A stretch of DNA of 64,000 bases. Origin: Agarophyton chilense. Lineage: Eukaryota > Rhodophyta > Florideophyceae > Gracilariales > Gracilariaceae. The position numbers and the translations under genes were made by a program. The notes under the pieces were generated by a model that saw only the letters and a program-made list of their open reading frames with translations, was not told the DNA's origin and did not search any database. Location: assembly GCA_030374765.1 (NCBI GenBank), contig JARGXX010000031.1, forward strand, positions 186,001 to 250,000, read 5' to 3'. The number at the start of each line of letters is the position of its first letter. The stretch's first letter is position 1. Below are positions 1-64,000 of the stretch, piece after piece.

Positions 1-539
1 AGTCTGGAGAATGTGAACTGGACATCGTAAGGAGTCTGGATTGCACATGAGTTCCATATTCCAGGCTCCCACGCATGACACGTATACTCCTGAGCCGCAC
101 GTTTCCCAACCTGCGACACAATCACACATGAAGTCACCCTATGTATGGCGTCGAGTACCGTCCAAAAAAGCCTGAAATTAGAAAAATGTTTGCTTTGGAA
201 ACCATCCTTCTTTTTCCCGTAACTCGAAGAATATCCATTCCTTTTTCTATCTGTTGAGCTAAAGTTTTTCGTGTCAATGAGACGAAGACAAAGATGAGCA
301 GAAGGCGCCATTTTCGAAATGACAAGCACTGGTAGCAAATAAAAACCTAGTTGATTCCAACATCTTGTTCAGCATCAGTCACATGACAACATGCAATTGC
401 GCTGGCTTTTACTTTCCCGCGACTAGTTGACCTCTTTCCTCTGTACAACTTCTATCTCAAAGATGAAGACAAGATCTAAGGAGAGAAATATGCGCACATC
501 AAATCATTTTTGATGTTGTAGAAGACCTTGAAGAGAAAC
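1..539. other. No gene recognised
   Basis: AT-rich sequence with only short, unrelated reading frames. It directly precedes the DDE transposase remnant and may be the decayed 5' part of the same DNA transposon, but no terminal inverted repeat or N-terminal DNA-binding domain could be read here. Confidence 0.4.
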
Positions 540-1240
540 ATGCTGGGCATCTTGATGATGCCAATCGAGTATGAAACATGGATGAAACTGCCGTAGACGC
601 CACATGGGGTAAACCAATCAAGCATAGGCCTTACTAGCTCTACAAATGAGGGATGTTGGGTCGCACAAAAAACATAAGGCGTCGATAGGCAAATAATAGC
701 GTTTATTGTATGCTCGGCTTCAGTTTTAAAAGACCCCTTCTATATTGTGGCTGGAAAGAAGGTCATGAAACGATGGATTTTGCCGCTGCCTGCGATATAC
801 GACAAGATTTCTGCCATTTGTTTTACTTTTGAAAGACCGGATTGGATGCCACATGGTGCTGTTGTAACATGCAAAGATTCAGGATCAATGACATTTACGA
901 TACTGAAGGCTTTCATGACGCACGTGAACAACTATGTTTGCAAATACGTACCTGAATATCAAAAGTACTTGTTAAGTATGGACGGCCATGTTTCCAGGGA
1001 AAAAATACGATTGGTTATGGAATGTGAGAAGAATAATTGACTTCGAGTTATCGTACCCACCAATTGAACACCCATAATACAGCTTTGTGATCGTAAAATA
1101 AAAAAGACATTCAAGAGAGCCAGCCTATTAAATTCATCAGAGACCAGTTCAATCGCTGTGCCATTGTCACAACCCGAATTGTTTGCTTTAATCTGGTTTG
1201 CGCCATCAATTCGCACGCCACGATAATAGAGCCAGTTGTA
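540..1240 (+). pseudogene. Degraded DDE-superfamily (pogo/jerky-like) transposase
   Basis: Reading across frames, the stretch near 572-600 encodes NMDETAVDATWG, which matches the first catalytic-Asp motif (NMDET-G) of DDE_1 transposases. The open part at 747-1018 encodes an RPDWMPHGA block and later YLLSMDGHVSR, the second catalytic-Asp region (LLxDGHxSH). A few lysine-rich codons of the C-terminal part (KIKKTFKRASLLN) can be read near 1090-1130. Stop codons and frame changes break the gene, so it is not active. In this family the protein cuts and pastes its own transposon. No terminal inverted repeats were found, so the element ends are unknown. Confidence 0.6.
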
Positions 1241-1529
1241 TGAGCATTATTTGGAAAATCTGGCTCGTATCTCTTTTGATCATCGTTTGCAAACTCTTCA
1301 CGGAAAACACCGGATGAAACTTGCACTTTTGCTCTTCCAAAGTATATATCTGTTGCGTAAAGAGTATACAGTGAGCATAAGAGAAGATTATCAGTTTTGC
1401 TGCAGAAAGAGCAAAAAATATTTAACAGATTTGATGACAAGGTAATGAAGGTCAGAAATTTGACGTTGTTTATCGAGAGTGCAAACACTTTTCGTAAAAT
1501 TTTGAGGCGCAATGTTTTCCACGTTATGA

Positions 1530-2540
1530 TTGTGGAGCAAAACCCGGCGACGGGAAGTGCTCTCAAGGTGTTCGAAGCCTTGCTCCCTGGGGGAGGCAGA
1601 CTCAGAGACAGAGCCCTCCGTTCCACCCGTAGTGTGGGGTGTAACTCCCACGGGGGATTCCGGCAGTACCGACGGAGGTGAGGGATAGAAACCGTTGGAT
1701 CAGGAATGGGTATGGGTATCCCAAAGAATGGGGGAAAATCCGGCGAAGAGAAAAAACGGGGCGAGGGTCGGGCACTGACAGGCACCGGACCCAAGAACCA
1801 GGAAAGGGGCGAAACAACAAAAGAAACCCAATACAGGGGCGAAAACCTGTCCTCGAAAGGAAACACAAAAAGCACGCAACAAGTAAGCAGAACCCCCACG
1901 GGGTATCGTGCACGCAGGTTGTCTGAGCGGTGCCAAGAGGATGGTTGCACGGAACCCAAACGTGGGCACTCTCCAAGTGGAGTCGTGTCCCTACGCAGGC
2001 GTTGCTAACTAAAGCCCGTTCCGGGTTGTAAGGCCGAAACAATGGCGACGAAGAACCTCTAAAGGTATCGAAGACCAACCTTGGTTCCCCTTTTACTCTG
2101 AGCTTCGGACTGTCAGATCTCGTCTCCCTAAGTAGGGCCCACGAACTAAACTCTGCAGCAGTGCACACCTGCTCAGGGCCATACACGTGGAGATCCCACT
2201 GTCAGGGCCCAAAAGTCCAACGTTCTAACAAATATCCAAAAATCGGTGCCAAAAGTAAGCCACGTGTATCACGGGGCCAATCCAACCATGGGCCATCCGA
2301 ATTTTCGCTTCATAGGCGAACTCTAACCAGAAAACAGTGCCACCTCAGCACACCTTAGAGGGGATCATACTCATAACCCTCGGAGGGTTTAATCCTCATT
2401 ATATGAGTTGCATCTTCAAGTATCCTCTAACTGGGCGTTGCTCTACAATGATGTTAACGAAAACTGTATCGCGGGATGTAATGTCTAACTGTTTTAGGGG
2501 GCACGGGATGTACTCGATCTAAAAAGAGGAGATTAAGGAT
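1530..2540. repeat. Hairpin-studded repeat, probably a decayed LTR
   Basis: This kilobase has no recognisable protein but carries the same short perfect hairpins as the gypsy LTRs further on. The clearest is AACCCT-CGG-AGGGTT at 2375-2389, and CCCACGGGG-type stems occur near 1648 and 1888. Long frames exist on both strands, for example 1111-1959 on minus, but their proline- and arginine-rich translations match no family and look like by-products of base composition. I infer a remnant LTR or leader of a fourth gypsy-type family. TG...CA ends and a target duplication were not identified. Confidence 0.35.
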
Positions 2541-3453
2541 ATCTGTAAGGTGTGGCAGCACCAGCCACTGAAGGACGCAACAAAAACGGTGTTTTTACTG
2601 AGACCAAGTTGGTAGACGATGATTCACAGCGCTCGCGGGTTCGGTAACCCGTAATAACACCAGAAGTATCTCTATGGTTGCCTGTAGAAACGAAAAGGGG
2701 TAAAAGAAGTCTAGTAGATACTTGAAAATACATTAGTGACAGGGGTGGCCAGGTTTGTTGAAATCATTTCACCAGCCACCCGAACTATGATAGTGTTCCT
2801 GGCCACGTTGCCAAAAAGAGGTGCACTTGAGATGAGCCACCCTATCTAATTATTCTTATGTAAATAATATTAAATAGGGAAATGCTAAGCTAATTGATAT
2901 CTAAACCACTTTAGCACACTGCGTATTCCGGCAACCACCCAGGTCCTCGATCCATCACGTGGCTTAACTATCTCATCAGGAAATCTCACTATAATACACC
3001 CCTGAAGACAAACAAAGAGCTCTTAACAGGTGTTTAGGGACATGAAACCACGGAAGTGTATGCTTTTCGGGCTCCAACGAAGTACAAAACGGTGGAAGAC
3101 ACGTCAAGCGAACATGAATACATGAAAGCCCAAAACTGTAAGAACCTTCGTTCGAATGGAATTGATGCGCAAAAATGACAAGCTGGGAAGGACGAGAAGG
3201 AGCAGTAGAAGCCCAAAATTTGTTTGAAGAAGGGTATTGACTTATCCAGACGTAAGACAGAACGTGCCAAGAAAAGAGATTTTTTGTTTCTTAAAAGGGT
3301 TGCAAGTGCTAAGATTCGGAAGTTTAAACTTCAGAATCGTTCGAGGTTGGTAGCTGGATCGAAATAATCTCGTTATAATGTGTTTACGGACGCAGTTATC
3401 GATGCAGAATTCGTAGGGGCAGTAGTGGGTGTTGTGATGGCTACGTGGCATTC
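2541..3453. other. No gene recognised; repeat-derived
   Basis: The sequence GTGGCCAGG...CCTGGCCAC (2746-2804) forms a loose inverted repeat, and an AT-rich segment follows at 2840-2900, resembling the layout of the LTRs nearby. Between 3030 and 3453 there are only frames interrupted by stops. The right end is the target site of the solo LTR that starts at 3454. Confidence 0.3.
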
Positions 3454-4087
3454 TGTCGTATAGTGGCAGATGGTTTGACCGTTGAGGTTGTCGATATACT
3501 ACACTGACCTTGTAGGTGATGGATGCGAGGGATCATCGGCCACGCCGCTCCGGGCGACATACCATCTAGGTGTTGTCAGCCACGTGTAGTGTTGACATGT
3601 ACCTTCTGGTTGAGTAATTGTTAGTAATTTTAATTGTAATTATATTCATTTTAGTACAGTAGTGGAGTGGCCACCTGGCATTGTAGCCAGTGCTGGCCAG
3701 GTCTCTTACACTAGATCAGAGACCGTGCCTTGCTAGCACCTCCCGGGTGATCTGAAGAGGGCAGTCCACTGCATATAGAAAACTTCACCTCCCCCATCCT
3801 AATCTGATAAAAGCAGGCATCACTTGGGTCACGACTATACCTTTTGGATTATTGTTTCTCAACTACCGCACAGGCTTTCCCGCGCGTCGACGCCTACCAT
3901 CGTTTACCTACACGTTATAGGCTAGTCGCCCCGCCGTTTGCCCCTGCGGGTTTTCACGGTGCCCTGTTACCATCGAGGTTTACTACGCCTACCTTCTAAG
4001 GTTGAGCGTCAACACGCTCCCTACTGTTGAGCGTCACTACGCTCCCGAGACAAGACAGTAGCATACCACAGAGGTGATTGTACGACA
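3454..4087 (+). repeat. Solo LTR of the element-B gypsy family
   Basis: This 634-bp unit begins TGTCGTA and ends TACGACA, the same 7-bp inverted ends seen at both LTRs of element B (21747-22380 and 31900-32508), which lie in the opposite orientation. The body is closely similar throughout, including the AT-rich stretch near 3620-3655 and the CACGTGTAG block. It is flanked by CATTC (3449-3453) and TATTC (4088-4092), a 5-bp target duplication with one mismatch. The internal region is gone, as expected after recombination between two LTRs. Confidence 0.85.
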
Positions 4088-4864
4088 TATTCTCCAAAGC
4101 GGACCTTGTAGAGGTGATTTGGCGTAGCAAAAATGTAGATCATTTGGTGATGGATTTGAGACGTAACTCCGAAGTGTCGGTCAGGAAACTCCGTTTCTTG
4201 TAGTATTCTACTATGTCGGGGAATCCGATGGGTTGGTGTTTCGCGAAGTCGCGGTTGGAACTCATAAGTGAGTGATTTCATCAAACTTGTGATATGAAAC
4301 GGCATACCACGTAGGATGCCAGGAGGCAGGGTACATTAGTGGAACACGTGGTATCACGAGTGGACTGGCTTGCAACGGCGCATGTAGTGGCGATCCACGT
4401 GGCTGGTTTTACTACCTTTTGTAGCTAGAAGTCCATTAGGGACCATACCCATACAGTGGTCTGGCTCAGTGGCTGACCACTGGGTATTATTTATATATTT
4501 ATTTGGACAATCACCCTGGCACACAGTATATAGCGTACCAGAGGTGAGCGCCGACTCCAAGTAAAGGAGACAACATTGGCATCATGACTATTCTGTTCCT
4601 CGCTTAGGATTCCTTAACCGGAGATCCAGACGAGCTATAATAGATAGTCAGCCCCCAACCACTTCACTAGCCGTCTCGTACCTACGTCCCATCAACGTTT
4701 TACAGTTGCACTGTTCACCCTCGCTGGCGAGTAGTGGCCTTACACCCCACTTCCAGCTCGCTGGTGTTGTAGCTCTACCACTCCTTTACTTCGCCGCAAG
4801 CGACCCATCGGCAGTCCGAACGCTGTCGCGGGTGTCTGCTATCTCCGTAAGAGCGGATACTACA
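4088..4864 (+). repeat. 3' end of an A-type gypsy element: internal tail plus LTR
   Basis: The LTR proper runs about 4295-4864 (TGAAACGG to ACTACA). It is nearly identical, inverted, to 16787-17355 and more distantly related to the LTR at 5503-6055. The roughly 95 bases before it (4199-4294) also match, inverted, 17356-17458, so both copies carry the same piece of internal sequence upstream of the LTR. It is therefore a 3' LTR with a short remainder of its element, not a clean solo LTR. The upstream side is cut by the B-family LTR inserted at 3454-4087. Confidence 0.7.
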
Positions 4865-5502
4865 TTTTTAAGTCGGATGAAACTCGAAAAAATGATTGCA
4901 TTAGATGTAGAAGAGTGTACTCAAATAGTTTCAAAGATGTAGTAAGTGTTTTGGGAAAGAGTTCAAAACAAAGCTTTTTTGAACGGTACCCATCTTTTAA
5001 GGAGTGTTTCCTGGAGCTCAAGTTTGTGATTTTAATCTCTACGTTTGTTACGGAACCTTTCGCCCGTTCGTTCTCACATTAGTTTCTCGCTACCCAAATC
5101 GGGTACCCCTAACGTTTAACACAAATACTCATCAAGGAAATTTGAGTACAGTTATGGAATAGTTTCAATTGTTTCTCAAAGTTTGAATGCTCTGTTTCCT
5201 GCACAATTTTCAAATCACAGACTACAGCTTCATCTCCTTTTTTCTGTACTTCGCCTGCAAAATGACATACAGTGCTCCGATCTCGTCAAGAAATCTGCCC
5301 ATCACACCGGAAAGGCCATCACTCATGAGAATAAACATGACGTAACAAACGAAAAACAATGTACAAAACAATCTCTCAAGTAATGAAGTTAAAACAGTTG
5401 CGCAGTTTTGTATTATCTTGCTATTCTCGGAATGCCAATGGAATGTTGTTCGTCTAAGTACGATGATACTCATAGGTGAGTGCAACAGCTATGATGAAGT
5501 TA
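4865..5502. other. No gene recognised
   Basis: AT-rich sequence with small reading frames on both strands, none matching a known family or supported by a neighbour. It separates the 3' LTR fragment at 4295-4864 from the related LTR at 5503. Confidence 0.35.
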
Positions 5503-6055
5503 TGAAGCGGTATCCCGCAGATAGCCAGCGAGGTGGTATGTTACACGTGGGATCTCGGCCTACAACGGGGCATCCAATTCGACCCTTTGTAGGGAAATAC
5601 CAGATTGGCAACGGCGCATATAGTGCATAGCCACGTGGCAACCAAGACTCCCCTTCGTAGGTGGAAGCCCGTTTAGAGCTAGTTATCCCGTACTGTAGAG
5701 GGATTACTTGGCTAACCAACTTTATATATAGATAATATGATGTGAGGCGCTCACCACTGTGCACAGTACATAAGGCACAGAGGGGAGCGCCGACTCCAAA
5801 GTAAAGGAGACAACAACGGTTTTACAAACTGTCTTGTTCCTTGTTTAGGATTCCCTAACCCGAAATCCGGAGGAGCTACAACAAGTATTTTTCGGTTCCA
5901 TAGTACCAACCACCCTCATTGGTGAGTGGGGCCTTACAACTCCCATTCTAGCTCGCTAGTGTTGTGTTCTACCATAACTTTCCCTCAGCCGCAAGCACCC
6001 ATTCGGCAGTCCCGAACACTGTAGCAGGTGTCTGGTCTCTGCGTTAGAGCGTACA
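5503..6055 (+). repeat. 5' LTR of gypsy element A1
   Basis: The unit starts TGAAGCGG and ends GCGTACA and is a diverged relative of the LTRs at 4295-4864 and 16787-17355. It is followed after two bases by the primer-binding-type 18-mer and then by a gag reading frame, which makes it a 5' LTR in plus orientation. No matching same-orientation 3' LTR was found downstream, so element A1 is truncated or its 3' LTR is too decayed to recognise. Confidence 0.65.
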
Positions 6056-6057
6056 AG

Positions 6058-6075
6058 TGTTCTCGCGACTTAGAA
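6058..6075 (+). promoter_or_regulatory. Candidate primer-binding site, element A1
   Basis: The 18-mer TGTTCTCGCGACTTAGAA lies just after the LTR end. It matches the equivalent sites of element C (TGGTCTCCCGACTTAGAA) and element B (TGGGCTCCCGACTTAGAA) at 16 and 15 positions. A tRNA 3' part would anneal here to prime minus-strand DNA synthesis. The primer tRNA could not be named. Confidence 0.55.
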
Positions 6076-6383
6076 ACACTGTGGCTGGCTACTCCAAGTA
6101 TTTTGCACCTGGAACGCGGAATCGATACCGATATTTAATTCGAGTGGAACACGATCTCTTGAACGGTTTCCAAACACGTCCAGCTATTACGGAGTTCCGT
6201 AGTTAGCTACGCTGCCGTATTCAATTGAAGCCCTCAATTATTTCGTCTCCGAACATTGGATTTGTTCGGAAAGCTGAAAAAGAAGACCCAGTCTAGAACT
6301 GGTTCCCGGGTCCTTCAGACCCACGTCCGCGACCGAGGCTTGCCTCATCTGAAAAAGCCGGTGAGCGACTATTCTGTCAGGCT

Positions 6384-6887
6384 ATGAAAAGCTCTCGTTC
6401 GGTAGCCGATAGACGAGATCTCTCGGATGTACCCACGCCCATGGAGGTGGCTATTGAACCAACCACGGATGCAAATGGTTCCCATAATGAACCTAGAGAC
6501 CGACAGGTCGCAACCCCTGCTGGAGAAAATGATTTACGCCCTCAGGTGCTTATTCTCAAATCTGAGTGAAAAGCCTATCGTGAGCGAATCATTGGATTAG
6601 AATCGTAGATGACGGTCACTACCGAAGAGGTAGAGCGCTTCCGCCGAGAACAAGGCGTACTCGCTCGTCGAGAAGAAAGGGACCCGGTGTCCGCGGTTGT
6701 GGGAACCCTGCAAGAGGGTTTGAACCAAGTAGTGGAAACGCATAGTAATACTCCGGAGGCTTTACCGGGCCTAACCGTTGACGTTGAGGAAATCCTCACT
6801 CGAGTTAACCTTCGTCTGGAACGCCTGGAGCCAGTAGTAAATGCGCAGACTACTGCTACCCAAGTCGTGAGAAACGACAATGTGTGA
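6384..6887 (+). pseudogene. gag N-terminal fragment, gypsy element A1
   Basis: An ATG at 6384 opens a frame that stops at 6567-6569; the same kind of sequence resumes at 6609-6887 after a stop. The product is hydrophilic with a charged, probably coiled-coil stretch (EEVERFRREQGVLARREE) followed by VEEILTRVNLRLERLEP. Its position after LTR and primer site, and its likeness in layout to the gag start of element C (36173 onward), identify it as Gag. The capsid core and zinc knuckle are missing; a second LTR-like unit follows almost immediately. Confidence 0.5.
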
Positions 6888-6908
6888 CGCAACGCGCCGG
6901 GCCCTTAT

Positions 6909-8030
6909 TGAGGACAAGTAGCCACCCTCCTCCGACCTCCTTACACTAAGCAGTGACGACGCCGTAATAGCTGGCATACTGCCAGGATGGAATACCGTGC
7001 ATAGCGCTAGGTGTCATACGTGCGGCAATGGCCGGCAGGTAGTTCGTGTGGTTGGCACCATACAGTGCTCTGCACTGCTGCCTTGTATTTTTTAATTGTA
7101 TTTATTAGTTGTAATCTATCGTAATGGCTAACTGCTAAGCGGCCGGCGGTACTTGAGCGCTGGGTCGCCGGGGGCTAGACCGAAGTAAAGTCCAAGAGGT
7201 GGGAGACGCCTCCGAACTATTAGTTCGTGTCTTGAGACTATAGGGTTATCAGACCTTCGTTCCCAGTCGACGCCGACAAGACAGGCAGCAGTCTGATCAA
7301 CTGCTGCAGAGGTATCTCTCGCGTTTTAGCCTATCGAGTATTCCCCGTCCAGTCCTTGCCCTCACGGCCATCGGTCGCCGCGTGGCGCATTGCACTTTCG
7401 CTCGGTCTATTGGACCGCTGGCAGTTCTACTGCGCGAGCAGATTGTAGACCCGTATCCGTTGGATACCGAGGTGTGGATCGGGAGCCTCGGATAAGTGAG
7501 TATCACTTCCAGGTGCAGCTGGCAAAGCCAGGCAGGCGCATTCGTCTGGGCGCTGGTTCAATCCCAGGGCTTGCCCTGCTTTGCTATCGTCACCCATTGG
7601 GTGTGAGTGATTACCACTTTGTGGCGCCAGTCGGCATAGCCAAGCAGACGCTCTCGTCTGAGCGCTGGTACAATCTCAGGGCTTGCCCTGCTTTGTTATC
7701 GCCACCCGTTGGGTGAAGTGGTTGGTGCGTCGTTGCCGACGTTAGGGTCGTGGCGCTCGTCCGGGCTCTGGTACAATCCCGGGGCTCGCCCCGGCTACTC
7801 GTCATACGCGGCGTATATCCAGGCCGATCACTTCGGTTCGTGTCGGATCGACACCACTCCGAGCACGTCTTCCGGACGCCAAGAGCTCCTGTGGAACGAT
7901 AGGAGTCTGTGCCTAATCGACACTCCTCACCTGTGAGACGACGCCTCTCTTGAGTCGTTGCGGACTCTAGGGCCAGATAGCCGACCCCGGCTTTCCAGGC
8001 TCTGCCTGTGCGTAGCTCTCGCCGCCTGCG
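6909..8030 (+). repeat. Decayed LTR of a second gypsy element (A2)
   Basis: The stretch resembles the element-C LTR in organisation: a TGAGGACAAG start, GGCCGGC blocks, an AT-rich centre (7086-7125), then many short GC hairpins. Examples are GTATCC-GTT-GGATAC at 7453-7467 and CCGGGG-CTCG-CCCCGG at 7779-7794. At 8033 the bases TGGTCTCCCGA match the first 11 bases of the element-C primer-binding site, which places the LTR end near 8030. The exact ends are uncertain. It interrupts the A1 gag, so A2 probably inserted into A1. Confidence 0.45.
7497..7800 (+). repeat. 112-bp tandem repeat inside the A2 LTR
   Basis: A unit of about 112 bp occurs nearly three times. The hairpin CAGGGCTTGCCCTG lies at 7565-7578 and 7677-7690 (112 apart), and CACCC-loop-GGGTG at 7591-7603 and 7703-7715 (also 112 apart). 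A third, diverged copy brings CCGGGGCTCGCCCCGG at 7779-7794. The sites GCGCTGGT-CAATC precede each. Sub-repeats of this kind in LTRs often carry enhancer or stability signals; no such role is shown here. Confidence 0.7.
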
Positions 8031-8099
8031 GCTGGTCTCCCGAGTAGCGCATTGCGTTACACAATGACACCCCCTTGAGGGAAGAGCGTTCCAAGAAAT

Positions 8100-9205
8100 C
8101 GAAGTCAAGACGTTGCAAGAAGCAAAAGTCCAAGCCGGACACTAGTGATGATTCAAAATGATCGGAGGATGAGGACTCCAGTGCTGACGAGTCTGACTTG
8201 TCGAATACGTCCACTTATGACTACAGTGATGATCATCATCGTAGTTCCCGTTCTAGAAAGAGGAACAATTCTTCTTGGCTACTAAGGAAGAAAGTTCCTA
8301 CGTACAAGCAACTCAGGCCGCTTCCTTGTACGAATCCGTCGTATCCAAAGGTCCTGGACCACAGGTATTATCGCCTAAAGAGAGGAGGAAAGAAGCGATC
8401 GGGCCGTGAAACTGTAAAGGTTAAGGACCACATTAAACGGTTGAAGATTGGAGTAAAATATTTAGTCTTTGATGGCAAAACGCTCATTTTTGTTTTCGAG
8501 TTCCTTACTAGTTTCGTTGCCGAGGCGGAAACCTTAGAAATGAGTGAACCTCAAGCTTGGGTTTCATTACCACATTTCTTGACGGGTTTTGGGTTCGAGC
8601 AATATCGCTCCGTTTGCGGTTCCCTGACAGCTGACGAAGGAGGTGTACCATCCTGGCCGGAGGCAGTTCAGTACTTACTGCGAAGCTATGCGACATCGAA
8701 CGCAATCCGACAGGCTAACCTGGATCTTCGTGATGTGACCCAGAAACCTGGTGAGGGAGAAGCAGAGTACAGCTCGAGGCTTAAAAAAATGGCCAAGCGC
8801 TGTGGAAAAGTTCGCTCAACGGAGGACGATACTACCTTGTTCATTGATGGGCTCTATCTTACTATCAAGTGTCTATTGGCTCGATTTCGAGAGAAGCATG
8901 AAAGAACCCCATTTCTGGAGTTGGTTCAGTTTGCGCAAGCTGAAGGTGACGCGGTAAGACCTCGCGCAGTTACGCCGAACATCACAAAGCTTGATGCATC
9001 CAAAGCAGAGGAAAGACGCAAACAAGCCGCGAAACCCACTGGAAAGTGTTACACCGGGAATCTCCAGTTCACTCTCGAGAGTCGTCGTTTGTTGGACACG
9101 ACAATCCATCGCAACACGATGCTATTCACCTTATGGATTATTGGCACTCATAGTTGCCCACAGAGGATCTACATCACTCAGAAGCCCAGGAGGAAGAAGC
9201 TCTAA
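8100..9205 (+). pseudogene. gag (capsid region), gypsy element A2
   Basis: The first part (8100-8420) encodes a Ser/Asp-rich and Lys/Arg-rich region (SEDEDSSADESDLSNTS, RSSRSRKRNNSS) with a stop near 8158, as in the gag tails of elements B and C. From about 8530 the frame encodes a typical retrotransposon Gag core: WPEAVQYLLRSYAT, then RLKKMAKRCGK and FLELVQFAQAEGD, the hallmark block of Ty3/gypsy capsids. Gag packages element RNA into virus-like particles. The reading frame decays after about 9050, and its usual zinc knuckle appears in another frame at 9289-9627. Confidence 0.7.
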
Positions 9206-9288
9206 TGGCTATGGAGGGCATATTCCCAGTATCCCGTGCATACATGAAACCCCCGGATGGAGGATTCAAGAATGGAAACCCTGGATAG

Positions 9289-9627
9289 GTGGACACGCGA
9301 ATAGCGTATCGATCACAACCGATGTCGGCAAAACGCCGTGAAGCGTTAATATGCTATCTATGCTATAGCCGTTATCATCTGTCTTCAGAATGTACCTTGC
9401 CTGCAACGGATTTAGTTTGCGTTCTCACGAATTACGAGACTCTCTCAGGGGAGGAAAGAACCCGAGTGCCGGCTGGTACCTACTGGAAGATGAAAGCATG
9501 GCTTAGATACCATCCTGAACGCCAATTAGGAGCTCCAGTAATTCATACCACTGAAGCACCACAGGCTAATCTGCAGGTTGGAAGCAACCATCCAAGGGCG
9601 AACGACCCGCCTCAGTCGGGAAACTAA
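9289..9627 (+). pseudogene. Gag zinc-knuckle segment, element A2
   Basis: The frame contains CYLCYSRYHLSSEC, a CX2CX4HX4C (CCHC) zinc knuckle that binds nucleic acid in Gag nucleocapsid domains. Element B has the same spacing in CWFCFATDHLENNC. It follows the capsid region in a shifted frame, so at least one frameshift separates the two parts. Confidence 0.75.
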
Positions 9628-9869
9628 GTAAGGGAAGCCCTAGGGGATCGGCCCTATTCCATCGCGTAGAGCCAACCAGGCAGTACTGGTCTCTTTGTTC
9701 CCGCGCTTGGAGACCCAAGGTCCTGATAACGACTCATCATCTTGCGTCGAGCGGATTAAATCCGTCAGTTGGAAAGCGAGTACAGTTTGAATGTGATCTT
9801 AAACTTCCTTGGAGTCTTTTTACTTGTCGGTCAAATCGGGAAAACTTTGTTATGATAATTTAGAAGAGG

Positions 9870-12133
9870 AACCATAATGTTTATGCCGACTTTGGCTTGG
9901 ACAAGGATTCATTGATTCGCCGCCTGACAGTTCTTGATACAGGCGCCGGACCGAACTTTATTCGGATATCCGAACTACGACCCACCGATCAGGAACGAAT
10001 TGGGTACTGACCGTTGCCGGATATCCTAGATGCTAATAGGAATGCAGTGAGAACACTTGGAACAGTGAAGTTGCTCGTTCGACTCGGATACTTTTTAGTG
10101 AAGGTGAATTTTAATGCCTGCGAGTCATTGGTCGAACCAGTTGTTCTGGGGTGTGATCATTGTTAAAGATTTGTCGAAGCAATTCGCCCTCAGAGTCGAC
10201 TACTTATGTTAGACGATGGCTCGACAGTGCCTAGAGTGAGAAGACCACTACGAAGAGTCCGTACAGCTGCTTTACTTCCACTCTCAATGGAATAAGAGTT
10301 AGCTCGTTGTCGTAAATCACCAAAGATTTGCGTGTCGAAACCTACAGTGTTAAAGGCTCAATCCCAAACCTGGGTACAATTGATAACACCACGACACGGT
10401 CTCGTGGGAATCCAGCCTAATGTAGCTATTGACGAGCATTGAGCGAATGGAATTGCCCAAGTTGAACCGGACAAACCCTTCTGGATAGTCAATAGTCACT
10501 TTACCGATAACGATTATCGTTTACCGAAGAATCAAATCGTTGCAGCTGCTCTGCCGCTCACAATAGCAGTGGTTCCAACTCATGTCTCGACCGCAGAAGT
10601 GCTATGGTTTGCTGATGTCTCAGACGAATCAACTGTCGCACATGAAGGTCCCAGAGAGTAGTCGCAAAGGACAGAAGACCAGAAGGACCCAAACAAGCTG
10701 GGAGAAGTACTAGTTCTCGAGAATGTTCCCGAAGGATATAAGGAAAGAATCAAACAAATGGTGAAAATGTATGCCTCTATGTGGATTGGAAAACTAGGAG
10801 AGGTCTCCCCCACAGAACATCATATTGATGTTATTCCAATATCTCGTCCCATTTTTCAGCCACCTTACAGAACAAAACAACGAACTCGTCAGATCGAGGA
10901 GGACAATGTTGCAAAGATGCTCGAAGCGGGTGTGATAGAAGCAGCACAATCTGCTTAGGCTTCAGATGTAGTGTTAGTCCCAAAACCGGATGGTTCTTAC
11001 GATTCTGTTTTGACTACCGGAAAGTCAAGGCAGTTACGATACGGCATACCAATCCACTGCCTCGCATGGACGAGTGTATATACAGCTCAGTCGGTGCGAA
11101 TGTGTTCACTACGCTTGACGCCAACACTGGCTATTGGAAGGTTCCTGTAGCCGAAAAAGATGAGAATAAGACTGTATTTGTGTCACACGCTGGACTATAC
11201 CGTTTCAAGCGGATGCCCTTTGGACTTACCAATGCTCCGGCAAATTCCCAGCGCGCCCTGGACATATTACTCTCAAAGTATAAATGGAAACATGTCTAAT
11301 CTATTTGCACGATGTCATTGTCTTCTCTCAATATATGGAAGGTCACATGCGATATGTAGAGGAGATCCTCAAAGCGTTGCAGACAGCAGGTATAACCTTG
11401 AAGTTCAAGAAATGCGAATTGTTCGCTAATACAGTGAAGTACTTGAGCCACATAACTAGGCCTGTTCAGCTTGCCATTCATGAAAGGTCACACAGCGGCA
11501 GTCCACGAATCACAACCACCGTCCACACAGACTCAATTGCGATCTTTTTTTGGATTATGTATCGTCTACAGACGATTTAACCCGCGATACTTGCACATTA
11601 CGGCTCCATTGACCATATTTTTGCGTAAAGGACAGCATGTTAGGCTCGAGGAATTCGGATCCATCGAACACGAAGCCTTCAAGAATTTGAAGAGAAAACT
11701 CGTCACAGCACGAATCTCGGCACTGTCCAAACCCAATCTACCCTATTCTTTGGATACCGACTCCAGTGAGAATCAGGTAGGGTGTGGCCTTTTCCAGACC
11801 CATCCGAACGGTCAGAGAAAACCAATCAGTTACTGGTCACGAACGCTGAACACTGCAGAGAAGATTTACTCCGTATCCGAAAAAGAATGCCTTGCGGTAT
11901 TGTGGGCACTGATTACTTTACAACTCTATCTCCAGGGAGAAACGTTTACCATCCATACGGATCATTCGTTCGTTCGATGGTTATTATCAATAACAGACCC
12001 CTTGGGGAGATTAACACGTTGGCGCTTACGCCTATCTGAGTTCTATTTCGAAGTTAAATATAAGAAGGGACGGGCTAACATACAAGGCGACGCTTTATCG
12101 CGATTGGAAACTTTAGGGGAAACCCAAGGGTAA
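9870..12133 (+). pseudogene. pol: protease, reverse transcriptase, RNase H of element A2 (broken)
   Basis: The protease motif LDTGAGPNF is read at about 9935-9965. The RT runs roughly 10740-11600, with ARGs such as PRMDECI, FTTLDANTGYW and FKRMPFGLTNAP. The catalytic box reads YLHDVIVFS where YLDD is expected, so one catalytic Asp is replaced by His, in addition to stops and frameshifts (for example at 10957-10959). The RNase H part, 11600-12133, is open and keeps DTDSSENQVG, SEKECLAVLWAL and HTDHS. The order protease-RT-RNase H-integrase is that of Ty3/gypsy pol. The element could not replicate on its own. Confidence 0.85.
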
Positions 12134-12159
12134 ATCGATGACGATTTACCGTGTTTTTC

Positions 12160-13570
12160 AATGGAGATGAACAAAGATGAAACGCAAGTTGAAGATCGAG
12201 AAGATGAAGGGCATTACTCCCAATTGGACCATCTCATTGAAATCCATGGAACTGAATCTCCTGATGAAGTCGAGCGTATTCCGATCACTGAGCACTTCAG
12301 TGAGCAACTCACCGATAACTTCTGTACAGCGATACGCTCTCGTCTTAACTGGGAGGGGGGGGGGAGGATTTGCCCTTTTCGAACGATTCACGAGGTATAT
12401 TGCTCAGACATGTCGAGAAGCATGATCAGATCGTGGTTCCGCACGCTTTGAAGAGTCGCGTACTCTATTTGGCTTATTATGCGAAGCTATCTGGACACCC
12501 AAGATGAGCAAAGTTGTTTATGACCCTAAGAATGGACTTCTATTGGCCAACGTTGGCAATGGACTGCCATGCGACGGTAAAGCTATGCCGAACGTGTGCG
12601 ATGAATCGCAGGAAACTCTATAAGAAGATGGAAAAAATGACCCTATTCCCGGCGAAGGCGCTTCTGCAATTCGTCAGCATCGACATACTTTGAGAGCAAA
12701 TTCGTTCCAATCAAGGATATCGCTACCTATTGGTAATTACAGATTGATTCTCAAAACTTCTACGGACTGTACCGTTGGAGAGGATAACCGCCTCGGTAGT
12801 AGCTCAGGCATTCATCAAACTCTGGGTGTATGTGTACGGACCGCCGGAAGGTCTGCTATCAGATAATGGAAAATGGTTAGTCGCTAATTTCTTTCAGAAG
12901 GTATGCCGAATAATGGGGATCAAGCACGTGTTTACCACGACCTACCACCCAAAGGGTAATGGTCAGGTGGAACGTTACAACCGTATGTTATCAGCCGCTC
13001 CTCGGCAATACATCGTGGAATACCCGAAGGAGCGGGACAGGTACACAGACAAATTCTGTTATGTACAACACGCAAGTGCATACGTCTACAAAGGCGGCTC
13101 CATTTGATCTCGTGATATCACGTAGCCCAACTTCAGTAACTATTAGGTTGGACGAAGTCACGGAACACAAACCGACACCGGTCAAGAATCATCTGAAGTG
13201 GAGAAAAGACCTGGGGTTGAGGACAGAGCAAGCGGCTCGAGAATTGCCAAAGACGCAAGCGCGTTACAAGTGAAATTCAGAAGCCCAACGGAGAAGACAG
13301 TTGTCATATCTCCAGGTAAGAGGATACGCGTTTATTCGCGTGGAACGACCTGAAAAGCAGGATGCACCACGTCGCAAATTGCTACCGGTAGCAACCGGAC
13401 CTTTCAAGGTAATGGAGCTCACCGATGACACAGTAGTGCCGAAGAAAGGAGAGGACGTCGAACTATTTTCGCGCGATCGCGTTGAAACCGCACCAGACAA
13501 CTCTGAACCCCAGGAAACTGGGAAAGGGAGCGCTGTTTATAAGCAGGAACGGGAGCAACCCGTCGAATAA
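12160..13570 (+). pseudogene. pol: integrase of element A2 (broken)
   Basis: After an acidic linker (12160-12340) the H2C2 zinc-binding part is read in pieces near 12460-12640. The catalytic core follows: SIDIL near 12680, LSDNG near 12865 and GQVERYNR near 12970, giving the three acidic residues of the DDE triad. Stops interrupt the core (for example TGA after SIDIL). At 13320-13500 there is a C-terminal barrel-like segment ending ATGPFKVMELTDDTV, the usual integrase tail. No chromodomain was recognised in A2. Integrase would insert the cDNA into the genome. Confidence 0.8.
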
Positions 13571-14113
13571 GACGATCTGCCTCCCGTGGCACACGGTGCT
13601 GACACGGCTCGTGATCTCCTGCGGCGCAGCACTACAGTAGCATTCTACGGAAGTTCTCCGAAAAATATGGACAAGCCCGGTGGCAAGATCCAGCACTCTG
13701 GTACGACCACAGTACCTGAAAACAGGAAAGATTTTTTCAAATTTGGTCCAATTAGATCCGGTCCAGAAGTGGCTGCACACACGCCATTAACCATTCAGGT
13801 TTAACCGTCGAGTGGAACACCACTCGTTGAGCGATAGCGCTTGGCAGTCGACCAAAGAGAAGAAGGCGAAGATGAAGCTAAACCTCCATTAGTGGTGGAT
13901 GCACCTCCTGCCGAACCCTCGGTGAAGAAGCCCGGTTTGGTTCAGGACCCTAAGAAGGACAGAAAGAACGAAAAACGTGAAGAAAAATGGATAACCGTAA
14001 ACCCGACGACTATGGAGTCAAAAGCCAAGAACGACGCTACAGTGGCCCAAAAAAGCCCTCAGCTGTCCGAACAGACTACGCAGATTAAATCTGAAGATAT
14101 AGGGAGTTCCTAA
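13571..14113 (+). other. Retrotransposon linker, function not recognised
   Basis: Two open stretches, 13586-13804 and 13841-14113, encode polar, Lys/Glu-rich sequence (KKDRKNEKREEKW) without a recognised domain. They lie between the integrase tail of A2 and the resumed pol of A1. The junction of the two elements must fall in or near this stretch, but no LTR is visible at it. Confidence 0.4.
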
Positions 14114-14920
14114 GCGCTCTCTCGGGAGGTTCCAGGAAACCGCAAATGCGCCTTCTTCCAGGCCTTGGTGGACTACCACGGTCAAGTTGTCCTCCAAGGA
14201 AAGCTAAAGATGGCCAAACGGACCACAAATGCGATCGGTCAGGGTAAGCCTTCTAGGACTCATACGGAATTAAGATCCTTCGTGGGCTTGGGCAACGTTT
14301 ACTGACGGTTCGTCCAAGGATTTGCTAAAATCTCGGCCCCCCTCAACGCAATGCTAAAAAAGAGAACACCTTCGGAGTTCAAAGCCCATACGGACGACCA
14401 GTACGAAGCATTTCAGACCGTAAAGAACAAATTGCTGAACCCACCCATCTTGGCTTTACCAAAGTCCAACAGGCCTTTCGTCCTGGACACAGATGCCTCT
14501 GATGTTCAAGTGGGTTGTGCACTTTCACAGGAACAGGAGTCACCGAAGGATCATCCACCTATTGGATACTGGAGCAGAACGCTTACCAGTGCAGAGCGAA
14601 ACTACAGTACTGCCGAAAAGGAATTTCTAGCCATCATATGGTCCATATTGACACTCCGTCCATACCTCGAGGGAACTAAGTCTCCCATTAGGACAGACCA
14701 CGATTCACTCCGCTGGTTACTCAATATGACCAATGCTTCAAGTCGCCTCGCTAGGTGGCGCCTCAGGCTGTCAGAATATGACTACGACAAAACCTATAGG
14801 CCAGGCATCAAGCACCAGGCAGCAGATGCCCTCTCGCAAATCATTACCGACGGAACTGATGACACTCCGTTGGACGACCTAATTCCTATCCTCTTTACAA
14901 ATGAGGGACCTCAGGGTTAA
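14114..14920 (+). pseudogene. pol: RT thumb and RNase H of element A1
   Basis: The segment opens with the end of an RT (THTELRSFVGLGNVY, then a TGA stop at about 14302 where the family has R or Q, then RFVQGFAKISAPLN). It continues as an open RNase H domain: LDTDASDVQVGCALSQ, STAEKEFLAIIWSI and RTDHDSLRWLL. It is clearly different from the RNase H of A2 3 kb upstream, so two pol genes are present. The RT fingers and palm of A1 are missing, deleted or replaced at the A1/A2 junction. Confidence 0.8.
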
Positions 14921-14938
14921 ACGGAAACAGATGACCTT

Positions 14939-16220
14939 ATGAGTAAGGTCCAATTGGATGATCCCGAGGTAAAGGAGAACGAAGTATACCTATTGGACTT
15001 GGAAACAGTAGTGTTCGATTCGACACCATCTCAGAGGAACGCGATAGCCCTGGAGGAAAAAGAGCTGCTCCCTATAACTATTGAGGAACTCCTACAGGCA
15101 CAGGTCGAAGACGAGTACTACAAGGAAACAGCCCATTTGGAAGGAACCCCTGGATGACTATTCGACTATGGCCGATTTAGACTATTGTGTCGCCGCTCAC
15201 CGCTGGATGGCGTACTTCAACGGGTACTACCAAGTCCACGAAGGGCGTGATTTCTATACTTCGCCCATTTCCCTCCCTTATATGGTCACCCTCGAGGCCG
15301 ACGAATGTACCAGACCCTAAGAAAGTTCTTCTACTGGCCAGTAATGGCGCCGAACCTATGGCAAACGTCACGGAACTGTACACCGTGCGCACAAATCCGA
15401 TGGTCTCGAGCAAACCATCAGGCCATATTGAAGCTCTTCTGCGCCGCAAGTCCGGTGGAATTTGTCGCAATCGATATACTTGGGCCTTTGCCTAAGTCGC
15501 CCCATGGAAAAAGATTTGTCTTCGTCGTAACCGACACGTTTACCAAGCTTACCGGAGCCCTACCCTTAGGGAAGACAACAGCCACGGATGTCGCCACGCC
15601 CTTCTTGTTCCACTGAGTATATCTATATGGCATGCCACTCTACCTCCTTACGGATAACGGCAGCCAGTTTGTATCCAAATTCTTTTCACACGTTTGTGCG
15701 ACCTTAGGTATCAAGCATGTGATCACCACGGCGTACCACCCGCAAACCAATGGACAAGCCGAACGCTTCAACCGCACCCTTCTGGGCCGATTGGCACACT
15801 ACGTGTCGGAGCACCAATTGGACTCGGACGACTACGTCGAGCCACTGGTTTATTCATGCAACACGCAGGTGCACTGTTCCACGGGGACAACGCCTTTCAA
15901 CTTAACGCTAACGAGAGCGCCGCCGTCGATAGCTGTGGACCTTTAAGAGTCTATCATACCCCAGGACATAACCGAAGGGATGCCTTCTACCCAGGCGAAG
16001 CGATACTTGCGGCGACGCATCGACCGCAGTATCCAATCGGCCAGAGCTGTACTAACCAAAGCCCAACTGCGCTACAAGGTCAAATGGGAAAAAGCCTTTT
16101 GGAACACACCGACCTTTGGGAAAGGAGAACTTTTCTACCTGGATTGGCCACTGAAGGACAGTGAAAAACTCAATAACACTACGCGGAAGCTCTTAACCAG
16201 CTCTACGGGACCATAAAAAG
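14939..16220 (+). pseudogene. pol: integrase of element A1 (broken)
   Basis: An acidic linker (14939-15150) leads to a frameshifted H2C2 finger (15290-15400, CTPCAQ) and a catalytic core with EFVAIDILGPLPK (15459-15497), LTDNGSQF (about 15647) and GQAERFNRTL (about 15752). All three catalytic acidic residues are kept. A TGA at 15614-15616 breaks the core and a TAA at about 15944 the tail. The final part continues in another frame to 16216. Confidence 0.85.
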
Positions 16221-16423
16221 ACCATATAGCCAATCAACACACCATTACGTTACTAATTGACGGCCTACATGACAACGTATCGATTGATCGGGTGAGACGA
16301 GCCCCCAGATCCCCCGAATGAGAAAAGTTCCAGTCCCCCGGCCCTACCGAATCGCCACGACCGCAGGTAGACGCTCAAGACTCCACAACATCTAAGTCAG
16401 TTTCCGCGGACCCGAATAGCCCC

Positions 16424-16700
16424 ATGGACCCGAAGGTCAATACTAATGACGATGACCCATCTTTTCCAACCGACTGCGATGGATTCGCCTCTCTGCACCG
16501 CACACTCCTGCCAGGCAATGAATACCAACCGAAATATGTGATTGAGCGCATCATCTCTGCCGGCTGGGGAGAAGATGGAACTATGGGCTACCGCGTCTCT
16601 TGGTTCGGCTACACGCCTAAGGAAGACATTTGGCAATAGCTTCAAACCATTCCGGGTACTTTCATCGCCCGTTACTGGCGGAAAATCGGCAGCAGGGAGT
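16424..16700 (+). pseudogene. Chromodomain at the end of A1 pol
   Basis: The frame encodes YVIERIISAGWGEDG, then YRVSWFGYTPKEDIWQ followed by a TAG stop, then FIARYWRK. This is the pattern of chromodomains fused to integrase in Ty3/gypsy chromoviruses, which guide insertion to chosen chromatin. The same domain ends pol in elements B and C, so the three lineages belong to one chromovirus group. Confidence 0.7.
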
Positions 16701-16771
16701 GCAGCCTTCAGAAAGGGGCAACCATTGGCCCAAATAATACCAAAACGCCTCTCGAAACACCTCTCGACACT

Positions 16772-17473
16772 ACGGTTCGCCGGAGCTGTAGTATCCGCTC
16801 TAACGGAGAGAGCAGACACCTGCGACAGCGTTCGGACTGCCGATGGGTCGCTTGCGGCGAAGGAAAAGGGGGGGTAGAGCTACAACACCAGCAAGCTGGA
16901 AGTGGGGTGTAAGGCCACTACTCGCCAGCGAGGGTGAACAGTGCAACTGTAAAACGTTGATGGAACGTAGGTACGAGACGGCTCGTGAAGTGGTTGGGGG
17001 CTGACTATCTATTATAGCTCGTCCGGATCTCCGGTTAAGGAATCCTAAGCGAGGAACAGAATAATCATGATGCCCATGTTGTCACCTTTACTTGGAGTCG
17101 GCGCTCACCTCTGGTACACTATATACTGTGTGCCAGGGTGAGTGCCCAAATAATGCGTAAATAATACCCAGTGGTCAGCCACTGAGCCAAACCACTGTAT
17201 GGGTATGGTCCCTAATGAACGTACATCTACAAAGGGTAGTAAAACCAGCCACGTGGATCGCCACTACATGCGCCGTTGAAAGCCCCTCCACTCGTGATAC
17301 CACGTGTTCCAACAATGTACCCTTCCTCCTGGCATCCTACGCGGTGTATCGCTTCTTATCCTAGCACTGACCAGGCCACTCAGTAATGAGTTCCAAACGC
17401 GACTTTGCGACAAAGAAACCAATGGAACGCCGAAGTAGTAGAATACTACAGGAGCACAACGGTTCGCCGGAGC
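16772..17473 (-). repeat. Inverted, truncated LTR fragment flanked by 15-bp direct repeats
   Basis: Bases 16787-17355 are an LTR in minus orientation, nearly identical to 4295-4864. Bases 17356-17458 are the same internal tail that precedes that LTR at 4199-4294. The 672-bp block is bounded by ACGGTTCGCCGGAGC at 16772-16786 and again at 17459-17473. So the insert is a 3' end (tail plus LTR), and the duplicated target is 15 bp, three times longer than the 5 bp used by the integrases here. It splits A1 between the chromodomain and the antisense gene. Confidence 0.7.
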
Positions 17474-17605
17474 GCCAGCATCAAAGAACCAAGCCAGCCT
17501 CAGGCGACACATGTGGAAGACCTGAGTCGCTCTCAAGGTTGGACGCCGTCCCAGGGCATGAACGCTTGAGATACAGAAACGACATTGGGAATTCATAAGC
17601 ATTAC

Positions 17606-17611
17606 TTTATT
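17606..17611 (-). terminator. AATAAA polyadenylation signal for the A antisense gene
   Basis: On the minus strand AATAAA lies about 60 bases after the stop codon of the reading frame that ends at 17670. Its position fits a polyadenylation signal for a transcript running antisense to the retrotransposon. Confidence 0.4.
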
Positions 17612-17669
17612 TGACTAACTAACACATTGACCTCAAGGTTCGCGAAAGCGCGCCTAACACCAACAGGAC

Positions 17670-19331
17670 TCACTGGGGCGGCGCAGGAGTAACCCCGTCG
17701 TTCCGATTGGAACCTGCATGAGCGAAACCGGGACTTAAGTCGCCCGAGGAGCCTACTGGACCACTAGGACCGGCCCCAGGGATCGGAGCACACTTCTTTG
17801 GCGGAGATGCACCTGAAGGACTATTGTCACCATCGGAAGCCTCCCACTCGGTCAAATTTAGACCATGCTGGGCATCCAAGTCGGCAGTACACGTCTGGGA
17901 AATCACTTGGGCATACTGCAGCAGGATGTTGTCCATGGCGGTCTTCAGATCCTGACCCTGTTGGGCAACTGCGGCGTAGCGAGCCGAGCGACGCGCCCAG
18001 GAGCAAGCTTCCCTCAGGACTGTCGCAATGTTCATCGAGGCAGTACTACCAACGTTACGGCAGCCATGACGGAGATGCGAAGCCGCAACCGTGACTGAAG
18101 CGGGGAAGTGTAGCAACGGAGAGGACAGACCGATGTTGACGCCCCCAGTGGACGCTTGAGCAAGTGCATCACCTACAGGACTTTCGTCTTCGACATTAAT
18201 CTCGCTAGGGGGGATGTCCATTTGGGCGATGGGCGGCTCATATGAGAGTTCATCCTGAGAAGCAGTGCCAGAAGGAGCTGTAGGAGGGGAAGCGGTCGGA
18301 AACACAACAGCGGACTCGAGCGGAGGATTAACGCCCCCTATGGGTAGGACGAACGGATCTTCACAGAAGGATTGTTCATCGGACGTACCAGCAGAAAACA
18401 AAGGCGTGGCTTCCACATCAGGCTCGAAGCACAGTGGATCGAAACCAATGGCCTTCGGGTGATACTCGTGCACATGACGCCTCGGGATGTTTGATGGTGG
18501 ATTCCTCAAAGGCTTGGCGGGATAGGCACGACCGTCGTCCGGGCCCTGTGGATGTCGTGGAATCGACGTGAACGAGTCGGTATCGTGGTCATACCAAAGG
18601 AACTCGGTATTCTTGCCCCACTCCATCTGTAGGATATGATCCAAAAAAGCCTCGGTCTTCTCAACGTCGAACTGGGTCCCACGGACGATATTCTGGATGC
18701 CCAGGTTCCTTAGGAAGCGGATCATGATGTCCGGGAGCGGGATTAGACGACGTAGAGGACCGGGTATGTTCTCGTCGTACCATACCCTTTGATCTTCCGA
18801 ACGGACATTACCACGGATTCCGTACTTTGCGGTATCCAGGAAGTCGATAAGGAACATCACGCCGAAATCAAAGAAAAGTCCCTGACAGGACAGCCAAGAC
18901 CTTTGGTCATTGTCATCGCCCATGAGTTGGGACGAATGATATGCCACCATAGACGGCGTGGGAACCAAAAGAAGCGGTGAGACACGCCAATACATGGACC
19001 ATTGGTTCCCATCCACGTGGGGAAGCGGAAGATATAACGGAAAAGGTTTGTCGGTGCTCATGTATTGAAACTCCACCTGGTGCCAATAAAAGAAGAACCC
19101 CAGGGATTGACGCAAACGACCATCAGGCTCATGCATCTCATTCCAACAGACCCTATTGAACATCTAGAACAGGCGTTCATACGGCGCTAGAAAGCACATG
19201 AGCGCCCAGAGGTTGTGACCCGCGGAAGGAAATCTCACATAAGGCGAGATGAAGTCCGTGTAAATGTCGAAAAGCAGTTTGTTCACCCTGCACTGATACT
19301 TGGCTTTCTCCTTGCAGCGGACGTTCGGCAT
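17670..19331 (-). pseudogene. Antisense protein of gypsy element A1, one in-frame stop
   Basis: On the strand opposite to A1 pol a frame stays open for 554 codons from an ATG at 19331, with a single TAG at 19164-19166; the open frame extends upstream to 19466 without an ATG. I do not recognise the family. Its N-terminal half is rich in aromatic residues (LGFFFYWHQVEFQY, VCWNEM). The middle has IPLPDIMIRFL, and at 18546-18593 a motif of the form YDHDTDSFTSIPRHPQ. The C-terminal third is Pro/Ser-rich and probably disordered. The antisense proteins of B and C share these blocks. It has its own AATAAA downstream. No signal peptide, membrane span or catalytic motif is obvious. Confidence 0.6.
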
Positions 19332-19466
19332 GTTTGCTTGGATGAGGGTGCGACAGCGCGTCGCCGAATGTGAAGGAGCGATAAAAACGGTTGAGCCCGG
19401 TAAGCCGCCGGGCCCTGAAGGATCTTGCAGGTGACACGTGTACGGGTCGACCTCAGGTGGACTCAA

Positions 19467-19801
19467 GTAGATACTTATTTTAATTTAAATAGTGTAATAG
19501 ATTAACCCTACAGTCCCAGGGAGATCTCAGCGCCTCTCCAGTACTATTTACTTGGCTCGAATGACGCTTCTCCCTAAAAGTACGGTGGGCACTGTTAGGA
19601 TACTAAATAACCCCCTTTGGTATACTAGTTCCACCCTTTGGTCTTCAAGCCATCGTTTCCGCGGCTCCGACCCGTAGGACTACGCAGTAAACGCCAGCTC
19701 ATTGCACCAAGTACTCTGGGAGTGCCGCTGTCAAGGATTCGAATCTTAAGACCCGCTCTACCACGCTAGCACCGGTTGAGACCCGTACGCTGACCCACCA
19801 G
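19467..19801. other. No gene; expected place of the A1 3' LTR
   Basis: In elements B and C the 3' LTR lies directly outside the antisense gene. Here an AT-rich start (19470-19505) fits an LTR, but no match to the 5' LTR at 5503-6055 was seen. The right half carries the tRNA-like stretch described separately. Confidence 0.35.
19730..19772 (-). repeat. tRNA-derived (SINE-like) sequence
   Basis: On the minus strand TAGCGTGGTAGAGCGG (19753-19768) resembles the internal A box of Pol III genes and GATTCGAATCC (19735-19745) the B box. Only seven bases separate them, far too few for an anticodon arm, so this is no functional tRNA. It may be a decayed SINE head. A comparable tRNA-like stretch lies near 63.9 kb. 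Confidence 0.35.
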
Positions 19802-20720
19802 TCATTGCTTTACAGGGGGCCGTAGTATGTGATACACGTTTGTGCATTTTTCGAACATGCCATCGTCATTCACACTGTATTCAAACAAAAACCGTTTCCA
19901 GTCCATTTTGGCGTTCAATACAGCAGAGTGAAAATTATCACAAGAAACGAGTTCTCTGTGCAAATGTTTAGCACTAAAAATAGTGCCGAGCATAGATTCA
20001 GAGGAGGCAAAACGAGTACCTGGCATCTTCACCGGAAGTACAGCATACCGCAAAGGCTTAGGTCTTCTTTTGGTATCCCGTTCGTGATCGTTTTCGCGAT
20101 ATCCCTAATTTCTTAGAATCATATTGTGCTTATCTCATAGGTTTTTGTATGGAGCATAAATCTTGGGATAATTTCGTTGATCAGCCATCATATCTGACGT
20201 AGTCAAAAGAATACCCTTAGTCTAAGGAGAATTAACTATATACCGCATTGAGAGGTTCGCCAAATGAGTCTGATCCTGACAAGGGATTAAATGTGTGGTC
20301 TTCTCAGACAAGAATTCCTCGGACTTTTCACAGAAGCTAGTGTCGTCATTCAAGACACCGCAGATCCAAGCCATATCTCCAAAATCGGAAAACACCTTGT
20401 TAATAATTCGATCATAATACTCAGCAGGTCATCTTCAATTTCTACAGTAGATGGACCGAAGCAAGTATGTTTGCCTTTGTCGCTCACTGCCAGTAATCGA
20501 GAGAAGAACATTAACGATAGTATCCTTTCCAACGTCTGTCAAACCGTCAAACACAAGTGTTCCAAACACTTGTGATAATGCCAACGATATAGAATTCTTC
20601 GCGCCCTTTAACATCGTACTGTAATATGCGTCAATGTTTCTCCCCGACAGTTTGAAAGCAGTTGGAACCTGCTTGGCGAAAAAGGGTTGAGAGCCTATAA
20701 ATATGAAAGAATTCGTCAAG
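19802..20720 (-). pseudogene. hAT-like transposase remnant (DUF659 region)
   Basis: On the minus strand LVFDGLTDVGKDTIVNVLLS (from about 20557) matches the DGW-T/S-D block of DUF659, the catalytic start of hAT transposases. Further along, GTRFASSESML (about 20017-19985) matches the TRF-S-ML motif of the same domain, followed by WKRFLFEY. The pieces lie in several frames. No BED finger or C-terminal dimerisation domain was identified, nor terminal repeats. Confidence 0.6.
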
Positions 20721-21746
20721 GCCTTCCCTCCGACTTTAGACCGTAAAAGAAATCTTATGATTCACAACAAATCGAATTATGAGCTTTTTCAATTTGCTAC
20801 GATTCCGATATGAATCAAGACTTACTTCTCCTTCGTGAATTACGCTTTTCAAGTCCCCAACAATCGAGAGTTTGTCTGTTGATTGCAATTGGTCTCGTCT
20901 TGGATTGCTCCTCGACGAACTCATTGACTTCTTTCAACGCTTTGGCGGAACTCCAAAGCACTCCAAAAAGCTTCCAAATTTGTTTCGGTAGTACCGAAGC
21001 AAAGTCGGCTCCTCTAGTAGTGGCCACTTGTTTTCCTGACTGGAATACTCACTTTTTATTAAATGCTGCCCGAGTGACGTTGAATCAGGCGTAAGTGCGA
21101 TGACCTGCTCGTAACTCCGTTTCAAGGTTAAACACGATTTTTCTGCATTTTCCACCCGCACACGATCGATATAAAATAGCTCCATCATAAACCGATTTCT
21201 TTTACAGACTTTTCGGCGGGTTATTGTACCACTTAGAACGGCAGACGAATCAATGGTATTTAATGGTTTCGTACCGGACCGAACCGGACAATACTCTTGC
21301 AAAGGGTTTGGATCGAAGGAAAGTAGTTACCTAACATCATCTGCGAATGCGCAGAACAGATATTGAATATGGGTTGTTTCAAAGCCGGGTATGAGAAAGA
21401 GCAAAAAACGAAACCCACAAAAACCGTTTGAGATTCACATGGCAAGAAGAAATCTGGTTTTGACCTACAATTGGAGCCCTATTATGCTGCTACGCAAAAT
21501 AGAGAAGCTATTTCTTTGGCGCTTCACTTTAAATCAACAGAAAGCGTTCCAGAAGTCTTAAGTGCCCCATTGGATTATAATAAAGCGAAAGGGGAACGCA
21601 AAGAAGCTCGCCGGTTTTCACAAATGGTGTACGAATCGATAGTCCATTTTTCAACGTACGATTCCGGTTATAAACGCTTTTTAAAGCCTTACACGAGTCC
21701 AGATTGGCAAAAAATTTGAGTTCTCAGGCATCACGCAGCGGTCAAG
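20721..21746. other. Remnant DNA with one unassigned small frame (21471-21719, +)
   Basis: Minus-strand pieces at 20736-21300 may be the N-terminal part of the hAT transposase but carry no recognisable motif. On plus, 21471-21719 is an 82-codon open stretch (ending YTSPDWQKI) that I cannot assign. Element B inserted 27 bases after its stop. Base 21742-21746 (TCAAG) is the left target copy of element B. Confidence 0.3.
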
Positions 21747-22380
21747 TGTCGTACAATCACCTCTGGAGTCTGCTACTGTCTTGTCTCGAGAGCGTGTTGA
21801 CGCTCAACCGTAGGGAGCGTGGAGACGCTCAACCTTAGAAGGTAGACGTGATAAACCTCGATGGTAAAATGGCACCGTGAAAACCCGCAGGGGCAAACGG
21901 CGGGGTGACTAGCCTATACCGTGTAGGTAAACGATGGTAGGCGTCGACGCGCGGGAAAGCCTGTGTGGTAGTTGAGAAAGAATGAACCAAAAGTTATAGT
22001 CGTGACCCAAGTGATGCCTGTCTTTATCAGATTAGGATGGGGGAGGTACAGTTCCCTATATGCAGTGGACTGCACTCTCCAGATCACCCGGGAGGTGCCA
22101 GCAAGGCACGGTCTCTGATCTAGTGTCAGAGAACTGGCCAGCACTGGCTACAATGCCAGGTGGCCACTCCACTACTGTACTAAAATGAAAATAATTACAA
22201 TTAAAATTACTAACAATTACTCAACCAGAAGGTACATGTCAACACTACACGTGGCTGACAACACCTAGATGGTATGTCGCCCGGAGCAGCGTGGCCGATG
22301 ATCCCTCGCATCCATCACCTACAAGGTCAGTGTAGTATATCGACAACCTTAAAGGTCAAACCTTCTGCCACAATACGACA
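21747..22380 (-). repeat. 3' LTR of element B
   Basis: Begins TGTCGTA and ends TACGACA on the given strand, 634 bp. It is the direct-repeat partner of 31900-32508. It lies upstream of the plus-strand antisense gene, so a promoter acting outward from it would be needed to express that gene. Confidence 0.9.
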
Positions 22381-22395
22381 AACCCCTTCCCTCCG
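22381..22395 (-). promoter_or_regulatory. Polypurine tract of element B
   Basis: Read on the minus strand, CGGAGGGAAGGGGTT immediately precedes the 3' LTR. A purine run in this place primes plus-strand DNA synthesis in LTR elements. Element C has its own G-run at the equivalent place. Confidence 0.7.
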
Positions 22396-23590
22396 GTGAG
22401 ACACGCCCCGTGTCTCCTTCAATCCAACCATATAGGTATAGCCAGCGACAGCGGCCCGGGCATCGGAGTGGTGTCCGCCAGGGGTGGCTCACGGTGCGCG
22501 ACGCGAAATTCTTTCAGTTTCAGAACTGGGTGCCAGTGTCGGTTGGGGAGTGCGAGCGACGACGGCGGCGCACGAATTGAGCAACAACCATTGAGGTAGG
22601 GACTTTTTGGGTTGCTCAACCTTCTTTTTCCTCTTTGGTCCCTGCGCGCGCCGTCCCGCCGGGTAGTTCCCACGGCTCGACAGCCCTTCAAGTATTGCTG
22701 CCCTTCATTGGTGGCATCGCGACCGTAATCGTGCTGTCCGGCTTTTTTTGAAGGTTTCCTGGCTTCTCGACCTTTCAGGTTTCGTCTACCTTTTAAGGAT
22801 TGCTTCGTGGCGCCTGTTGGGCCTGAGCCTGCGTCGATACAACCATTGAGGTATTGGCCTCAGTCCGTGGGGGAAGCTTCCGGTTGTGAGACCTTATTGG
22901 TGTTGAGCGGCCCCGTTGGTAATTGCGCGATCTTTTTCTGGTTTTGCATTCCGGTTCAGCTTCAAGTCTATGACAGGATCGCGACACCTCCAAGTGCGCG
23001 TGCTAACCCATTCGGTGTCACTTCGACGCACCTTGCGCCGCATCGTGGATTCGCCACCGATGCCTCGAAGGGGTGGGTCGTCCCCATAGGCTGCACCAGC
23101 GCTCGAGAGACGTGAGGTGGCGACAACCATTGAGATTGAAGAAGTCGGCGATTCCCAGGGGATTGATACCCATGAAGTTATGCCTTTAAGGTCGGATTGG
23201 TCCCGCTCCACGATACTTGAAAGGTCTGGACCCGCCTGCGCCTGTACGATGGCAACTGTTTCACCTGAAACGTCGATATCGGTACTACCGAAAACGTTGG
23301 ATACGTTTGCCTTCTCCTCGGAACGGACCGAGGAGGCGTAACTTAAGAAGGATGAATACCCGCTGGTGTTCCACGCGGCAGAGGAGGTCGAGTCATAACC
23401 TCGTCCGTCGGTTCGAGCTACTGCCTTCCCAGCTAAGTCAGGTAGCGGCCCATCTCGTGGCCGTAGACGCGGTAGTACTACTAAGAAAGTGAATCGCTCG
23501 GCTTCTCGAACGCCTACCACCATTGGCTCTCGCAGCGTGCCTGTTGCTGTGACACAGTTCTCCCCTAGAACCCCGGCTGACCCATACTAA
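22396..23590 (+). other. Leader or decayed 5' part of the B antisense gene
   Basis: Between the 3' LTR and the long antisense frame lie 1.2 kb with short frames only. One, 23117-23341, is in phase with the later gene but separated by stops at 23339-23341 and 23588-23590. Sequence of this kind could be a 5' untranslated leader, an intron-containing start or a broken N-terminus. It keeps the ACC...GGT hairpins typical of this element. Confidence 0.4.
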
Positions 23591-25024
23591 CACAGTGGTG
23601 GACTTCCTCCGACAACACGAACTAATTGGTCTCACAATCCCGCGTTTGGTGCGGCGAACCGGACCGCGAATCAGTATGGACCTTTTGGTATTGCCTTCGA
23701 CCAGGTGACTCACAGTGACCTGTTGACGCACGATTGGCCTGTGGCGGTGGGTAATTCGTCATTGCCGGCAGCTCTCACTAAATCGCAATTGGATACCTAC
23801 TTGGGTTTGTTCCGTTGGGACTGCAAGCGCGTCTGCTGTGACCCATTGCTTTTGAAGAAACGGGACCAAGACTCTCAACCTCGCCAGGGTCGAATGGAAT
23901 GTTACCAGAGTCGGCAGCGTCATTCACATTTGAGGTATTTCATCCCGCCGATATATCCGAGCGACTTGCCGTATGCGCGCATCGAACCGGAGCTGGATTA
24001 TTACCGTCGATTGGTGGTGCAAGTGTGCCAGTACCCGTCTATTCCGGAAACTTACCTTCCGATTTCTCCCGACTCTGAAATATACGGAGATGGTGTTCAA
24101 CCTGTAGCTCGCATCTTCTTCATACCTTCAAGGGTTGCCCAGGATATTTTCCGATTTGGTTACGAGAACATCGTTGAGAGAACCGATAACACCGTGATGG
24201 ATTTGGACTCGTATCTGGAGCAGAGCAAAAATTACCATTGGAATTCTCATCAAGGTTGGGAGGCTTTCGATCCCGCAACTTGGGAGACTGTGCCTCGCCA
24301 CGCCCAATATTATCCAGGGGAGCCTCCTGTTTATGGAGCTCCCGCGAGCCCCGAACCTTATCACGGTACTGTAGACACACCAGTTGGTCGTTATGCTGGT
24401 CCCTTCCCGTCCGAGCCGTTACCTCAAGGTCGTAAGTTGCCTATCCCTACGGGTGTGACTCCTACTCAACCGAGCTCCTTGCGGGTTGCTGGTCCGGTTC
24501 GACCTCTATTGGCGGGTATTGCTCGTCCTCCGCCTCGATCTATGATGGATTCTCCGGCCGTGGTCGGTTTGCTGTCTCGAATTCGCCAGTCTTGCTTCAC
24601 CAACTCTCAAAGGGCCGGGCCTCCCTCCGTGGTTGCTGCATTAACGCTCCTTGAAGGTTTGCTGTGGCGTCATGCACAATACATGAAGGCGCTGAACCAA
24701 CTTGATGAGTTCCGGAATCAGTTCCAGTTGGATATGTACCAACTGGTTACCCGTCAGGTTGCCAGTCTGGCAAGCATCTCTGCTACTGCGCCACCTGATC
24801 CTTTGACGGATCCCCTTTTAGATGCTAAGTTGAACCCTGCGGTTTTGCAACCTGCTCCGGCGGTTCCCTTCGTTCAACCTCTTTTGGTTTCGACTCCTCT
24901 CCCCAGTGGTAGCGCTACCGCTCCTTCGCTACCTCCTACGTGGATGGCTCCTAGCATTTCTGCAAGTTTTCCTGCGTGGGTATTCAATAACACGGGTCTT
25001 TCTACTCCCGGACTCGGGGGCTAG
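23591..25024 (+). CDS. Antisense protein of gypsy element B, unknown family
   Basis: An open frame of 478 codons on the strand opposite to pol, ending TAG at 25022-25024. No ATG lies near its 5' end (the first in frame is at 23894), so the true start is missing or upstream. I do not recognise the fold. Blocks shared with the antisense protein of element C are RWDCKRV (C: SWDWRNRI), YFIP (C: YFVP), FFIPSRV (C: WYVPPRV) and a Trp followed by an aromatic-Asp motif; that motif, FDPATWETVPRHAQ at 24266-24307, matches YDHDTDSFTSIPRHPQ of element A. The C-terminal 200 residues are Pro-rich. It ends 236 bases before the end of pol, so the two genes converge without overlapping. Confidence 0.6.
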   Translation, partial: HSGGLPPTTRTNWSHNPAFGAANRTANQYGPFGIAFDQVTHSDLLTHDWPVAVGNSSLPAALTKSQLDTYLGLFRWDCKRVCCDPLLLKKRDQDSQPRQGRMECYQSRQRHSHLRYFIPPIYPSDLPYARIEPELDYYRRLVVQVCQYPSIPETYLPISPDSEIYGDGVQPVARIFFIPSRVAQDIFRFGYENIVERTDNTVMDLDSYLEQSKNYHWNSHQGWEAFDPATWETVPRHAQYYPGEPPVYGAPASPEPYHGTVDTPVGRYAGPFPSEPLPQGRKLPIPTGVTPTQPSSLRVAGPVRPLLAGIARPPPRSMMDSPAVVGLLSRIRQSCFTNSQRAGPPSVVAALTLLEGLLWRHAQYMKALNQLDEFRNQFQLDMYQLVTRQVASLASISATAPPDPLTDPLLDAKLNPAVLQPAPAVPFVQPLLVSTPLPSGSATAPSLPPTWMAPSISASFPAWVFNNTGLSTPGLGG

Positions 25025-25259
25025 ACTTTCTGTCGCTTCACCTTTGACGTTCTTGTGGCGGGCGCCTGCCGTTTGACTTCCTTAGTGTCTCCTTCTTCAA
25101 TTCAATTGTTGTCTCTTCTTGTATCTTCTACTGTTACATTCGGTTGTTCTTTCGTGTCCTCCCTTGTAGGTATTCTGACACGCACATGAGTCCACCTTCT
25201 GCGGAAAACGACGTCTTTTCTTCTCCTTCCTTAGGCCTGAGTATGAAAAAGGTCTAAGG

Positions 25260-27632
25260 TTAGCCGTTTGCAGGCATCGGCTCCTTGCGACGGCGCCAAT
25301 ACCTGATACGTAAGTGTGGGGGTATTGTGGATGGGGGTTCGAGGGTCACCCCTTCTGGGCCCAAGCCGTACCACCTTACGGTGTACTTCAGACCATTGTA
25401 CGTTTGCGTGTGGCCTAACAGGCGGTCAACGGGAAATTCCTCTGAGGTTTGGTTCTGATCTTTCGGGGGAACGCTAGCTCGAAGGTTCATATGATCCGAG
25501 TTGGGAGCTTCGTGTGTGGGAGCCGGGTCGGGAGCTCCCGCTGTTACCTTTTGAGGTTCCATTTCCGTCTCTGTTAGAGGGTTGTAATCCGTATCATCCC
25601 GGTGTAGTTCATCATTCACCTCAATTGGGGTGGGGTCCTCGGAGGGTCGAGTGCGCAGAGCTACCTCTCTGGGCTCTCGGGCTGAGGTGCATGCCTCAAT
25701 GCGATGTTGAACCGTTTCAGGTGCTACTGTAATACGGTCAATTGATATCGTATTCGGTATTCCATCTTGGTCAACCGTAACGGTGTGGTCTGATGCGTTC
25801 AATACCTTATAAGGTCCCATTGATTTGGGTAAAAGCTTCGAATTGATATCTCTGTCAATAGCTTCATCGTCCGCTTCATCACCCGGTCTTCTACCTGAAG
25901 CTGGGTTATCTATGTAGACATAGTGTCCCGAAGATACAGAGACCACTTTTGTTACCCTACGGTCGTAGTCGGCCTTGTACCGCTTCTGGGCGGCAGTGAG
26001 GCGGCTCTCTGCATGTTTGAGAGCCCTCCTCAACCTCACAAGGGTATTTCGCTTAACTTGGGCAGCGGTCAGTGCGCCAGCTGCAGTGCTAGTGGTATGA
26101 CCTCCCTGCACTACAATACCTGGGGGGTGTCGCGAAAGAACCAAATCAAAGAGAGTGGTCTGCGTTGACCGGTGTACCTGAAGGTTATAGAAATAGGTGA
26201 GCGGTTGCACCAGCTCATGCCACCCAGTTTGGTGCTCTTCCGTATAGTGTCGTAGCCTTGATACCAATGTGTGGTTAAAGCGCTCGACCTGTCCGTTTGT
26301 CTACTGGTGGTAGGCAGTCGTGAAATAGTGCTTGATACCCAAGAGGTTACAGATTGTTTTGAAGAACTTCGATGCCAGGTTTGAACCATTATTGGTCAGT
26401 AGGTACAGTGGTGCACCATACGGGTAGACCCAACTGTTAAGGAACGCGATTTCCAGCGTTGTTGACTTCGTATTCTTTAAAGGTATCAATCTCGTGAGCT
26501 TCGAGAACCTGTCGGTGATCACTAGAATGTGTTGATACCCATTCTTTGTCTTGGGAAGTGGTCCTAGAAGGTCTATCGCAACAAACTCCAGTGGACCCGC
26601 GTCTGTAAACAGGTTGAGGTATTTTCGATGCTTTCGAATACCACCGCAGGTACAAACACAGGATTCGCATTGACCTACAAAGTTATAGACATCATGGGCC
26701 ATATGAGGCCAGTAGAACTGTTGCCTCAAGGTGTAGCACATCCTGGTGGCAACGGGGTGCCTCGATAGTCGCGGGTAGTGCGTGAGATACAAGACTCTCG
26801 GGCACAGCGCCTTCGGAACCATCTTTTGATGGCTACCATCCGAGGTTGACCTTCTCACGATGTACCCATTGTGGTCCACATTGAACGGTGAACCTTTGAA
26901 ACCAATTTGGTCAGCCAGGCTTTTGCAGTGCGCATCCTGGGCCTGTTCTCGTAGGAATACCTCTCGGGTTACGGGCATGACGTTCGTTTCCTCTAGGGTC
27001 AGTATCTGCGTTGCCATGTCGGTGTTCCGAAAGGCACCTTCTTCAGGGATGTCCCAACATCCTTCTAGGTGTTCGCCGGTACCATTTTCGTTTCATGACA
27101 CCAAAAAGCGAAGGATGTCATCGTCCACAGGTTCTGTCTCTAGCCCTGAGGTGTTTAAGCGTGACGTAGCATCAGCTATGTTGTGCTTGATACCTGGACG
27201 GTACTGTACGTCGTGTTCAAACTTCGACAGTCTCAACCTCCAACGGGCAAGTCTACCCAACGCATCTGCGAGTCCGAGGATCCACCTTAAGGCGTCGTGG
27301 TCGGTACGCAACGTAAAGCGCTTACCATACAGGTAGGGACGGAGCATTAACATGCTCCACACTTTTGCTAGACATTCCTTCTCGGTTACCCTGTAGTTTT
27401 GCTCCGCCTCATTCATAGCGCGGCTCCATTACCCTATAGGTAATTTGTCTCCGTTATGCTGCTCCTGCATGAGACAACAACCAATTTGGGCATGAGATGC
27501 ATACGTATCCAGCGTGTACGGTAGACCTTTTTTCGGTATTGCTAAGATTGGCGGCGACAACAGCGCTCGTTTCAATTCCTCAAAGGTATCCATTTTGTCG
27601 TTCGATAGATTTTTCAAACCGTTTAGGTTCAC
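25260..27632 (-). pseudogene. pol of element B: RNase H, integrase, chromodomain
   Basis: In element orientation the RNase H keeps LDTYASHAQIGCCL (a Tyr where the second Asp of DTDAS is usual), VTEKECLAKVWS and RTDHDALRW. It is broken by a TAA at 27429-27431 just before WSRAM, where the family has GYWSR, and by a stop at 27093. The integrase has a finger (CESCVCTC), EFVAIDLLGPLPKT, LTNNGSNLAS (Asp of the DNG motif changed to Asn) and GQVERFN, with a TAG between YHQ and TNG at about 26300. The tail holds MGPYKVLNASDHTVTV and a chromodomain (VDRLLGHTQTYNGLKYTVRW). With a catalytic Asp lost and stops present it cannot integrate. Confidence 0.85.
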
Positions 27633-29542
27633 CTTTCTGGAGCTTCTTGTTGAGGGGAGCCGCTATTTTCGCGAATCCCTTCACGAAGCGACGATAGACG
27701 TTGCATGAACTTATAAAGGATTGTACGTCTATCTGGGATCGTGGCACCTTGACCTCTTTTACGGCTCTAATGTTGCTCGGCGCAACCTCTAGGGTACCAG
27801 GGCCTTTGATGTGGCCCAGGGTTTCAACCGTTCTGGTAAAGAAAAAGCATTTGCGTAGCTTCAGCGTCACCCCCGCCTCAGCTAGGAGGTTTAGTACGGT
27901 GGGCATGTGAGAAAAATGCTCTCCTACCAATCTGGAGTATATGATTACATCATCGATGTATGCCAAGGCAGTTGTCCACTTAACCTTCGAAAGGATGATG
28001 TCCAGCGCCCTTCGAAAGGTGGCTGGAGCATTGCAACCCGTATGGCATCCGCGTGAAGCGAAACAAACTTGCATGGCACGTGAAAGTCGTTTTGTCTCGA
28101 TCTTCCTCACCTCTAGATACCTGCCAATAACCAAAATTGGCATCCAACGTGGTAAATGTCTGCGCATCTCCCAAGGAGTCGATGCACTCATCCATTCTAG
28201 GAATCTGGTACGAATCCCTGACGGTCAAGCTATTGAGCCTTCTGTAGTCCACACAGAACCTCATACGGTTATCTCCTTTCCTCTGAACCAGAACCACGGG
28301 ACTAGCCCAGTCTGAGTTGGCTGGCTCAATTTCACCTTCTTGGAGCATTCGCTCCACTTCTTTGACTTCTACTTCTCTCTCCTTCGGACCTGCACGGTAT
28401 GGTTGGTGATAAATCGGCTTTGAGTCAAGGAGGAGCTCGATGCGATGCTGTGTAGCTTTAATTTGGCCCAGATGGCCTGACCACATGGTTTCGAACTCCT
28501 CCAGAAGGTCGAGAATACGGCCCCGCAGTTCGCCGTTTTCTTCACCGATCTGGACTGTATCTTGCAATTGCCTCTCACGGTCAGGTTCCTCTTCTTTGTC
28601 CACCGATGCCTTATCGGTTAGCTTTTCTTCCAAGTTGGTATTTATCGATACCATTGTGGTTGTGGACGCATTTGCGCACCCCCCTTCCTTATCGAAGGCG
28701 ACCTCGCCGAGATCAGTGTGAGCTACGGTGAATATCCCTTGCGGTGTCGGTAGTGCGATGCCAACATTGGTATTTTTCGGCAACTTCACGTCATGACTGC
28801 TGAAGTTGCTGAGACACACTTTAAAGGGTTGATTTGGTATGTTGTCGACAATCTCGTTGGCCATCAAGGTGAGGTGTCGATGTGCTAACCTCGGATGGTT
28901 TTGTAGTATGACCAGCCCAGGGGTTGCACACGACACCGTTACCATTATTTGGTGTATTGGCGGGATAACAACTTGTTTGGTAATGCGCATTTTGTTGGAG
29001 ACCGTTTCGGTGGATATCCTCTTCTTCGGTTTGACGAACCATCCCCGTTTGGGTTCTGTATTACGTAAAATGGCAATTCGTCCTCCGTGACGTAGGGCGA
29101 CGGTGTGGGAACCAGGAAGGATTGCTTTGACATGTCTGTCGATGAAGTTCGTACTTATTAGGCAGTCTGTTGAGAAACGGTCGACAACAAAGAATTGCAG
29201 TCTTGCCTTGAGGTGTCCGAGCTGCACCACAGTGGTGAGCATACCTCGAAGGTTTAGTGGGCGCTTATTTGCATCCACCAGGGGGTTGTTGTCGGGAGGT
29301 CGGCTCAAGTTCCGAAGTACCGCCTCAGGTATGACCCGGGAGTTAAGCACGTTTGGGCCGGCCCCCGTATCCAACAAGCGGTTGACCGGAACCGCAAGGC
29401 GACCGGAGAAACACATTGAAGCACGTACTTTATAGTTGTTGTACTTCATATGACAAACCGGAACTGGTTGTGACGTGTTCTCTTCCACCTTCAAGGTTCT
29501 GGGTATCGATTGGCCTTCCAATTGCAGGTTGGGTTCGGCCAT
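27580..29542 (-). pseudogene. pol of element B: protease and reverse transcriptase
   Basis: The frame can start at an ATG at 29542 that overlaps the gag stop (TAATG) or at 29554. Protease: LLDTGAGPNVLN. RT: VDYRRLNSLTVRDSYQIPRMDECI, FTTLDANFGYW, FTRMPYGL; then about two bases are lost near 28036 and reading resumes one frame over with NAPATFRRALDI and the intact catalytic box YIDDVIIYS. A second frame change near 27.6 kb leads to RNase H. Family-typical order and motifs make the assignment certain; the frameshifts make it a pseudogene. Confidence 0.88.
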
Positions 29543-31842
29543 TACGTCAACCATTCGGTGTTTTCCTCCTGTACGGGAGGAATTGAGTCCAAGTTTGGTG
29601 TTTCCTCGATGGTAATGACCTGTACCGGTGTACGGGGTTGGAACCTATTTGGTGCTTGCGTTGAAGACCCATTGAGGTGTTTGTGATTGTGCATGCTAGC
29701 CTGAATCAACTGGTCTCTTATCCCCGGAGGTAAGTTAGCGCAATTGTTTTCCAAATGGTCTGTCGCGAAACAGAACCAGCAAACGAGGCCTCCAGTTTGG
29801 GGGTCTCGCGTTACCATTGAGGGGGGCTTCGAAACCTGGTTGGTAGGAGCAGTTGCGTAGGATGTGGGTGGAGAGTTATGGGAGCTCGCTCCCTGCATCC
29901 TATGCGAGCTCACCGCACTTGGCGGTGATTGTACCGAGTGTGGTGTACGCGTTGACGACCAATTTCCTACCATCGAAGGTTTCGAGAACCGCCCCTGGGT
30001 CACTTCCAAGTGAATAGCACTCCTTGTAGGTACTTCGAGGTGCGAGATACCCTCTAAGGTTGTGTTGTCTTCAATTTACAAGACTGACCTTTTCGATTTA
30101 TCCTTCGAGGTTGGAGGCAGGGCTGGTCTCTTTCCCAGCCGAAGGGTATCTCCAAGGACCTGGGAGTATCGAGCCAGCCCATTGTAGTCTACCTTTCGGT
30201 TAGTGGCCAGGTAATTGCGTAACTGGGAACGGATCGCTTTGTCGAAATTGTCGGCAAATAGCGACTTTAACCTAGAGGTAGTGAACACATTACCACAACG
30301 GGTTGCCAGATTCCACGGCGCGAGCGAAAACTTCGATTCGGTTTGCCCAGACCTTTGACGGTGAGCGAGGACTTCCGGGTAAGCCTCTTGGATAACCTCA
30401 TAGGTGGCATATGTTTCTAAAAGGAAATTGACCACTTCTGGGTATGAATCCAACATCTCTGTGCCATCCTCATCCATGGCTAAGATATTGCCGCGGAGCC
30501 GACCCTGCAGCAAGTAGTATGCCTGTCCTTTCAGGTAAAACTGAAATAGCCACATAGAAGCGCCTTCGGAAAAACCATTTTGGTCACATGCAAGCTTGAA
30601 CTTCTGTAGAAACTAAATCACCGCAATACGATCCGTACCTGTGAAAGCTGTATCATCCATTTGGAATCTGAGCTTCTCGTGGTGCTTAGTAATCTTCTGA
30701 GCAACCTCTTGGGTCTATTCAGACGACTTGTTGATCAACCGATAATTCCTGTAGTCAACCGCTTTGGTGGACATATCGTTTAATGGTTGGTGCACCTCCA
30801 GGTCCATTTCGGTGTCCGACTCAGAGTCGGGAGACTCATTGTATCGCTTTTTACCCTTTCGGGTCTTTTTCGACGACTTCTTCGTCGACCTGTTCGGTTT
30901 CTTCTTCTTCTTACCTTTACGGTCATCATCCGACGATGAACTCGTATCGGAACTGGAGTCTGACGAGTCGGGGTCTGAATCATTCTCTCGATTTTTTCCA
31001 CTCTTCATCCTCCGCTTCTTCCATTTTCGGTTTCTTCGTCGCTCATCCAACGAGTCAGACGAATCGTCCTTGGGACCACCTCCATGGGTATCCTTGTGAA
31101 TGAAACCAGTAATTGGTGGCAGATAGATGTTTTGAGGATCTACCTTCCTAGGGATCTCTGGACTCTGCCTTGGACCTTGTAGGTACTCACTATCAGTAGG
31201 TAAGTGTTTGTAATGGGTGGAATGACCTATTTGGAACCCTTGTGGTGTGCGCTTTGCGATGTTCACCTGTGTAGGTCGGGATTCTGCGAATCCCTCGGAA
31301 ACCCAAAGGTCCCGCACAGCGCGGTAAACATGCTCCCTAGCATCTGTAAAGATATACTGTTTCACCGTTTCAGGTATCCTGTCCGATAGCTCTTGAGCTG
31401 CTCGGTCAGCCACAATACGGGTAAATGCATCGACGTCCATTGAGGGCGGAACCATCCGGGTATCCGACTTCTCCTTTACGGTTAATGCATTCTCAACCGC
31501 GAGGGTGACGAGCGCTTTCGCTCGCTCTTCAAGCTGAGGCCATAGCTCCTCCGCTGCAACCTCAATTGGTAATTCCCTTTGAGGTTCCGTTGCCATAGGC
31601 GGCGGACCATATACCTTTACGGTTTTGTCCCGAGGGTGCCGGAGCAGCTCCTCGGGGTTCTCCAGGATCGGTAGAACCGATGGGGCTTCTTTAAAATCTT
31701 TATGGCTCTGCGGGGCGCTTGCAACACGCATATTTCTTTTCGGTCGTTCCATTTCTGACCAATAGTGGTATCCTATATTGCTTTGCGGAATTTCCTGAAA
31801 CCAAATAGGTGTACGAGCGTCCAATCCTTCTCGGAATCTCAT
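29542..31842 (-). pseudogene. gag of element B
   Basis: Starts at ATG 31842 and is open for 375 residues: a variable N-terminus, then a Ser/Asp-rich stretch (SDPDSSDSSSDTSSSSDDD) and a basic one (KGKKKKKPNRSTKK). Stops at about 30715, 30615 and 30076 interrupt the rest. The capsid core is readable in the same frame (FLQKFKLACDQNGFSEGA, LLQGRLRGN, VNFLLETYAT). A CCHC knuckle CWFCFATDHLENNC follows at about 29760-29800. The gag stop TAA (29544-29542) overlaps a pol ATG. ACC...GGT hairpins are extremely dense here, 16 in 30758-31623. Confidence 0.8.
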
Positions 31843-31878
31843 GTGAACCGTGAAGGTACGACGAAACCTAAAAATACT

Positions 31879-31896
31879 TTCTAAGTCGGGAGCCCA
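31879..31896 (-). promoter_or_regulatory. Primer-binding site of element B
   Basis: On the minus strand TGGGCTCCCGACTTAGAA begins three bases after the 5' LTR end (TACGACA in the LTR's own sense). It matches the site of element C at 17 of 18 positions. Confidence 0.65.
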
Positions 31897-31899
31897 GAA

Positions 31900-32508
31900 T
31901 GTCGTACAATCACCTCTGGGGTATGCTACTGTCTTGTCTCGGGAGCGTGGTGACGCTCATACTTAGAAGGTAGACGTAATAAACCTCGATGGTAACAGGG
32001 CACCGTGAAAACCCGCAGGGGCAAACGGCGGGGCAACTAGCCTATACCGTGTAGGTGAACGATGGTAGGCGTCAACGCGCGGTAAGACCTATGTGGTAGT
32101 TGAGAAAGAATGAACCAAAAGTTATAGTCGTGACCCAAGTGATGCCTGTCCTTATCAGATTAGGATGGGGGAGGTGCAGTTCCCTATATGCAGTGGACTG
32201 CACTCTCCAGATCACCCGGGAGGTGCCAGCAAGGCACGGTCTCTGACCTAGTGTCAGAGACCTGGCCAGCACTGGCTACAGTGCCAGGTGGCCACTACAC
32301 TACTGTATTAAAATAAATATAATTACAATTACAATTAATAACAAATACTCAACCAGAAGGTACATGTCAACACTACACGTGGCTGACAACACCTAGATGG
32401 TATGTCGCCCGGAGCGGCGCTGCCGCTGATCCCTCGAATTAATCACCTACAAGGTCAGTGTAGTATATCGACAACCTCAAAGGTCAAACCTTCTGCCACT
32501 ATACGACA
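31900..32508 (-). repeat. 5' LTR of element B
   Basis: 609 bp, TGTCGTA to TACGACA, the direct-repeat partner of 21747-22380 and the inverted relative of the solo LTR 3454-4087. The right flank TGAAG is the target duplication. Confidence 0.9.
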
Positions 32509-33845
32509 TGAAGGACAAAGTTATTGATTTTCTGTTTCCGGTGGTTGAACATAAGCGAAAATTTATCGTTTTTAGCGGATGTGAAAACGATCAAAAATCA
32601 GAATAATGCTGGTGGTCATGCGATTCTGAGTAGTTTAGAGCTATAAATGACCATCTGAAAGCTTACGTAACTCCGTCACACACTTTATGCATAGACGAAA
32701 GTATGTCACGTTGGTAAGGACTTTGAGGGAACTAGATTGAAATTAGACTTCCACACTACACTGCTTTTGATAGGAAATCTGAAAATGGTTGTGAATTTAG
32801 GACAGTGATTTGTGGAAGAGGTGGAATTATTCTCAAAAAAAAAATGAAAATGGGAGCTACGCAACCAGATGTAAAGCCTTTTAAATCGGATCCTGCGCAT
32901 AGAACAGCTGTTTCAGTGAGACTTTTTGAAAATTGGATCACAACTGATCGAATCGTTTGTGCCGAATCATATTTTTCATTTGTTGAAACAGCCGAAGAGC
33001 TTACAAGAAAAGGAATGAGATTTATTGGGGTTGTAAAAACAGCCACCAGAATGTTTTATATGAAACATCTTTCCGAACTCACGATGACGGCACGAAGCCA
33101 GCACATTTCAATGGTTGCCAAACTGGCTGAATAAAATCGAAAGCTGATGTCTGTGATCTGCGTGGACCATTAGGGGGGATATTTCGTCAGCTTTTGAAGC
33201 AGTACCCAACCAGGAACTCCTATTTCTCGTGCAATATGGAGGAAAAATGATGGAATAACAAAGAAAATTTTGCTTTCTATCGCTATTCCAGAGGTTTGTG
33301 AGGAGTACTAATCTTGTCGTTCAAGAATTGATAGGCATAATAAGTCACGCCTAGGTGATATGAATATGGAAAAAAAGTTTGAACAGAAAGAATGGTCTTT
33401 TGAAGTGAATACTTCTTTGCTGGCAATGTGCGTGGTTGATGCTTAGAATCTCTACAAGAAGACATACGGAAACGCGTTAAATCTTACACAGCATAATTTC
33501 TATTTTTGTCTGGGACACGGACTAATAAATAACAATTAGAATTCTATTCTAACAATTATAATAAAATGTAAGGAAGAAGTGGAAATAGACAACTGATATA
33601 TAGCTGATACTGGTATTCATGTAATGGAGACAAATCAAAAACGAAGAAAACTGAGTGGTTCTTTGACGTCTCAAACATATTCAAGACGATGCAAAGTCTT
33701 CAAAAACACTTCCAAATCAAATTTTGTTTGTTCAGAATGCAATAAATAAAATGATTTGAATGTTTTTATATGTTACAGTGAAATCAAGAGTGATTGTTTT
33801 TTAGATCATCTGAGGGACACTCATAAATCGAACAACATTTAATCA
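32509..33845 (+). pseudogene. piggyBac-like transposase remnant
   Basis: Across frames the segment encodes PSHTLCIDESMSRW (about 32675-32715), ENGCEFRTVICGRGGI, then in the open part 32805-33131 VCAESYFSFVETAEEL and KGMRFIGVVKTATR. These are the conserved blocks of the DDE_Tnp_1_7 (piggyBac) domain. Later come EWSFEVNTSLLAMCVVDA (about 33390-33440) and a cysteine-rich tail (RRCKVF, FVCSECNK, FICYSE, HLRDTH; about 33680-33830) like the C-terminal zinc finger of this family. Many stops and frameshifts. The region upstream was cut by insertion of element B; TTAA target sites were not located. Confidence 0.75.
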
Positions 33846-34165
33846 ACAACATTGAGCTTCATGTGTGAACATGCTTTTTAAAGCTTTTTGAATGCATTTT
33901 TTAAAGTACGAACAAAGCTCAAATTTCTTTACGCTTTCTAATAATTAAATCTGTTTGATTCAACTTACTAAATATATTATGTAATTTGACGAAACTGCCG
34001 CTTTAGCAGATGTCACCTTATTATGTCTTCTGTTCAAGAGAGCGCGAATGCATTTTTAGACCGTAATAAGTTTTAGAATTGGTTGAGCTCCTATAAGAGT
34101 TTTCGAGTTACAATGAACTCAGCGAGTTTTGAACCCTGTGTTTATCACTCTCCCAGCTGTCTGAA
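33846..34165. other. No gene; AT-rich flank of the copia element
   Basis: AT-rich bases with no reading frame of note. CTGAA at 34161-34165 is the left target copy of the copia element (GTGAA on the right, 48683-48687). Confidence 0.5.
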
Positions 34166-34251
34166 TGTCAAACATTACAATGCATAGACAGTACATAACC
34201 TAGAACACGACGACGACGGTGAAGTAAAGAGAGTTAATGCCTTCACTCACA
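34166..34251 (+). repeat. 5' LTR of the copia element
   Basis: 86 bp from TGTCAAAC to CTCACA with a partner at 48597-48682. Both contain the run ACGACGACGACGG and the block GAAGTAAAGAGAGTTA. Confidence 0.85.
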
Positions 34252-34263
34252 GGTTATGAGCCC
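34252..34263 (+). promoter_or_regulatory. Half-tRNA primer-binding site (initiator tRNA-Met type)
   Basis: GGTTATGAGCCC directly follows the LTR. Its complement GGGCTCATAACC reads as the anticodon loop and stem of initiator tRNA-Met (anticodon CAT). Priming by a tRNA-iMet cut in the anticodon region is known for Drosophila copia and yeast Ty5. This is inference from sequence likeness. Confidence 0.6.
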
Positions 34264-34502
34264 TTCGCTAGCCACATAGCGCATTTCAAGAACAAACGCC
34301 TCCCCACCACCACCCCGACAACGCCGTCACGGATTCCCAGCAACTACGCCTAGCCCGCCGCCTCGGGCGTGAGCTGTAACGCGACCCACACCTACAACAG
34401 CTCTACTCACACGTAATACACAATTCCAACGACAATCATACACCAACCGACACAACACAACATACCTCACACGTCACATTCCACTCACTCGCCACATCAC
34501 CC

Positions 34503-35185
34503 ATGGACACCGACAGAGCCCCCAAGATCCCTGATCTCGACATAACCAACTATTCTTTATGGTTTCTAGCACTCAAAACTTATGCAGCAACCATAGACGC
34601 ACTCGAACATTTACAAAGCAACCCTCAACCTCCAACCGACGAAACAGCCAACAAAACATTCAAAATCAAGAAGAATCGTCAGCTCTCAGCCGTGCTCAGC
34701 AGCGTCTCGATAGACATTCTGGGCTTACTTCTGATACCAGGAGAAGAACCCTCTACCCACGACCTAATTCAAAGCATCATCAAGCACATCACACAAACCA
34801 CCAAGAAGGATCACCAATTCCTCAAAACAGAGGCGGAAAGCATCGAACTGGAAGACATTACCAAGTTCGAAACTTACTTCAAAGATCACCTCGAACTTTG
34901 CAAAAAAATGGTCGCTGCAAGATATCCGAACATAGCGGAAGAGGACACAAATATCGACTTCCTTATATATGGACTGAAGAAGCACGCCACACTCACACCA
35001 ATACTAGGTCACATACTTGCGAACAAACCCGCCACAGTTCGGAACGTCATTTGAATCTTCAAGTCACTCAGCAACCCATATCCAACGTTGCAAGCTTCAG
35101 TTCCACCGCAGCCAACATCAAGTTTCACCGGGGACTATAACACACCACGTCCGAACGACAGACGCCCAGCATACCCCGTACGACG
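34503..35185 (+). pseudogene. gag of the copia element, 5' part
   Basis: ATG at 34503. The product starts MDTDRAPKIPDL and has NYSLWFLALKTYAA, the hallmark N-terminal block of copia Gag, then KNRQLSAVLSSV and a helical capsid region. A TGA at 35052-35054 interrupts it, but the same frame stays open (PQPTSSFTGDYN, RPAYPVRR) until element C cuts in at 35186 after CGACG. The rest of gag resumes at 45476. Confidence 0.75.
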
Positions 35186-36049
35186 TGAAGAGCAACGTCC
35201 TCCAGGGAGGTTTTTGGGGACTTAAGTTTTTTCCGGAGCCTCCGGCGTGCAACCTCGTTATGAGTAGGAGTAATCTGTCTTCACGGCGATGGCCGGAACG
35301 CCGGTGATGCACCGGCGGGACCGGGTGCCATACACGTGGCCGCAGCGCCCGCACGACACGTGGCCGCCAGATTGGCCCCTTTGTTAGACGGACATTTAGC
35401 TATTTAGGATAGACTTTATTTATTCTATTCTACGGTGACTACAGTACTTAGGCCGCCGGCCTCGCGGCCGCCGGTCCAGTAAAGTCTCCCCAACAAGGGT
35501 GATCTTGGTCTTCCAGATCTTGGCTCTGGGTCGAACCGCCTGCGCGGATATACAACTCCTTACGGAGGGATTTCCCGTGGTGTACGGCTTCCCAACCCCC
35601 TTGGACGTTCGAGCAGCCTTCGTGTGTTGGGTATCTATTCCCACTTTCGTGGTTCCGCCCGTGTATACGGATTGCTACACCCGGCAGTGCTAGCTATTCC
35701 CGAGTCCCCTCTTGCGACTCGTGGTCAACCTCGCCCTCTTGCCTCAGTTCCCATTTTCCTTTCCTTTTCCTCCCCTTCATTGGGCAATTCCCGCTCTTGC
35801 GGCTCGCACTGACACCTGTCGTGTTCGCCACTCTCGTGGGTTTTGCCTCCTCAGAGGATACGCAAACACCGCTTCGGCGGATATTCTCGGCTTCTTTCAG
35901 CCTCCCTGCGCCCGTCGCGACGGTTCGGCTCTGGCTTACACCCGGCATTGCGCGCCAATCCCTGGGAGGGCTCTACCGCGCCGGTTACCTCGTGAGAGGA
36001 AGATCCGGACGTCTTCGTAGGTTTTCCCCCTTGGGGGCATTGTCCTACA
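35186..36049 (+). repeat. 5' LTR of element C
   Basis: TGAAGAGCAACG to TTGTCCTACA. The last 200 bases hold seven short perfect hairpins, at 35846-35857, 35869-35880 (CCGC-TTCG-GCGG), 35912-35923, 35960-35970, 35975-35985, 35988-35999 and 36026-36037. Confidence 0.93.
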
Positions 36050-36052
36050 AAT

Positions 36053-36070
36053 TGGTCTCCCGACTTAGAA
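36053..36070 (+). promoter_or_regulatory. Primer-binding site of element C
   Basis: TGGTCTCCCGACTTAGAA, three bases after the 5' LTR. The complement ends in CCA, as a tRNA 3' end should. The tRNA could not be identified from memory. Confidence 0.7.
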
Positions 36071-36172
36071 GTCAAGATCGCTTGTGTCCTCTCTGAGGTT
36101 GTTTTCCGTTCACCGGGTTTTCTCCGGTCTCACCGGTTTGCTTTCTATTCTTCTGTCGAGACGGTGTGGCCA

Positions 36173-37187
36173 ATGCCGAGGAAACCGCCTAGCATGGAGC
36201 CTTTTGCAACACGCAGTCGTTCCCGCCAAAGCGGTGATGCCAGGGGCACTGATGTTCCACCGGCCCTGGCTCCAACACCCCATTCCCGGGAGATACCGGT
36301 CACCGGCACTGAAGACCCGCAGCCCGATTCCGGGTTAACGACCGTCGCAACGGTGGTTTCTCCGCCTCCGCGGTTGGTCGACCAAGCGCGGATTTTACGC
36401 TTGGAAGAGCAGCTCTGCTCCCTGCGGGCTGCTCACAATACCCTCCCGAGGGAGTTCACGTCTTTACGAGGAAGCCTCGCTAACCCCCCTCCAAGTGAGT
36501 TAGCCGAGGATATCCGCGTATTGCGGTCGGACGTCAATACACTACTCGAGTGTTTTGGCGCTCCGTCTTTCTTCGCAGAAGGTATGAAGAATCGCTTCGA
36601 GCGTCTCCGAAGCCGACTTGAGTCGGTCGAGGGGACGTTAACCTCGCCCTCGAACGAGGCTAGACCGGTTGTCTCTCATCGAGAGACCCAGTCGCGGAAC
36701 CGGAAGAGCCGGAAGAACCGGGATTCTAACCGTAAGCACGGACACCCGTACGACTCATCATCTGAGTCGGACGGTAAACCGAGTGACTCGGAGAGTTCCG
36801 ATTCGTCGGTGAGCGATGACCCACAGGATCGTTATGGGCGCTCTTCCCGCTCAAAGCGGTCCTCTGCCACCTACGGGGCCATCCGGTCGCGCCCCAAGGG
36901 TCGGCGACATCCGGGCCTCAAAAACCCTTTTCCTCCCCTTCATTGGGCAATTCCCGCTCTTGCGGCTCGCACTGACACCTGTCGTGCTCGCCACTCTCGT
37001 GGGTTTTGCCTCCTCAGAGGATACGCAAGCACCTCTTCGGCGGATATTCTCGGCTTCTTTCAGCCTCCCTGCGCCCGTCGCGACGGTTCGGCTCCGGCTT
37101 ACACCCGGCATTGCGCGCCGATCCCTGGGAGGGCTCTACCGCGCCTGTTACCTCGTGAGAGGAAGATCCGGACGTCTTCGTAGGTTT
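36173..37187 (+). pseudogene. Rearranged gag of element C
   Basis: ATG at 36173 (an in-frame GTG lies 9 bases before). The first 250 residues are a proper Gag N-terminus: a coiled-coil-like stretch (ARILRLEEQLCSLRAAHN, LAEDIRVLRSDVNTLLE), a basic tract (RNRKSRKNRDSNRK) and a Ser/Asp tract (SSSESDGKPSDSESSDSS). From about 36930 the frame runs into a copy of LTR sequence (equivalent to 35765-36020) and ends at 37181-37183. The capsid core and zinc knuckle that belong here are absent. The product would be a truncated Gag fused to a translated LTR piece. Confidence 0.75.
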
Positions 37188-37325
37188 TCCTCCTACCGGT
37201 CACCGGCACTTAAGACCCGCAGCCCGATTCCGGGTTAACGACCGTCGCAACGGTGGTTTCTCCGCCTGCGCGCTTGGTCGACCAACCGCGGAGGCGGAGA
37301 AACCAACCCCTTGCGACGGTCGTGG
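36930..37325 (+). repeat. Duplicated LTR and gag pieces with a palindrome
   Basis: 36930-37187 repeats the LTR bases around 35765-36020. 37193-37280 repeats gag bases 36294-36380 (ACCGGTCACCGGCACT). Then 37288-37325 is the inverted copy of 37239-37273: ACGACCGTCGCAA pairs with TTGCGACGGTCGT and GGTTTCTCCGCCT with AGGCGGAGAAACC. Two forward jumps and one strand turn are what template switching by reverse transcriptase would leave. This patch replaces the missing 3' half of gag. Confidence 0.8.
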
Positions 37326-37367
37326 ATACGGATTAGAAATAACTGGGTCCCGGATAGAGTTTTGGTA

Positions 37368-40300
37368 ATGGCCAAGCGTAACTACAAGGTTTACGCTGAC
37401 CTTGGTCTGCACACGCAGTTTATGGTGAGATATCTCACTGAACTGGATACAGGTGCTGGGCCGAACTTTATTGTGGAATCGGTTTTACCCCCGCCATTGC
37501 GGTCAGTCATCCGTTCTGAAACGGTACCCGACGTCTCAGACGCCAATAACAACCCGTTGAAAACGGTTGGTGTGATCGACCTGGTCGTCAGGCTAGGGCG
37601 GATGGTGGTTAAACTAACTTTTATTGTGTGCCGCTCGCTGGCCGCGCCAGTTATACTGGGATGTGACTACCGCGACAGGTTTGTCGACGCCATCCGCCCA
37701 CGCCTTAAGCAGGTGGAACCTGAGGACGGATCGACCGTCCCCATTGTTCGTCAACCGCTGAAGCGGGCATCGAGGAAACACGTTCCTCTACCTGCTGAGC
37801 AGGAACCCACACCGGCGAACCGCGATTCTACGAAGCTACGCGTTGCCTCTTCAGTCACCATACCCCCGGAGAGCCAGGTTATGGTTTCAGTCAATTCCCG
37901 TCAACACGGTTTTCGGGTTGTTCAGCCCTTGCCCTCGTTGTACGAGAAATTTCAGTTAACCGTTGCGAACGGAATCGTGCAAGTCACGCCGAATTCCCCT
38001 TTCAGGATGTTGGTTGCCAATCTGGGAAAGGCTCCCCAGACGCTGGCAAAGAACCAAGTCATTGGGTCTGTGACGCCGCACCCGCTCGCGATGCTCCCTA
38101 CAAATGTGACGGCTGCCGAAGTACTCGGAATAACTCCCTCTACCGAGGATGGTCTCCCGGTATCCGGTGCAGAAACCTCCGGGGAGGCACAGCAGTTGGC
38201 GCTCGATAAAACCGTCAAGACGGATGCATTTCCGACCTCGTCGGTTCCCACACCTGACAGCAGGGCACAGCCTACGAGCTACGATAAGATAGACCCGATC
38301 AAGGCCCTCGAGGACCTGGACCTGAGTCATGTACCGGTCTCACACCGGGACCGCTTACGCGGAATGCTACGCGAGTTTACCACAATGTGGGACAGCTCAC
38401 TGGGTGAGATCAATACAACCGAACATCGGATAGACTTGCTACCGGACGCACGTCCGGTTGCACAACCCCCTTACAGGGCGGGACCGAAAGCTCGGGAGGA
38501 GGAAGAATTTCAGGTGGACAAGATGCTCCGTTCTGGAGTCATCGAGCCCGCCCAATCTCCTTGGGCTTCACCGGTGGTGCTGGCCCTCAAGGCTGACGGC
38601 ACGTGGCGGTTTTGCGTTGACTACCGCCGCCTCAATGCCGTCACCGTGAGGGACACCTACCCGATTCCGCGCATGGACGAGTGTAAAGACTTGCTCGGGG
38701 ACGCTACCGTGTTTACGGCTCTGGATGCTACCTGGGGCTACTGGCAAGTCCCAGTCCGGGAAGAGGACCGAGACAAAACCGCGTTTGTTTGCCACTCGGG
38801 TTCCTACCGCTTCAAGCGGATGCCGTTTGGTTTAACCAATGCACCGGCCACCTTTCAAAGGGCCATAGGCATACTGATGTCGCGTTTCAAGTGGCGCACG
38901 TGCCTCGTCTACTTGGACGACATCATTGTCTTTTCCAGAAACCTGGACGATCACCTGACCCACGTGCGGGACGTGATGACCGTACTGCGAGACGCAGGAA
39001 TAACCCTCAAGTTGAGGAAGTGCGAGTTCTTCACCGAAACGGTGAAGTATCTCGGGCACGTCATCCGTCCAGGACGGTTAATGATCGAACAAGTTCATAT
39101 CAAGTCCCTCTGTGAGGCGAAGGAGCCCCGTACTCAAACGGAGCTCCGATCCTTTTTAGGTCTTGTCAACGTCTATCGACGGTTTATACCGAGTTTCTCG
39201 GATATCGCCGCTCCGCTAAACGCGCTACTGCGGAAGGGCCAGCCATCGAAGCTTGCGCCATTTACCACCGATCAGTCGGAATCTTTTCGCCTCTTGATTA
39301 AGGCAGTTACGACAGCTCCCATCCCATCCTTGCCCAAACCTGGGCTTCCCTACTCCATCGACACCGACGCCAGCGACCACCAGGTGAGCCGCGCACTGTT
39401 CCAAACCACCGCCAAGCGGGAACGGAAACCAATTGGCTATTGGTCCCGCACGCTGAACGTCCACGAGCGCAACTACTCGGTCTCCGAGAAAGAGTGCCTC
39501 GCAGTGGTCTGGGCGCTATCCACTCTGCGCCCATACCTCATGGGCGTTCATTTAACCGTATACAAGGACCATGCCTCGATAGGGTGGCTGCTGAACATCG
39601 AAGATCCTTCTGGCCGCTTAATGCGGTGGCGCCTTCGCTTAGCGGAATTCGACTTCGAGGTCGTCTACAAAAAGGGTGTCCAGAACACCCAAGCAGACGC
39701 CCTCTCTCGATTACCTACGACAGGTGAAGCACTTGCCGACCCGGAGGTCGACGAGATCCCGTGCTTTACCTTGGAAGGGGAAACACCGACGGAGTCGGAT
39801 TGGCCCGAAACCGGGGAAGACACCATGGAAATGGATGAGCTACTCGCAGCGCGCGAGAATGAAACACCCGTACCCGGGAGCTTTGTACCCATCTCCACCG
39901 AGGAGATGATCCGAGAACAGTTCGGCGACCCGTTCTGCACGCGCATACGGGCCCGCCTAAACGGTGGAGAGGACCTCCCGTTCGAGGTAAACGACATCGG
40001 TTACCTCGTCCGGACGGTGGACCACCGATCCCAGATCGTGGTCACCCACACCCTGCAAACCAGGGTGCTCCACCTCTCACACTACCCGACCCTCGGGGGA
40101 CACTCCGGTGGAAGAAAACTTTATCTAACCCTGCGAAGGGACTTTTATTGGCCCGCTATGGCGGTTGATTGCTACGCTACGGTGCAGTTCTGCACTCAAT
40201 GCGCAAAGAACCGGGTAAAACTCCGGAAGCACTCCAAACGGATGAAGCTTTTCCCCGCAAGGGCGCCCCTCGAGTTTGTTGCAATCGACATTCTCGGGCC

Positions 40301-40808
40301 TCTACTCAAGACGCGCAAGGGAAATAAGTTCCTCTTGGTTATCACTGACCGCTTTTCGAAGCTGGTGCGCACCGTACCTTTACGGAAGATCACCGCTTTC
40401 ACGGTTGCAAACGCCTTCGTTACGCACTGGGCGTTCGTTTATGGCCCTCCGATAGAGGTTCTATCTGATAACGGTAAGCAGCTCGCCTCTAAGTTCTACC
40501 AGGACGTCTGCCGCATCCTCGACGTCAAGAACCTGTTTACTACCACCTACCACCTGCAAACAAACGGGCAGGTGGAACGCTTCAACCGCACCCTACTCGC
40601 GTCGCTACGCTCCTACATATCCGATCACCCAATGACGTGGGACATTTATTCTGATGCTATCACCTACGCCTACAACACGCAGGTTCACCGGACAAGCAGT
40701 CTGACTCCCTTCGAGCTTGTGCTCTCCAGGACATCCCCGCCAGTGGCGGTCGAACCCAAACACAGGGTCAACTCTTTCCCATCCGTGGGTCAATACCGCC
40801 TCAAGTGA
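37368..40808 (+). CDS. pol polyprotein of element C (protease, RT, RNase H, integrase)
   Basis: The start is the ATG at 37368, which overlaps a TAA of the gag frame (TAATGGCC). The frame is open for 1146 codons up to a TGA at 40806-40808. Protease LDTGAGPNF (Asp27). RT with VDYRRLNAVTVRDTYPIPRM, FTALDATWGYW and the intact YLDD box (Asp517, Asp518). RNase H with SIDTDAS (Asp665, Asp667), SEKECLAVVWAL, and YKDH where TDH is usual. Integrase with finger CTQCAK and catalytic Asp974 (AIDILG), Asp1034 (LSDNG) and Glu1070 (QVERFN); the 59- and 35-residue spacings fit DDE integrases. It looks functional apart from the early stop that removes the tail and chromodomain. CCG/CGG hairpins run through the gene. 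Confidence 0.92.
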   Translation: MAKRNYKVYADLGLHTQFMVRYLTELDTGAGPNFIVESVLPPPLRSVIRSETVPDVSDANNNPLKTVGVIDLVVRLGRMVVKLTFIVCRSLAAPVILGCDYRDRFVDAIRPRLKQVEPEDGSTVPIVRQPLKRASRKHVPLPAEQEPTPANRDSTKLRVASSVTIPPESQVMVSVNSRQHGFRVVQPLPSLYEKFQLTVANGIVQVTPNSPFRMLVANLGKAPQTLAKNQVIGSVTPHPLAMLPTNVTAAEVLGITPSTEDGLPVSGAETSGEAQQLALDKTVKTDAFPTSSVPTPDSRAQPTSYDKIDPIKALEDLDLSHVPVSHRDRLRGMLREFTTMWDSSLGEINTTEHRIDLLPDARPVAQPPYRAGPKAREEEEFQVDKMLRSGVIEPAQSPWASPVVLALKADGTWRFCVDYRRLNAVTVRDTYPIPRMDECKDLLGDATVFTALDATWGYWQVPVREEDRDKTAFVCHSGSYRFKRMPFGLTNAPATFQRAIGILMSRFKWRTCLVYLDDIIVFSRNLDDHLTHVRDVMTVLRDAGITLKLRKCEFFTETVKYLGHVIRPGRLMIEQVHIKSLCEAKEPRTQTELRSFLGLVNVYRRFIPSFSDIAAPLNALLRKGQPSKLAPFTTDQSESFRLLIKAVTTAPIPSLPKPGLPYSIDTDASDHQVSRALFQTTAKRERKPIGYWSRTLNVHERNYSVSEKECLAVVWALSTLRPYLMGVHLTVYKDHASIGWLLNIEDPSGRLMRWRLRLAEFDFEVVYKKGVQNTQADALSRLPTTGEALADPEVDEIPCFTLEGETPTESDWPETGEDTMEMDELLAARENETPVPGSFVPISTEEMIREQFGDPFCTRIRARLNGGEDLPFEVNDIGYLVRTVDHRSQIVVTHTLQTRVLHLSHYPTLGGHSGGRKLYLTLRRDFYWPAMAVDCYATVQFCTQCAKNRVKLRKHSKRMKLFPARAPLEFVAIDILGPLLKTRKGNKFLLVITDRFSKLVRTVPLRKITAFTVANAFVTHWAFVYGPPIEVLSDNGKQLASKFYQDVCRILDVKNLFTTTYHLQTNGQVERFNRTLLASLRSYISDHPMTWDIYSDAITYAYNTQVHRTSSLTPFELVLSRTSPPVAVEPKHRVNSFPSVGQYRLK

Positions 40809-42455
40809 AAGAACTGGTTTACCAAGCTCGTAAGGGTCGCCCGGAAGTCCATGGAACATGCCCAGGCCGCCTACAAGCGGGATTTTGATAACCGCTTACG
40901 CGGACCACTACCGGCACCGCCCAAGCCGGGAACCTACGTGTTCGTTCGCCGGGAGTACTACAACCCCCGGACCGACAAGCGTCACAAGCTCTCGCCTGTC
41001 GCTGAAGGTCCGCTCCGGGTCGTGTCCTCCCTCCCCGGCACCGTTGTGGTGGACAAGAACGGCGACCACGAACGTCTTTCACAAGACCGCATCGTAGCCG
41101 CCCCACTGCCGCAGGCGGAAAACGCATCAGCCCCCGTCGAAACGGCCTCGGATACCCCGGGTACAACGGTGGCACCACGCCCTGCCGTGGTACCGCACCC
41201 CTCACGGGGTCTCTCCGATATACCGACTTTATCGGAACCACCGGCAATGCCGGAAACAACTGGCCCTCGCGACCAGCTACCCTTACGGGCGCTGCGCAGC
41301 GGTATTTATACCCGCCATGTGGTTAGTCCACCATCACCCGTCGCTCCGTCTAAGGAGGGGGAGGGGACCCGCTCAATCGCGGAAGCATCGCCGTCGCAAC
41401 GGAAGTTTAACCGGACACCCCGGGCAAGGCCCCCGAGCGGGCAACCGGCATCGTCGCCGGACGCCAATCCGCTCCCGCGGGACGCGGCGGTCAACCCGAC
41501 CGCCACGCAACCCCGCAAGGGGGACCAAGGCGCTCGAAAACCCGAAGCCGGGAAGCGAGACCCTACGGACGCTCTGCATCTCGTGGAAGCAACTGAGGGC
41601 TCCCCGCACATTCGCGGTCGCACACCGAGCGTTTCGGTCGATACCGGTACTCCGGGGGGCGCTGCGCAAGCAGGTATAGCGAGCCACTCCGTTGAGAACG
41701 GTACGAACCCCATGAGGGAAAAGGGGCGCGACGACAAGTCGAAAACCGCCTCCCTTGCCGAACAATCGGAGCCAACCGTCCGCGACGGCCCGACCACCCG
41801 TCCTCAGGGTCACGTGACCCGGGCGGGAGATCGGACCAATGGGCACCCGGCATCCCGGTCATTGGCTGACAGCCACCCCGCGGAGGCGGACCACCGGGAC
41901 GGTGAACCACTCACCGCCCACGGCGCACCGCACGGCGGAAACTGCCCACCAATGGGAACGCCGCATGCCGCAAATCAAGCGGAAGCCTCCGGCGAACCGT
42001 CACCATGACGGAAGGAACCCCGCCAACTCGCGGTAAGAGCGGACTTCAGGGAAGCCCCTACCGCCCAGTGGAAACACAACCCGGCCGCGCCAGCAACTTC
42101 CGAGAAGCGGTACGGCAGCCCCGGCAACCCGGCAACAACCGCAGATCGGAATGGCAAACCGGGTGACCCGGAACAGGCGACGACGAGCCCAGCACCACGC
42201 GGCGCTGAGGCTCGGGTCACCACCACCCGGCAAGGCCGGCAAGTTTACGTGCAGGAGTACGTCCTCGATCGAATCGTCGGACATAGCTACGATGAGCACG
42301 GGGTGCTCCAGTACCGGACCCGCTGGTACGGATACGGGCCGGAGTGGGACACCCCGGAGCCCATCGAGCACCTCCCGCTCTCCGCGGTAATGCGATACCA
42401 CCGCCTTGCGGGGACCGCACTCCCAGCCACACTGGTAAACGCCCAAGAGGGATAA
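40809..42455 (+). pseudogene. pol tail and chromodomain of element C, behind stop codons
   Basis: The reading frame of pol continues unbroken after the TGA at 40806-40808, is interrupted once more by TGA at 42006-42008, and ends TAA at 42453-42455. It encodes the integrase C-terminal barrel (VAEGPLRVVSSLPGTVVVDK), a long Pro/Arg-rich linker of about 350 residues, and a chromodomain (YVLDRIVGHSYDEHGVLQYR, then WYGYGPEWDTPEP). In elements A2 and B no stop lies at the first position, so in C it is a loss. Both stops are TGA and could arise from TGG or CGA by one change. Confidence 0.8.
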
Positions 42456-43151
42456 ACCGTGAACACGGAATGGAATGGCTGATGGCGCCTCGCGCCATCT
42501 CCGTCCATGCCCCAACGCGGGGAAGGACGCAACCGCTCACGCTATCCCAACGTCGTTGGTGGTCGTGCCAGTTACCTGGTCCGCGCGCGAAGCGCCCACC
42601 GTTAAACACCGAACTCTCAGTTAGGCTGGTTCTCTGCAACGCCGGAACCCCGGTAGAAGGCCGGTACCCCGGAAAGAAAGAAGCGGACTTGGGAAAGAGC
42701 GTCGGAAAGGCGACCCTCTTCTTTTTTTTTCTCACTACCGGCAAGGGCGCCCTAGTGGCGCCGCTCTACATTCTACCGGAAGCTCCAGTCATTCCTCCGC
42801 ACGAGGTGGACCCCCGCCCAGGCGGTTGGCTAAGGCATCCCGCATGGCGGCCACATCACCCGAGATCTCGGAAGGGCGAAGCCCCACCTCCCGAAGGAAG
42901 CGCGCGATGACCTCGCCCCGCTCCGTGCCAGCGGCAGTTGCGGGCGGGCCCGCCACCGATGGAGTCGGATAGGAATCCGTTCGCACGGCATCAGCAGCCC
43001 CGGATGGAGCCGCACCACCGTATTCAACGGACTCCTCACCGGCCTCGCCGGACTCGTCATCCTCCATCGGAGCGTAACCCGGATCCCCCGGTTCGTTGTC
43101 GACCATCGGGTCACCATCCGCATAGCCGCGGTAATAGTCGCTCGAGTCGAC
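42456..43151. other. Spacer between pol and the antisense gene of element C
   Basis: Frames on both strands are short or GC-driven and match nothing. A poly-T run (42722-42730) lies here. The stop codon of the antisense gene (43152) faces the end of pol across this spacer. The minus strand stays partly open (42789-43106, acidic), which may be an old extension of the antisense gene. Confidence 0.4.
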
Positions 43152-44441
43152 CTACCCTCGCGGGTGGTCGGCCGGGACTTCACGCGGCGCATGCCGGTTG
43201 GCTTCCGCTTCCTCGCGGCTGATCGCGTGGTACTCCCTGGGGTCGAAGTAGATGAAATCCTCCGCTAGCGCGGTATTCCTCCCGAGTCCGGGGCCAGACC
43301 CGCGACGCGGTTGAATGCGTTGGGAGTTCTCCAGCGGGACTTCATCCCACTGGACCCCCTCCACAAAATCGAGGAGGCCCAGCATCTCTTCTTCGTTCGC
43401 CTCGCCCCCGAGGGGGATGCGCATGTCCAAACGGCGGATCGCAGCCCGCACACGCGGTGGCACGTACCACAATCGGTATTGGTCGTACGCATCAGCGAGG
43501 ATAAAAGCCGCAGTGCGGACGGCCCATTCGCTTACCACGACGGACCACCACCCCGACTGGGGATCGTTCAAGAACGACGACCCTACATAGGTCAAGACTG
43601 GGGGCAGCTCAATGAAGCAACCCCAGCACGCCTCCAAGGAGAACCACCAGTCTGGGAGACTGACGTACCGACCACGTCGGTGAGCAGGCGCTATGCGCTC
43701 AATCTCCGTGTTCTGGTACGGTACGAAATACCCGGTCCGGGCCCGCCAACGCCGCTCATCGCGGATGAAGTTCTGAAGGAAGTTCGAGCGCGACTGCCGC
43801 GGATGGTAGCGGAACTCTGCCCGAAGAATCGGTCGTGCCCAGCAAAGGGCTTCTTGCCGAGCGATCGGTGTGCCCCTCCAAGCGAGGGCTTCCAATCCGT
43901 TAAGACGGTCACAGTACGACATTTCCCCGCGAGTGCGGTAAACTTGGACGTCGAATTCGACCTTTGGCGGTATTGGGAACTCGAAAGGCGCCCGATGGTG
44001 CCTGAGATAAGCGATCCGCACAAGCGCGGCCTGAGCCTCCGCAGAGGATTCACCGCGTCGGCGGAGTATGTGGTGTACCGGGATGGCGATGCGATTACGC
44101 CAATCCCAGGACATGGTCACCACGCCGGGCAGGTCGCCCGGGAGCATCTCCGAATTATCGGTGTAGGATTGGATCAAATCCTCGTCGCGGACAGCCGATC
44201 GGTGAAACCAAGGCGCATACCGCAACATCGCGGAGCCATGACGAGTTCTCGGATTTGCACCCACAAGGGCGTCGTAGGTCGGCCACTGCGGTGGGTCCGC
44301 CTGTCCGCGAAAGCGGGCGCCAATACGGCGGTCTTCGTACGCAAGGTTGGTAACATCCCCAGGGTGGGGCGCGGACCGGAAGCCAGTGGAAACGCCAAGG
44401 GCGGGAGTCACGGATGTGTTTTGACGGTCGGGGTTGGACAT
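43152..44441 (-). CDS. Antisense protein of gypsy element C, unknown family
   Basis: ATG at 44441 to a stop at 43152, 429 residues, on the strand opposite to pol; the frame is open further upstream into the 3' LTR, without an ATG. A Ser/Thr/Pro-rich N-terminus is followed by an aromatic- and Arg-rich globular-looking region: SWDWRNRIAIP (residues 111-121), YFVPYQN (238), LPDWWFSLEACWGCFIELP (262-280), GWWSVVVSEWAVRTAAFILA (297-316), LWYVPPRVRAAIRRL (324-338), then VQWDE and IYFDPREYHAISRE (397-410). Matching blocks occur in B and, less clearly, in A. No catalytic motif, signal peptide or clear membrane span is seen; the 297-316 stretch is hydrophobic but contains charges. The frame is fully intact in this young element. 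I cannot name its function. Confidence 0.7.
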   Translation of the reverse strand: MSNPDRQNTSVTPALGVSTGFRSAPHPGDVTNLAYEDRRIGARFRGQADPPQWPTYDALVGANPRTRHGSAMLRYAPWFHRSAVRDEDLIQSYTDNSEMLPGDLPGVVTMSWDWRNRIAIPVHHILRRRGESSAEAQAALVRIAYLRHHRAPFEFPIPPKVEFDVQVYRTRGEMSYCDRLNGLEALAWRGTPIARQEALCWARPILRAEFRYHPRQSRSNFLQNFIRDERRWRARTGYFVPYQNTEIERIAPAHRRGRYVSLPDWWFSLEACWGCFIELPPVLTYVGSSFLNDPQSGWWSVVVSEWAVRTAAFILADAYDQYRLWYVPPRVRAAIRRLDMRIPLGGEANEEEMLGLLDFVEGVQWDEVPLENSQRIQPRRGSGPGLGRNTALAEDFIYFDPREYHAISREEAEANRHAPREVPADHPRG

Positions 44442-44598
44442 GGTGCGTGTTGGTGTGCTGTGGTTGGAATCGGATGCGGAGAGCGTGCGTGGGATCCTTG
44501 GTGAAGGTGTGTTGGTTTCCGGAGACCCGGTGTCGGACGCGCTCTTATCATGACGAGCTGCCGTGCCGACTTCCTCTTCGAGGTGTTCGCCCTGTCTT

Positions 44599-44608
44599 AA
44601 GGGGGGGG
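44599..44608 (+). promoter_or_regulatory. Polypurine tract of element C
   Basis: AAGGGGGGGG followed by TTA ends at the first base of the 3' LTR. It is placed as expected for the plus-strand primer of an LTR element. Confidence 0.65.
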
Positions 44609-44611
44609 TTA

Positions 44612-45475
44612 TGAAGAGCAACGTCCTCCAGGGAGGTTTTTGGGGACTTAAGTTTTTTCCGGAGCCTCCGGCGTGCAACCTCGTTATGTGTAGGAGTAAT
44701 CAGTTTTCACGGCGATGGCCGGAACGCCGGTGATGCACCGGCAGGACCGGGTGCCATACACGTGGCCGCAGTGCCCGCGCGACACGTGGCCGCCAGATTG
44801 GCCCCTTTGTTAGACGGACATTTAGATATTTAGGATAGACTTTATTTATTCTATTCTACGGTGACTACAGTACTTAGGCCGCCGGCCTCGCGGCCGCCGG
44901 TCCAGTAAAGTCTCCCCAACAAGGGTAATCTTGGTCTTCCAGATCTTGGCTCTGGGTCGAACTGCCTGCGCGGATATACAACTCCTTATGGAGGGATTTC
45001 CCGTGGTGCACGGCTTCCCAACCCCCTTGGACGTTCGAGCAGCCTTCGTGTGTTGGGTATCTATTCCCACTTTCGTGGTTCCGCCCGTGTATACGGTTTG
45101 CTACACCCGGCAGTGCCGGCTATTACCGAGTCCCCTCTTGCGTCCCGTGGTCATCCTCGCCCTCTTGCCTCAGTTCCCATTTTCCTTTCCTTTTCCTCCC
45201 CTTCATTGGGCAATTCCCGCTCTTGCGGCTCGCACTGATATCTGTCGTGCTCGCCACTCTCGTGGGTTTTGCCTCCTCAGAGGATACGCAAGCACCGCTT
45301 CGGCGGATATTCTCGGCTTCTTTCAGCCTCCCTGCGCCCGTCGCGACGGTTCGGCTCCGGCTTACACCCGGCATTGCGCGCCGATCCCTGGGAGGGCTCT
45401 ACCGCGCCTGTTACCTCGTGAGAGGAAGATCCGGACGTCTTCGTAGGTTTTCCCCCTTGAGGGCATTGTCCTACA
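44612..45475 (+). repeat. 3' LTR of element C
   Basis: 864 bp, near-identical to 35186-36049. Read in reverse, its first 70 bases extend the open frame of the antisense gene, so a transcript for that gene would start in or before this LTR. Confidence 0.93.
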
Positions 45476-46155
45476 CGACGCATACCACTTAAGCAACTCT
45501 GTTCCCACCATAAATCCCTCGGCATACGATGCAACCACACCGACGCACAATTCCGTGATCAGTCTCACCCCAAATTTCAAAGGCACAACACACAGGCCAA
45601 CTACATGCAGCTACCAGATATGGCTTAGTGGCCTTAAGCGCCAAACAAGGCTATGGCATCGACACGAGGCAAAACCCACCCGCGATACTAGCAACGGCAC
45701 CTTGGCGCCACAATCTATACACCTTGAACGCCAAACACATAAACAAGGCTCAAGCCAGCACGGCTAGAGCGATTCCCATGACCAGAACCAAGCAAAATAG
45801 CACACATCGCATTACCGAACACGTTATCCACAAACACAACCCACCACGGCCCACAACACACACAGCAGCTTCCGAACTACCCCCACCGCTTACACAGGGT
45901 AAAGCACAAAAGATCGACTCCAAGTCGCTAAGAACACTATCCAATCCCGTCCTACCAAGACGAAAATCCAACATAAAACTGACCATGCACGACTGGCACA
46001 TCCGCCTCAACCATGCCCATCCGCGAAAACGGGCGCACACAGCCAACCACCGTCTCGTCCCCAACATGCCCACCAATTTACCTACCGACACCAGACTCAC
46101 ATGCAGCGCATGTGCACATGCCAAATGCCAACGAGCACCTCATCCCCGCAAGTAA
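45476..46155 (+). pseudogene. Copia gag end and pre-integrase domain
   Basis: Continues the copia gag interrupted at 35185; the first codons read IPLKQLCSHHKSLGIRCNHT, resembling a degenerate Gag zinc knuckle. From 45628 the frame encodes GYGIDTRQN, NLYTLNAKHI and HDWHIRLNHAHPRKR, then LTCSACAHAKCQR, the GAG-pre-integrase HHCC finger (H...H...CSAC) that starts copia integrase. No D-T/S-G protease motif lies between, so the protease is deleted. A TAA ends this frame at 46153-46155. Confidence 0.7.
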
Positions 46156-46767
46156 CATCAGTACCCCACAGGCGCCTACGTAAGCTCTGAAACCTTTGGA
46201 CCAATAAAAACCACCTCAACTCATGGTAACAATCACATGCTACTCATCATTTGCGCTACCAGCAAGTTTGTCATAGCCCATTTCCTCAAGAATCGCAAAG
46301 ACATACCACAGCACATAGATGACACACTACAACACATTTGCTCCCACATTGGACACCCGCTACGCGACTTTCGCAGTGACAACGCCAAAGAGTATATCTT
46401 CAACAAGATGTACGCCATCTACAACAAACACCACATACGACACCATCTTAGGACGCCCCATCAGCCGCAGGAAAAGGGCATCGCAGAACGTCTAAACCGA
46501 ACCATAATGGACTCTGTCCGCGCGTTACTAACCACTGAAGGCCTAGATGACTCTCATTGGGAGGATGCAGCCAGAGACACCATATTCAAGTACAACCTCA
46601 TGCATCACGCAACCACAGACGAATCCCCATATCACATGTGGTATCAAACTACACCCAAGCTAAAATGCATCTTCACCTTCGGACAACTGGGTACAGTTCC
46701 AGTGTAAGACCCCAAAAAGAAACTGCAACCGCGAGCAGATCCGGCACGATACATGTAGGCAACTTCA
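46156..46767 (+). pseudogene. Copia integrase core
   Basis: The core has FRSDNAKEY with its catalytic Asp, and HQPQEKGIAERLNRTIMD with the catalytic Glu, then ALLTTEGLDDSHWEDAARD and SPYHMWYQTTPKL, all typical of Ty1/copia integrases. The first catalytic Asp would fall before 46237 (the FGPIKTTS region near 46195-46225, where the family usually has D at this place). A TAA stops the frame at about 46705. Confidence 0.75.
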
Positions 46768-48520
46768 TTGGAACATATCGTCATCCTCAATCTTCGCAGC
46801 AACACCTACCATCCAATTCGATCAGAAGATTTCCACCCATACAGCGTCAAAACAGACCCGGCCAACACAACCACCAAAGCATTCAAAACGAGATCTCCAT
46901 ACCCGCACCATATCCACAATAAAATCAACATCAACACAACTTCACCGGTTACCATTCAACAAGCTGGCAACTATCCCGATGCAAACGACTGGAAAGAAGC
47001 GCATGATCAAGAACTTGACAACATCGACGCCCATAACAGTATCCAATGGCTCCCAAAGGACTTCAAACCTCCCCCTGAAGCCATCATACCCCTCATGATA
47101 CTGTACCGATATAAAAGATCAGCGGAAGGAACCATTGTGCAACGCAAGGCAAGGTGCAACCTCGGCGGCGACTTGATGAAACCCGGCATACACTTCGATC
47201 CCAAGAAAACCACTACGTACACAACAGATCGAACCACACAGAGAATGCTCATCGCCCTCCATGCCGTCATGAATATTCCGCTGGAGCATTTCGACATCAA
47301 GTCGGCGTCCTTACATGAACAATATCAACGCGATCGTCCTATATTCGTAAAACAAATGCAGCGATTCAATGGCACGTATCGCCACAACAGCACGTACGGC
47401 AGACTCATAGGTAACCTCAATGGTTCTCCACCAGCAGCTTATTACTACAATCACGGGCTGAAACGCTTCCTCGCATCCATAGGCTACACATGCTCGGAAC
47501 ACGACCCCTCCCTGTACCCACGAAGAACGAACAAAGGCTTCATAATCGTGAGTACCACTATGGACGACTTTCTGGTACTAGCTTCCCAGCATTCTCTCAT
47601 AGATGAACTGTATCAGCAAATGCTCAAAAACTACCAAATCAAAAGATTAGGACCGCCAAGGCTCTTCGTAAGTTGAACAATAACACGCACAAACAACGGC
47701 ACTCACATCTCCCAAAAAGACGCAATCAACGCCATCTTACACGACACCGGCATGCAGGACAGCAATCCCACACTGACACCGTACAATAATCTCAAAGCAT
47801 TACACCAACATGAACCCACCAAGCCACTATCATCCCAAAAAGAAACACGCTACCGCAAGATCCTCGGCGACATAAGATACGTGATGGACAGCACCCGACT
47901 TGATATTGCGTATGCCACAACTCGCCTCTCTCAGCACATGTCCAAACCACAGGCCCATCACCAACAAGCCCTCAAGTGTCTACTCCGCTATCTGCAAGGT
48001 ACTTGCACCCATGGTCTATTCTTCACAAAACAAGAGACGCCAGTAACACATAATCACTCACTCGAAACATACAGTGACGCCGATTTTGCGAACGAGAAGA
48101 ATCGCAACTCGATATCGGGCAGCGTTCATTGCATGAACTCAACTCTCATCTCGTGGTCTTCTCGAAAACAAAACATCGTAGCACTCTCCACGACAGAAGC
48201 AGAGTACATCTCCGCCACAGGCGCAACGCGATACACCATCTGGCTATCAAAACTTTTGCAGGATGCCCATCATTCAACCACACAACCAACGTCGCATTGA
48301 ATTGACAACCGCTCAGCCGTTCTGATAGCTGAAAACCAGGCCCCGAGCAATCAACGAAAGTACATAGACATACGGCACCATTACCTACAACATCAAGTCT
48401 CAAACAATTCTAGTACTCTACACAGAATCCCAACCGAACAGATAAAAGCCGACATACTGACAAAACCTTTGCACAAGACCAGATTCCAACATCTTCGTCA
48501 AGAACTCAACATCGTGTCCC
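46768..48520 (+). pseudogene. Copia reverse transcriptase and RNase H
   Basis: RT motifs: DWKEAHDQELDNIDAHN, KARCNLGGDLMKPG, LEHFDIKSASLHEQ (usual DVKSAFL) and the catalytic TTMDDFLVL (usual YVDD). A TGA at 47674-47676 breaks the frame. RNase H follows: YRKILGDIRYVMDSTRLDIAYA, SDADFANEKNRNSISG, LSTTEAEYISAT (47752-48297), and after a stop KYIDIRHHYLQ and ADILTKPLHKTRF to about 48520. The order integrase before RT marks it as Ty1/copia. Confidence 0.85.
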
Positions 48521-48596
48521 GCCCGCAGCAAAAATGCAACGCATCAACTGGGGACTGTCAAAAAAAGTAATCTCTTGATGCATCAAATTTTTGCAT

Positions 48597-48682
48597 TGTC
48601 AAACATTACATTGCATAGACTGTACATAAGCTAGACCACGACGACGACGGTGAAGTAAAGAGAGTTAGTGCCTTCATTCACA
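48597..48682 (+). repeat. 3' LTR of the copia element
   Basis: 86 bp matching 34166-34251 with a handful of differences. GTGAA follows as the target copy. Confidence 0.85.
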
Positions 48683-49813
48683 GTGAAACCATTGAGCTGG
48701 TGTTTCTGAAGACAACGGTCTAAAGAATCTTTAAAGCAGGAGGAACATGGTTAGAAATCCGTTTTTTTGCTTTAGAATATAGAATAAGCCGCTGTGATAT
48801 GGAAACCAGCGATTTTTACTAATGTACTGGAAAATAGAACAGGCCTCATGTGAGGCCAATCCGCCGGGCGTGTAGACATTAGAGGCGTGAGGAAACTTCT
48901 TCTCCCAGACAAAAGGAAGGAAAGTCGCTAATAGATATGAAAAGGCAATGGCCATCCGAGTTTTTAGCCTTTTTTAAGAGAGAGAAAACTATCTCCAGAG
49001 ACAGATTTCCTGGCACGTCGGAGTCAGTCGCGTCAGACCGTAATAAAGAAGAAGAAGAAGAAGAAGAAGAAAGAAAGGCAAATGCTGTATTGAAAAATGA
49101 TTGCAGTCAATAAATGCAGAACGGTTACCATCGAATACAAACAAGGATCATATTCTTCAAAGAATCCATTCGTCTTTAACTCTAGAAATACGAAGGGAAC
49201 TCAAATACTACAGCAATTTAGTACAAGGGCAGAATTCAGATACGATGTTGCTGTCGCCACTAGGACTTTTGCGAGGTACAGGACCCTTTTGAACGTCTGG
49301 TACTCGCTGTCAACGACGGATGAGTGCACACGGTCATTCCTTGGCAAGAGTAGAGTGTGATATTAATTAAGCCATCAACCTGCTAAAGAAAGAGGGGATT
49401 CGTATGGTAGTTTTGTAATAATCCTTGAGCACGTCAACCTTCGAAGCTAGAGAACTTCGGATAGAGAGATGGGTTTATGAGGTATTCGACTTGAAGAATT
49501 GCATGAAAAGAATACTGGTATGCTGACAGCCAGATGCCTTCACTTGGCAGGTGTAAATAAGCAATGGACAACCTGGCGAAACTTTGAAGGCAGGCATTCC
49601 ATATAGATACATTGTGCCTATAACTTTTTGTAGTAACTGTTCTAATTTTGCATTACTCCCCACTGTGATTGCCTATTAAGCCACCCTTCCAGTTTAAGAT
49701 GGCGCTGCGAGGTAATGGCGGAAGCAAACAGCTCGGCTCTCTGTTAAGTTAGCTCGCGGTAAAGATAGTGTGACAAAAGCTTTCTCTGTAAATAAAAGCT
49801 GGTAGTGCAAGAG
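48683..49813. other. Intergenic; GAA microsatellite, one unassigned frame
   Basis: A (GAA)n run occupies about 49046-49071. A plus-strand frame at 49097-49360 (87 codons, polar, starts MIAVNKCRTVTIEY) matches nothing I know. This stretch is the boundary between the transposon zone and the gene island. Confidence 0.4.
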
Positions 49814-50422
49814 CTACGAGGTGCATTCTTTCACGCTGAAGCAACGGTTGTTTTCACACACCTTGTTCTGAAAACAGATGCGTCTCGGGGGCGGAGGGTG
49901 TCGATGTCTTTGGCGACGGTTATTGCCACTGAAGGCGAAGCTGCTGCCTCCGCCGCCGCCGCCGCCACCACCACCACCAAATGAACCGCCAAACATATCC
50001 GCAAACATGTTAGGGTCAAAATCGGCGAAGCCACCACCGTAAGACGCACGATGGAACTGATGACCGCCACCGAAACCGTGAAACCCTCCGGCACCACCGC
50101 CGCCGCCGCCGCCACCTCCGGCGCCGTTATGCAGGCCAGCTTCTCCGAATTGGTCGTATCGACGTCGCTGTTGTTCATCGGAAAGCACCTCGTACGCCGT
50201 AGAGATGTCTTTGAATTTCTTCTCGTACTTCTTGTTTCCGGGATGCTTGTCAGGATGGTACATCTTCGCGAGCTGCCTGTACGACTTCTTTATCACACTT
50301 GTGGACGCATCGCGTGGAACGCCAAGAAGGTCGTAGTAATCACGTCCGGCATGAACGGAGCCAACGGCAGCCAGTAAGAGCAAGAGAACGGTCTTGGTGA
50401 GAAGCGAATAAGACGCGGCCAT
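49814..50422 (-). CDS. ER J-domain protein with Gly-rich region and Cys tail
   Basis: Single exon, 202 residues, ATG at 50422. A hydrophobic signal peptide (residues 5-25, cut expected after VHA) leads straight into a J domain (28-93: [11 protein letters not shown] at 56-58, [17 protein letters not shown]) that stimulates ATP hydrolysis by Hsp70, here presumably the luminal BiP. A Gly/Phe-rich region (99-165) follows with two long glycine runs. The chain ends with a basic patch ([13 protein letters not shown]) and four cysteines ([18 protein letters not shown]). The zinc domain and client-binding domains of longer J-proteins are absent, so it is a short class. It shares a 1.3-kb upstream region with the PP2C gene, transcribed the other way. 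ER location is inferred from the signal peptide; no KDEL-type end is present. Confidence 0.85.
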
Positions 50423-51712
50423 GTCTGAAAGGCGTGACGGAGCCTATAGCGCAGGGACGGGAGATACCCAAACACGCAGTTCCGAAGGTATGGCCGCTAA
50501 TAGATTTATGCATGGGGAAGGAGGTGGGCGTGGACGAGCCACATGAGGTGGCATGTTGCGCATGGACGATGTGCTCGCTGGTCAATCTCTTTCACTTGGA
50601 AGTAACCAATCACAGTGCGGCTTGAGCGCAGACTCGGCGCTTTGGATTGACGGGGGAAAGAAAGGAATTGGACGAGGTGGCGAGCAGAGAGGGCGTGCTG
50701 ATTGGTTGTTCTGTGCTGGTGGTCACGTGGAGCATCTGGCGGGTGAGCTGCGTCGCATTCCGTCGACTTGAAACAAGTCCCACGCTAGAGGAAGTAACGA
50801 AATGTTGTCACCCCGCACCCGTCGCTCGCGCCGCCCTCGCGTTCCCGCGCTTGCGCGGCGGCGTTGCTTGCTTCCTTAATGAAAGTACGCTCACCTTTCG
50901 CCGCGCTTCGCGCGTGGTATGACAGTGTGACAGTGCGTTGCGTTGCGCTCTTCAATAGTGCAATGGTGTGCGAACGCAATGGGCTCCAAATCGGGTAACC
51001 ACAATTCTCAGACTTAACTTCGCCCTCGGAAGACGCCACTGCGCTCTTCCACCCACTGCTATTTAAGCGCTGAATTTCTGCTCCCGTCATCTTCTGCTGC
51101 AGTCTACCCTTCACTGCCTCATCGCTACCTAGCAGTCGTTTGTTTCCCTGGCCACAATCTCTCGTCCGCTCTTCTTAGCCGCTCTTCTCTTCAGCTTTTT
51201 TCGTCAGCGCTTCCTATCAACTCCTATCGTCAATTCCTTTCGTCGTTTCTTCAGTGTTTCTGCTGTTGCCAAACGCCTTTTATCTCTAGGGCTACCGTTT
51301 CTTGATTTGTTGCATCCGTTCGTCGAAACTATCCGTTCGTCTGCCGTTCTTGCTTCTATCTTCGCACGAATAGGCGAAGCGTCCGTTCATTTGTATTTTT
51401 GTTCCGAACCTGCTCTTCTCTCGAAAAGCTCCCACTTGCAACCTCTCACTCGTGCTCTCTATGCTCTCAAACCCCGCTGTATTTTTTTCCAACACCGTCA
51501 CTCATCGTACTCTCGCACATACTCAAAATAATCTCTGAAACTCCCTTTGCTGAGGAAAAGTTCGAGACTGCGTTACACAAGAACAGAGCTTACTGATTTC
51601 ATCATAGCTTTGTCAGCATAATTGATATCTTCGGCAATCCCCAACAGCTCTAGCATTTATTTCCTTTCTTACATATTTTCCAAGGAACGTGTAACAATAA
51701 CTACTGCTCAAC
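50423..51712. promoter_or_regulatory. Divergent intergenic region, J-protein and PP2C
   Basis: Holds promoters of both genes. Seen: CCAAT at 50606-50610, ATTGG at 50701-50705 and a CACGTG at 50724-50729. From about 51105 to 51700 the plus strand is strikingly pyrimidine-rich, which suggests a long 5' untranslated region or promoter tract of the phosphatase gene. No reading frame of note. Confidence 0.4.
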
Positions 51713-52709
51713 ATGTTCCGCAACTTATTCGATCAACTTTTCTCGCTCACTCCCTTTGTCAGGGCCTCCACAAAATCCGTTATGGGAACCATGCATCGGG
51801 CAGATAATATCCCGAACCAGGATAGCTCATTCATCCTGCACTCACCCGAAGCAGATTCCCAGCCGCGCCGACCGAAAAGTCGTGCCGGCGTTCGGGGCAT
51901 GTTCGCCATCGGCGTATTTGATGGTCACGGTCCCAAAGGACACGAGGCAAGTGCCCTGGCCGCCCAGCGCATGCAATTCGCTCTTACTCGCATCTCAGAC
52001 GACCACAAAGATTTGTCCTTGGAGCAAACTGTGAAGACGGCCTTCGCTGAGGTTACGGCTGCGCTCAATTCATCTCCGTGTAGCAAGGACAGTGGTACCA
52101 CTGGCTCGGTAGTTGCCGTGAGGAACGATGACGTCGTGGTGGCGAACGTCGGCGATTCGGCCGTTTACTGTGTATCCCGCTCCAGGTGGACTCGCCGTCC
52201 CAGAGTGAATTACATCAGTCCCATGCACAGGCCGACGAACCCCGCCGAAGCTGAGCGCATCAAACTGAGCGGCGGCCAGGTCCAAGACGGATATGTCGTG
52301 GACTCACATTGTACAATGGTAAGTTGAACTGTCTTTTCTCCTCTTTCACAACATTCGCAAGTTGCCAGTCTCGTCGCTAACCTTTTGCCGAACATCCTAC
52401 CCTGAATCCTTTTCCTGTTCTCGCGCGAAGGGAATCGGAGTGAGCCGCACCATCGGAGACCGGGACATGGGTCAATATGGATGCATACCGGACCCCACGT
52501 TCCACAGCTTCCAGTTGCAGCGAAGGGACTATACCTTCGTCATCGCCACTGATGGACTGTGGGACGTGCCCCAATTAGATGGCGAGCAGGTCGTCCTGTC
52601 AGCGACCAGAGGGCTGGGTGTCACCCCCCAGCAGGTCTGCAAGCGGCTGCAAAAGAAAGCCAAAGATCCAAGCGACGATTGTACTGTAGCCTGTATGATA
52701 GTGGTGTAG
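51713..52709 (+). CDS. PP2C-type protein phosphatase, one intron
   Basis: ATG at 51713; exons 51713-52318 and 52431-52709 give 294 residues. It is a metal-dependent Ser/Thr phosphatase. Motifs in order: NQD (35-37), FDGHG (69-73, metal-binding Asp70), SGTTGSV, VGDSAVYCVS, then across the splice site GIGVSRTIGD (203-212), ATDGLWD (Asp243) and SDDCT (283-287, where the family usually has DN). All metal-ligand positions are filled. The intron (GTAAGT...AAG, phase 0) falls inside the loop before GIGVSRTIGD. The protein is shorter than plant PP2Cs and has no extra domain; targets are unknown. The start gives no targeting signal that I can trust. Confidence 0.88.
52319..52430 (+). other. Intron of the PP2C gene
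   Basis: 112 bp with GTAAGT donor and GCGAAG acceptor and a C/T-rich interior. Without its removal a TGA (52325-52327) ends the protein before three essential motifs. Confidence 0.8.
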
Positions 52710-53447
52710 ATATGGCGCAGTACTTCGTGCGAGATCTTGTGGTACTTTTTTTGTTAATGGTTTCTTCTTCCGTAATCAACGTATGCTTCCCATTGACATA
52801 ATTCCTGTCAGCCCACTAGTCGCACAGGACAACTATTTTCTTGCACTGCTCTGCTCAAGTTGTTTGAAAACTAGTGCATGACACAGCATGGTGATGAATG
52901 TGTTCCAAAACAATACCATATATCCATACATACATACATCCATGACCCGCGAGAATGTTCTTTTGAAGTATCGTGCGGGAGAGAGAAGAACCGAGTCGTT
53001 GGCAACAATGAAACGACAGGCGATGTTCGCAGAGGGGCATTGGTGTTTCTCATTAAGGGTGCCCTAAGGTTCTCTCTTGTTCCTCAAGAATCGTAAGGGC
53101 CGCAAGCCGACCTCACCCCCACATGGGGAACTGATAAGAGAATTCAAAGAATGCCGACATCAATCGTACCCCATTGTTCTCATTCCATCCCTTATGACAT
53201 ACTACTCATTATGTATATATGATCTCAATAGTGGTCGTTTTCTGATTTTTTTTGGTTGATGATGGTTCAGATCCACAGTCTTACTGAAAGTTGGACGCCC
53301 TAAAGCATGACTAAGGCGTTAAACTCATTGTATCTACTATAGTTGTGCACAAGTTCATGTTGCTCAAAACGAGAGACGTTTCATGAATTAAGAAGGGGTT
53401 CACAAGACATCCATGGTATTGGACAGACACGCAATGCTTGATTGTTA
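52710..53447. other. Intergenic between convergent genes
   Basis: 3' flanks of PP2C (+) and the dioxygenase (-). CATACATACATAC-type repeats occur at 52925-52940. No gene seen. Confidence 0.5.
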
Positions 53448-53972
53448 TCACGATAGGATTGGAGCCTGTTCGACAAAACCACACGTAGTGCAAGTTCTTT
53501 TCCCAAGGTCTTCGTAGTATTCCGATATTATCGGAGGCAAGTCTTTCACAAGGTTGGTACAGAAGAACTCCTTCTTGTACAACAGATTCCTACATTTTTC
53601 ATTCTGGCAATACCATTGGAGCGCATCAATTTCTCCGGCACGTCGCTCTCTTTCCACGACGATGCCAATCGAGTTCGGCTTTCTTTGCGGTGAATGGGGA
53701 ACTTTGGGAGGGAGGCAAAACACGTCTCCGGCGGATATCGGAATATCGTAAAACTCTCCATTGTCGGCAACGCGAAGAACCATGTCTCCCTCGAGTTGAT
53801 AAAACCATTCTTCACCTTCCTCGACATGATAATCTGTTCTTGCATTGGGCCCAGCTACCACCATTACTTTGAATTCTCCATCGCAGAGTAATTTGTTTCC
53901 AACCGGTGGCTTTAACAAATGGCGATTCTCGTCCAGCCATTTCTGAAGATTAAAAGCTTGAAATCGGCCCAT
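53448..53972 (-). CDS. HAAO: 3-hydroxyanthranilate 3,4-dioxygenase
   Basis: ATG at 53972, 174 residues, one exon, full family length for the compact (bacterial and fungal) form. The enzyme opens the ring of 3-hydroxyanthranilate with O2, the last enzymatic step of the kynurenine pathway before quinolinate and NAD. Cupin fold. Iron ligands His49, Glu55 and His93 and substrate residues Arg45, Arg97 and Glu108 are all in place (RTDYHVEEGEEWFYQLEGD, PPKVPHSPQR). A C-terminal rubredoxin-like site with Cys122, Cys127, Cys161 and Cys164 is present; the first pair is spaced CX4C rather than CX2C. No targeting peptide, so cytosolic. It shares a short divergent upstream region with TIM9. No other kynurenine gene lies in the window. 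Confidence 0.93.
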   Translation of the reverse strand: MGRFQAFNLQKWLDENRHLLKPPVGNKLLCDGEFKVMVVAGPNARTDYHVEEGEEWFYQLEGDMVLRVADNGEFYDIPISAGDVFCLPPKVPHSPQRKPNSIGIVVERERRAGEIDALQWYCQNEKCRNLLYKKEFFCTNLVKDLPPIISEYYEDLGKRTCTTCGFVEQAPILS

Positions 53973-54425
53973 AAAGTGGAAATGAAAACAGTCTCAAGCC
54001 AATCTTGGCGAGCAGATGATCGTCGAGCAGGAGACACTTTTGATGTCGGTCTTCCTTAGATTGCATCTATCCTTCGAAAAAGCCTTCACTACTGCATCTT
54101 ATCTAAGATAGTTCAAAATCCGAACTGAATGTACAGTACGACGGCACCCTTTGTAATTTTATCTCGAGATTGTTCGAATCTCCACCGCTTTTTTAAAATA
54201 AAATAAAAAAAGCCAAGAATGAAGATGATAACAACTGCACTGCCATCAATCGATCCAGCCAGGCACCGGCGGGCGTCGCATACAAACGCTCGTTGTTCTG
54301 ATTCCGACGCCCCAGGCCGGCCAAGCAGCTAAAGACGAGTCGGTGTTTTTTCTTTTTTCCAGCGAAGGAGAGCCCCTGTTTATTAAAACAATTGAGATCT
54401 GCTTCAAAAGCTTTGTGTGTGCAAA
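53973..54425. promoter_or_regulatory. Divergent promoter region, HAAO and TIM9
   Basis: 453 bp between two divergent start codons must hold both promoters. An AT-rich segment (54190-54215) lies near the middle. No certain element was identified. Confidence 0.35.
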
Positions 54426-54851
54426 ATGGCTGGACTTGGTGGTATGGGCGGCTTCGGCGGCCTCGGCGGCATGAATTCTCAAGCGCAGCAACAGCAAGAA
54501 CAAATGCGATTCATGGAGATGATGCAGGAAATGCAGGTGGCGGACTCGTTACGAATGTACAATGACCTAGTTCAGAAATGCTTTGGCCACTGTGTCGAAA
54601 ACTTTCGATCGAGAAAGCTTGACGGTAAAGAAGTTGGTTTTCGATTCAAACGCGCGGGTACCATAGCGGTTCTACCAGAAGCAGTTTCTAACTTTTACTT
54701 TTCTCTCATGTCTTTTCCCGTTCCGAAGGAAGCGTGCATCGTTCGCTGCTGCCAGAAGTTTTTGAAGTTTACACAAAGGGCGACACAACGCTTTCAAGAG
54801 CATCAGCAAGAAATGGCGGAAGAGGCTGCTAAAGCGCAACAGGGCAAGTGA
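54426..54851 (+). CDS. TIM9: TIM9, mitochondrial intermembrane-space chaperone
   Basis: ATG at 54426. The sequence is open without splicing, but a probable 96-bp intron (54633-54728, GTTGGT...CGAAG) must be removed to restore the family: 109 residues with DSLRMYNDLVQKCFGHCVENF and, after LDGKE, EACIVRCCQKFLKF. The twin CX3C motifs (Cys52/56, Cys72/76) are then 15 residues apart as in all small Tims; read through, they would be 47 apart. DSLRMYN-LV-CF and KFLK...RF-E point to TIM9 rather than TIM10. With TIM10 it forms the hexamer that carries hydrophobic carriers to the inner membrane. The Gly/Met-rich first 17 residues and Ala/Gln-rich tail are unusual. The 96-bp length and lack of stops make the intron easy to overlook. 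Confidence 0.85.
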   Translation: MAGLGGMGGFGGLGGMNSQAQQQQEQMRFMEMMQEMQVADSLRMYNDLVQKCFGHCVENFRSRKLDGKEVGFRFKRAGTIAVLPEAVSNFYFSLMSFPVPKEACIVRCCQKFLKFTQRATQRFQEHQQEMAEEAAKAQQGK

Positions 54852-55581
54852 CAAAAAGCCTTTCTAAATGTTCACAAAGATGGACACTTTTCTAAACTCC
54901 ACCAATTTGATCAATACGATTACACTGATTCACCGTACATGATTCCAGCGCAAAACAGTGTGGGGGGCGGTTTTCATCAGAGCTGCACCCAGTGAGTTGG
55001 GGCGAGGTGAGCTATGGTTTGACTCGGTAACGTGTGCGATCAGCGGCCAGCAGAACACCCAGCCCTCCGCACCTCGCCTGCCTCCAAACAGAAGTCATTC
55101 TCTGTGTTAGGGTATGCTGATGTAGGCGTTCTCAGCGACAGGTGGTGCCTCGCATGGGATACAACCTAATCCTCCCATTACTCTTTCTAGGAAGCGTACT
55201 GGTAAATGAAAAGAGCGAATCCAGTTAATTTGGGCCTCGAGATCCACTGCTTTGTTTTGTGCTTGCGCCGGTGCGTGCCGACTAAGCCGTGACGTTGTCA
55301 CGCCATGGCAGATGAGCAATACAGGCGAGCAAAACGAAATCAGCCGAAATCGTTCTCAACACTGTGACCAATAATAGGTCGCCCGGCACCGGTTGCTACC
55401 CGATTTCTTGCACCTTATCTATCACCACACCTTAGAAAAAAGGAATACCCTGTTGACATTGATATCCTGACATCATCTACGTGGAGTTTGGAATCTCTTC
55501 AGAAGCAGGCCCGTTCTCCGTTTTCATCCAGAGGTCTTCCTGGTGTCTTCTGAACCATTTTTAATATATCAAGAAAGTCCT
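54852..55581. other. Intergenic upstream of the amidohydrolase
   Basis: No gene recognised. The amidohydrolase frame is open from a GTG at 55543, but the first ATG is at 55582. Confidence 0.4.
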
Positions 55582-56952
55582 ATGAAGCCTGTCGATACAG
55601 AAATCCGTGCAAAATGGGTGCTTCCCATCGCACCCGACGAAAATGTAGCTCTTTACGACTACTCCATCATTGTCAGTGAGGGAAAGATTTTGGATGTACT
55701 TCCACACCAAGAAGTACGAGAAAAATATGACCCCATAGAGGTTGTGGAGCGGCCAAATAGTATAGTACTACCCGGCTTTATCAACGCTCACACCCATTCA
55801 GGAATGACTTTAATGAGAGGTCGAGCGGATGACCAACCGCTTTTGCAATGGCTTCATGAGACTGTTTGGCCTATTGAACAAGCCATGGCATGTGAAGAAG
55901 AATTTTGTGAAGATGGTGCTCTTTTGGCAGCCGCCGAAATGATTCGCGGTGGAGTTACTTGCTTTTCGGATATGTACTTCTTTCCAGACGCGGGCGTGAA
56001 GGCCGCCCTCAGAGCTGGCTTACGGGCTGTGATTGGAATAGTTTTTCTTATGTTTCCATCAGGATACGCTTCGACTCTTAAAGAATATGAAAATCGAGGA
56101 GAAGAGGTTAGGAAACGCTTCAAAGACCAACCTCTCATACATTTCACTTATGCACCTCACGCTCCATACACTGTGCCTCCAGCGACATGGCTGCGACTCA
56201 AAGACCTTTCCGAGGCGAACGGGATCCCAATCCACACCCATTTACACGAAACCAGAGATGAATGTACTGCCAGTCGAATCTTGGACAGAACTAATCCTGC
56301 ATGCCACACCAGTGACGAAAAGTGTCATCCCATAGAGGATTTCAATCGCAAAGAAATTTTAGGACCCAACTTCATTGGAGCCCACATGGTTCATCTTACC
56401 GATGACGAAATTGCTTTATGTGCGGAGAAAGGTGTGCATGTCGCCCATTGCCCCACTTCGAATGCCAAACTCGCCTCCGGATTTTGCCCTGTACACAAGT
56501 TAATCAAAGCTGGAATTAATGTTGCAATTGGGACCGATTCCGCCTGCAGCAATAATTCTCTGGATATGCTATCAGAGATGAAAATGGCCGCGTTGTTTAC
56601 AAAGTGTATTGCCGGAGACCCTACTCTTCTCCCAGCGCCCATGGCTCTCCGCATGGCCACCATTAATGGCGCGCGCGCGTTTGGACTCGAAGATGTCACT
56701 GGGAGCTTGGAAATTGGAAAGTCAGCCGATCTGATTTGCATCGATATAGAAACTCATGCGGGAAACAGTCCGGTATATGATCCACATTCAGCTGTGGTGT
56801 ACGCAGCTGCTCGGGAAGACGTGACAGACGTAATGGTTGCTGGCAACTTCATCCTGCAAAACAAGTTGCATTGTACTCTTGATCTGAGCGATGTTCTACG
56901 CCGAGCAGAATACTGGAAGGCCAGGATTGTGAAAGAAATTCCGCTAAACTAA
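55582..56952 (+). CDS. 5-methylthioadenosine/S-adenosylhomocysteine deaminase-type amidohydrolase
   Basis: ATG at 55582, 456 residues, single exon. Metal-dependent TIM-barrel hydrolase of the TRZ/ATZ/guanine deaminase group; closest in motifs to MtaD, which deaminates methylthioadenosine and S-adenosylhomocysteine in methyl-cycle salvage. Zinc site: NAHTHSGM (His70, His72), THLHET (His220 with Glu223 as proton shuttle), GAHMVHL (His268) and GTDSACSNNSLDM (Asp319). The start MKPVDTEIRAKWVLPI fits family N-termini, so the ATG is preferred over the upstream GTG. An insert of about 20 residues with two Cys and two His (NPACHTSDEKCHP) sits after the second metal motif. No targeting peptide. Substrate is inferred from family. 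Confidence 0.85.
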   Translation: MKPVDTEIRAKWVLPIAPDENVALYDYSIIVSEGKILDVLPHQEVREKYDPIEVVERPNSIVLPGFINAHTHSGMTLMRGRADDQPLLQWLHETVWPIEQAMACEEEFCEDGALLAAAEMIRGGVTCFSDMYFFPDAGVKAALRAGLRAVIGIVFLMFPSGYASTLKEYENRGEEVRKRFKDQPLIHFTYAPHAPYTVPPATWLRLKDLSEANGIPIHTHLHETRDECTASRILDRTNPACHTSDEKCHPIEDFNRKEILGPNFIGAHMVHLTDDEIALCAEKGVHVAHCPTSNAKLASGFCPVHKLIKAGINVAIGTDSACSNNSLDMLSEMKMAALFTKCIAGDPTLLPAPMALRMATINGARAFGLEDVTGSLEIGKSADLICIDIETHAGNSPVYDPHSAVVYAAAREDVTDVMVAGNFILQNKLHCTLDLSDVLRRAEYWKARIVKEIPLN

Positions 56953-57610
56953 GAACGTTTTTTGGATCTGCAATTGATTAAAAGATGTTCCGTATAACTT
57001 CGTATGAGTTTGACGGAGTATAGTGCTGGCCATAGATGACTGCAAATCTATCAGCACCAATGAACAAATTAGTTTGTGAATCTGCAGTCTTTTTGGTTCC
57101 TGATAACGTGCTGGAAGCAATTGGGCATCTGACGGGTACCACACTTCAAGCATTTGATTGGATTTCGAAGGGGTTCGTGAAACGTGCCCAAGGCAACGAT
57201 GGGCGAGTTCATAACCGAATATGAGTGCATTAACGCCAAAAGGGGATCAAGGTGAAAGTTGCTCGACTGCGGTTTAGTTTGCCTCCAGCTAGAGGTCTAT
57301 CGATTCTGAAGTCTTCTCTCTCACAACAGTGTTCTCTGCTTGAAGGGGTTCCCTTGCAAGGGATTGTCGATGATGGGAACAAACCTTCAGCGTTGAGCAT
57401 AAGACGGCTGCAAGCCAGACCGCCTCTGATGTGCGCATGATCTAGAGTCCGAAAGAATTCGGATGAAAATGAAAAGAGAATGAAGGGAACAGGGCGTGAG
57501 GAGAAGGCAGAAAACGCAGAGTTGAAGTAATAGAAGATCATTTGGAGGCCAACGCGTGCAAGTACCAATGCTTTTTCCAAGACATTCTTTGTTCTCACCC
57601 CCCTTAAATA
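56953..57610. other. Intergenic between convergent genes
   Basis: 3' flanks of the amidohydrolase (+) and elongin C (-). Small frames on both strands match nothing. Confidence 0.5.
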
Positions 57611-57982
57611 TCACATTTCGAGATATCTCGCACAGACGTATATTTCGATGGAGAGCTCTGGCTGAATCTCAAACACTTCGACGAATGAGTCGATGAACGA
57701 AGAGTTTCCGGCACTGCTACCTCGTGTCACGGGGCCAGTTCCACCCCTGCTTCGAAAACGGGGGATGTAATAAAAGTATTGGCATATGCGTTCGAGGACT
57801 CTTCCCTTCACATGGGGTAGATGTACAACTCGCGTTCGCGCCTCTTTGAATGAGCTGTTCATCATTGTCTTAATCACAGCAGAAACCATCGCGTACTTTG
57901 CTTCAACTGTAAATTCAAATCCATCGCCCGAAATAAGTCTGATAAGTCCCTCAGGGACTGGTTTTTCTTCGCCCGAGTCCAT
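57611..57982 (-). CDS. ELOC: Elongin C
   Basis: ATG at 57982, 123 residues. The frame is open 37 codons further upstream without another ATG. Skp1/BTB fold: LIRLISGDGFEF (elongin C: KLISSDGHEF), AMVSAVIKTMM, VVHLPHVKGRVLERICQYFYY and FEIQPELSIEIYVCARYLEM, the latter two matching the KVCMYF-Y and PEIALELLMAANFLD blocks that bind BC-box proteins. Elongin C joins elongin B and a BC-box receptor to Cullin-2/5 E3 ligases and to elongin A in transcription. The loop after YIPRFRS is longer than usual by about 14 residues (GGTGPVTRGSSAGNSSF). SKP1 was considered; the short C-terminus without the F-box-binding helices argues for elongin C. Confidence 0.85.
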   Translation of the reverse strand: MDSGEEKPVPEGLIRLISGDGFEFTVEAKYAMVSAVIKTMMNSSFKEARTRVVHLPHVKGRVLERICQYFYYIPRFRSRGGTGPVTRGSSAGNSSFIDSFVEVFEIQPELSIEIYVCARYLEM

Positions 57983-58876
57983 TAGAGCTCGGCTCTGTTT
58001 CAGCGTTTGAAGAATGTGGGAAAGCCTTAGCCGCTGTTTCCAAGCTAGAGGATGCGACGTCGGCGATATGGTATCCCAATGAATTTCTGGCAATACAGTT
58101 ACTCCTTTCTGTTTGAAGAATCAATTCACAGTTAATGAAAAAGCTCAGAATAATTTCTGATACATGTAAAAATCAAACCAGAACCTTCCAAGATTACCTC
58201 GGAAGAAGGGTGACACTGTATAAAGTGACGCTTGAGCGTACTTCTTGCTTTCTTTCTACCTTTCGCCGTAAACCCATGAAACACAATCAGAAACCGTTAC
58301 ACTTTTGCCGTGCTGTCCTCATGTGTTTTTGCTTCGCAGTGGTATGAAGGGTACGACGGTAACCTTAATAATGTGTGTATGTGTGCAGAGGGGGGCCAGT
58401 CCGTCTTGACATACAGTACTGTAGATCTCAAATTGTTTTTTGATGAAAGTACGATAAATAAATCTGTTATGGTTGGATTACCTCTACCCTCATCCCCTCA
58501 AGATCTTAGCGTTGGTTTTGCTGGGGTGGGAAGACGCGTAGCTAATCACTAGAAAGCATGATGCTGTGTTGACTATTACATCTCCATGCACTAAGCGTTT
58601 GACCATCACACAGTGCGGGTCAGAGTTGTTGTCCAACGAGGTATGACTCTTATCGTTACAGGCCCCAAAGCATACGACGTTTCTCACATACGCCTCTGTT
58701 TCCTATTCCAAGCTATCTACATACAACGCGGCTCTAGAAAACTTGTATCAAACTGATACCCTCATCACGAAGCTAAGAATCGATTGCTAGCATCTAAAAT
58801 AGGGTTTATCAATCGCCGTTTTCAGGAAGGGACGTAGCCCGCTCTCTTACGAACTAGCGCACCCAGTCACTGAAAT
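57983..58876. other. Intergenic between divergent genes
   Basis: Holds the promoters of elongin C (-) and the TraB gene (+). Short frames only, none assigned. Confidence 0.4.
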
Positions 58877-59812
58877 ATGATCACAAAGCAAGCAATGTTG
58901 GTCCTGACTCGCCCGAACGTAATGAATCAAATAAGGATCCTGAAAAGGATTCCCACCGCCCGTTGCAAACACACCTATTCATCTCGCAGCACCGCCGTTC
59001 TTGAGTCGAAGTACGGAACAGTTCATCTGCTAGGTACAATGCATATCGCGGAGGCATCCGCAGAAGCAACACGTGATCTTATCACCCGCGAATATCGGAA
59101 GGGATCTTTAGGTGCCGTATTTCTGGAACTTGACCAAGAGCGTTTTGTCCGGCTTAAGAGAGCAACATCTTTACCAGACGAATCGCTTCTATCTCATGCT
59201 CTTAAGATACTTTCCAGTCACAAAAGCCCCATCGCAGGGCTCATGGAGCTCGGGATTGGCAGTATATACCGTGCCTTGCATCGATTGGGCTTCGCGAGCG
59301 GCGTGGACTTCAAGGCCGCCATCGAAACTGCTGAAGATTTGAACGTGCCAATCATCCTTGGCGATCAAGAGGTGCGAACAACCATGCGCCGCCTTGGGGA
59401 AGGATTTCGAACAGACTTCGATTTACAGCGTATGATGGCCATCCTCATGGCTCGTTCAAACTCGCAAAGCCCAGAATCTCCGATAGAACGTAAACTGGGT
59501 GAAGCATTCCAAGCAATGGCCTCAGGAGAGGTTACAACAGGGCAAGCAAAACTGGCAGAACTCATCGATCGCAACACTGTTCACCAGCTAATAGAACCAA
59601 TGCGTATGTTCGCCCCGAATGTAGCCCGTGCAATGTTGTACGAACGCGATGTCATAATGACTGAGAACTTGATCAAAGCGGTCAAAGACTTAGGAAAGGA
59701 GAAAAACGTTATCGTCGGAGTTGTGGGCCTTGCTCATATTGAAGGTATCGTAGACGAGTGGGATTCCCAGACGGAAGACTTGTCGCATCCGTCTGGGAAT
59801 GGCAAGGAGTGA
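58877..59812 (+). CDS. TraB/PrgY-family protein (TRABD-like)
   Basis: ATG at 58877, 311 residues, single exon. After a basic, Ser/Arg-rich N-terminus (1-40, with RILKRIPTARCKHTYSSRS), which looks like a mitochondrial or plastid presequence, comes the TraB fold: VHLLGTMHIAEAS (49-61) with the conserved GTxH, FLELDQERF, ILGDQEVRTTMRR and VGVVGLAHIEGI near the end. The family is related to TIKI metalloproteases; eukaryotic TRABD proteins sit at mitochondria, with no settled biochemical activity. The conserved GTMH and GLAH motifs are intact. No membrane span at the C-terminus, unlike some homologues. Confidence 0.85.
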   Translation: MITKQAMLVLTRPNVMNQIRILKRIPTARCKHTYSSRSTAVLESKYGTVHLLGTMHIAEASAEATRDLITREYRKGSLGAVFLELDQERFVRLKRATSLPDESLLSHALKILSSHKSPIAGLMELGIGSIYRALHRLGFASGVDFKAAIETAEDLNVPIILGDQEVRTTMRRLGEGFRTDFDLQRMMAILMARSNSQSPESPIERKLGEAFQAMASGEVTTGQAKLAELIDRNTVHQLIEPMRMFAPNVARAMLYERDVIMTENLIKAVKDLGKEKNVIVGVVGLAHIEGIVDEWDSQTEDLSHPSGNGKE

Positions 59813-60565
59813 GAACGGAGCGGAGTATGTTTGATGATCAACAGACGTTCTCGTGAATCATTCTTTTTCACATGAAAAGCCCATAATGATTGATTCCCGC
59901 ACCCATGATAAAAGTATATACCATGTTCTAATCTCGCGGAAGAACAATCGAAAACGCGTATCTTAATTCAAAGAAGATCAAGGTTCAAAACAGACAACAA
60001 CAACACGAAGCCGTTTAGTGTCATTTCTTCCCAATCATTTCGTGAAGGCTCACTGCGAAATAGATAATAAGATCTGCAACGCGCGAGAAAAGCCAGGACT
60101 ACGGAGAAGGAAGCGTCTGTGCTTCGTATTCCATCGCGGTGTATCGTGGCCAGGCATAATATTCGCGACGAGTACTTCATAGAAAAAGTTCGGAAAATTT
60201 TTTAAATCTATAAAGAACTACTTCAATTTTTGAAATTCAAATTTTGATGACTTTTCTTGACATAGATCCGTGTATGAAGGTATATTTACTTCGTATCTTC
60301 CAAGATCATCAAACTGTTATGATTCTCGCTGCCCCGTGTACACACGTGGAAAATGTGGAGGCCACGTTTGTGCGTATCAGCGTTGAGGCAAAGCTTCAGA
60401 TTTTCGTTGCATGGGGGGCCCGGATACGATAGTGAAAAGGCACGATACGTGGGCGCAGAAGTGCTGCATAAAGCAGAAGGTTGTACCCTTGGTACAAGGA
60501 TTCATGATTAGTTGGAAGCGTTGCAGTGGAAATCTTCGCTGCACACGGACGACGCTGGCTTACCA
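59813..60565. other. Intergenic upstream of the carrier gene
   Basis: No gene recognised. The carrier frame is open from 60512 without ATG until 60566. An inverted TTGTACC-CTT-GGTACAA (60481-60497) is a perfect 7-bp hairpin 70 bp upstream of the start. Confidence 0.45.
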
Positions 60566-61921
60566 ATGATCCGCTTTCAACTCATTATTGTACTTTTCAA
60601 ACCTAACCGCTCCAGCCACATGAAGTTCTGTATATCATTCATACCTTCTTTCCCAGCCGGTCTACATAATGCGCGAAACATATATAAATCCCTTCGATTT
60701 ATTAAGGTGCCTCTCGTGCATGGTTGCCAAGGGAGAAAGGTTGTATTCCAACCCATGTCAACGGCAGATCAATCACCACTTTCATCAAAACAATCCGCCA
60801 TCAAACTTGAACCGGCAGGCGGAAGAGGGCCGCTCAGTGCTGAGTTTCTTGCTGTGTCTGGAACCTTGGCAACATTGGCAGGGTTAACATCCATTTTACC
60901 GCTGTTTGCGGGATTCTTTTCGAATCTAGTTATCGGTGGAGAACTACCGAAAGCAATTTTCGCAGCCATATCATCATTTGCGTATGGAACACTGCTATCC
61001 AGATTTGACTTATCGAAAGCTGGAAGTGTGAAATTGACTCTTGTATTTAGTCTTCTCACGCGCTTTATATGCACCCCAATTCTGTCGCACTCCGTTGCGA
61101 TTGCGGGATATGCGTTATTTAAGCTTAGTAGTGCTAAAAATGCAGCGGCGGCTGCAGCGGCGGCAGCGGCGGCAGTCGTCAGCGATCCTGCCACTGTTAA
61201 AGCAACCGCGAAAAGTCTTTCGCTTCCATCTGCCGTGCTTTCATCCCTGTTTTTGCTTTCGACGACACCCGTGGGTTTTTCACCCTCCGCTGCAATGCTG
61301 TCCATGCACATTCATACCACTCTCTTCGCTATTCTTTCAGCCTTTTCTCTGGCATTATTTCCTCTTCTACCATGCATTTCACATGCGGTGAGTGTGTGGG
61401 CGCATCGCTCTGCATTTTTGAATATTGGAGGGATATTACCACCAGTTGCTCCGCCTCCGAATCTACTGTTGTTATTGCTTACGACGACTGTTCCCTTTTT
61501 ACTGGGATTGCTAGTCAATAAGGTGCTTCCTAAGAGTCTAGGGGCAAGGTCGGGATTGGTGGCACTACCTTTAGCATGGTTGTCTTCTCTTCTTCTTTTG
61601 ACATCAGCCGTACAGGATGTCGTGCAAGGCAGCATAACAGGTTTGCTCGGAAGCATTGGACTAAGCGGTGGGGTTGTGCTAATGATGTGGCTTTTGGGTC
61701 GCGGTTTAGGTTCAGTTCTGCTTCTGGACGAACGCGCAAAGCGTACTCTTGTTCTATATCTATGTACACAGGGTGCGGTAGTCGGAATAGGTGTTGCACC
61801 ACCAGGGTTTTCATCCGCCCCGCACGTGGCGTCAGCAGTCGTTGGTCTTATCGTCTCCTTTTGCATGGCTCAGATCTGGAGCCAGGTTGTAATTCGAAGG
61901 TGCAGAGACGTCATTTTGTAG
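60566..61921 (+). CDS. Bile acid:sodium symporter (BASS/SBF)-type membrane carrier
   Basis: ATG at 60566, 451 residues, single exon; ATGs at codons 19 and 64 are alternatives. About 100 residues rich in basic and hydroxyl residues precede the first span and may be a plastid or mitochondrial transit peptide. Nine or ten hydrophobic spans follow. The layout fits the SBF superfamily: STTPVGFSPSAAMLSMH in place of the PGG-SN crossover helix, VPFLLGLLVNKVLP, and DERAKRTLVLYLCTQGAVVGIGVAPPG in place of the second crossover (R-T-A-E-G-QN). Neither crossover keeps the sodium-site Asn/Gln residues well, so substrate and coupling are open. A run of ten or more alanines in a loop is low complexity. Its last 11 bases overlap the end of RNase H2B. 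Confidence 0.65.
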   Translation: MIRFQLIIVLFKPNRSSHMKFCISFIPSFPAGLHNARNIYKSLRFIKVPLVHGCQGRKVVFQPMSTADQSPLSSKQSAIKLEPAGGRGPLSAEFLAVSGTLATLAGLTSILPLFAGFFSNLVIGGELPKAIFAAISSFAYGTLLSRFDLSKAGSVKLTLVFSLLTRFICTPILSHSVAIAGYALFKLSSAKNAAAAAAAAAAAVVSDPATVKATAKSLSLPSAVLSSLFLLSTTPVGFSPSAAMLSMHIHTTLFAILSAFSLALFPLLPCISHAVSVWAHRSAFLNIGGILPPVAPPPNLLLLLLTTTVPFLLGLLVNKVLPKSLGARSGLVALPLAWLSSLLLLTSAVQDVVQGSITGLLGSIGLSGGVVLMMWLLGRGLGSVLLLDERAKRTLVLYLCTQGAVVGIGVAPPGFSSAPHVASAVVGLIVSFCMAQIWSQVVIRRCRDVIL

Positions 61922-62846
61922 TGGATGGTCGAAAGGTTTTTTTTCGTGGAGACACTGCTATAGAGTTGGAAGGCGTTCGTTTCGAAGCCCACCATTTCGC
62001 AGCCCTTTTGTTTACTACGGTTTTCTTTTTCTTCGAAGGCGTCGTATTCCTGGCTTGCGAGGACTTTCGCTTCTCATTGGACTGCGGTATGGAGGCCGCA
62101 ATGTTGTTACTTTCGGCACAGTTCATCATGACGGTCATAGCCATTTCAGCGGGGGACTCGGTTGCAGAAATCATTTGTCTGGCAGGTTTTTGAAGACTTC
62201 TAGCGTTTTGGAAAATGGTGACCCACCTTTCAATGAGATACTGACATAAAATATCCGCGGCATGTTGGCCGTCCACTTGAGGATGCTGAGAAAGTAAGTG
62301 ATGTTTGTGCAGTATCCATGACACAGTTTTCTCCTTGTTTAATCGGTGGAAAGACTCTCCTCCCGCCATCTTGGAATCACATATAACGGATACTTGCTGT
62401 TCAGAACTGAAACTGCTCAAGTTTATTCCATCTCCTGTGGTGCAAAGGGCATCCAATGGTTGAAAGACTTCAGTCATGGTAGATTTGCTGTTATAGTCCA
62501 TAACGATGAGAATTGCGAATAGAGGATCCACTCTGGTAACGAAAGTCAGATTTCCGTTACTGCAGAACTGTGGTACTAATGCAGAATCTTGTGGAACAGA
62601 TATCCAAGATCCATGTGTGTGAGTAAATTGGACGAGTTCCACGAGCATCGGAACCTTCTTATCGTCACTAGCGATATAGAGTGGGACAACGTTATCGTCT
62701 TCATTCACTGGCAAATTGATTCGTTCAATAGAGATGGACGGAGAGAAAGCATCTGCTGGTGAGCAGGTCGTCAGATCTTTAGGGAGAACAACCAATCCCG
62801 ACTTCTGACGTGCAGGTGCCATGGCCTCGACGGGGTCGGCGTGCAT
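61911..62846 (-). CDS. RNASEH2B: Ribonuclease H2 subunit B
   Basis: ATG at 62846 (a second in frame at 62822), 311 residues, single exon. Family blocks: VELVQFTHTHGSWISVP, then LTFVTRVDPLFAILIVMDYN and FQPLDAL, corresponding to the triple barrel that binds subunit C, then RLNKEKTVSWILHKHHLL and AADILCQYLIERW, the helical part. The tail is basic and Ser-rich (KRKSSQARNTTPSKKKK, KRAAKWWASKR), in the place where other RNase H2B proteins carry a PCNA-interacting motif. RNase H2 removes ribonucleotides and RNA from DNA in the nucleus; B is a structural subunit. It converges with the carrier gene and overlaps it by 11 bp (61911-61921). Confidence 0.88.
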   Translation of the reverse strand: MHADPVEAMAPARQKSGLVVLPKDLTTCSPADAFSPSISIERINLPVNEDDNVVPLYIASDDKKVPMLVELVQFTHTHGSWISVPQDSALVPQFCSNGNLTFVTRVDPLFAILIVMDYNSKSTMTEVFQPLDALCTTGDGINLSSFSSEQQVSVICDSKMAGGESFHRLNKEKTVSWILHKHHLLSQHPQVDGQHAADILCQYLIERWVTIFQNARSLQKPARQMISATESPAEMAMTVMMNCAESNNIAASIPQSNEKRKSSQARNTTPSKKKKTVVNKRAAKWWASKRTPSNSIAVSPRKKTFRPSTTK

Positions 62847-63887
62847 ATGTCAAACGAAATCGGTGAGCAGAGGTTTGAAAGTGCGAAAGTCAGGAGCGCG
62901 TTTAAAGGGCGAGATAAAGCCACCAACTGCAACTGAAACTCTTGATGCGTTCCAATTAATCAAGTCAGGAGCTGGTGTTCGGGGATCCGACAAATCTTTG
63001 GCTTCCCAGCTTGTTTAGACGGGACAAAACATGCATTGCCGAATTCAGATGGGGAGCTGGAAACACAAGGAGGTATGACGGCGAGAGTGATGGTCTTCAG
63101 ACGAACCGGTCTCGCCAGGCAATTCGCAGGAGGGTGAGTCACAAGCTTTATGTTGCAGTTGTCCTACTATCAATATTCAACGCACTCTCATAGACAGAGC
63201 TTCGGCTGTGGTCAGTTGAGGAGGATGATGCTACCCAAGGTAGCTACACGTAGACATTTCGCATAATTGATCCACCGCTTCGCAGGCGTTCCGTTTTCCC
63301 GCCAAAATTGTGATAAATTATAGACTCTGTATTACAGAGCTGTAAATGTGTAAAAGCCTCTAGTACCGATACACACGTGTATACAATATGTGAATTTCGT
63401 ACCATTCGTACCTTCCAAAACGCGAAGTGGATACAAGGGCTATTGCTAATCCTTGGGCTTATTATGATTTGAGTTTTTAACTTGTCACCCAATTTATTGC
63501 CCTCGATGACGATCTCTTCGCTGGCGGGTCCTCTTGCGTTGGCACGGCGGTAAGCGCGGTCCGGTACGGTATCGATAGTAACCTAGAAGGTCGTAGGATA
63601 GATTGTAGGGACAAGGATGTAGAAGACCAGAGCTGACAACAGCCTCTGTACGCAGCCGGGCACGAACAATCGTGTTACCTAAACTGCTTATCTTCTTTAT
63701 TCCTTGTGTCTTGTCTACCACATGGGTCAGATCACTAGCGAGCTCACTAGGAGCTTAAGTAAAATTCTAACTACTTATGTGGTCCACAAAATGCGGCCCA
63801 AGCGGGCCTCTGACGCAAGTACGACTGTCAGCCTGACATGCACACTCCCTCCACTTGCGGGAGCGGCACGATTGGGCATCGAAATTT
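62847..63887. other. No gene recognised
   Basis: Upstream flank of RNase H2B, then sequence with short frames only. GCCTCTGACGC and CCCTCCACTTGCGGGAG (63844-63860, hairpin-like) occur near its end, which suggests that repeat DNA begins again here. Confidence 0.4.
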
Positions 63888-63990
63888 GAAAATAAAATAC
63901 CTGCCAAGGTTCGAACCCAGGTCCCTAAAGGAGCGTACAGTACCAGATCGGTATAAATACCGGTCTGTCAACCACGGCGGTCGAGAACTG
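63888..63990 (-). repeat. tRNA-like, possibly SINE, sequence
   Basis: On the minus strand a T-arm-like CTGGG-TTCGAAC-CTTGG contains a B box (GGTTCGAACC). It is followed by CAGGTATTTTATTTT, where the T runs could end Pol III transcription. Upstream TGGTTGACAGACCGG resembles an A box. The B-box core is palindromic, so strand is not certain, and acceptor pairing is incomplete. A decayed tRNA or a tRNA-derived SINE head are both possible. Confidence 0.3.
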
Positions 63991-64000
63991 ACCTGCGTCG

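Follow-up and report, generated by a model that had tools for sequence, protein, structure and literature searches.

Antisense extra genes of LTR retrotransposons are already known from several plant families and from one fungal element. In plant Ty3/gypsy elements, they are described as the aORF-3R class, which includes ORF4 of Retand (TRP28, PF04195), gene23 of Grande, and the corresponding genes of RIRE2 and PvRetro13; these genes lie in antisense orientation between pol and the 3′ LTR, and occur in most copies and across species (PMC7264820, PMC11963269). Nuclear localization has been reported for the antisense protein of Grande (PMC7264820, PMC11963269). Among retroviruses, the antisense genes HBZ and APH-2 of HTLV-1 and HTLV-2 encode nuclear regulators, and the HTLV antisense promoter is located in the 3′ LTR (PMC7264820, PMC11963269). 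CERV, an extra protein of the LTR retrotransposon Cer1 of C. elegans, is modeled to act in the nuclear export of genomic RNA (PMC10309623). Among titles and opening abstract lines of the open-licence PMC literature, we found no account of antisense genes in the LTR elements of red algae.

Here, we analyzed a 64,000-nucleotide window (G000:C31:186001-250000) of the genome of the red alga Agarophyton chilense, which was also searched as a whole (79.8 Mb, 135 contigs). We propose that an ancestral red-algal Ty3/gypsy element may have gained, once, a reverse-oriented protein gene between pol and the 3′ LTR, and that this gene would then have been inherited together with pol through at least four lineages (A to D), and probably five. 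An antisense transcript with its start in the 3′ LTR or next to it would encode the protein, whose possible nuclear role is that of an accessory factor regulating the element that carries it, through transcription, chromatin state, or genomic-RNA export. We give this explanation as a whole, from a single gain and descent with pol to an antisense-expressed nuclear accessory regulator, a probability of about 0.7. That the gene is a real, selected accessory protein gene is very highly probable; the nuclear regulatory role, which is argued by analogy, is put forward tentatively.

Antisense genes in elements A, B, and C

An initial annotation had reported antisense frames opposite pol in three gypsy elements of the window. 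All three are present, and they lie between pol and the 3′ LTR in the elements for which both LTRs were mapped (B and C; Table 1). The frames given for C (43152-44441, minus strand) and B (23591-25024, plus strand) are indeed open, that given for A (19331-17670) contains an internal stop, and all three window copies are damaged. Longer antisense frames of A, B, and C were found elsewhere in the genome, and some of these were used in the comparisons below.

Table 1. Mapped features of elements A, B, and C (window positions)
Feature	Position	Strand	Remarks
Target-site duplication, 5′ side of C	35181..35185		CGACG
5′ LTR of C	35186..36049	+	TG...CA, 864 bp; 97.0% identical to 3′ LTR
pol of C	37239..40808	+	RT, RNase H, integrase
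Antisense gene of C	42789..44564	-	Extent as in other copies; 591 codons + stop
Open sense frame over antisense gene of C	43269..44504	+	411 aa; without constraint; no Pfam match
Polypurine tract-like run	44599..44608	+	Just 5′ of 3′ LTR of C; seen in the sequence, function putative
3′ LTR of C	44612..45475	+	864 bp
Target-site duplication, 3′ side of C	45476..45480		CGACG
3′ LTR of B	21747..22380	-
Antisense gene of B	23438..25024	+	Window copy with stop just before 23591 and internal deletion of ~129 residues near 24070
pol of B	26097..29479	-	Strand opposite to antisense gene of B
5′ LTR of B	31900..32508	-	90% identical to 3′ copy
pol remnant of A	14141..15940	+	Part matching residues 593-1172 of C pol
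Antisense gene of A	17670..19370	-	Homology reaches 19370; open 17670-19163 in window copy

The window copy of C is without the start codon of other copies, and its in-frame stop also comes earlier; the annotated frame is the sole ATG-to-stop stretch of the gene here, within a stop-to-stop frame that spans 43152-44699 (515 aa). Among 30 fetched copies (window copy included), an ATG equivalent to window position 44564 is present in 24, about 48 bp from the inside edge of the 3′ LTR. The frame is open from 44564 to the stop at 42789 in 21 of the 30, and ATG and open frame occur together in 16. Over 42792-44561, the window gene shares 95% amino acid identity with copy L008. The gag region of C (36049-37239) is rearranged in the window: between pol and the 5′ LTR there are a fragment of the 3′ LTR (36926-37194) and a 99-bp piece that is present twice (36294-36392 and 37194-37292). 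A CCHC knuckle was not detected in the window copy. A Ty1/copia reverse transcriptase (RVT_2, E = 1.5e-19) lies directly behind C at 46759-47676. Three further copies of C (L019, L020, and L021; G000:C68:3136804-3159484) have a constant spacing of 9197 bp and equal scores, which suggests a tandem array of the element.

The residues deleted from the window copy of B, relative to copy L043, belong to the most conserved block of the protein; longer B frames occur in copies L033, L043, and L052. A third B LTR copy, possibly a solo LTR, lies in opposite orientation at 3454-4088. The window also holds an inverted pair of about 670 bp with 90% identity (16787-17453 and 4196-4864), of which the former looks like an insertion between the antisense gene and pol of A, as it is absent from the A copy in L061.

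Homology among the antisense proteins

Homology links the antisense proteins of A, B, and C. The initial annotation had named profile similarity as a test, and hhalign comparisons based on longer copies were significant for all three pairs: C and B matched with E = 5.7e-12 (probability 97.5%), B and A with E = 1.7e-12 (97.7%), and C and A with E = 1.1e-6 (90.9%), or 2.3e-7 (93.5%) when lineage D (see below) was added on the C side. In blastp searches with the window copies, A matched B at 4e-6 and B matched C at 0.017, and the A-C pair was not significant. When all six frames of one element were compared with all six of another, the antisense pair was the best of 36 for C and B (2.7e-11; next best 5.6e-5) and for B and A (1.5e-16; next best 6.4e-4). 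None of the 36 pairs was significant for C and A, the similarity of which appears with profiles only.

Most of the shared blocks that had been proposed for the three proteins also fall into common columns of our alignment A2, namely WD.[KR], [WF][YF][VI]P[PS]RV (RLIPLPDI in A), a Trp about 35 residues farther on, and an FDP-like motif. The proposed pairing of YF[IV]P does not stand: YFIPP of B aligns with an IPP of C near residue 193, and not with YFVPY of C. Across eight sequences, which represent lineages A to E and three relatives, 41 columns have at least 87% identity.

Additional lineages and copies

The initial annotation had recommended a search for further copies, and many were found in the genome itself, including two additional lineages (D and E). 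A search with the distant relative P0006 added 68 places, among which a 611-aa frame recurs, and one with P0007 gave 107 places, which are partly D copies and many of which carry a 640-aa frame. In lineage D (copy L080), the antisense protein is 33-34% identical to that of C, and the antisense region has no blastn match to the window at 1e-5 despite this likeness. Over the part compared, the pol of L080 shares 57.5% identity with C pol, and it carries a Chromo domain at its end (E = 4.7e-10); the corresponding match in B pol was below the cut-off (E = 0.059), and no Chromo domain was found in C pol. Frame comparison of C and D gave 4.7e-83 for the antisense-antisense pair versus 7.6e-29 for the best sense pair. 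The antisense pair of D and B reached 1.1e-4, and D and A were not significant and not detectable without profiles. An antisense gene from the 640-aa-frame group (L084), which shares 36% identity with C and 35% with D, represents lineage E. The window additionally contains the interrupted pol of a D-like element (9849-13144), which is 67% identical to D where the two were compared. Its DNA match to D stops near 13.5 kb, and the adjoining sequence yielded no D-like antisense gene.

The genomic context of pol was mapped for lineages A to D, and E is known from its antisense gene alone. Antisense gene and pol are arranged tail-to-tail in A, B, C, and D, and the trees of pol and of the antisense protein both place A with B and C with D. 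This agreement fits a single acquisition followed by joint descent. Annotations of three gracilarioid red algae list related proteins as hypothetical or unnamed; the species are Gracilariopsis chorda, Gracilaria domingensis, and Agarophyton chilense, the first and last of which belong to the Gracilariaceae. The protein searches were word-based, scored at most 7997 candidates each, and covered the proteins rather than the genomic setting of the matches (element or not).

Retention of the gene in element C was assessed with a DNA query (42300-42900) that overlaps the last part of the gene only, and for which 40 places of 176 candidates were scored. The antisense region is kept in 39 of these 40 places; 25 overlap the list of protein matches, and 14 of the 15 others keep it at 94-97% identity. 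Among 98 scored protein matches to C (of 1823 candidates), 67 are stop-free over 429 codons. These prevalence counts are lower bounds. As in the aORF-3R class, the gene is thus found in most copies and is conserved at the protein level.

Purifying selection on the antisense frame

To measure constraint, observed changes were reassigned at random among sites that match in base and CpG state, and the observed ratio of nonsynonymous to synonymous changes was divided by that of this null (hereafter N/S). The C set comprised 44 copies, of which 30 came from a ranking by protein similarity and 14 from a DNA-based selection of 15, the misaligned copy L070 (61% identity) having been dropped; removal of near-identical copies left 41. 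For B, 29 fetched copies were used, excluding the window copy, and for A, the window copy and two stop-free copies were compared in three pairs.

In A, B, and C, purifying selection acts on the antisense frame. For C, N/S was 0.66 for variants present in at least two copies (z 2.4; changes at codon positions 42/28/65) and 0.54 for those in at least three (z 2.0); variants in exactly two copies (0.78, z 1.1) and in at least five (0.57, z 1.6) were not significant alone. In B, it was 0.51 for variants in at least three copies (z 4.1; codon positions 44/35/74), 0.83 for those in at least two (z 1.7), and 0.94 for private variants (z 0.9). The A pairs gave 0.52-0.65 (z 3.4-7.4). The older, shared changes therefore depart from the value near 1 that the initial annotation had named as evidence against the gene. 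Private variants of C gave 0.98, and neutral decay after insertion predicts values close to 1 for private variants, as seen in both C and B. The same annotation had proposed that the protein was kept under selection while the elements diverged; homology and N/S together support this, in more lineages than the three then recognized (D and, as an antisense gene without mapped pol context, E).

No constraint was seen in the antisense frame of D, for which four stop-free copies gave six pairwise values of 0.84-1.11. Any two D copies differ by a similar amount (5-6%), and we read these copies as a recent burst in which neutral decay alone is visible.

Several properties of the copy sets bear on these values. 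The A, D, and pairwise B copies were chosen to be stop-free, and the C and B sets start from the best protein matches, and both choices may push N/S down to some degree. A comparison of private with shared variants inside a single set has no obvious dependence on how the copies were chosen. A first dN/dS estimate for C (0.44; the 30 copies closest to the window copy in protein similarity, 27 after removal of near-identical ones) was biased downward by this ranking and was replaced by the set that adds 14 DNA-picked copies. In the first DNA-picked run for C, the signal over all variants was absent, swamped by private decay and the misaligned L070; shared variants pointed in the same direction (z 1.4 with 15 copies and z 2.4 with 24). 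Pairwise values for B (0.62-0.95 in 15 non-independent pairs of six stop-free copies) were likewise superseded by the 29-copy set. Private stop changes in C numbered 14, against 20.8 under the null, and retention of the open frame is by itself weak evidence for selection. Frame 1 of the pol strand in C also reached 0.65, yet it has 12-17 stops per copy, and we read its value as a mirror of the antisense frame.

Protein features

The antisense protein is about 560-700 aa long, of which about 260 residues make up a conserved core. Its tail is acidic and Pro-rich and, in C, D, and the relatives, finishes in a short conserved segment. The N-terminus is also disordered-looking, and the composition suggests disordered ends that flank the core. 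Among six proteins scanned, basic runs that resemble nuclear localization signals occur in A (PPKKRTRL) and in P0006 (PPRKRVVVQRR), and no such motif was found in C, B, P0004, or P0007. From these runs in two of six proteins, the position of the gene, and the analogy with Grande, Retand, HBZ, and CERV, we infer the expression, nuclear action, and target of the protein, which probably aids the survival of these elements.

Database searches placed the protein in no described family. Pfam gave no family for the members scanned (the 11 proteins of alignment A2, and D) and, specifically, no bZIP family for the A2 members; NCBIfam gave none for nine proteins. The best PHROGs match (0.064) assigned no family, and sequence searches of the PDB returned no relative (best E 0.84 in one search and 1.2 in another). 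No match was found in viral contigs, and none of 15 pattern matches in prokaryote genome contigs was confirmed. At the nucleotide level, Rfam gave no match in 35000-46000, and a scan for bacterial-type promoters gave nothing useful.

Alternative explanations

The conservation could stem from a gene on the sense strand, such as an env-like one, of which the antisense frame would be the mirror. Sense frames are open over the same bases in C and D (411 and 271 aa; the latter at L080:925-1737), and N/S of the D sense frame is slightly below 1 (0.68-0.93), although not significantly so (z at most 1.8). In C, however, the sense frame reached 1.18 for variants in at least two copies, and, as had been noted from the window, C alone among the three elements has a long one (in the single copy of A and of B that was examined, sense frames reach 156 aa at most). 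Moreover, neither sense frame matches Pfam, and every significant antisense pair outperforms all sense pairs, for C and D by 54 orders of magnitude in E-value. The mirror reading is thus already largely refuted, and we regard it as extremely improbable. It could also be the antisense transcript rather than a protein that matters, by pairing with genomic RNA and controlling copy number, with the open frame being incidental. Antisense noncoding transcripts are described from other retroelements (PMC7264820), and the D copies, where protein constraint was not seen, would agree with such a role. A purely noncoding function nonetheless predicts equal conservation of synonymous and nonsynonymous sites, and this does not hold for shared variants: the antisense frame has reduced N/S and a third-position bias in A, B, and the shared variants of C. 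Amino acid likeness also persists where the DNA no longer aligns, as between L080 and C (33% as protein). A role of the transcript alone is already disfavored by these results and very unlikely.

Two further readings accept a protein and give it another task. It may be a captured host gene, or an env- or movement-like protein for passage between cells or species. Cells of red algae of this class are joined by pit connections, the gene sits at the location of env, and the protein of B has one hydrophobic stretch (mean Kyte-Doolittle 2.09). Against this, env-like third ORFs lie on the gag-pol strand and encode transmembrane segments; the gene studied here is on the opposite strand, and five of the six proteins are without a strongly hydrophobic segment. 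The named matches among the at most 7997 candidates scored in each word-based protein search are, furthermore, all hypothetical or unnamed, with no characterized host protein among them, and we consider this origin or function unlikely. The size (about 600 aa) and age of the protein, the unassigned fold of its core, and the fact that Pfam identified no capsid domain on the sense strand would suit a structural or genome-packaging protein in an ambisense layout. That reading is quite unlikely in view of B and the D-like element, where a CCHC knuckle and a DTGA protease motif lie 5′ of RT on the sense strand, in the usual gag-pol order. Since these components already exist on the sense strand, we interpret the antisense gene as an extra gene, in line with the accessory regulator proposed here.

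Comparison with known antisense systems

The red-algal antisense family belongs to the aORF-3R structural class and not to the TRP28 family of Retand. Its placement between pol and the 3′ LTR is established in B and C, where both LTRs and pol were mapped, and is indicated in A and D, with unmapped 3′ LTRs, by pol on the opposite strand. PF04195 was found in none of the 11 A2 proteins (A, B, C, and relatives) at E up to 5 and not in D at E up to 1, and its best score across the genome was 20.2 bits against a cut-off of 26.2. Retand and similar elements are known from flowering plants, whereas the family described here and its named relatives are red-algal; Retand is also described as a non-chromovirus, whereas lineage D is a chromodomain element. 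Grande, RIRE2, and PvRetro13 are likened to the red-algal genes by description and not by sequence. The same holds for Boty of Botrytis, which carries an antisense aORF outside plants, in a fungal host (PMC7264820), and for HBZ and APH-2, which are retroviral and have an antisense promoter described in the 3′ LTR, where that of the red-algal genes is putative. CERV, also compared by description, is produced from a spliced Cer1 mRNA, and the abstract of its report does not use the word "antisense" (PMC10309623).

These elements might represent an ambisense class of retrotransposons not described before, whose antisense regulatory protein has diverged in step with pol across five or more red-algal gypsy/chromovirus lineages and, in the manner of HBZ or of Rev/CERV, works on its own element inside the nucleus, helping to explain the high copy number in an 80-Mb genome; we regard this wider proposal as doubtful. 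The family is spread over deeply diverged lineages with measurable purifying selection, and a protein family with relatives detected in red algae only fills the same slot as the antisense genes of plant and fungal elements. If this slot was filled by different families in several kingdoms, placing a gene on the opposite strand beside the 3′ LTR would be a repeated solution to a need that these elements share.
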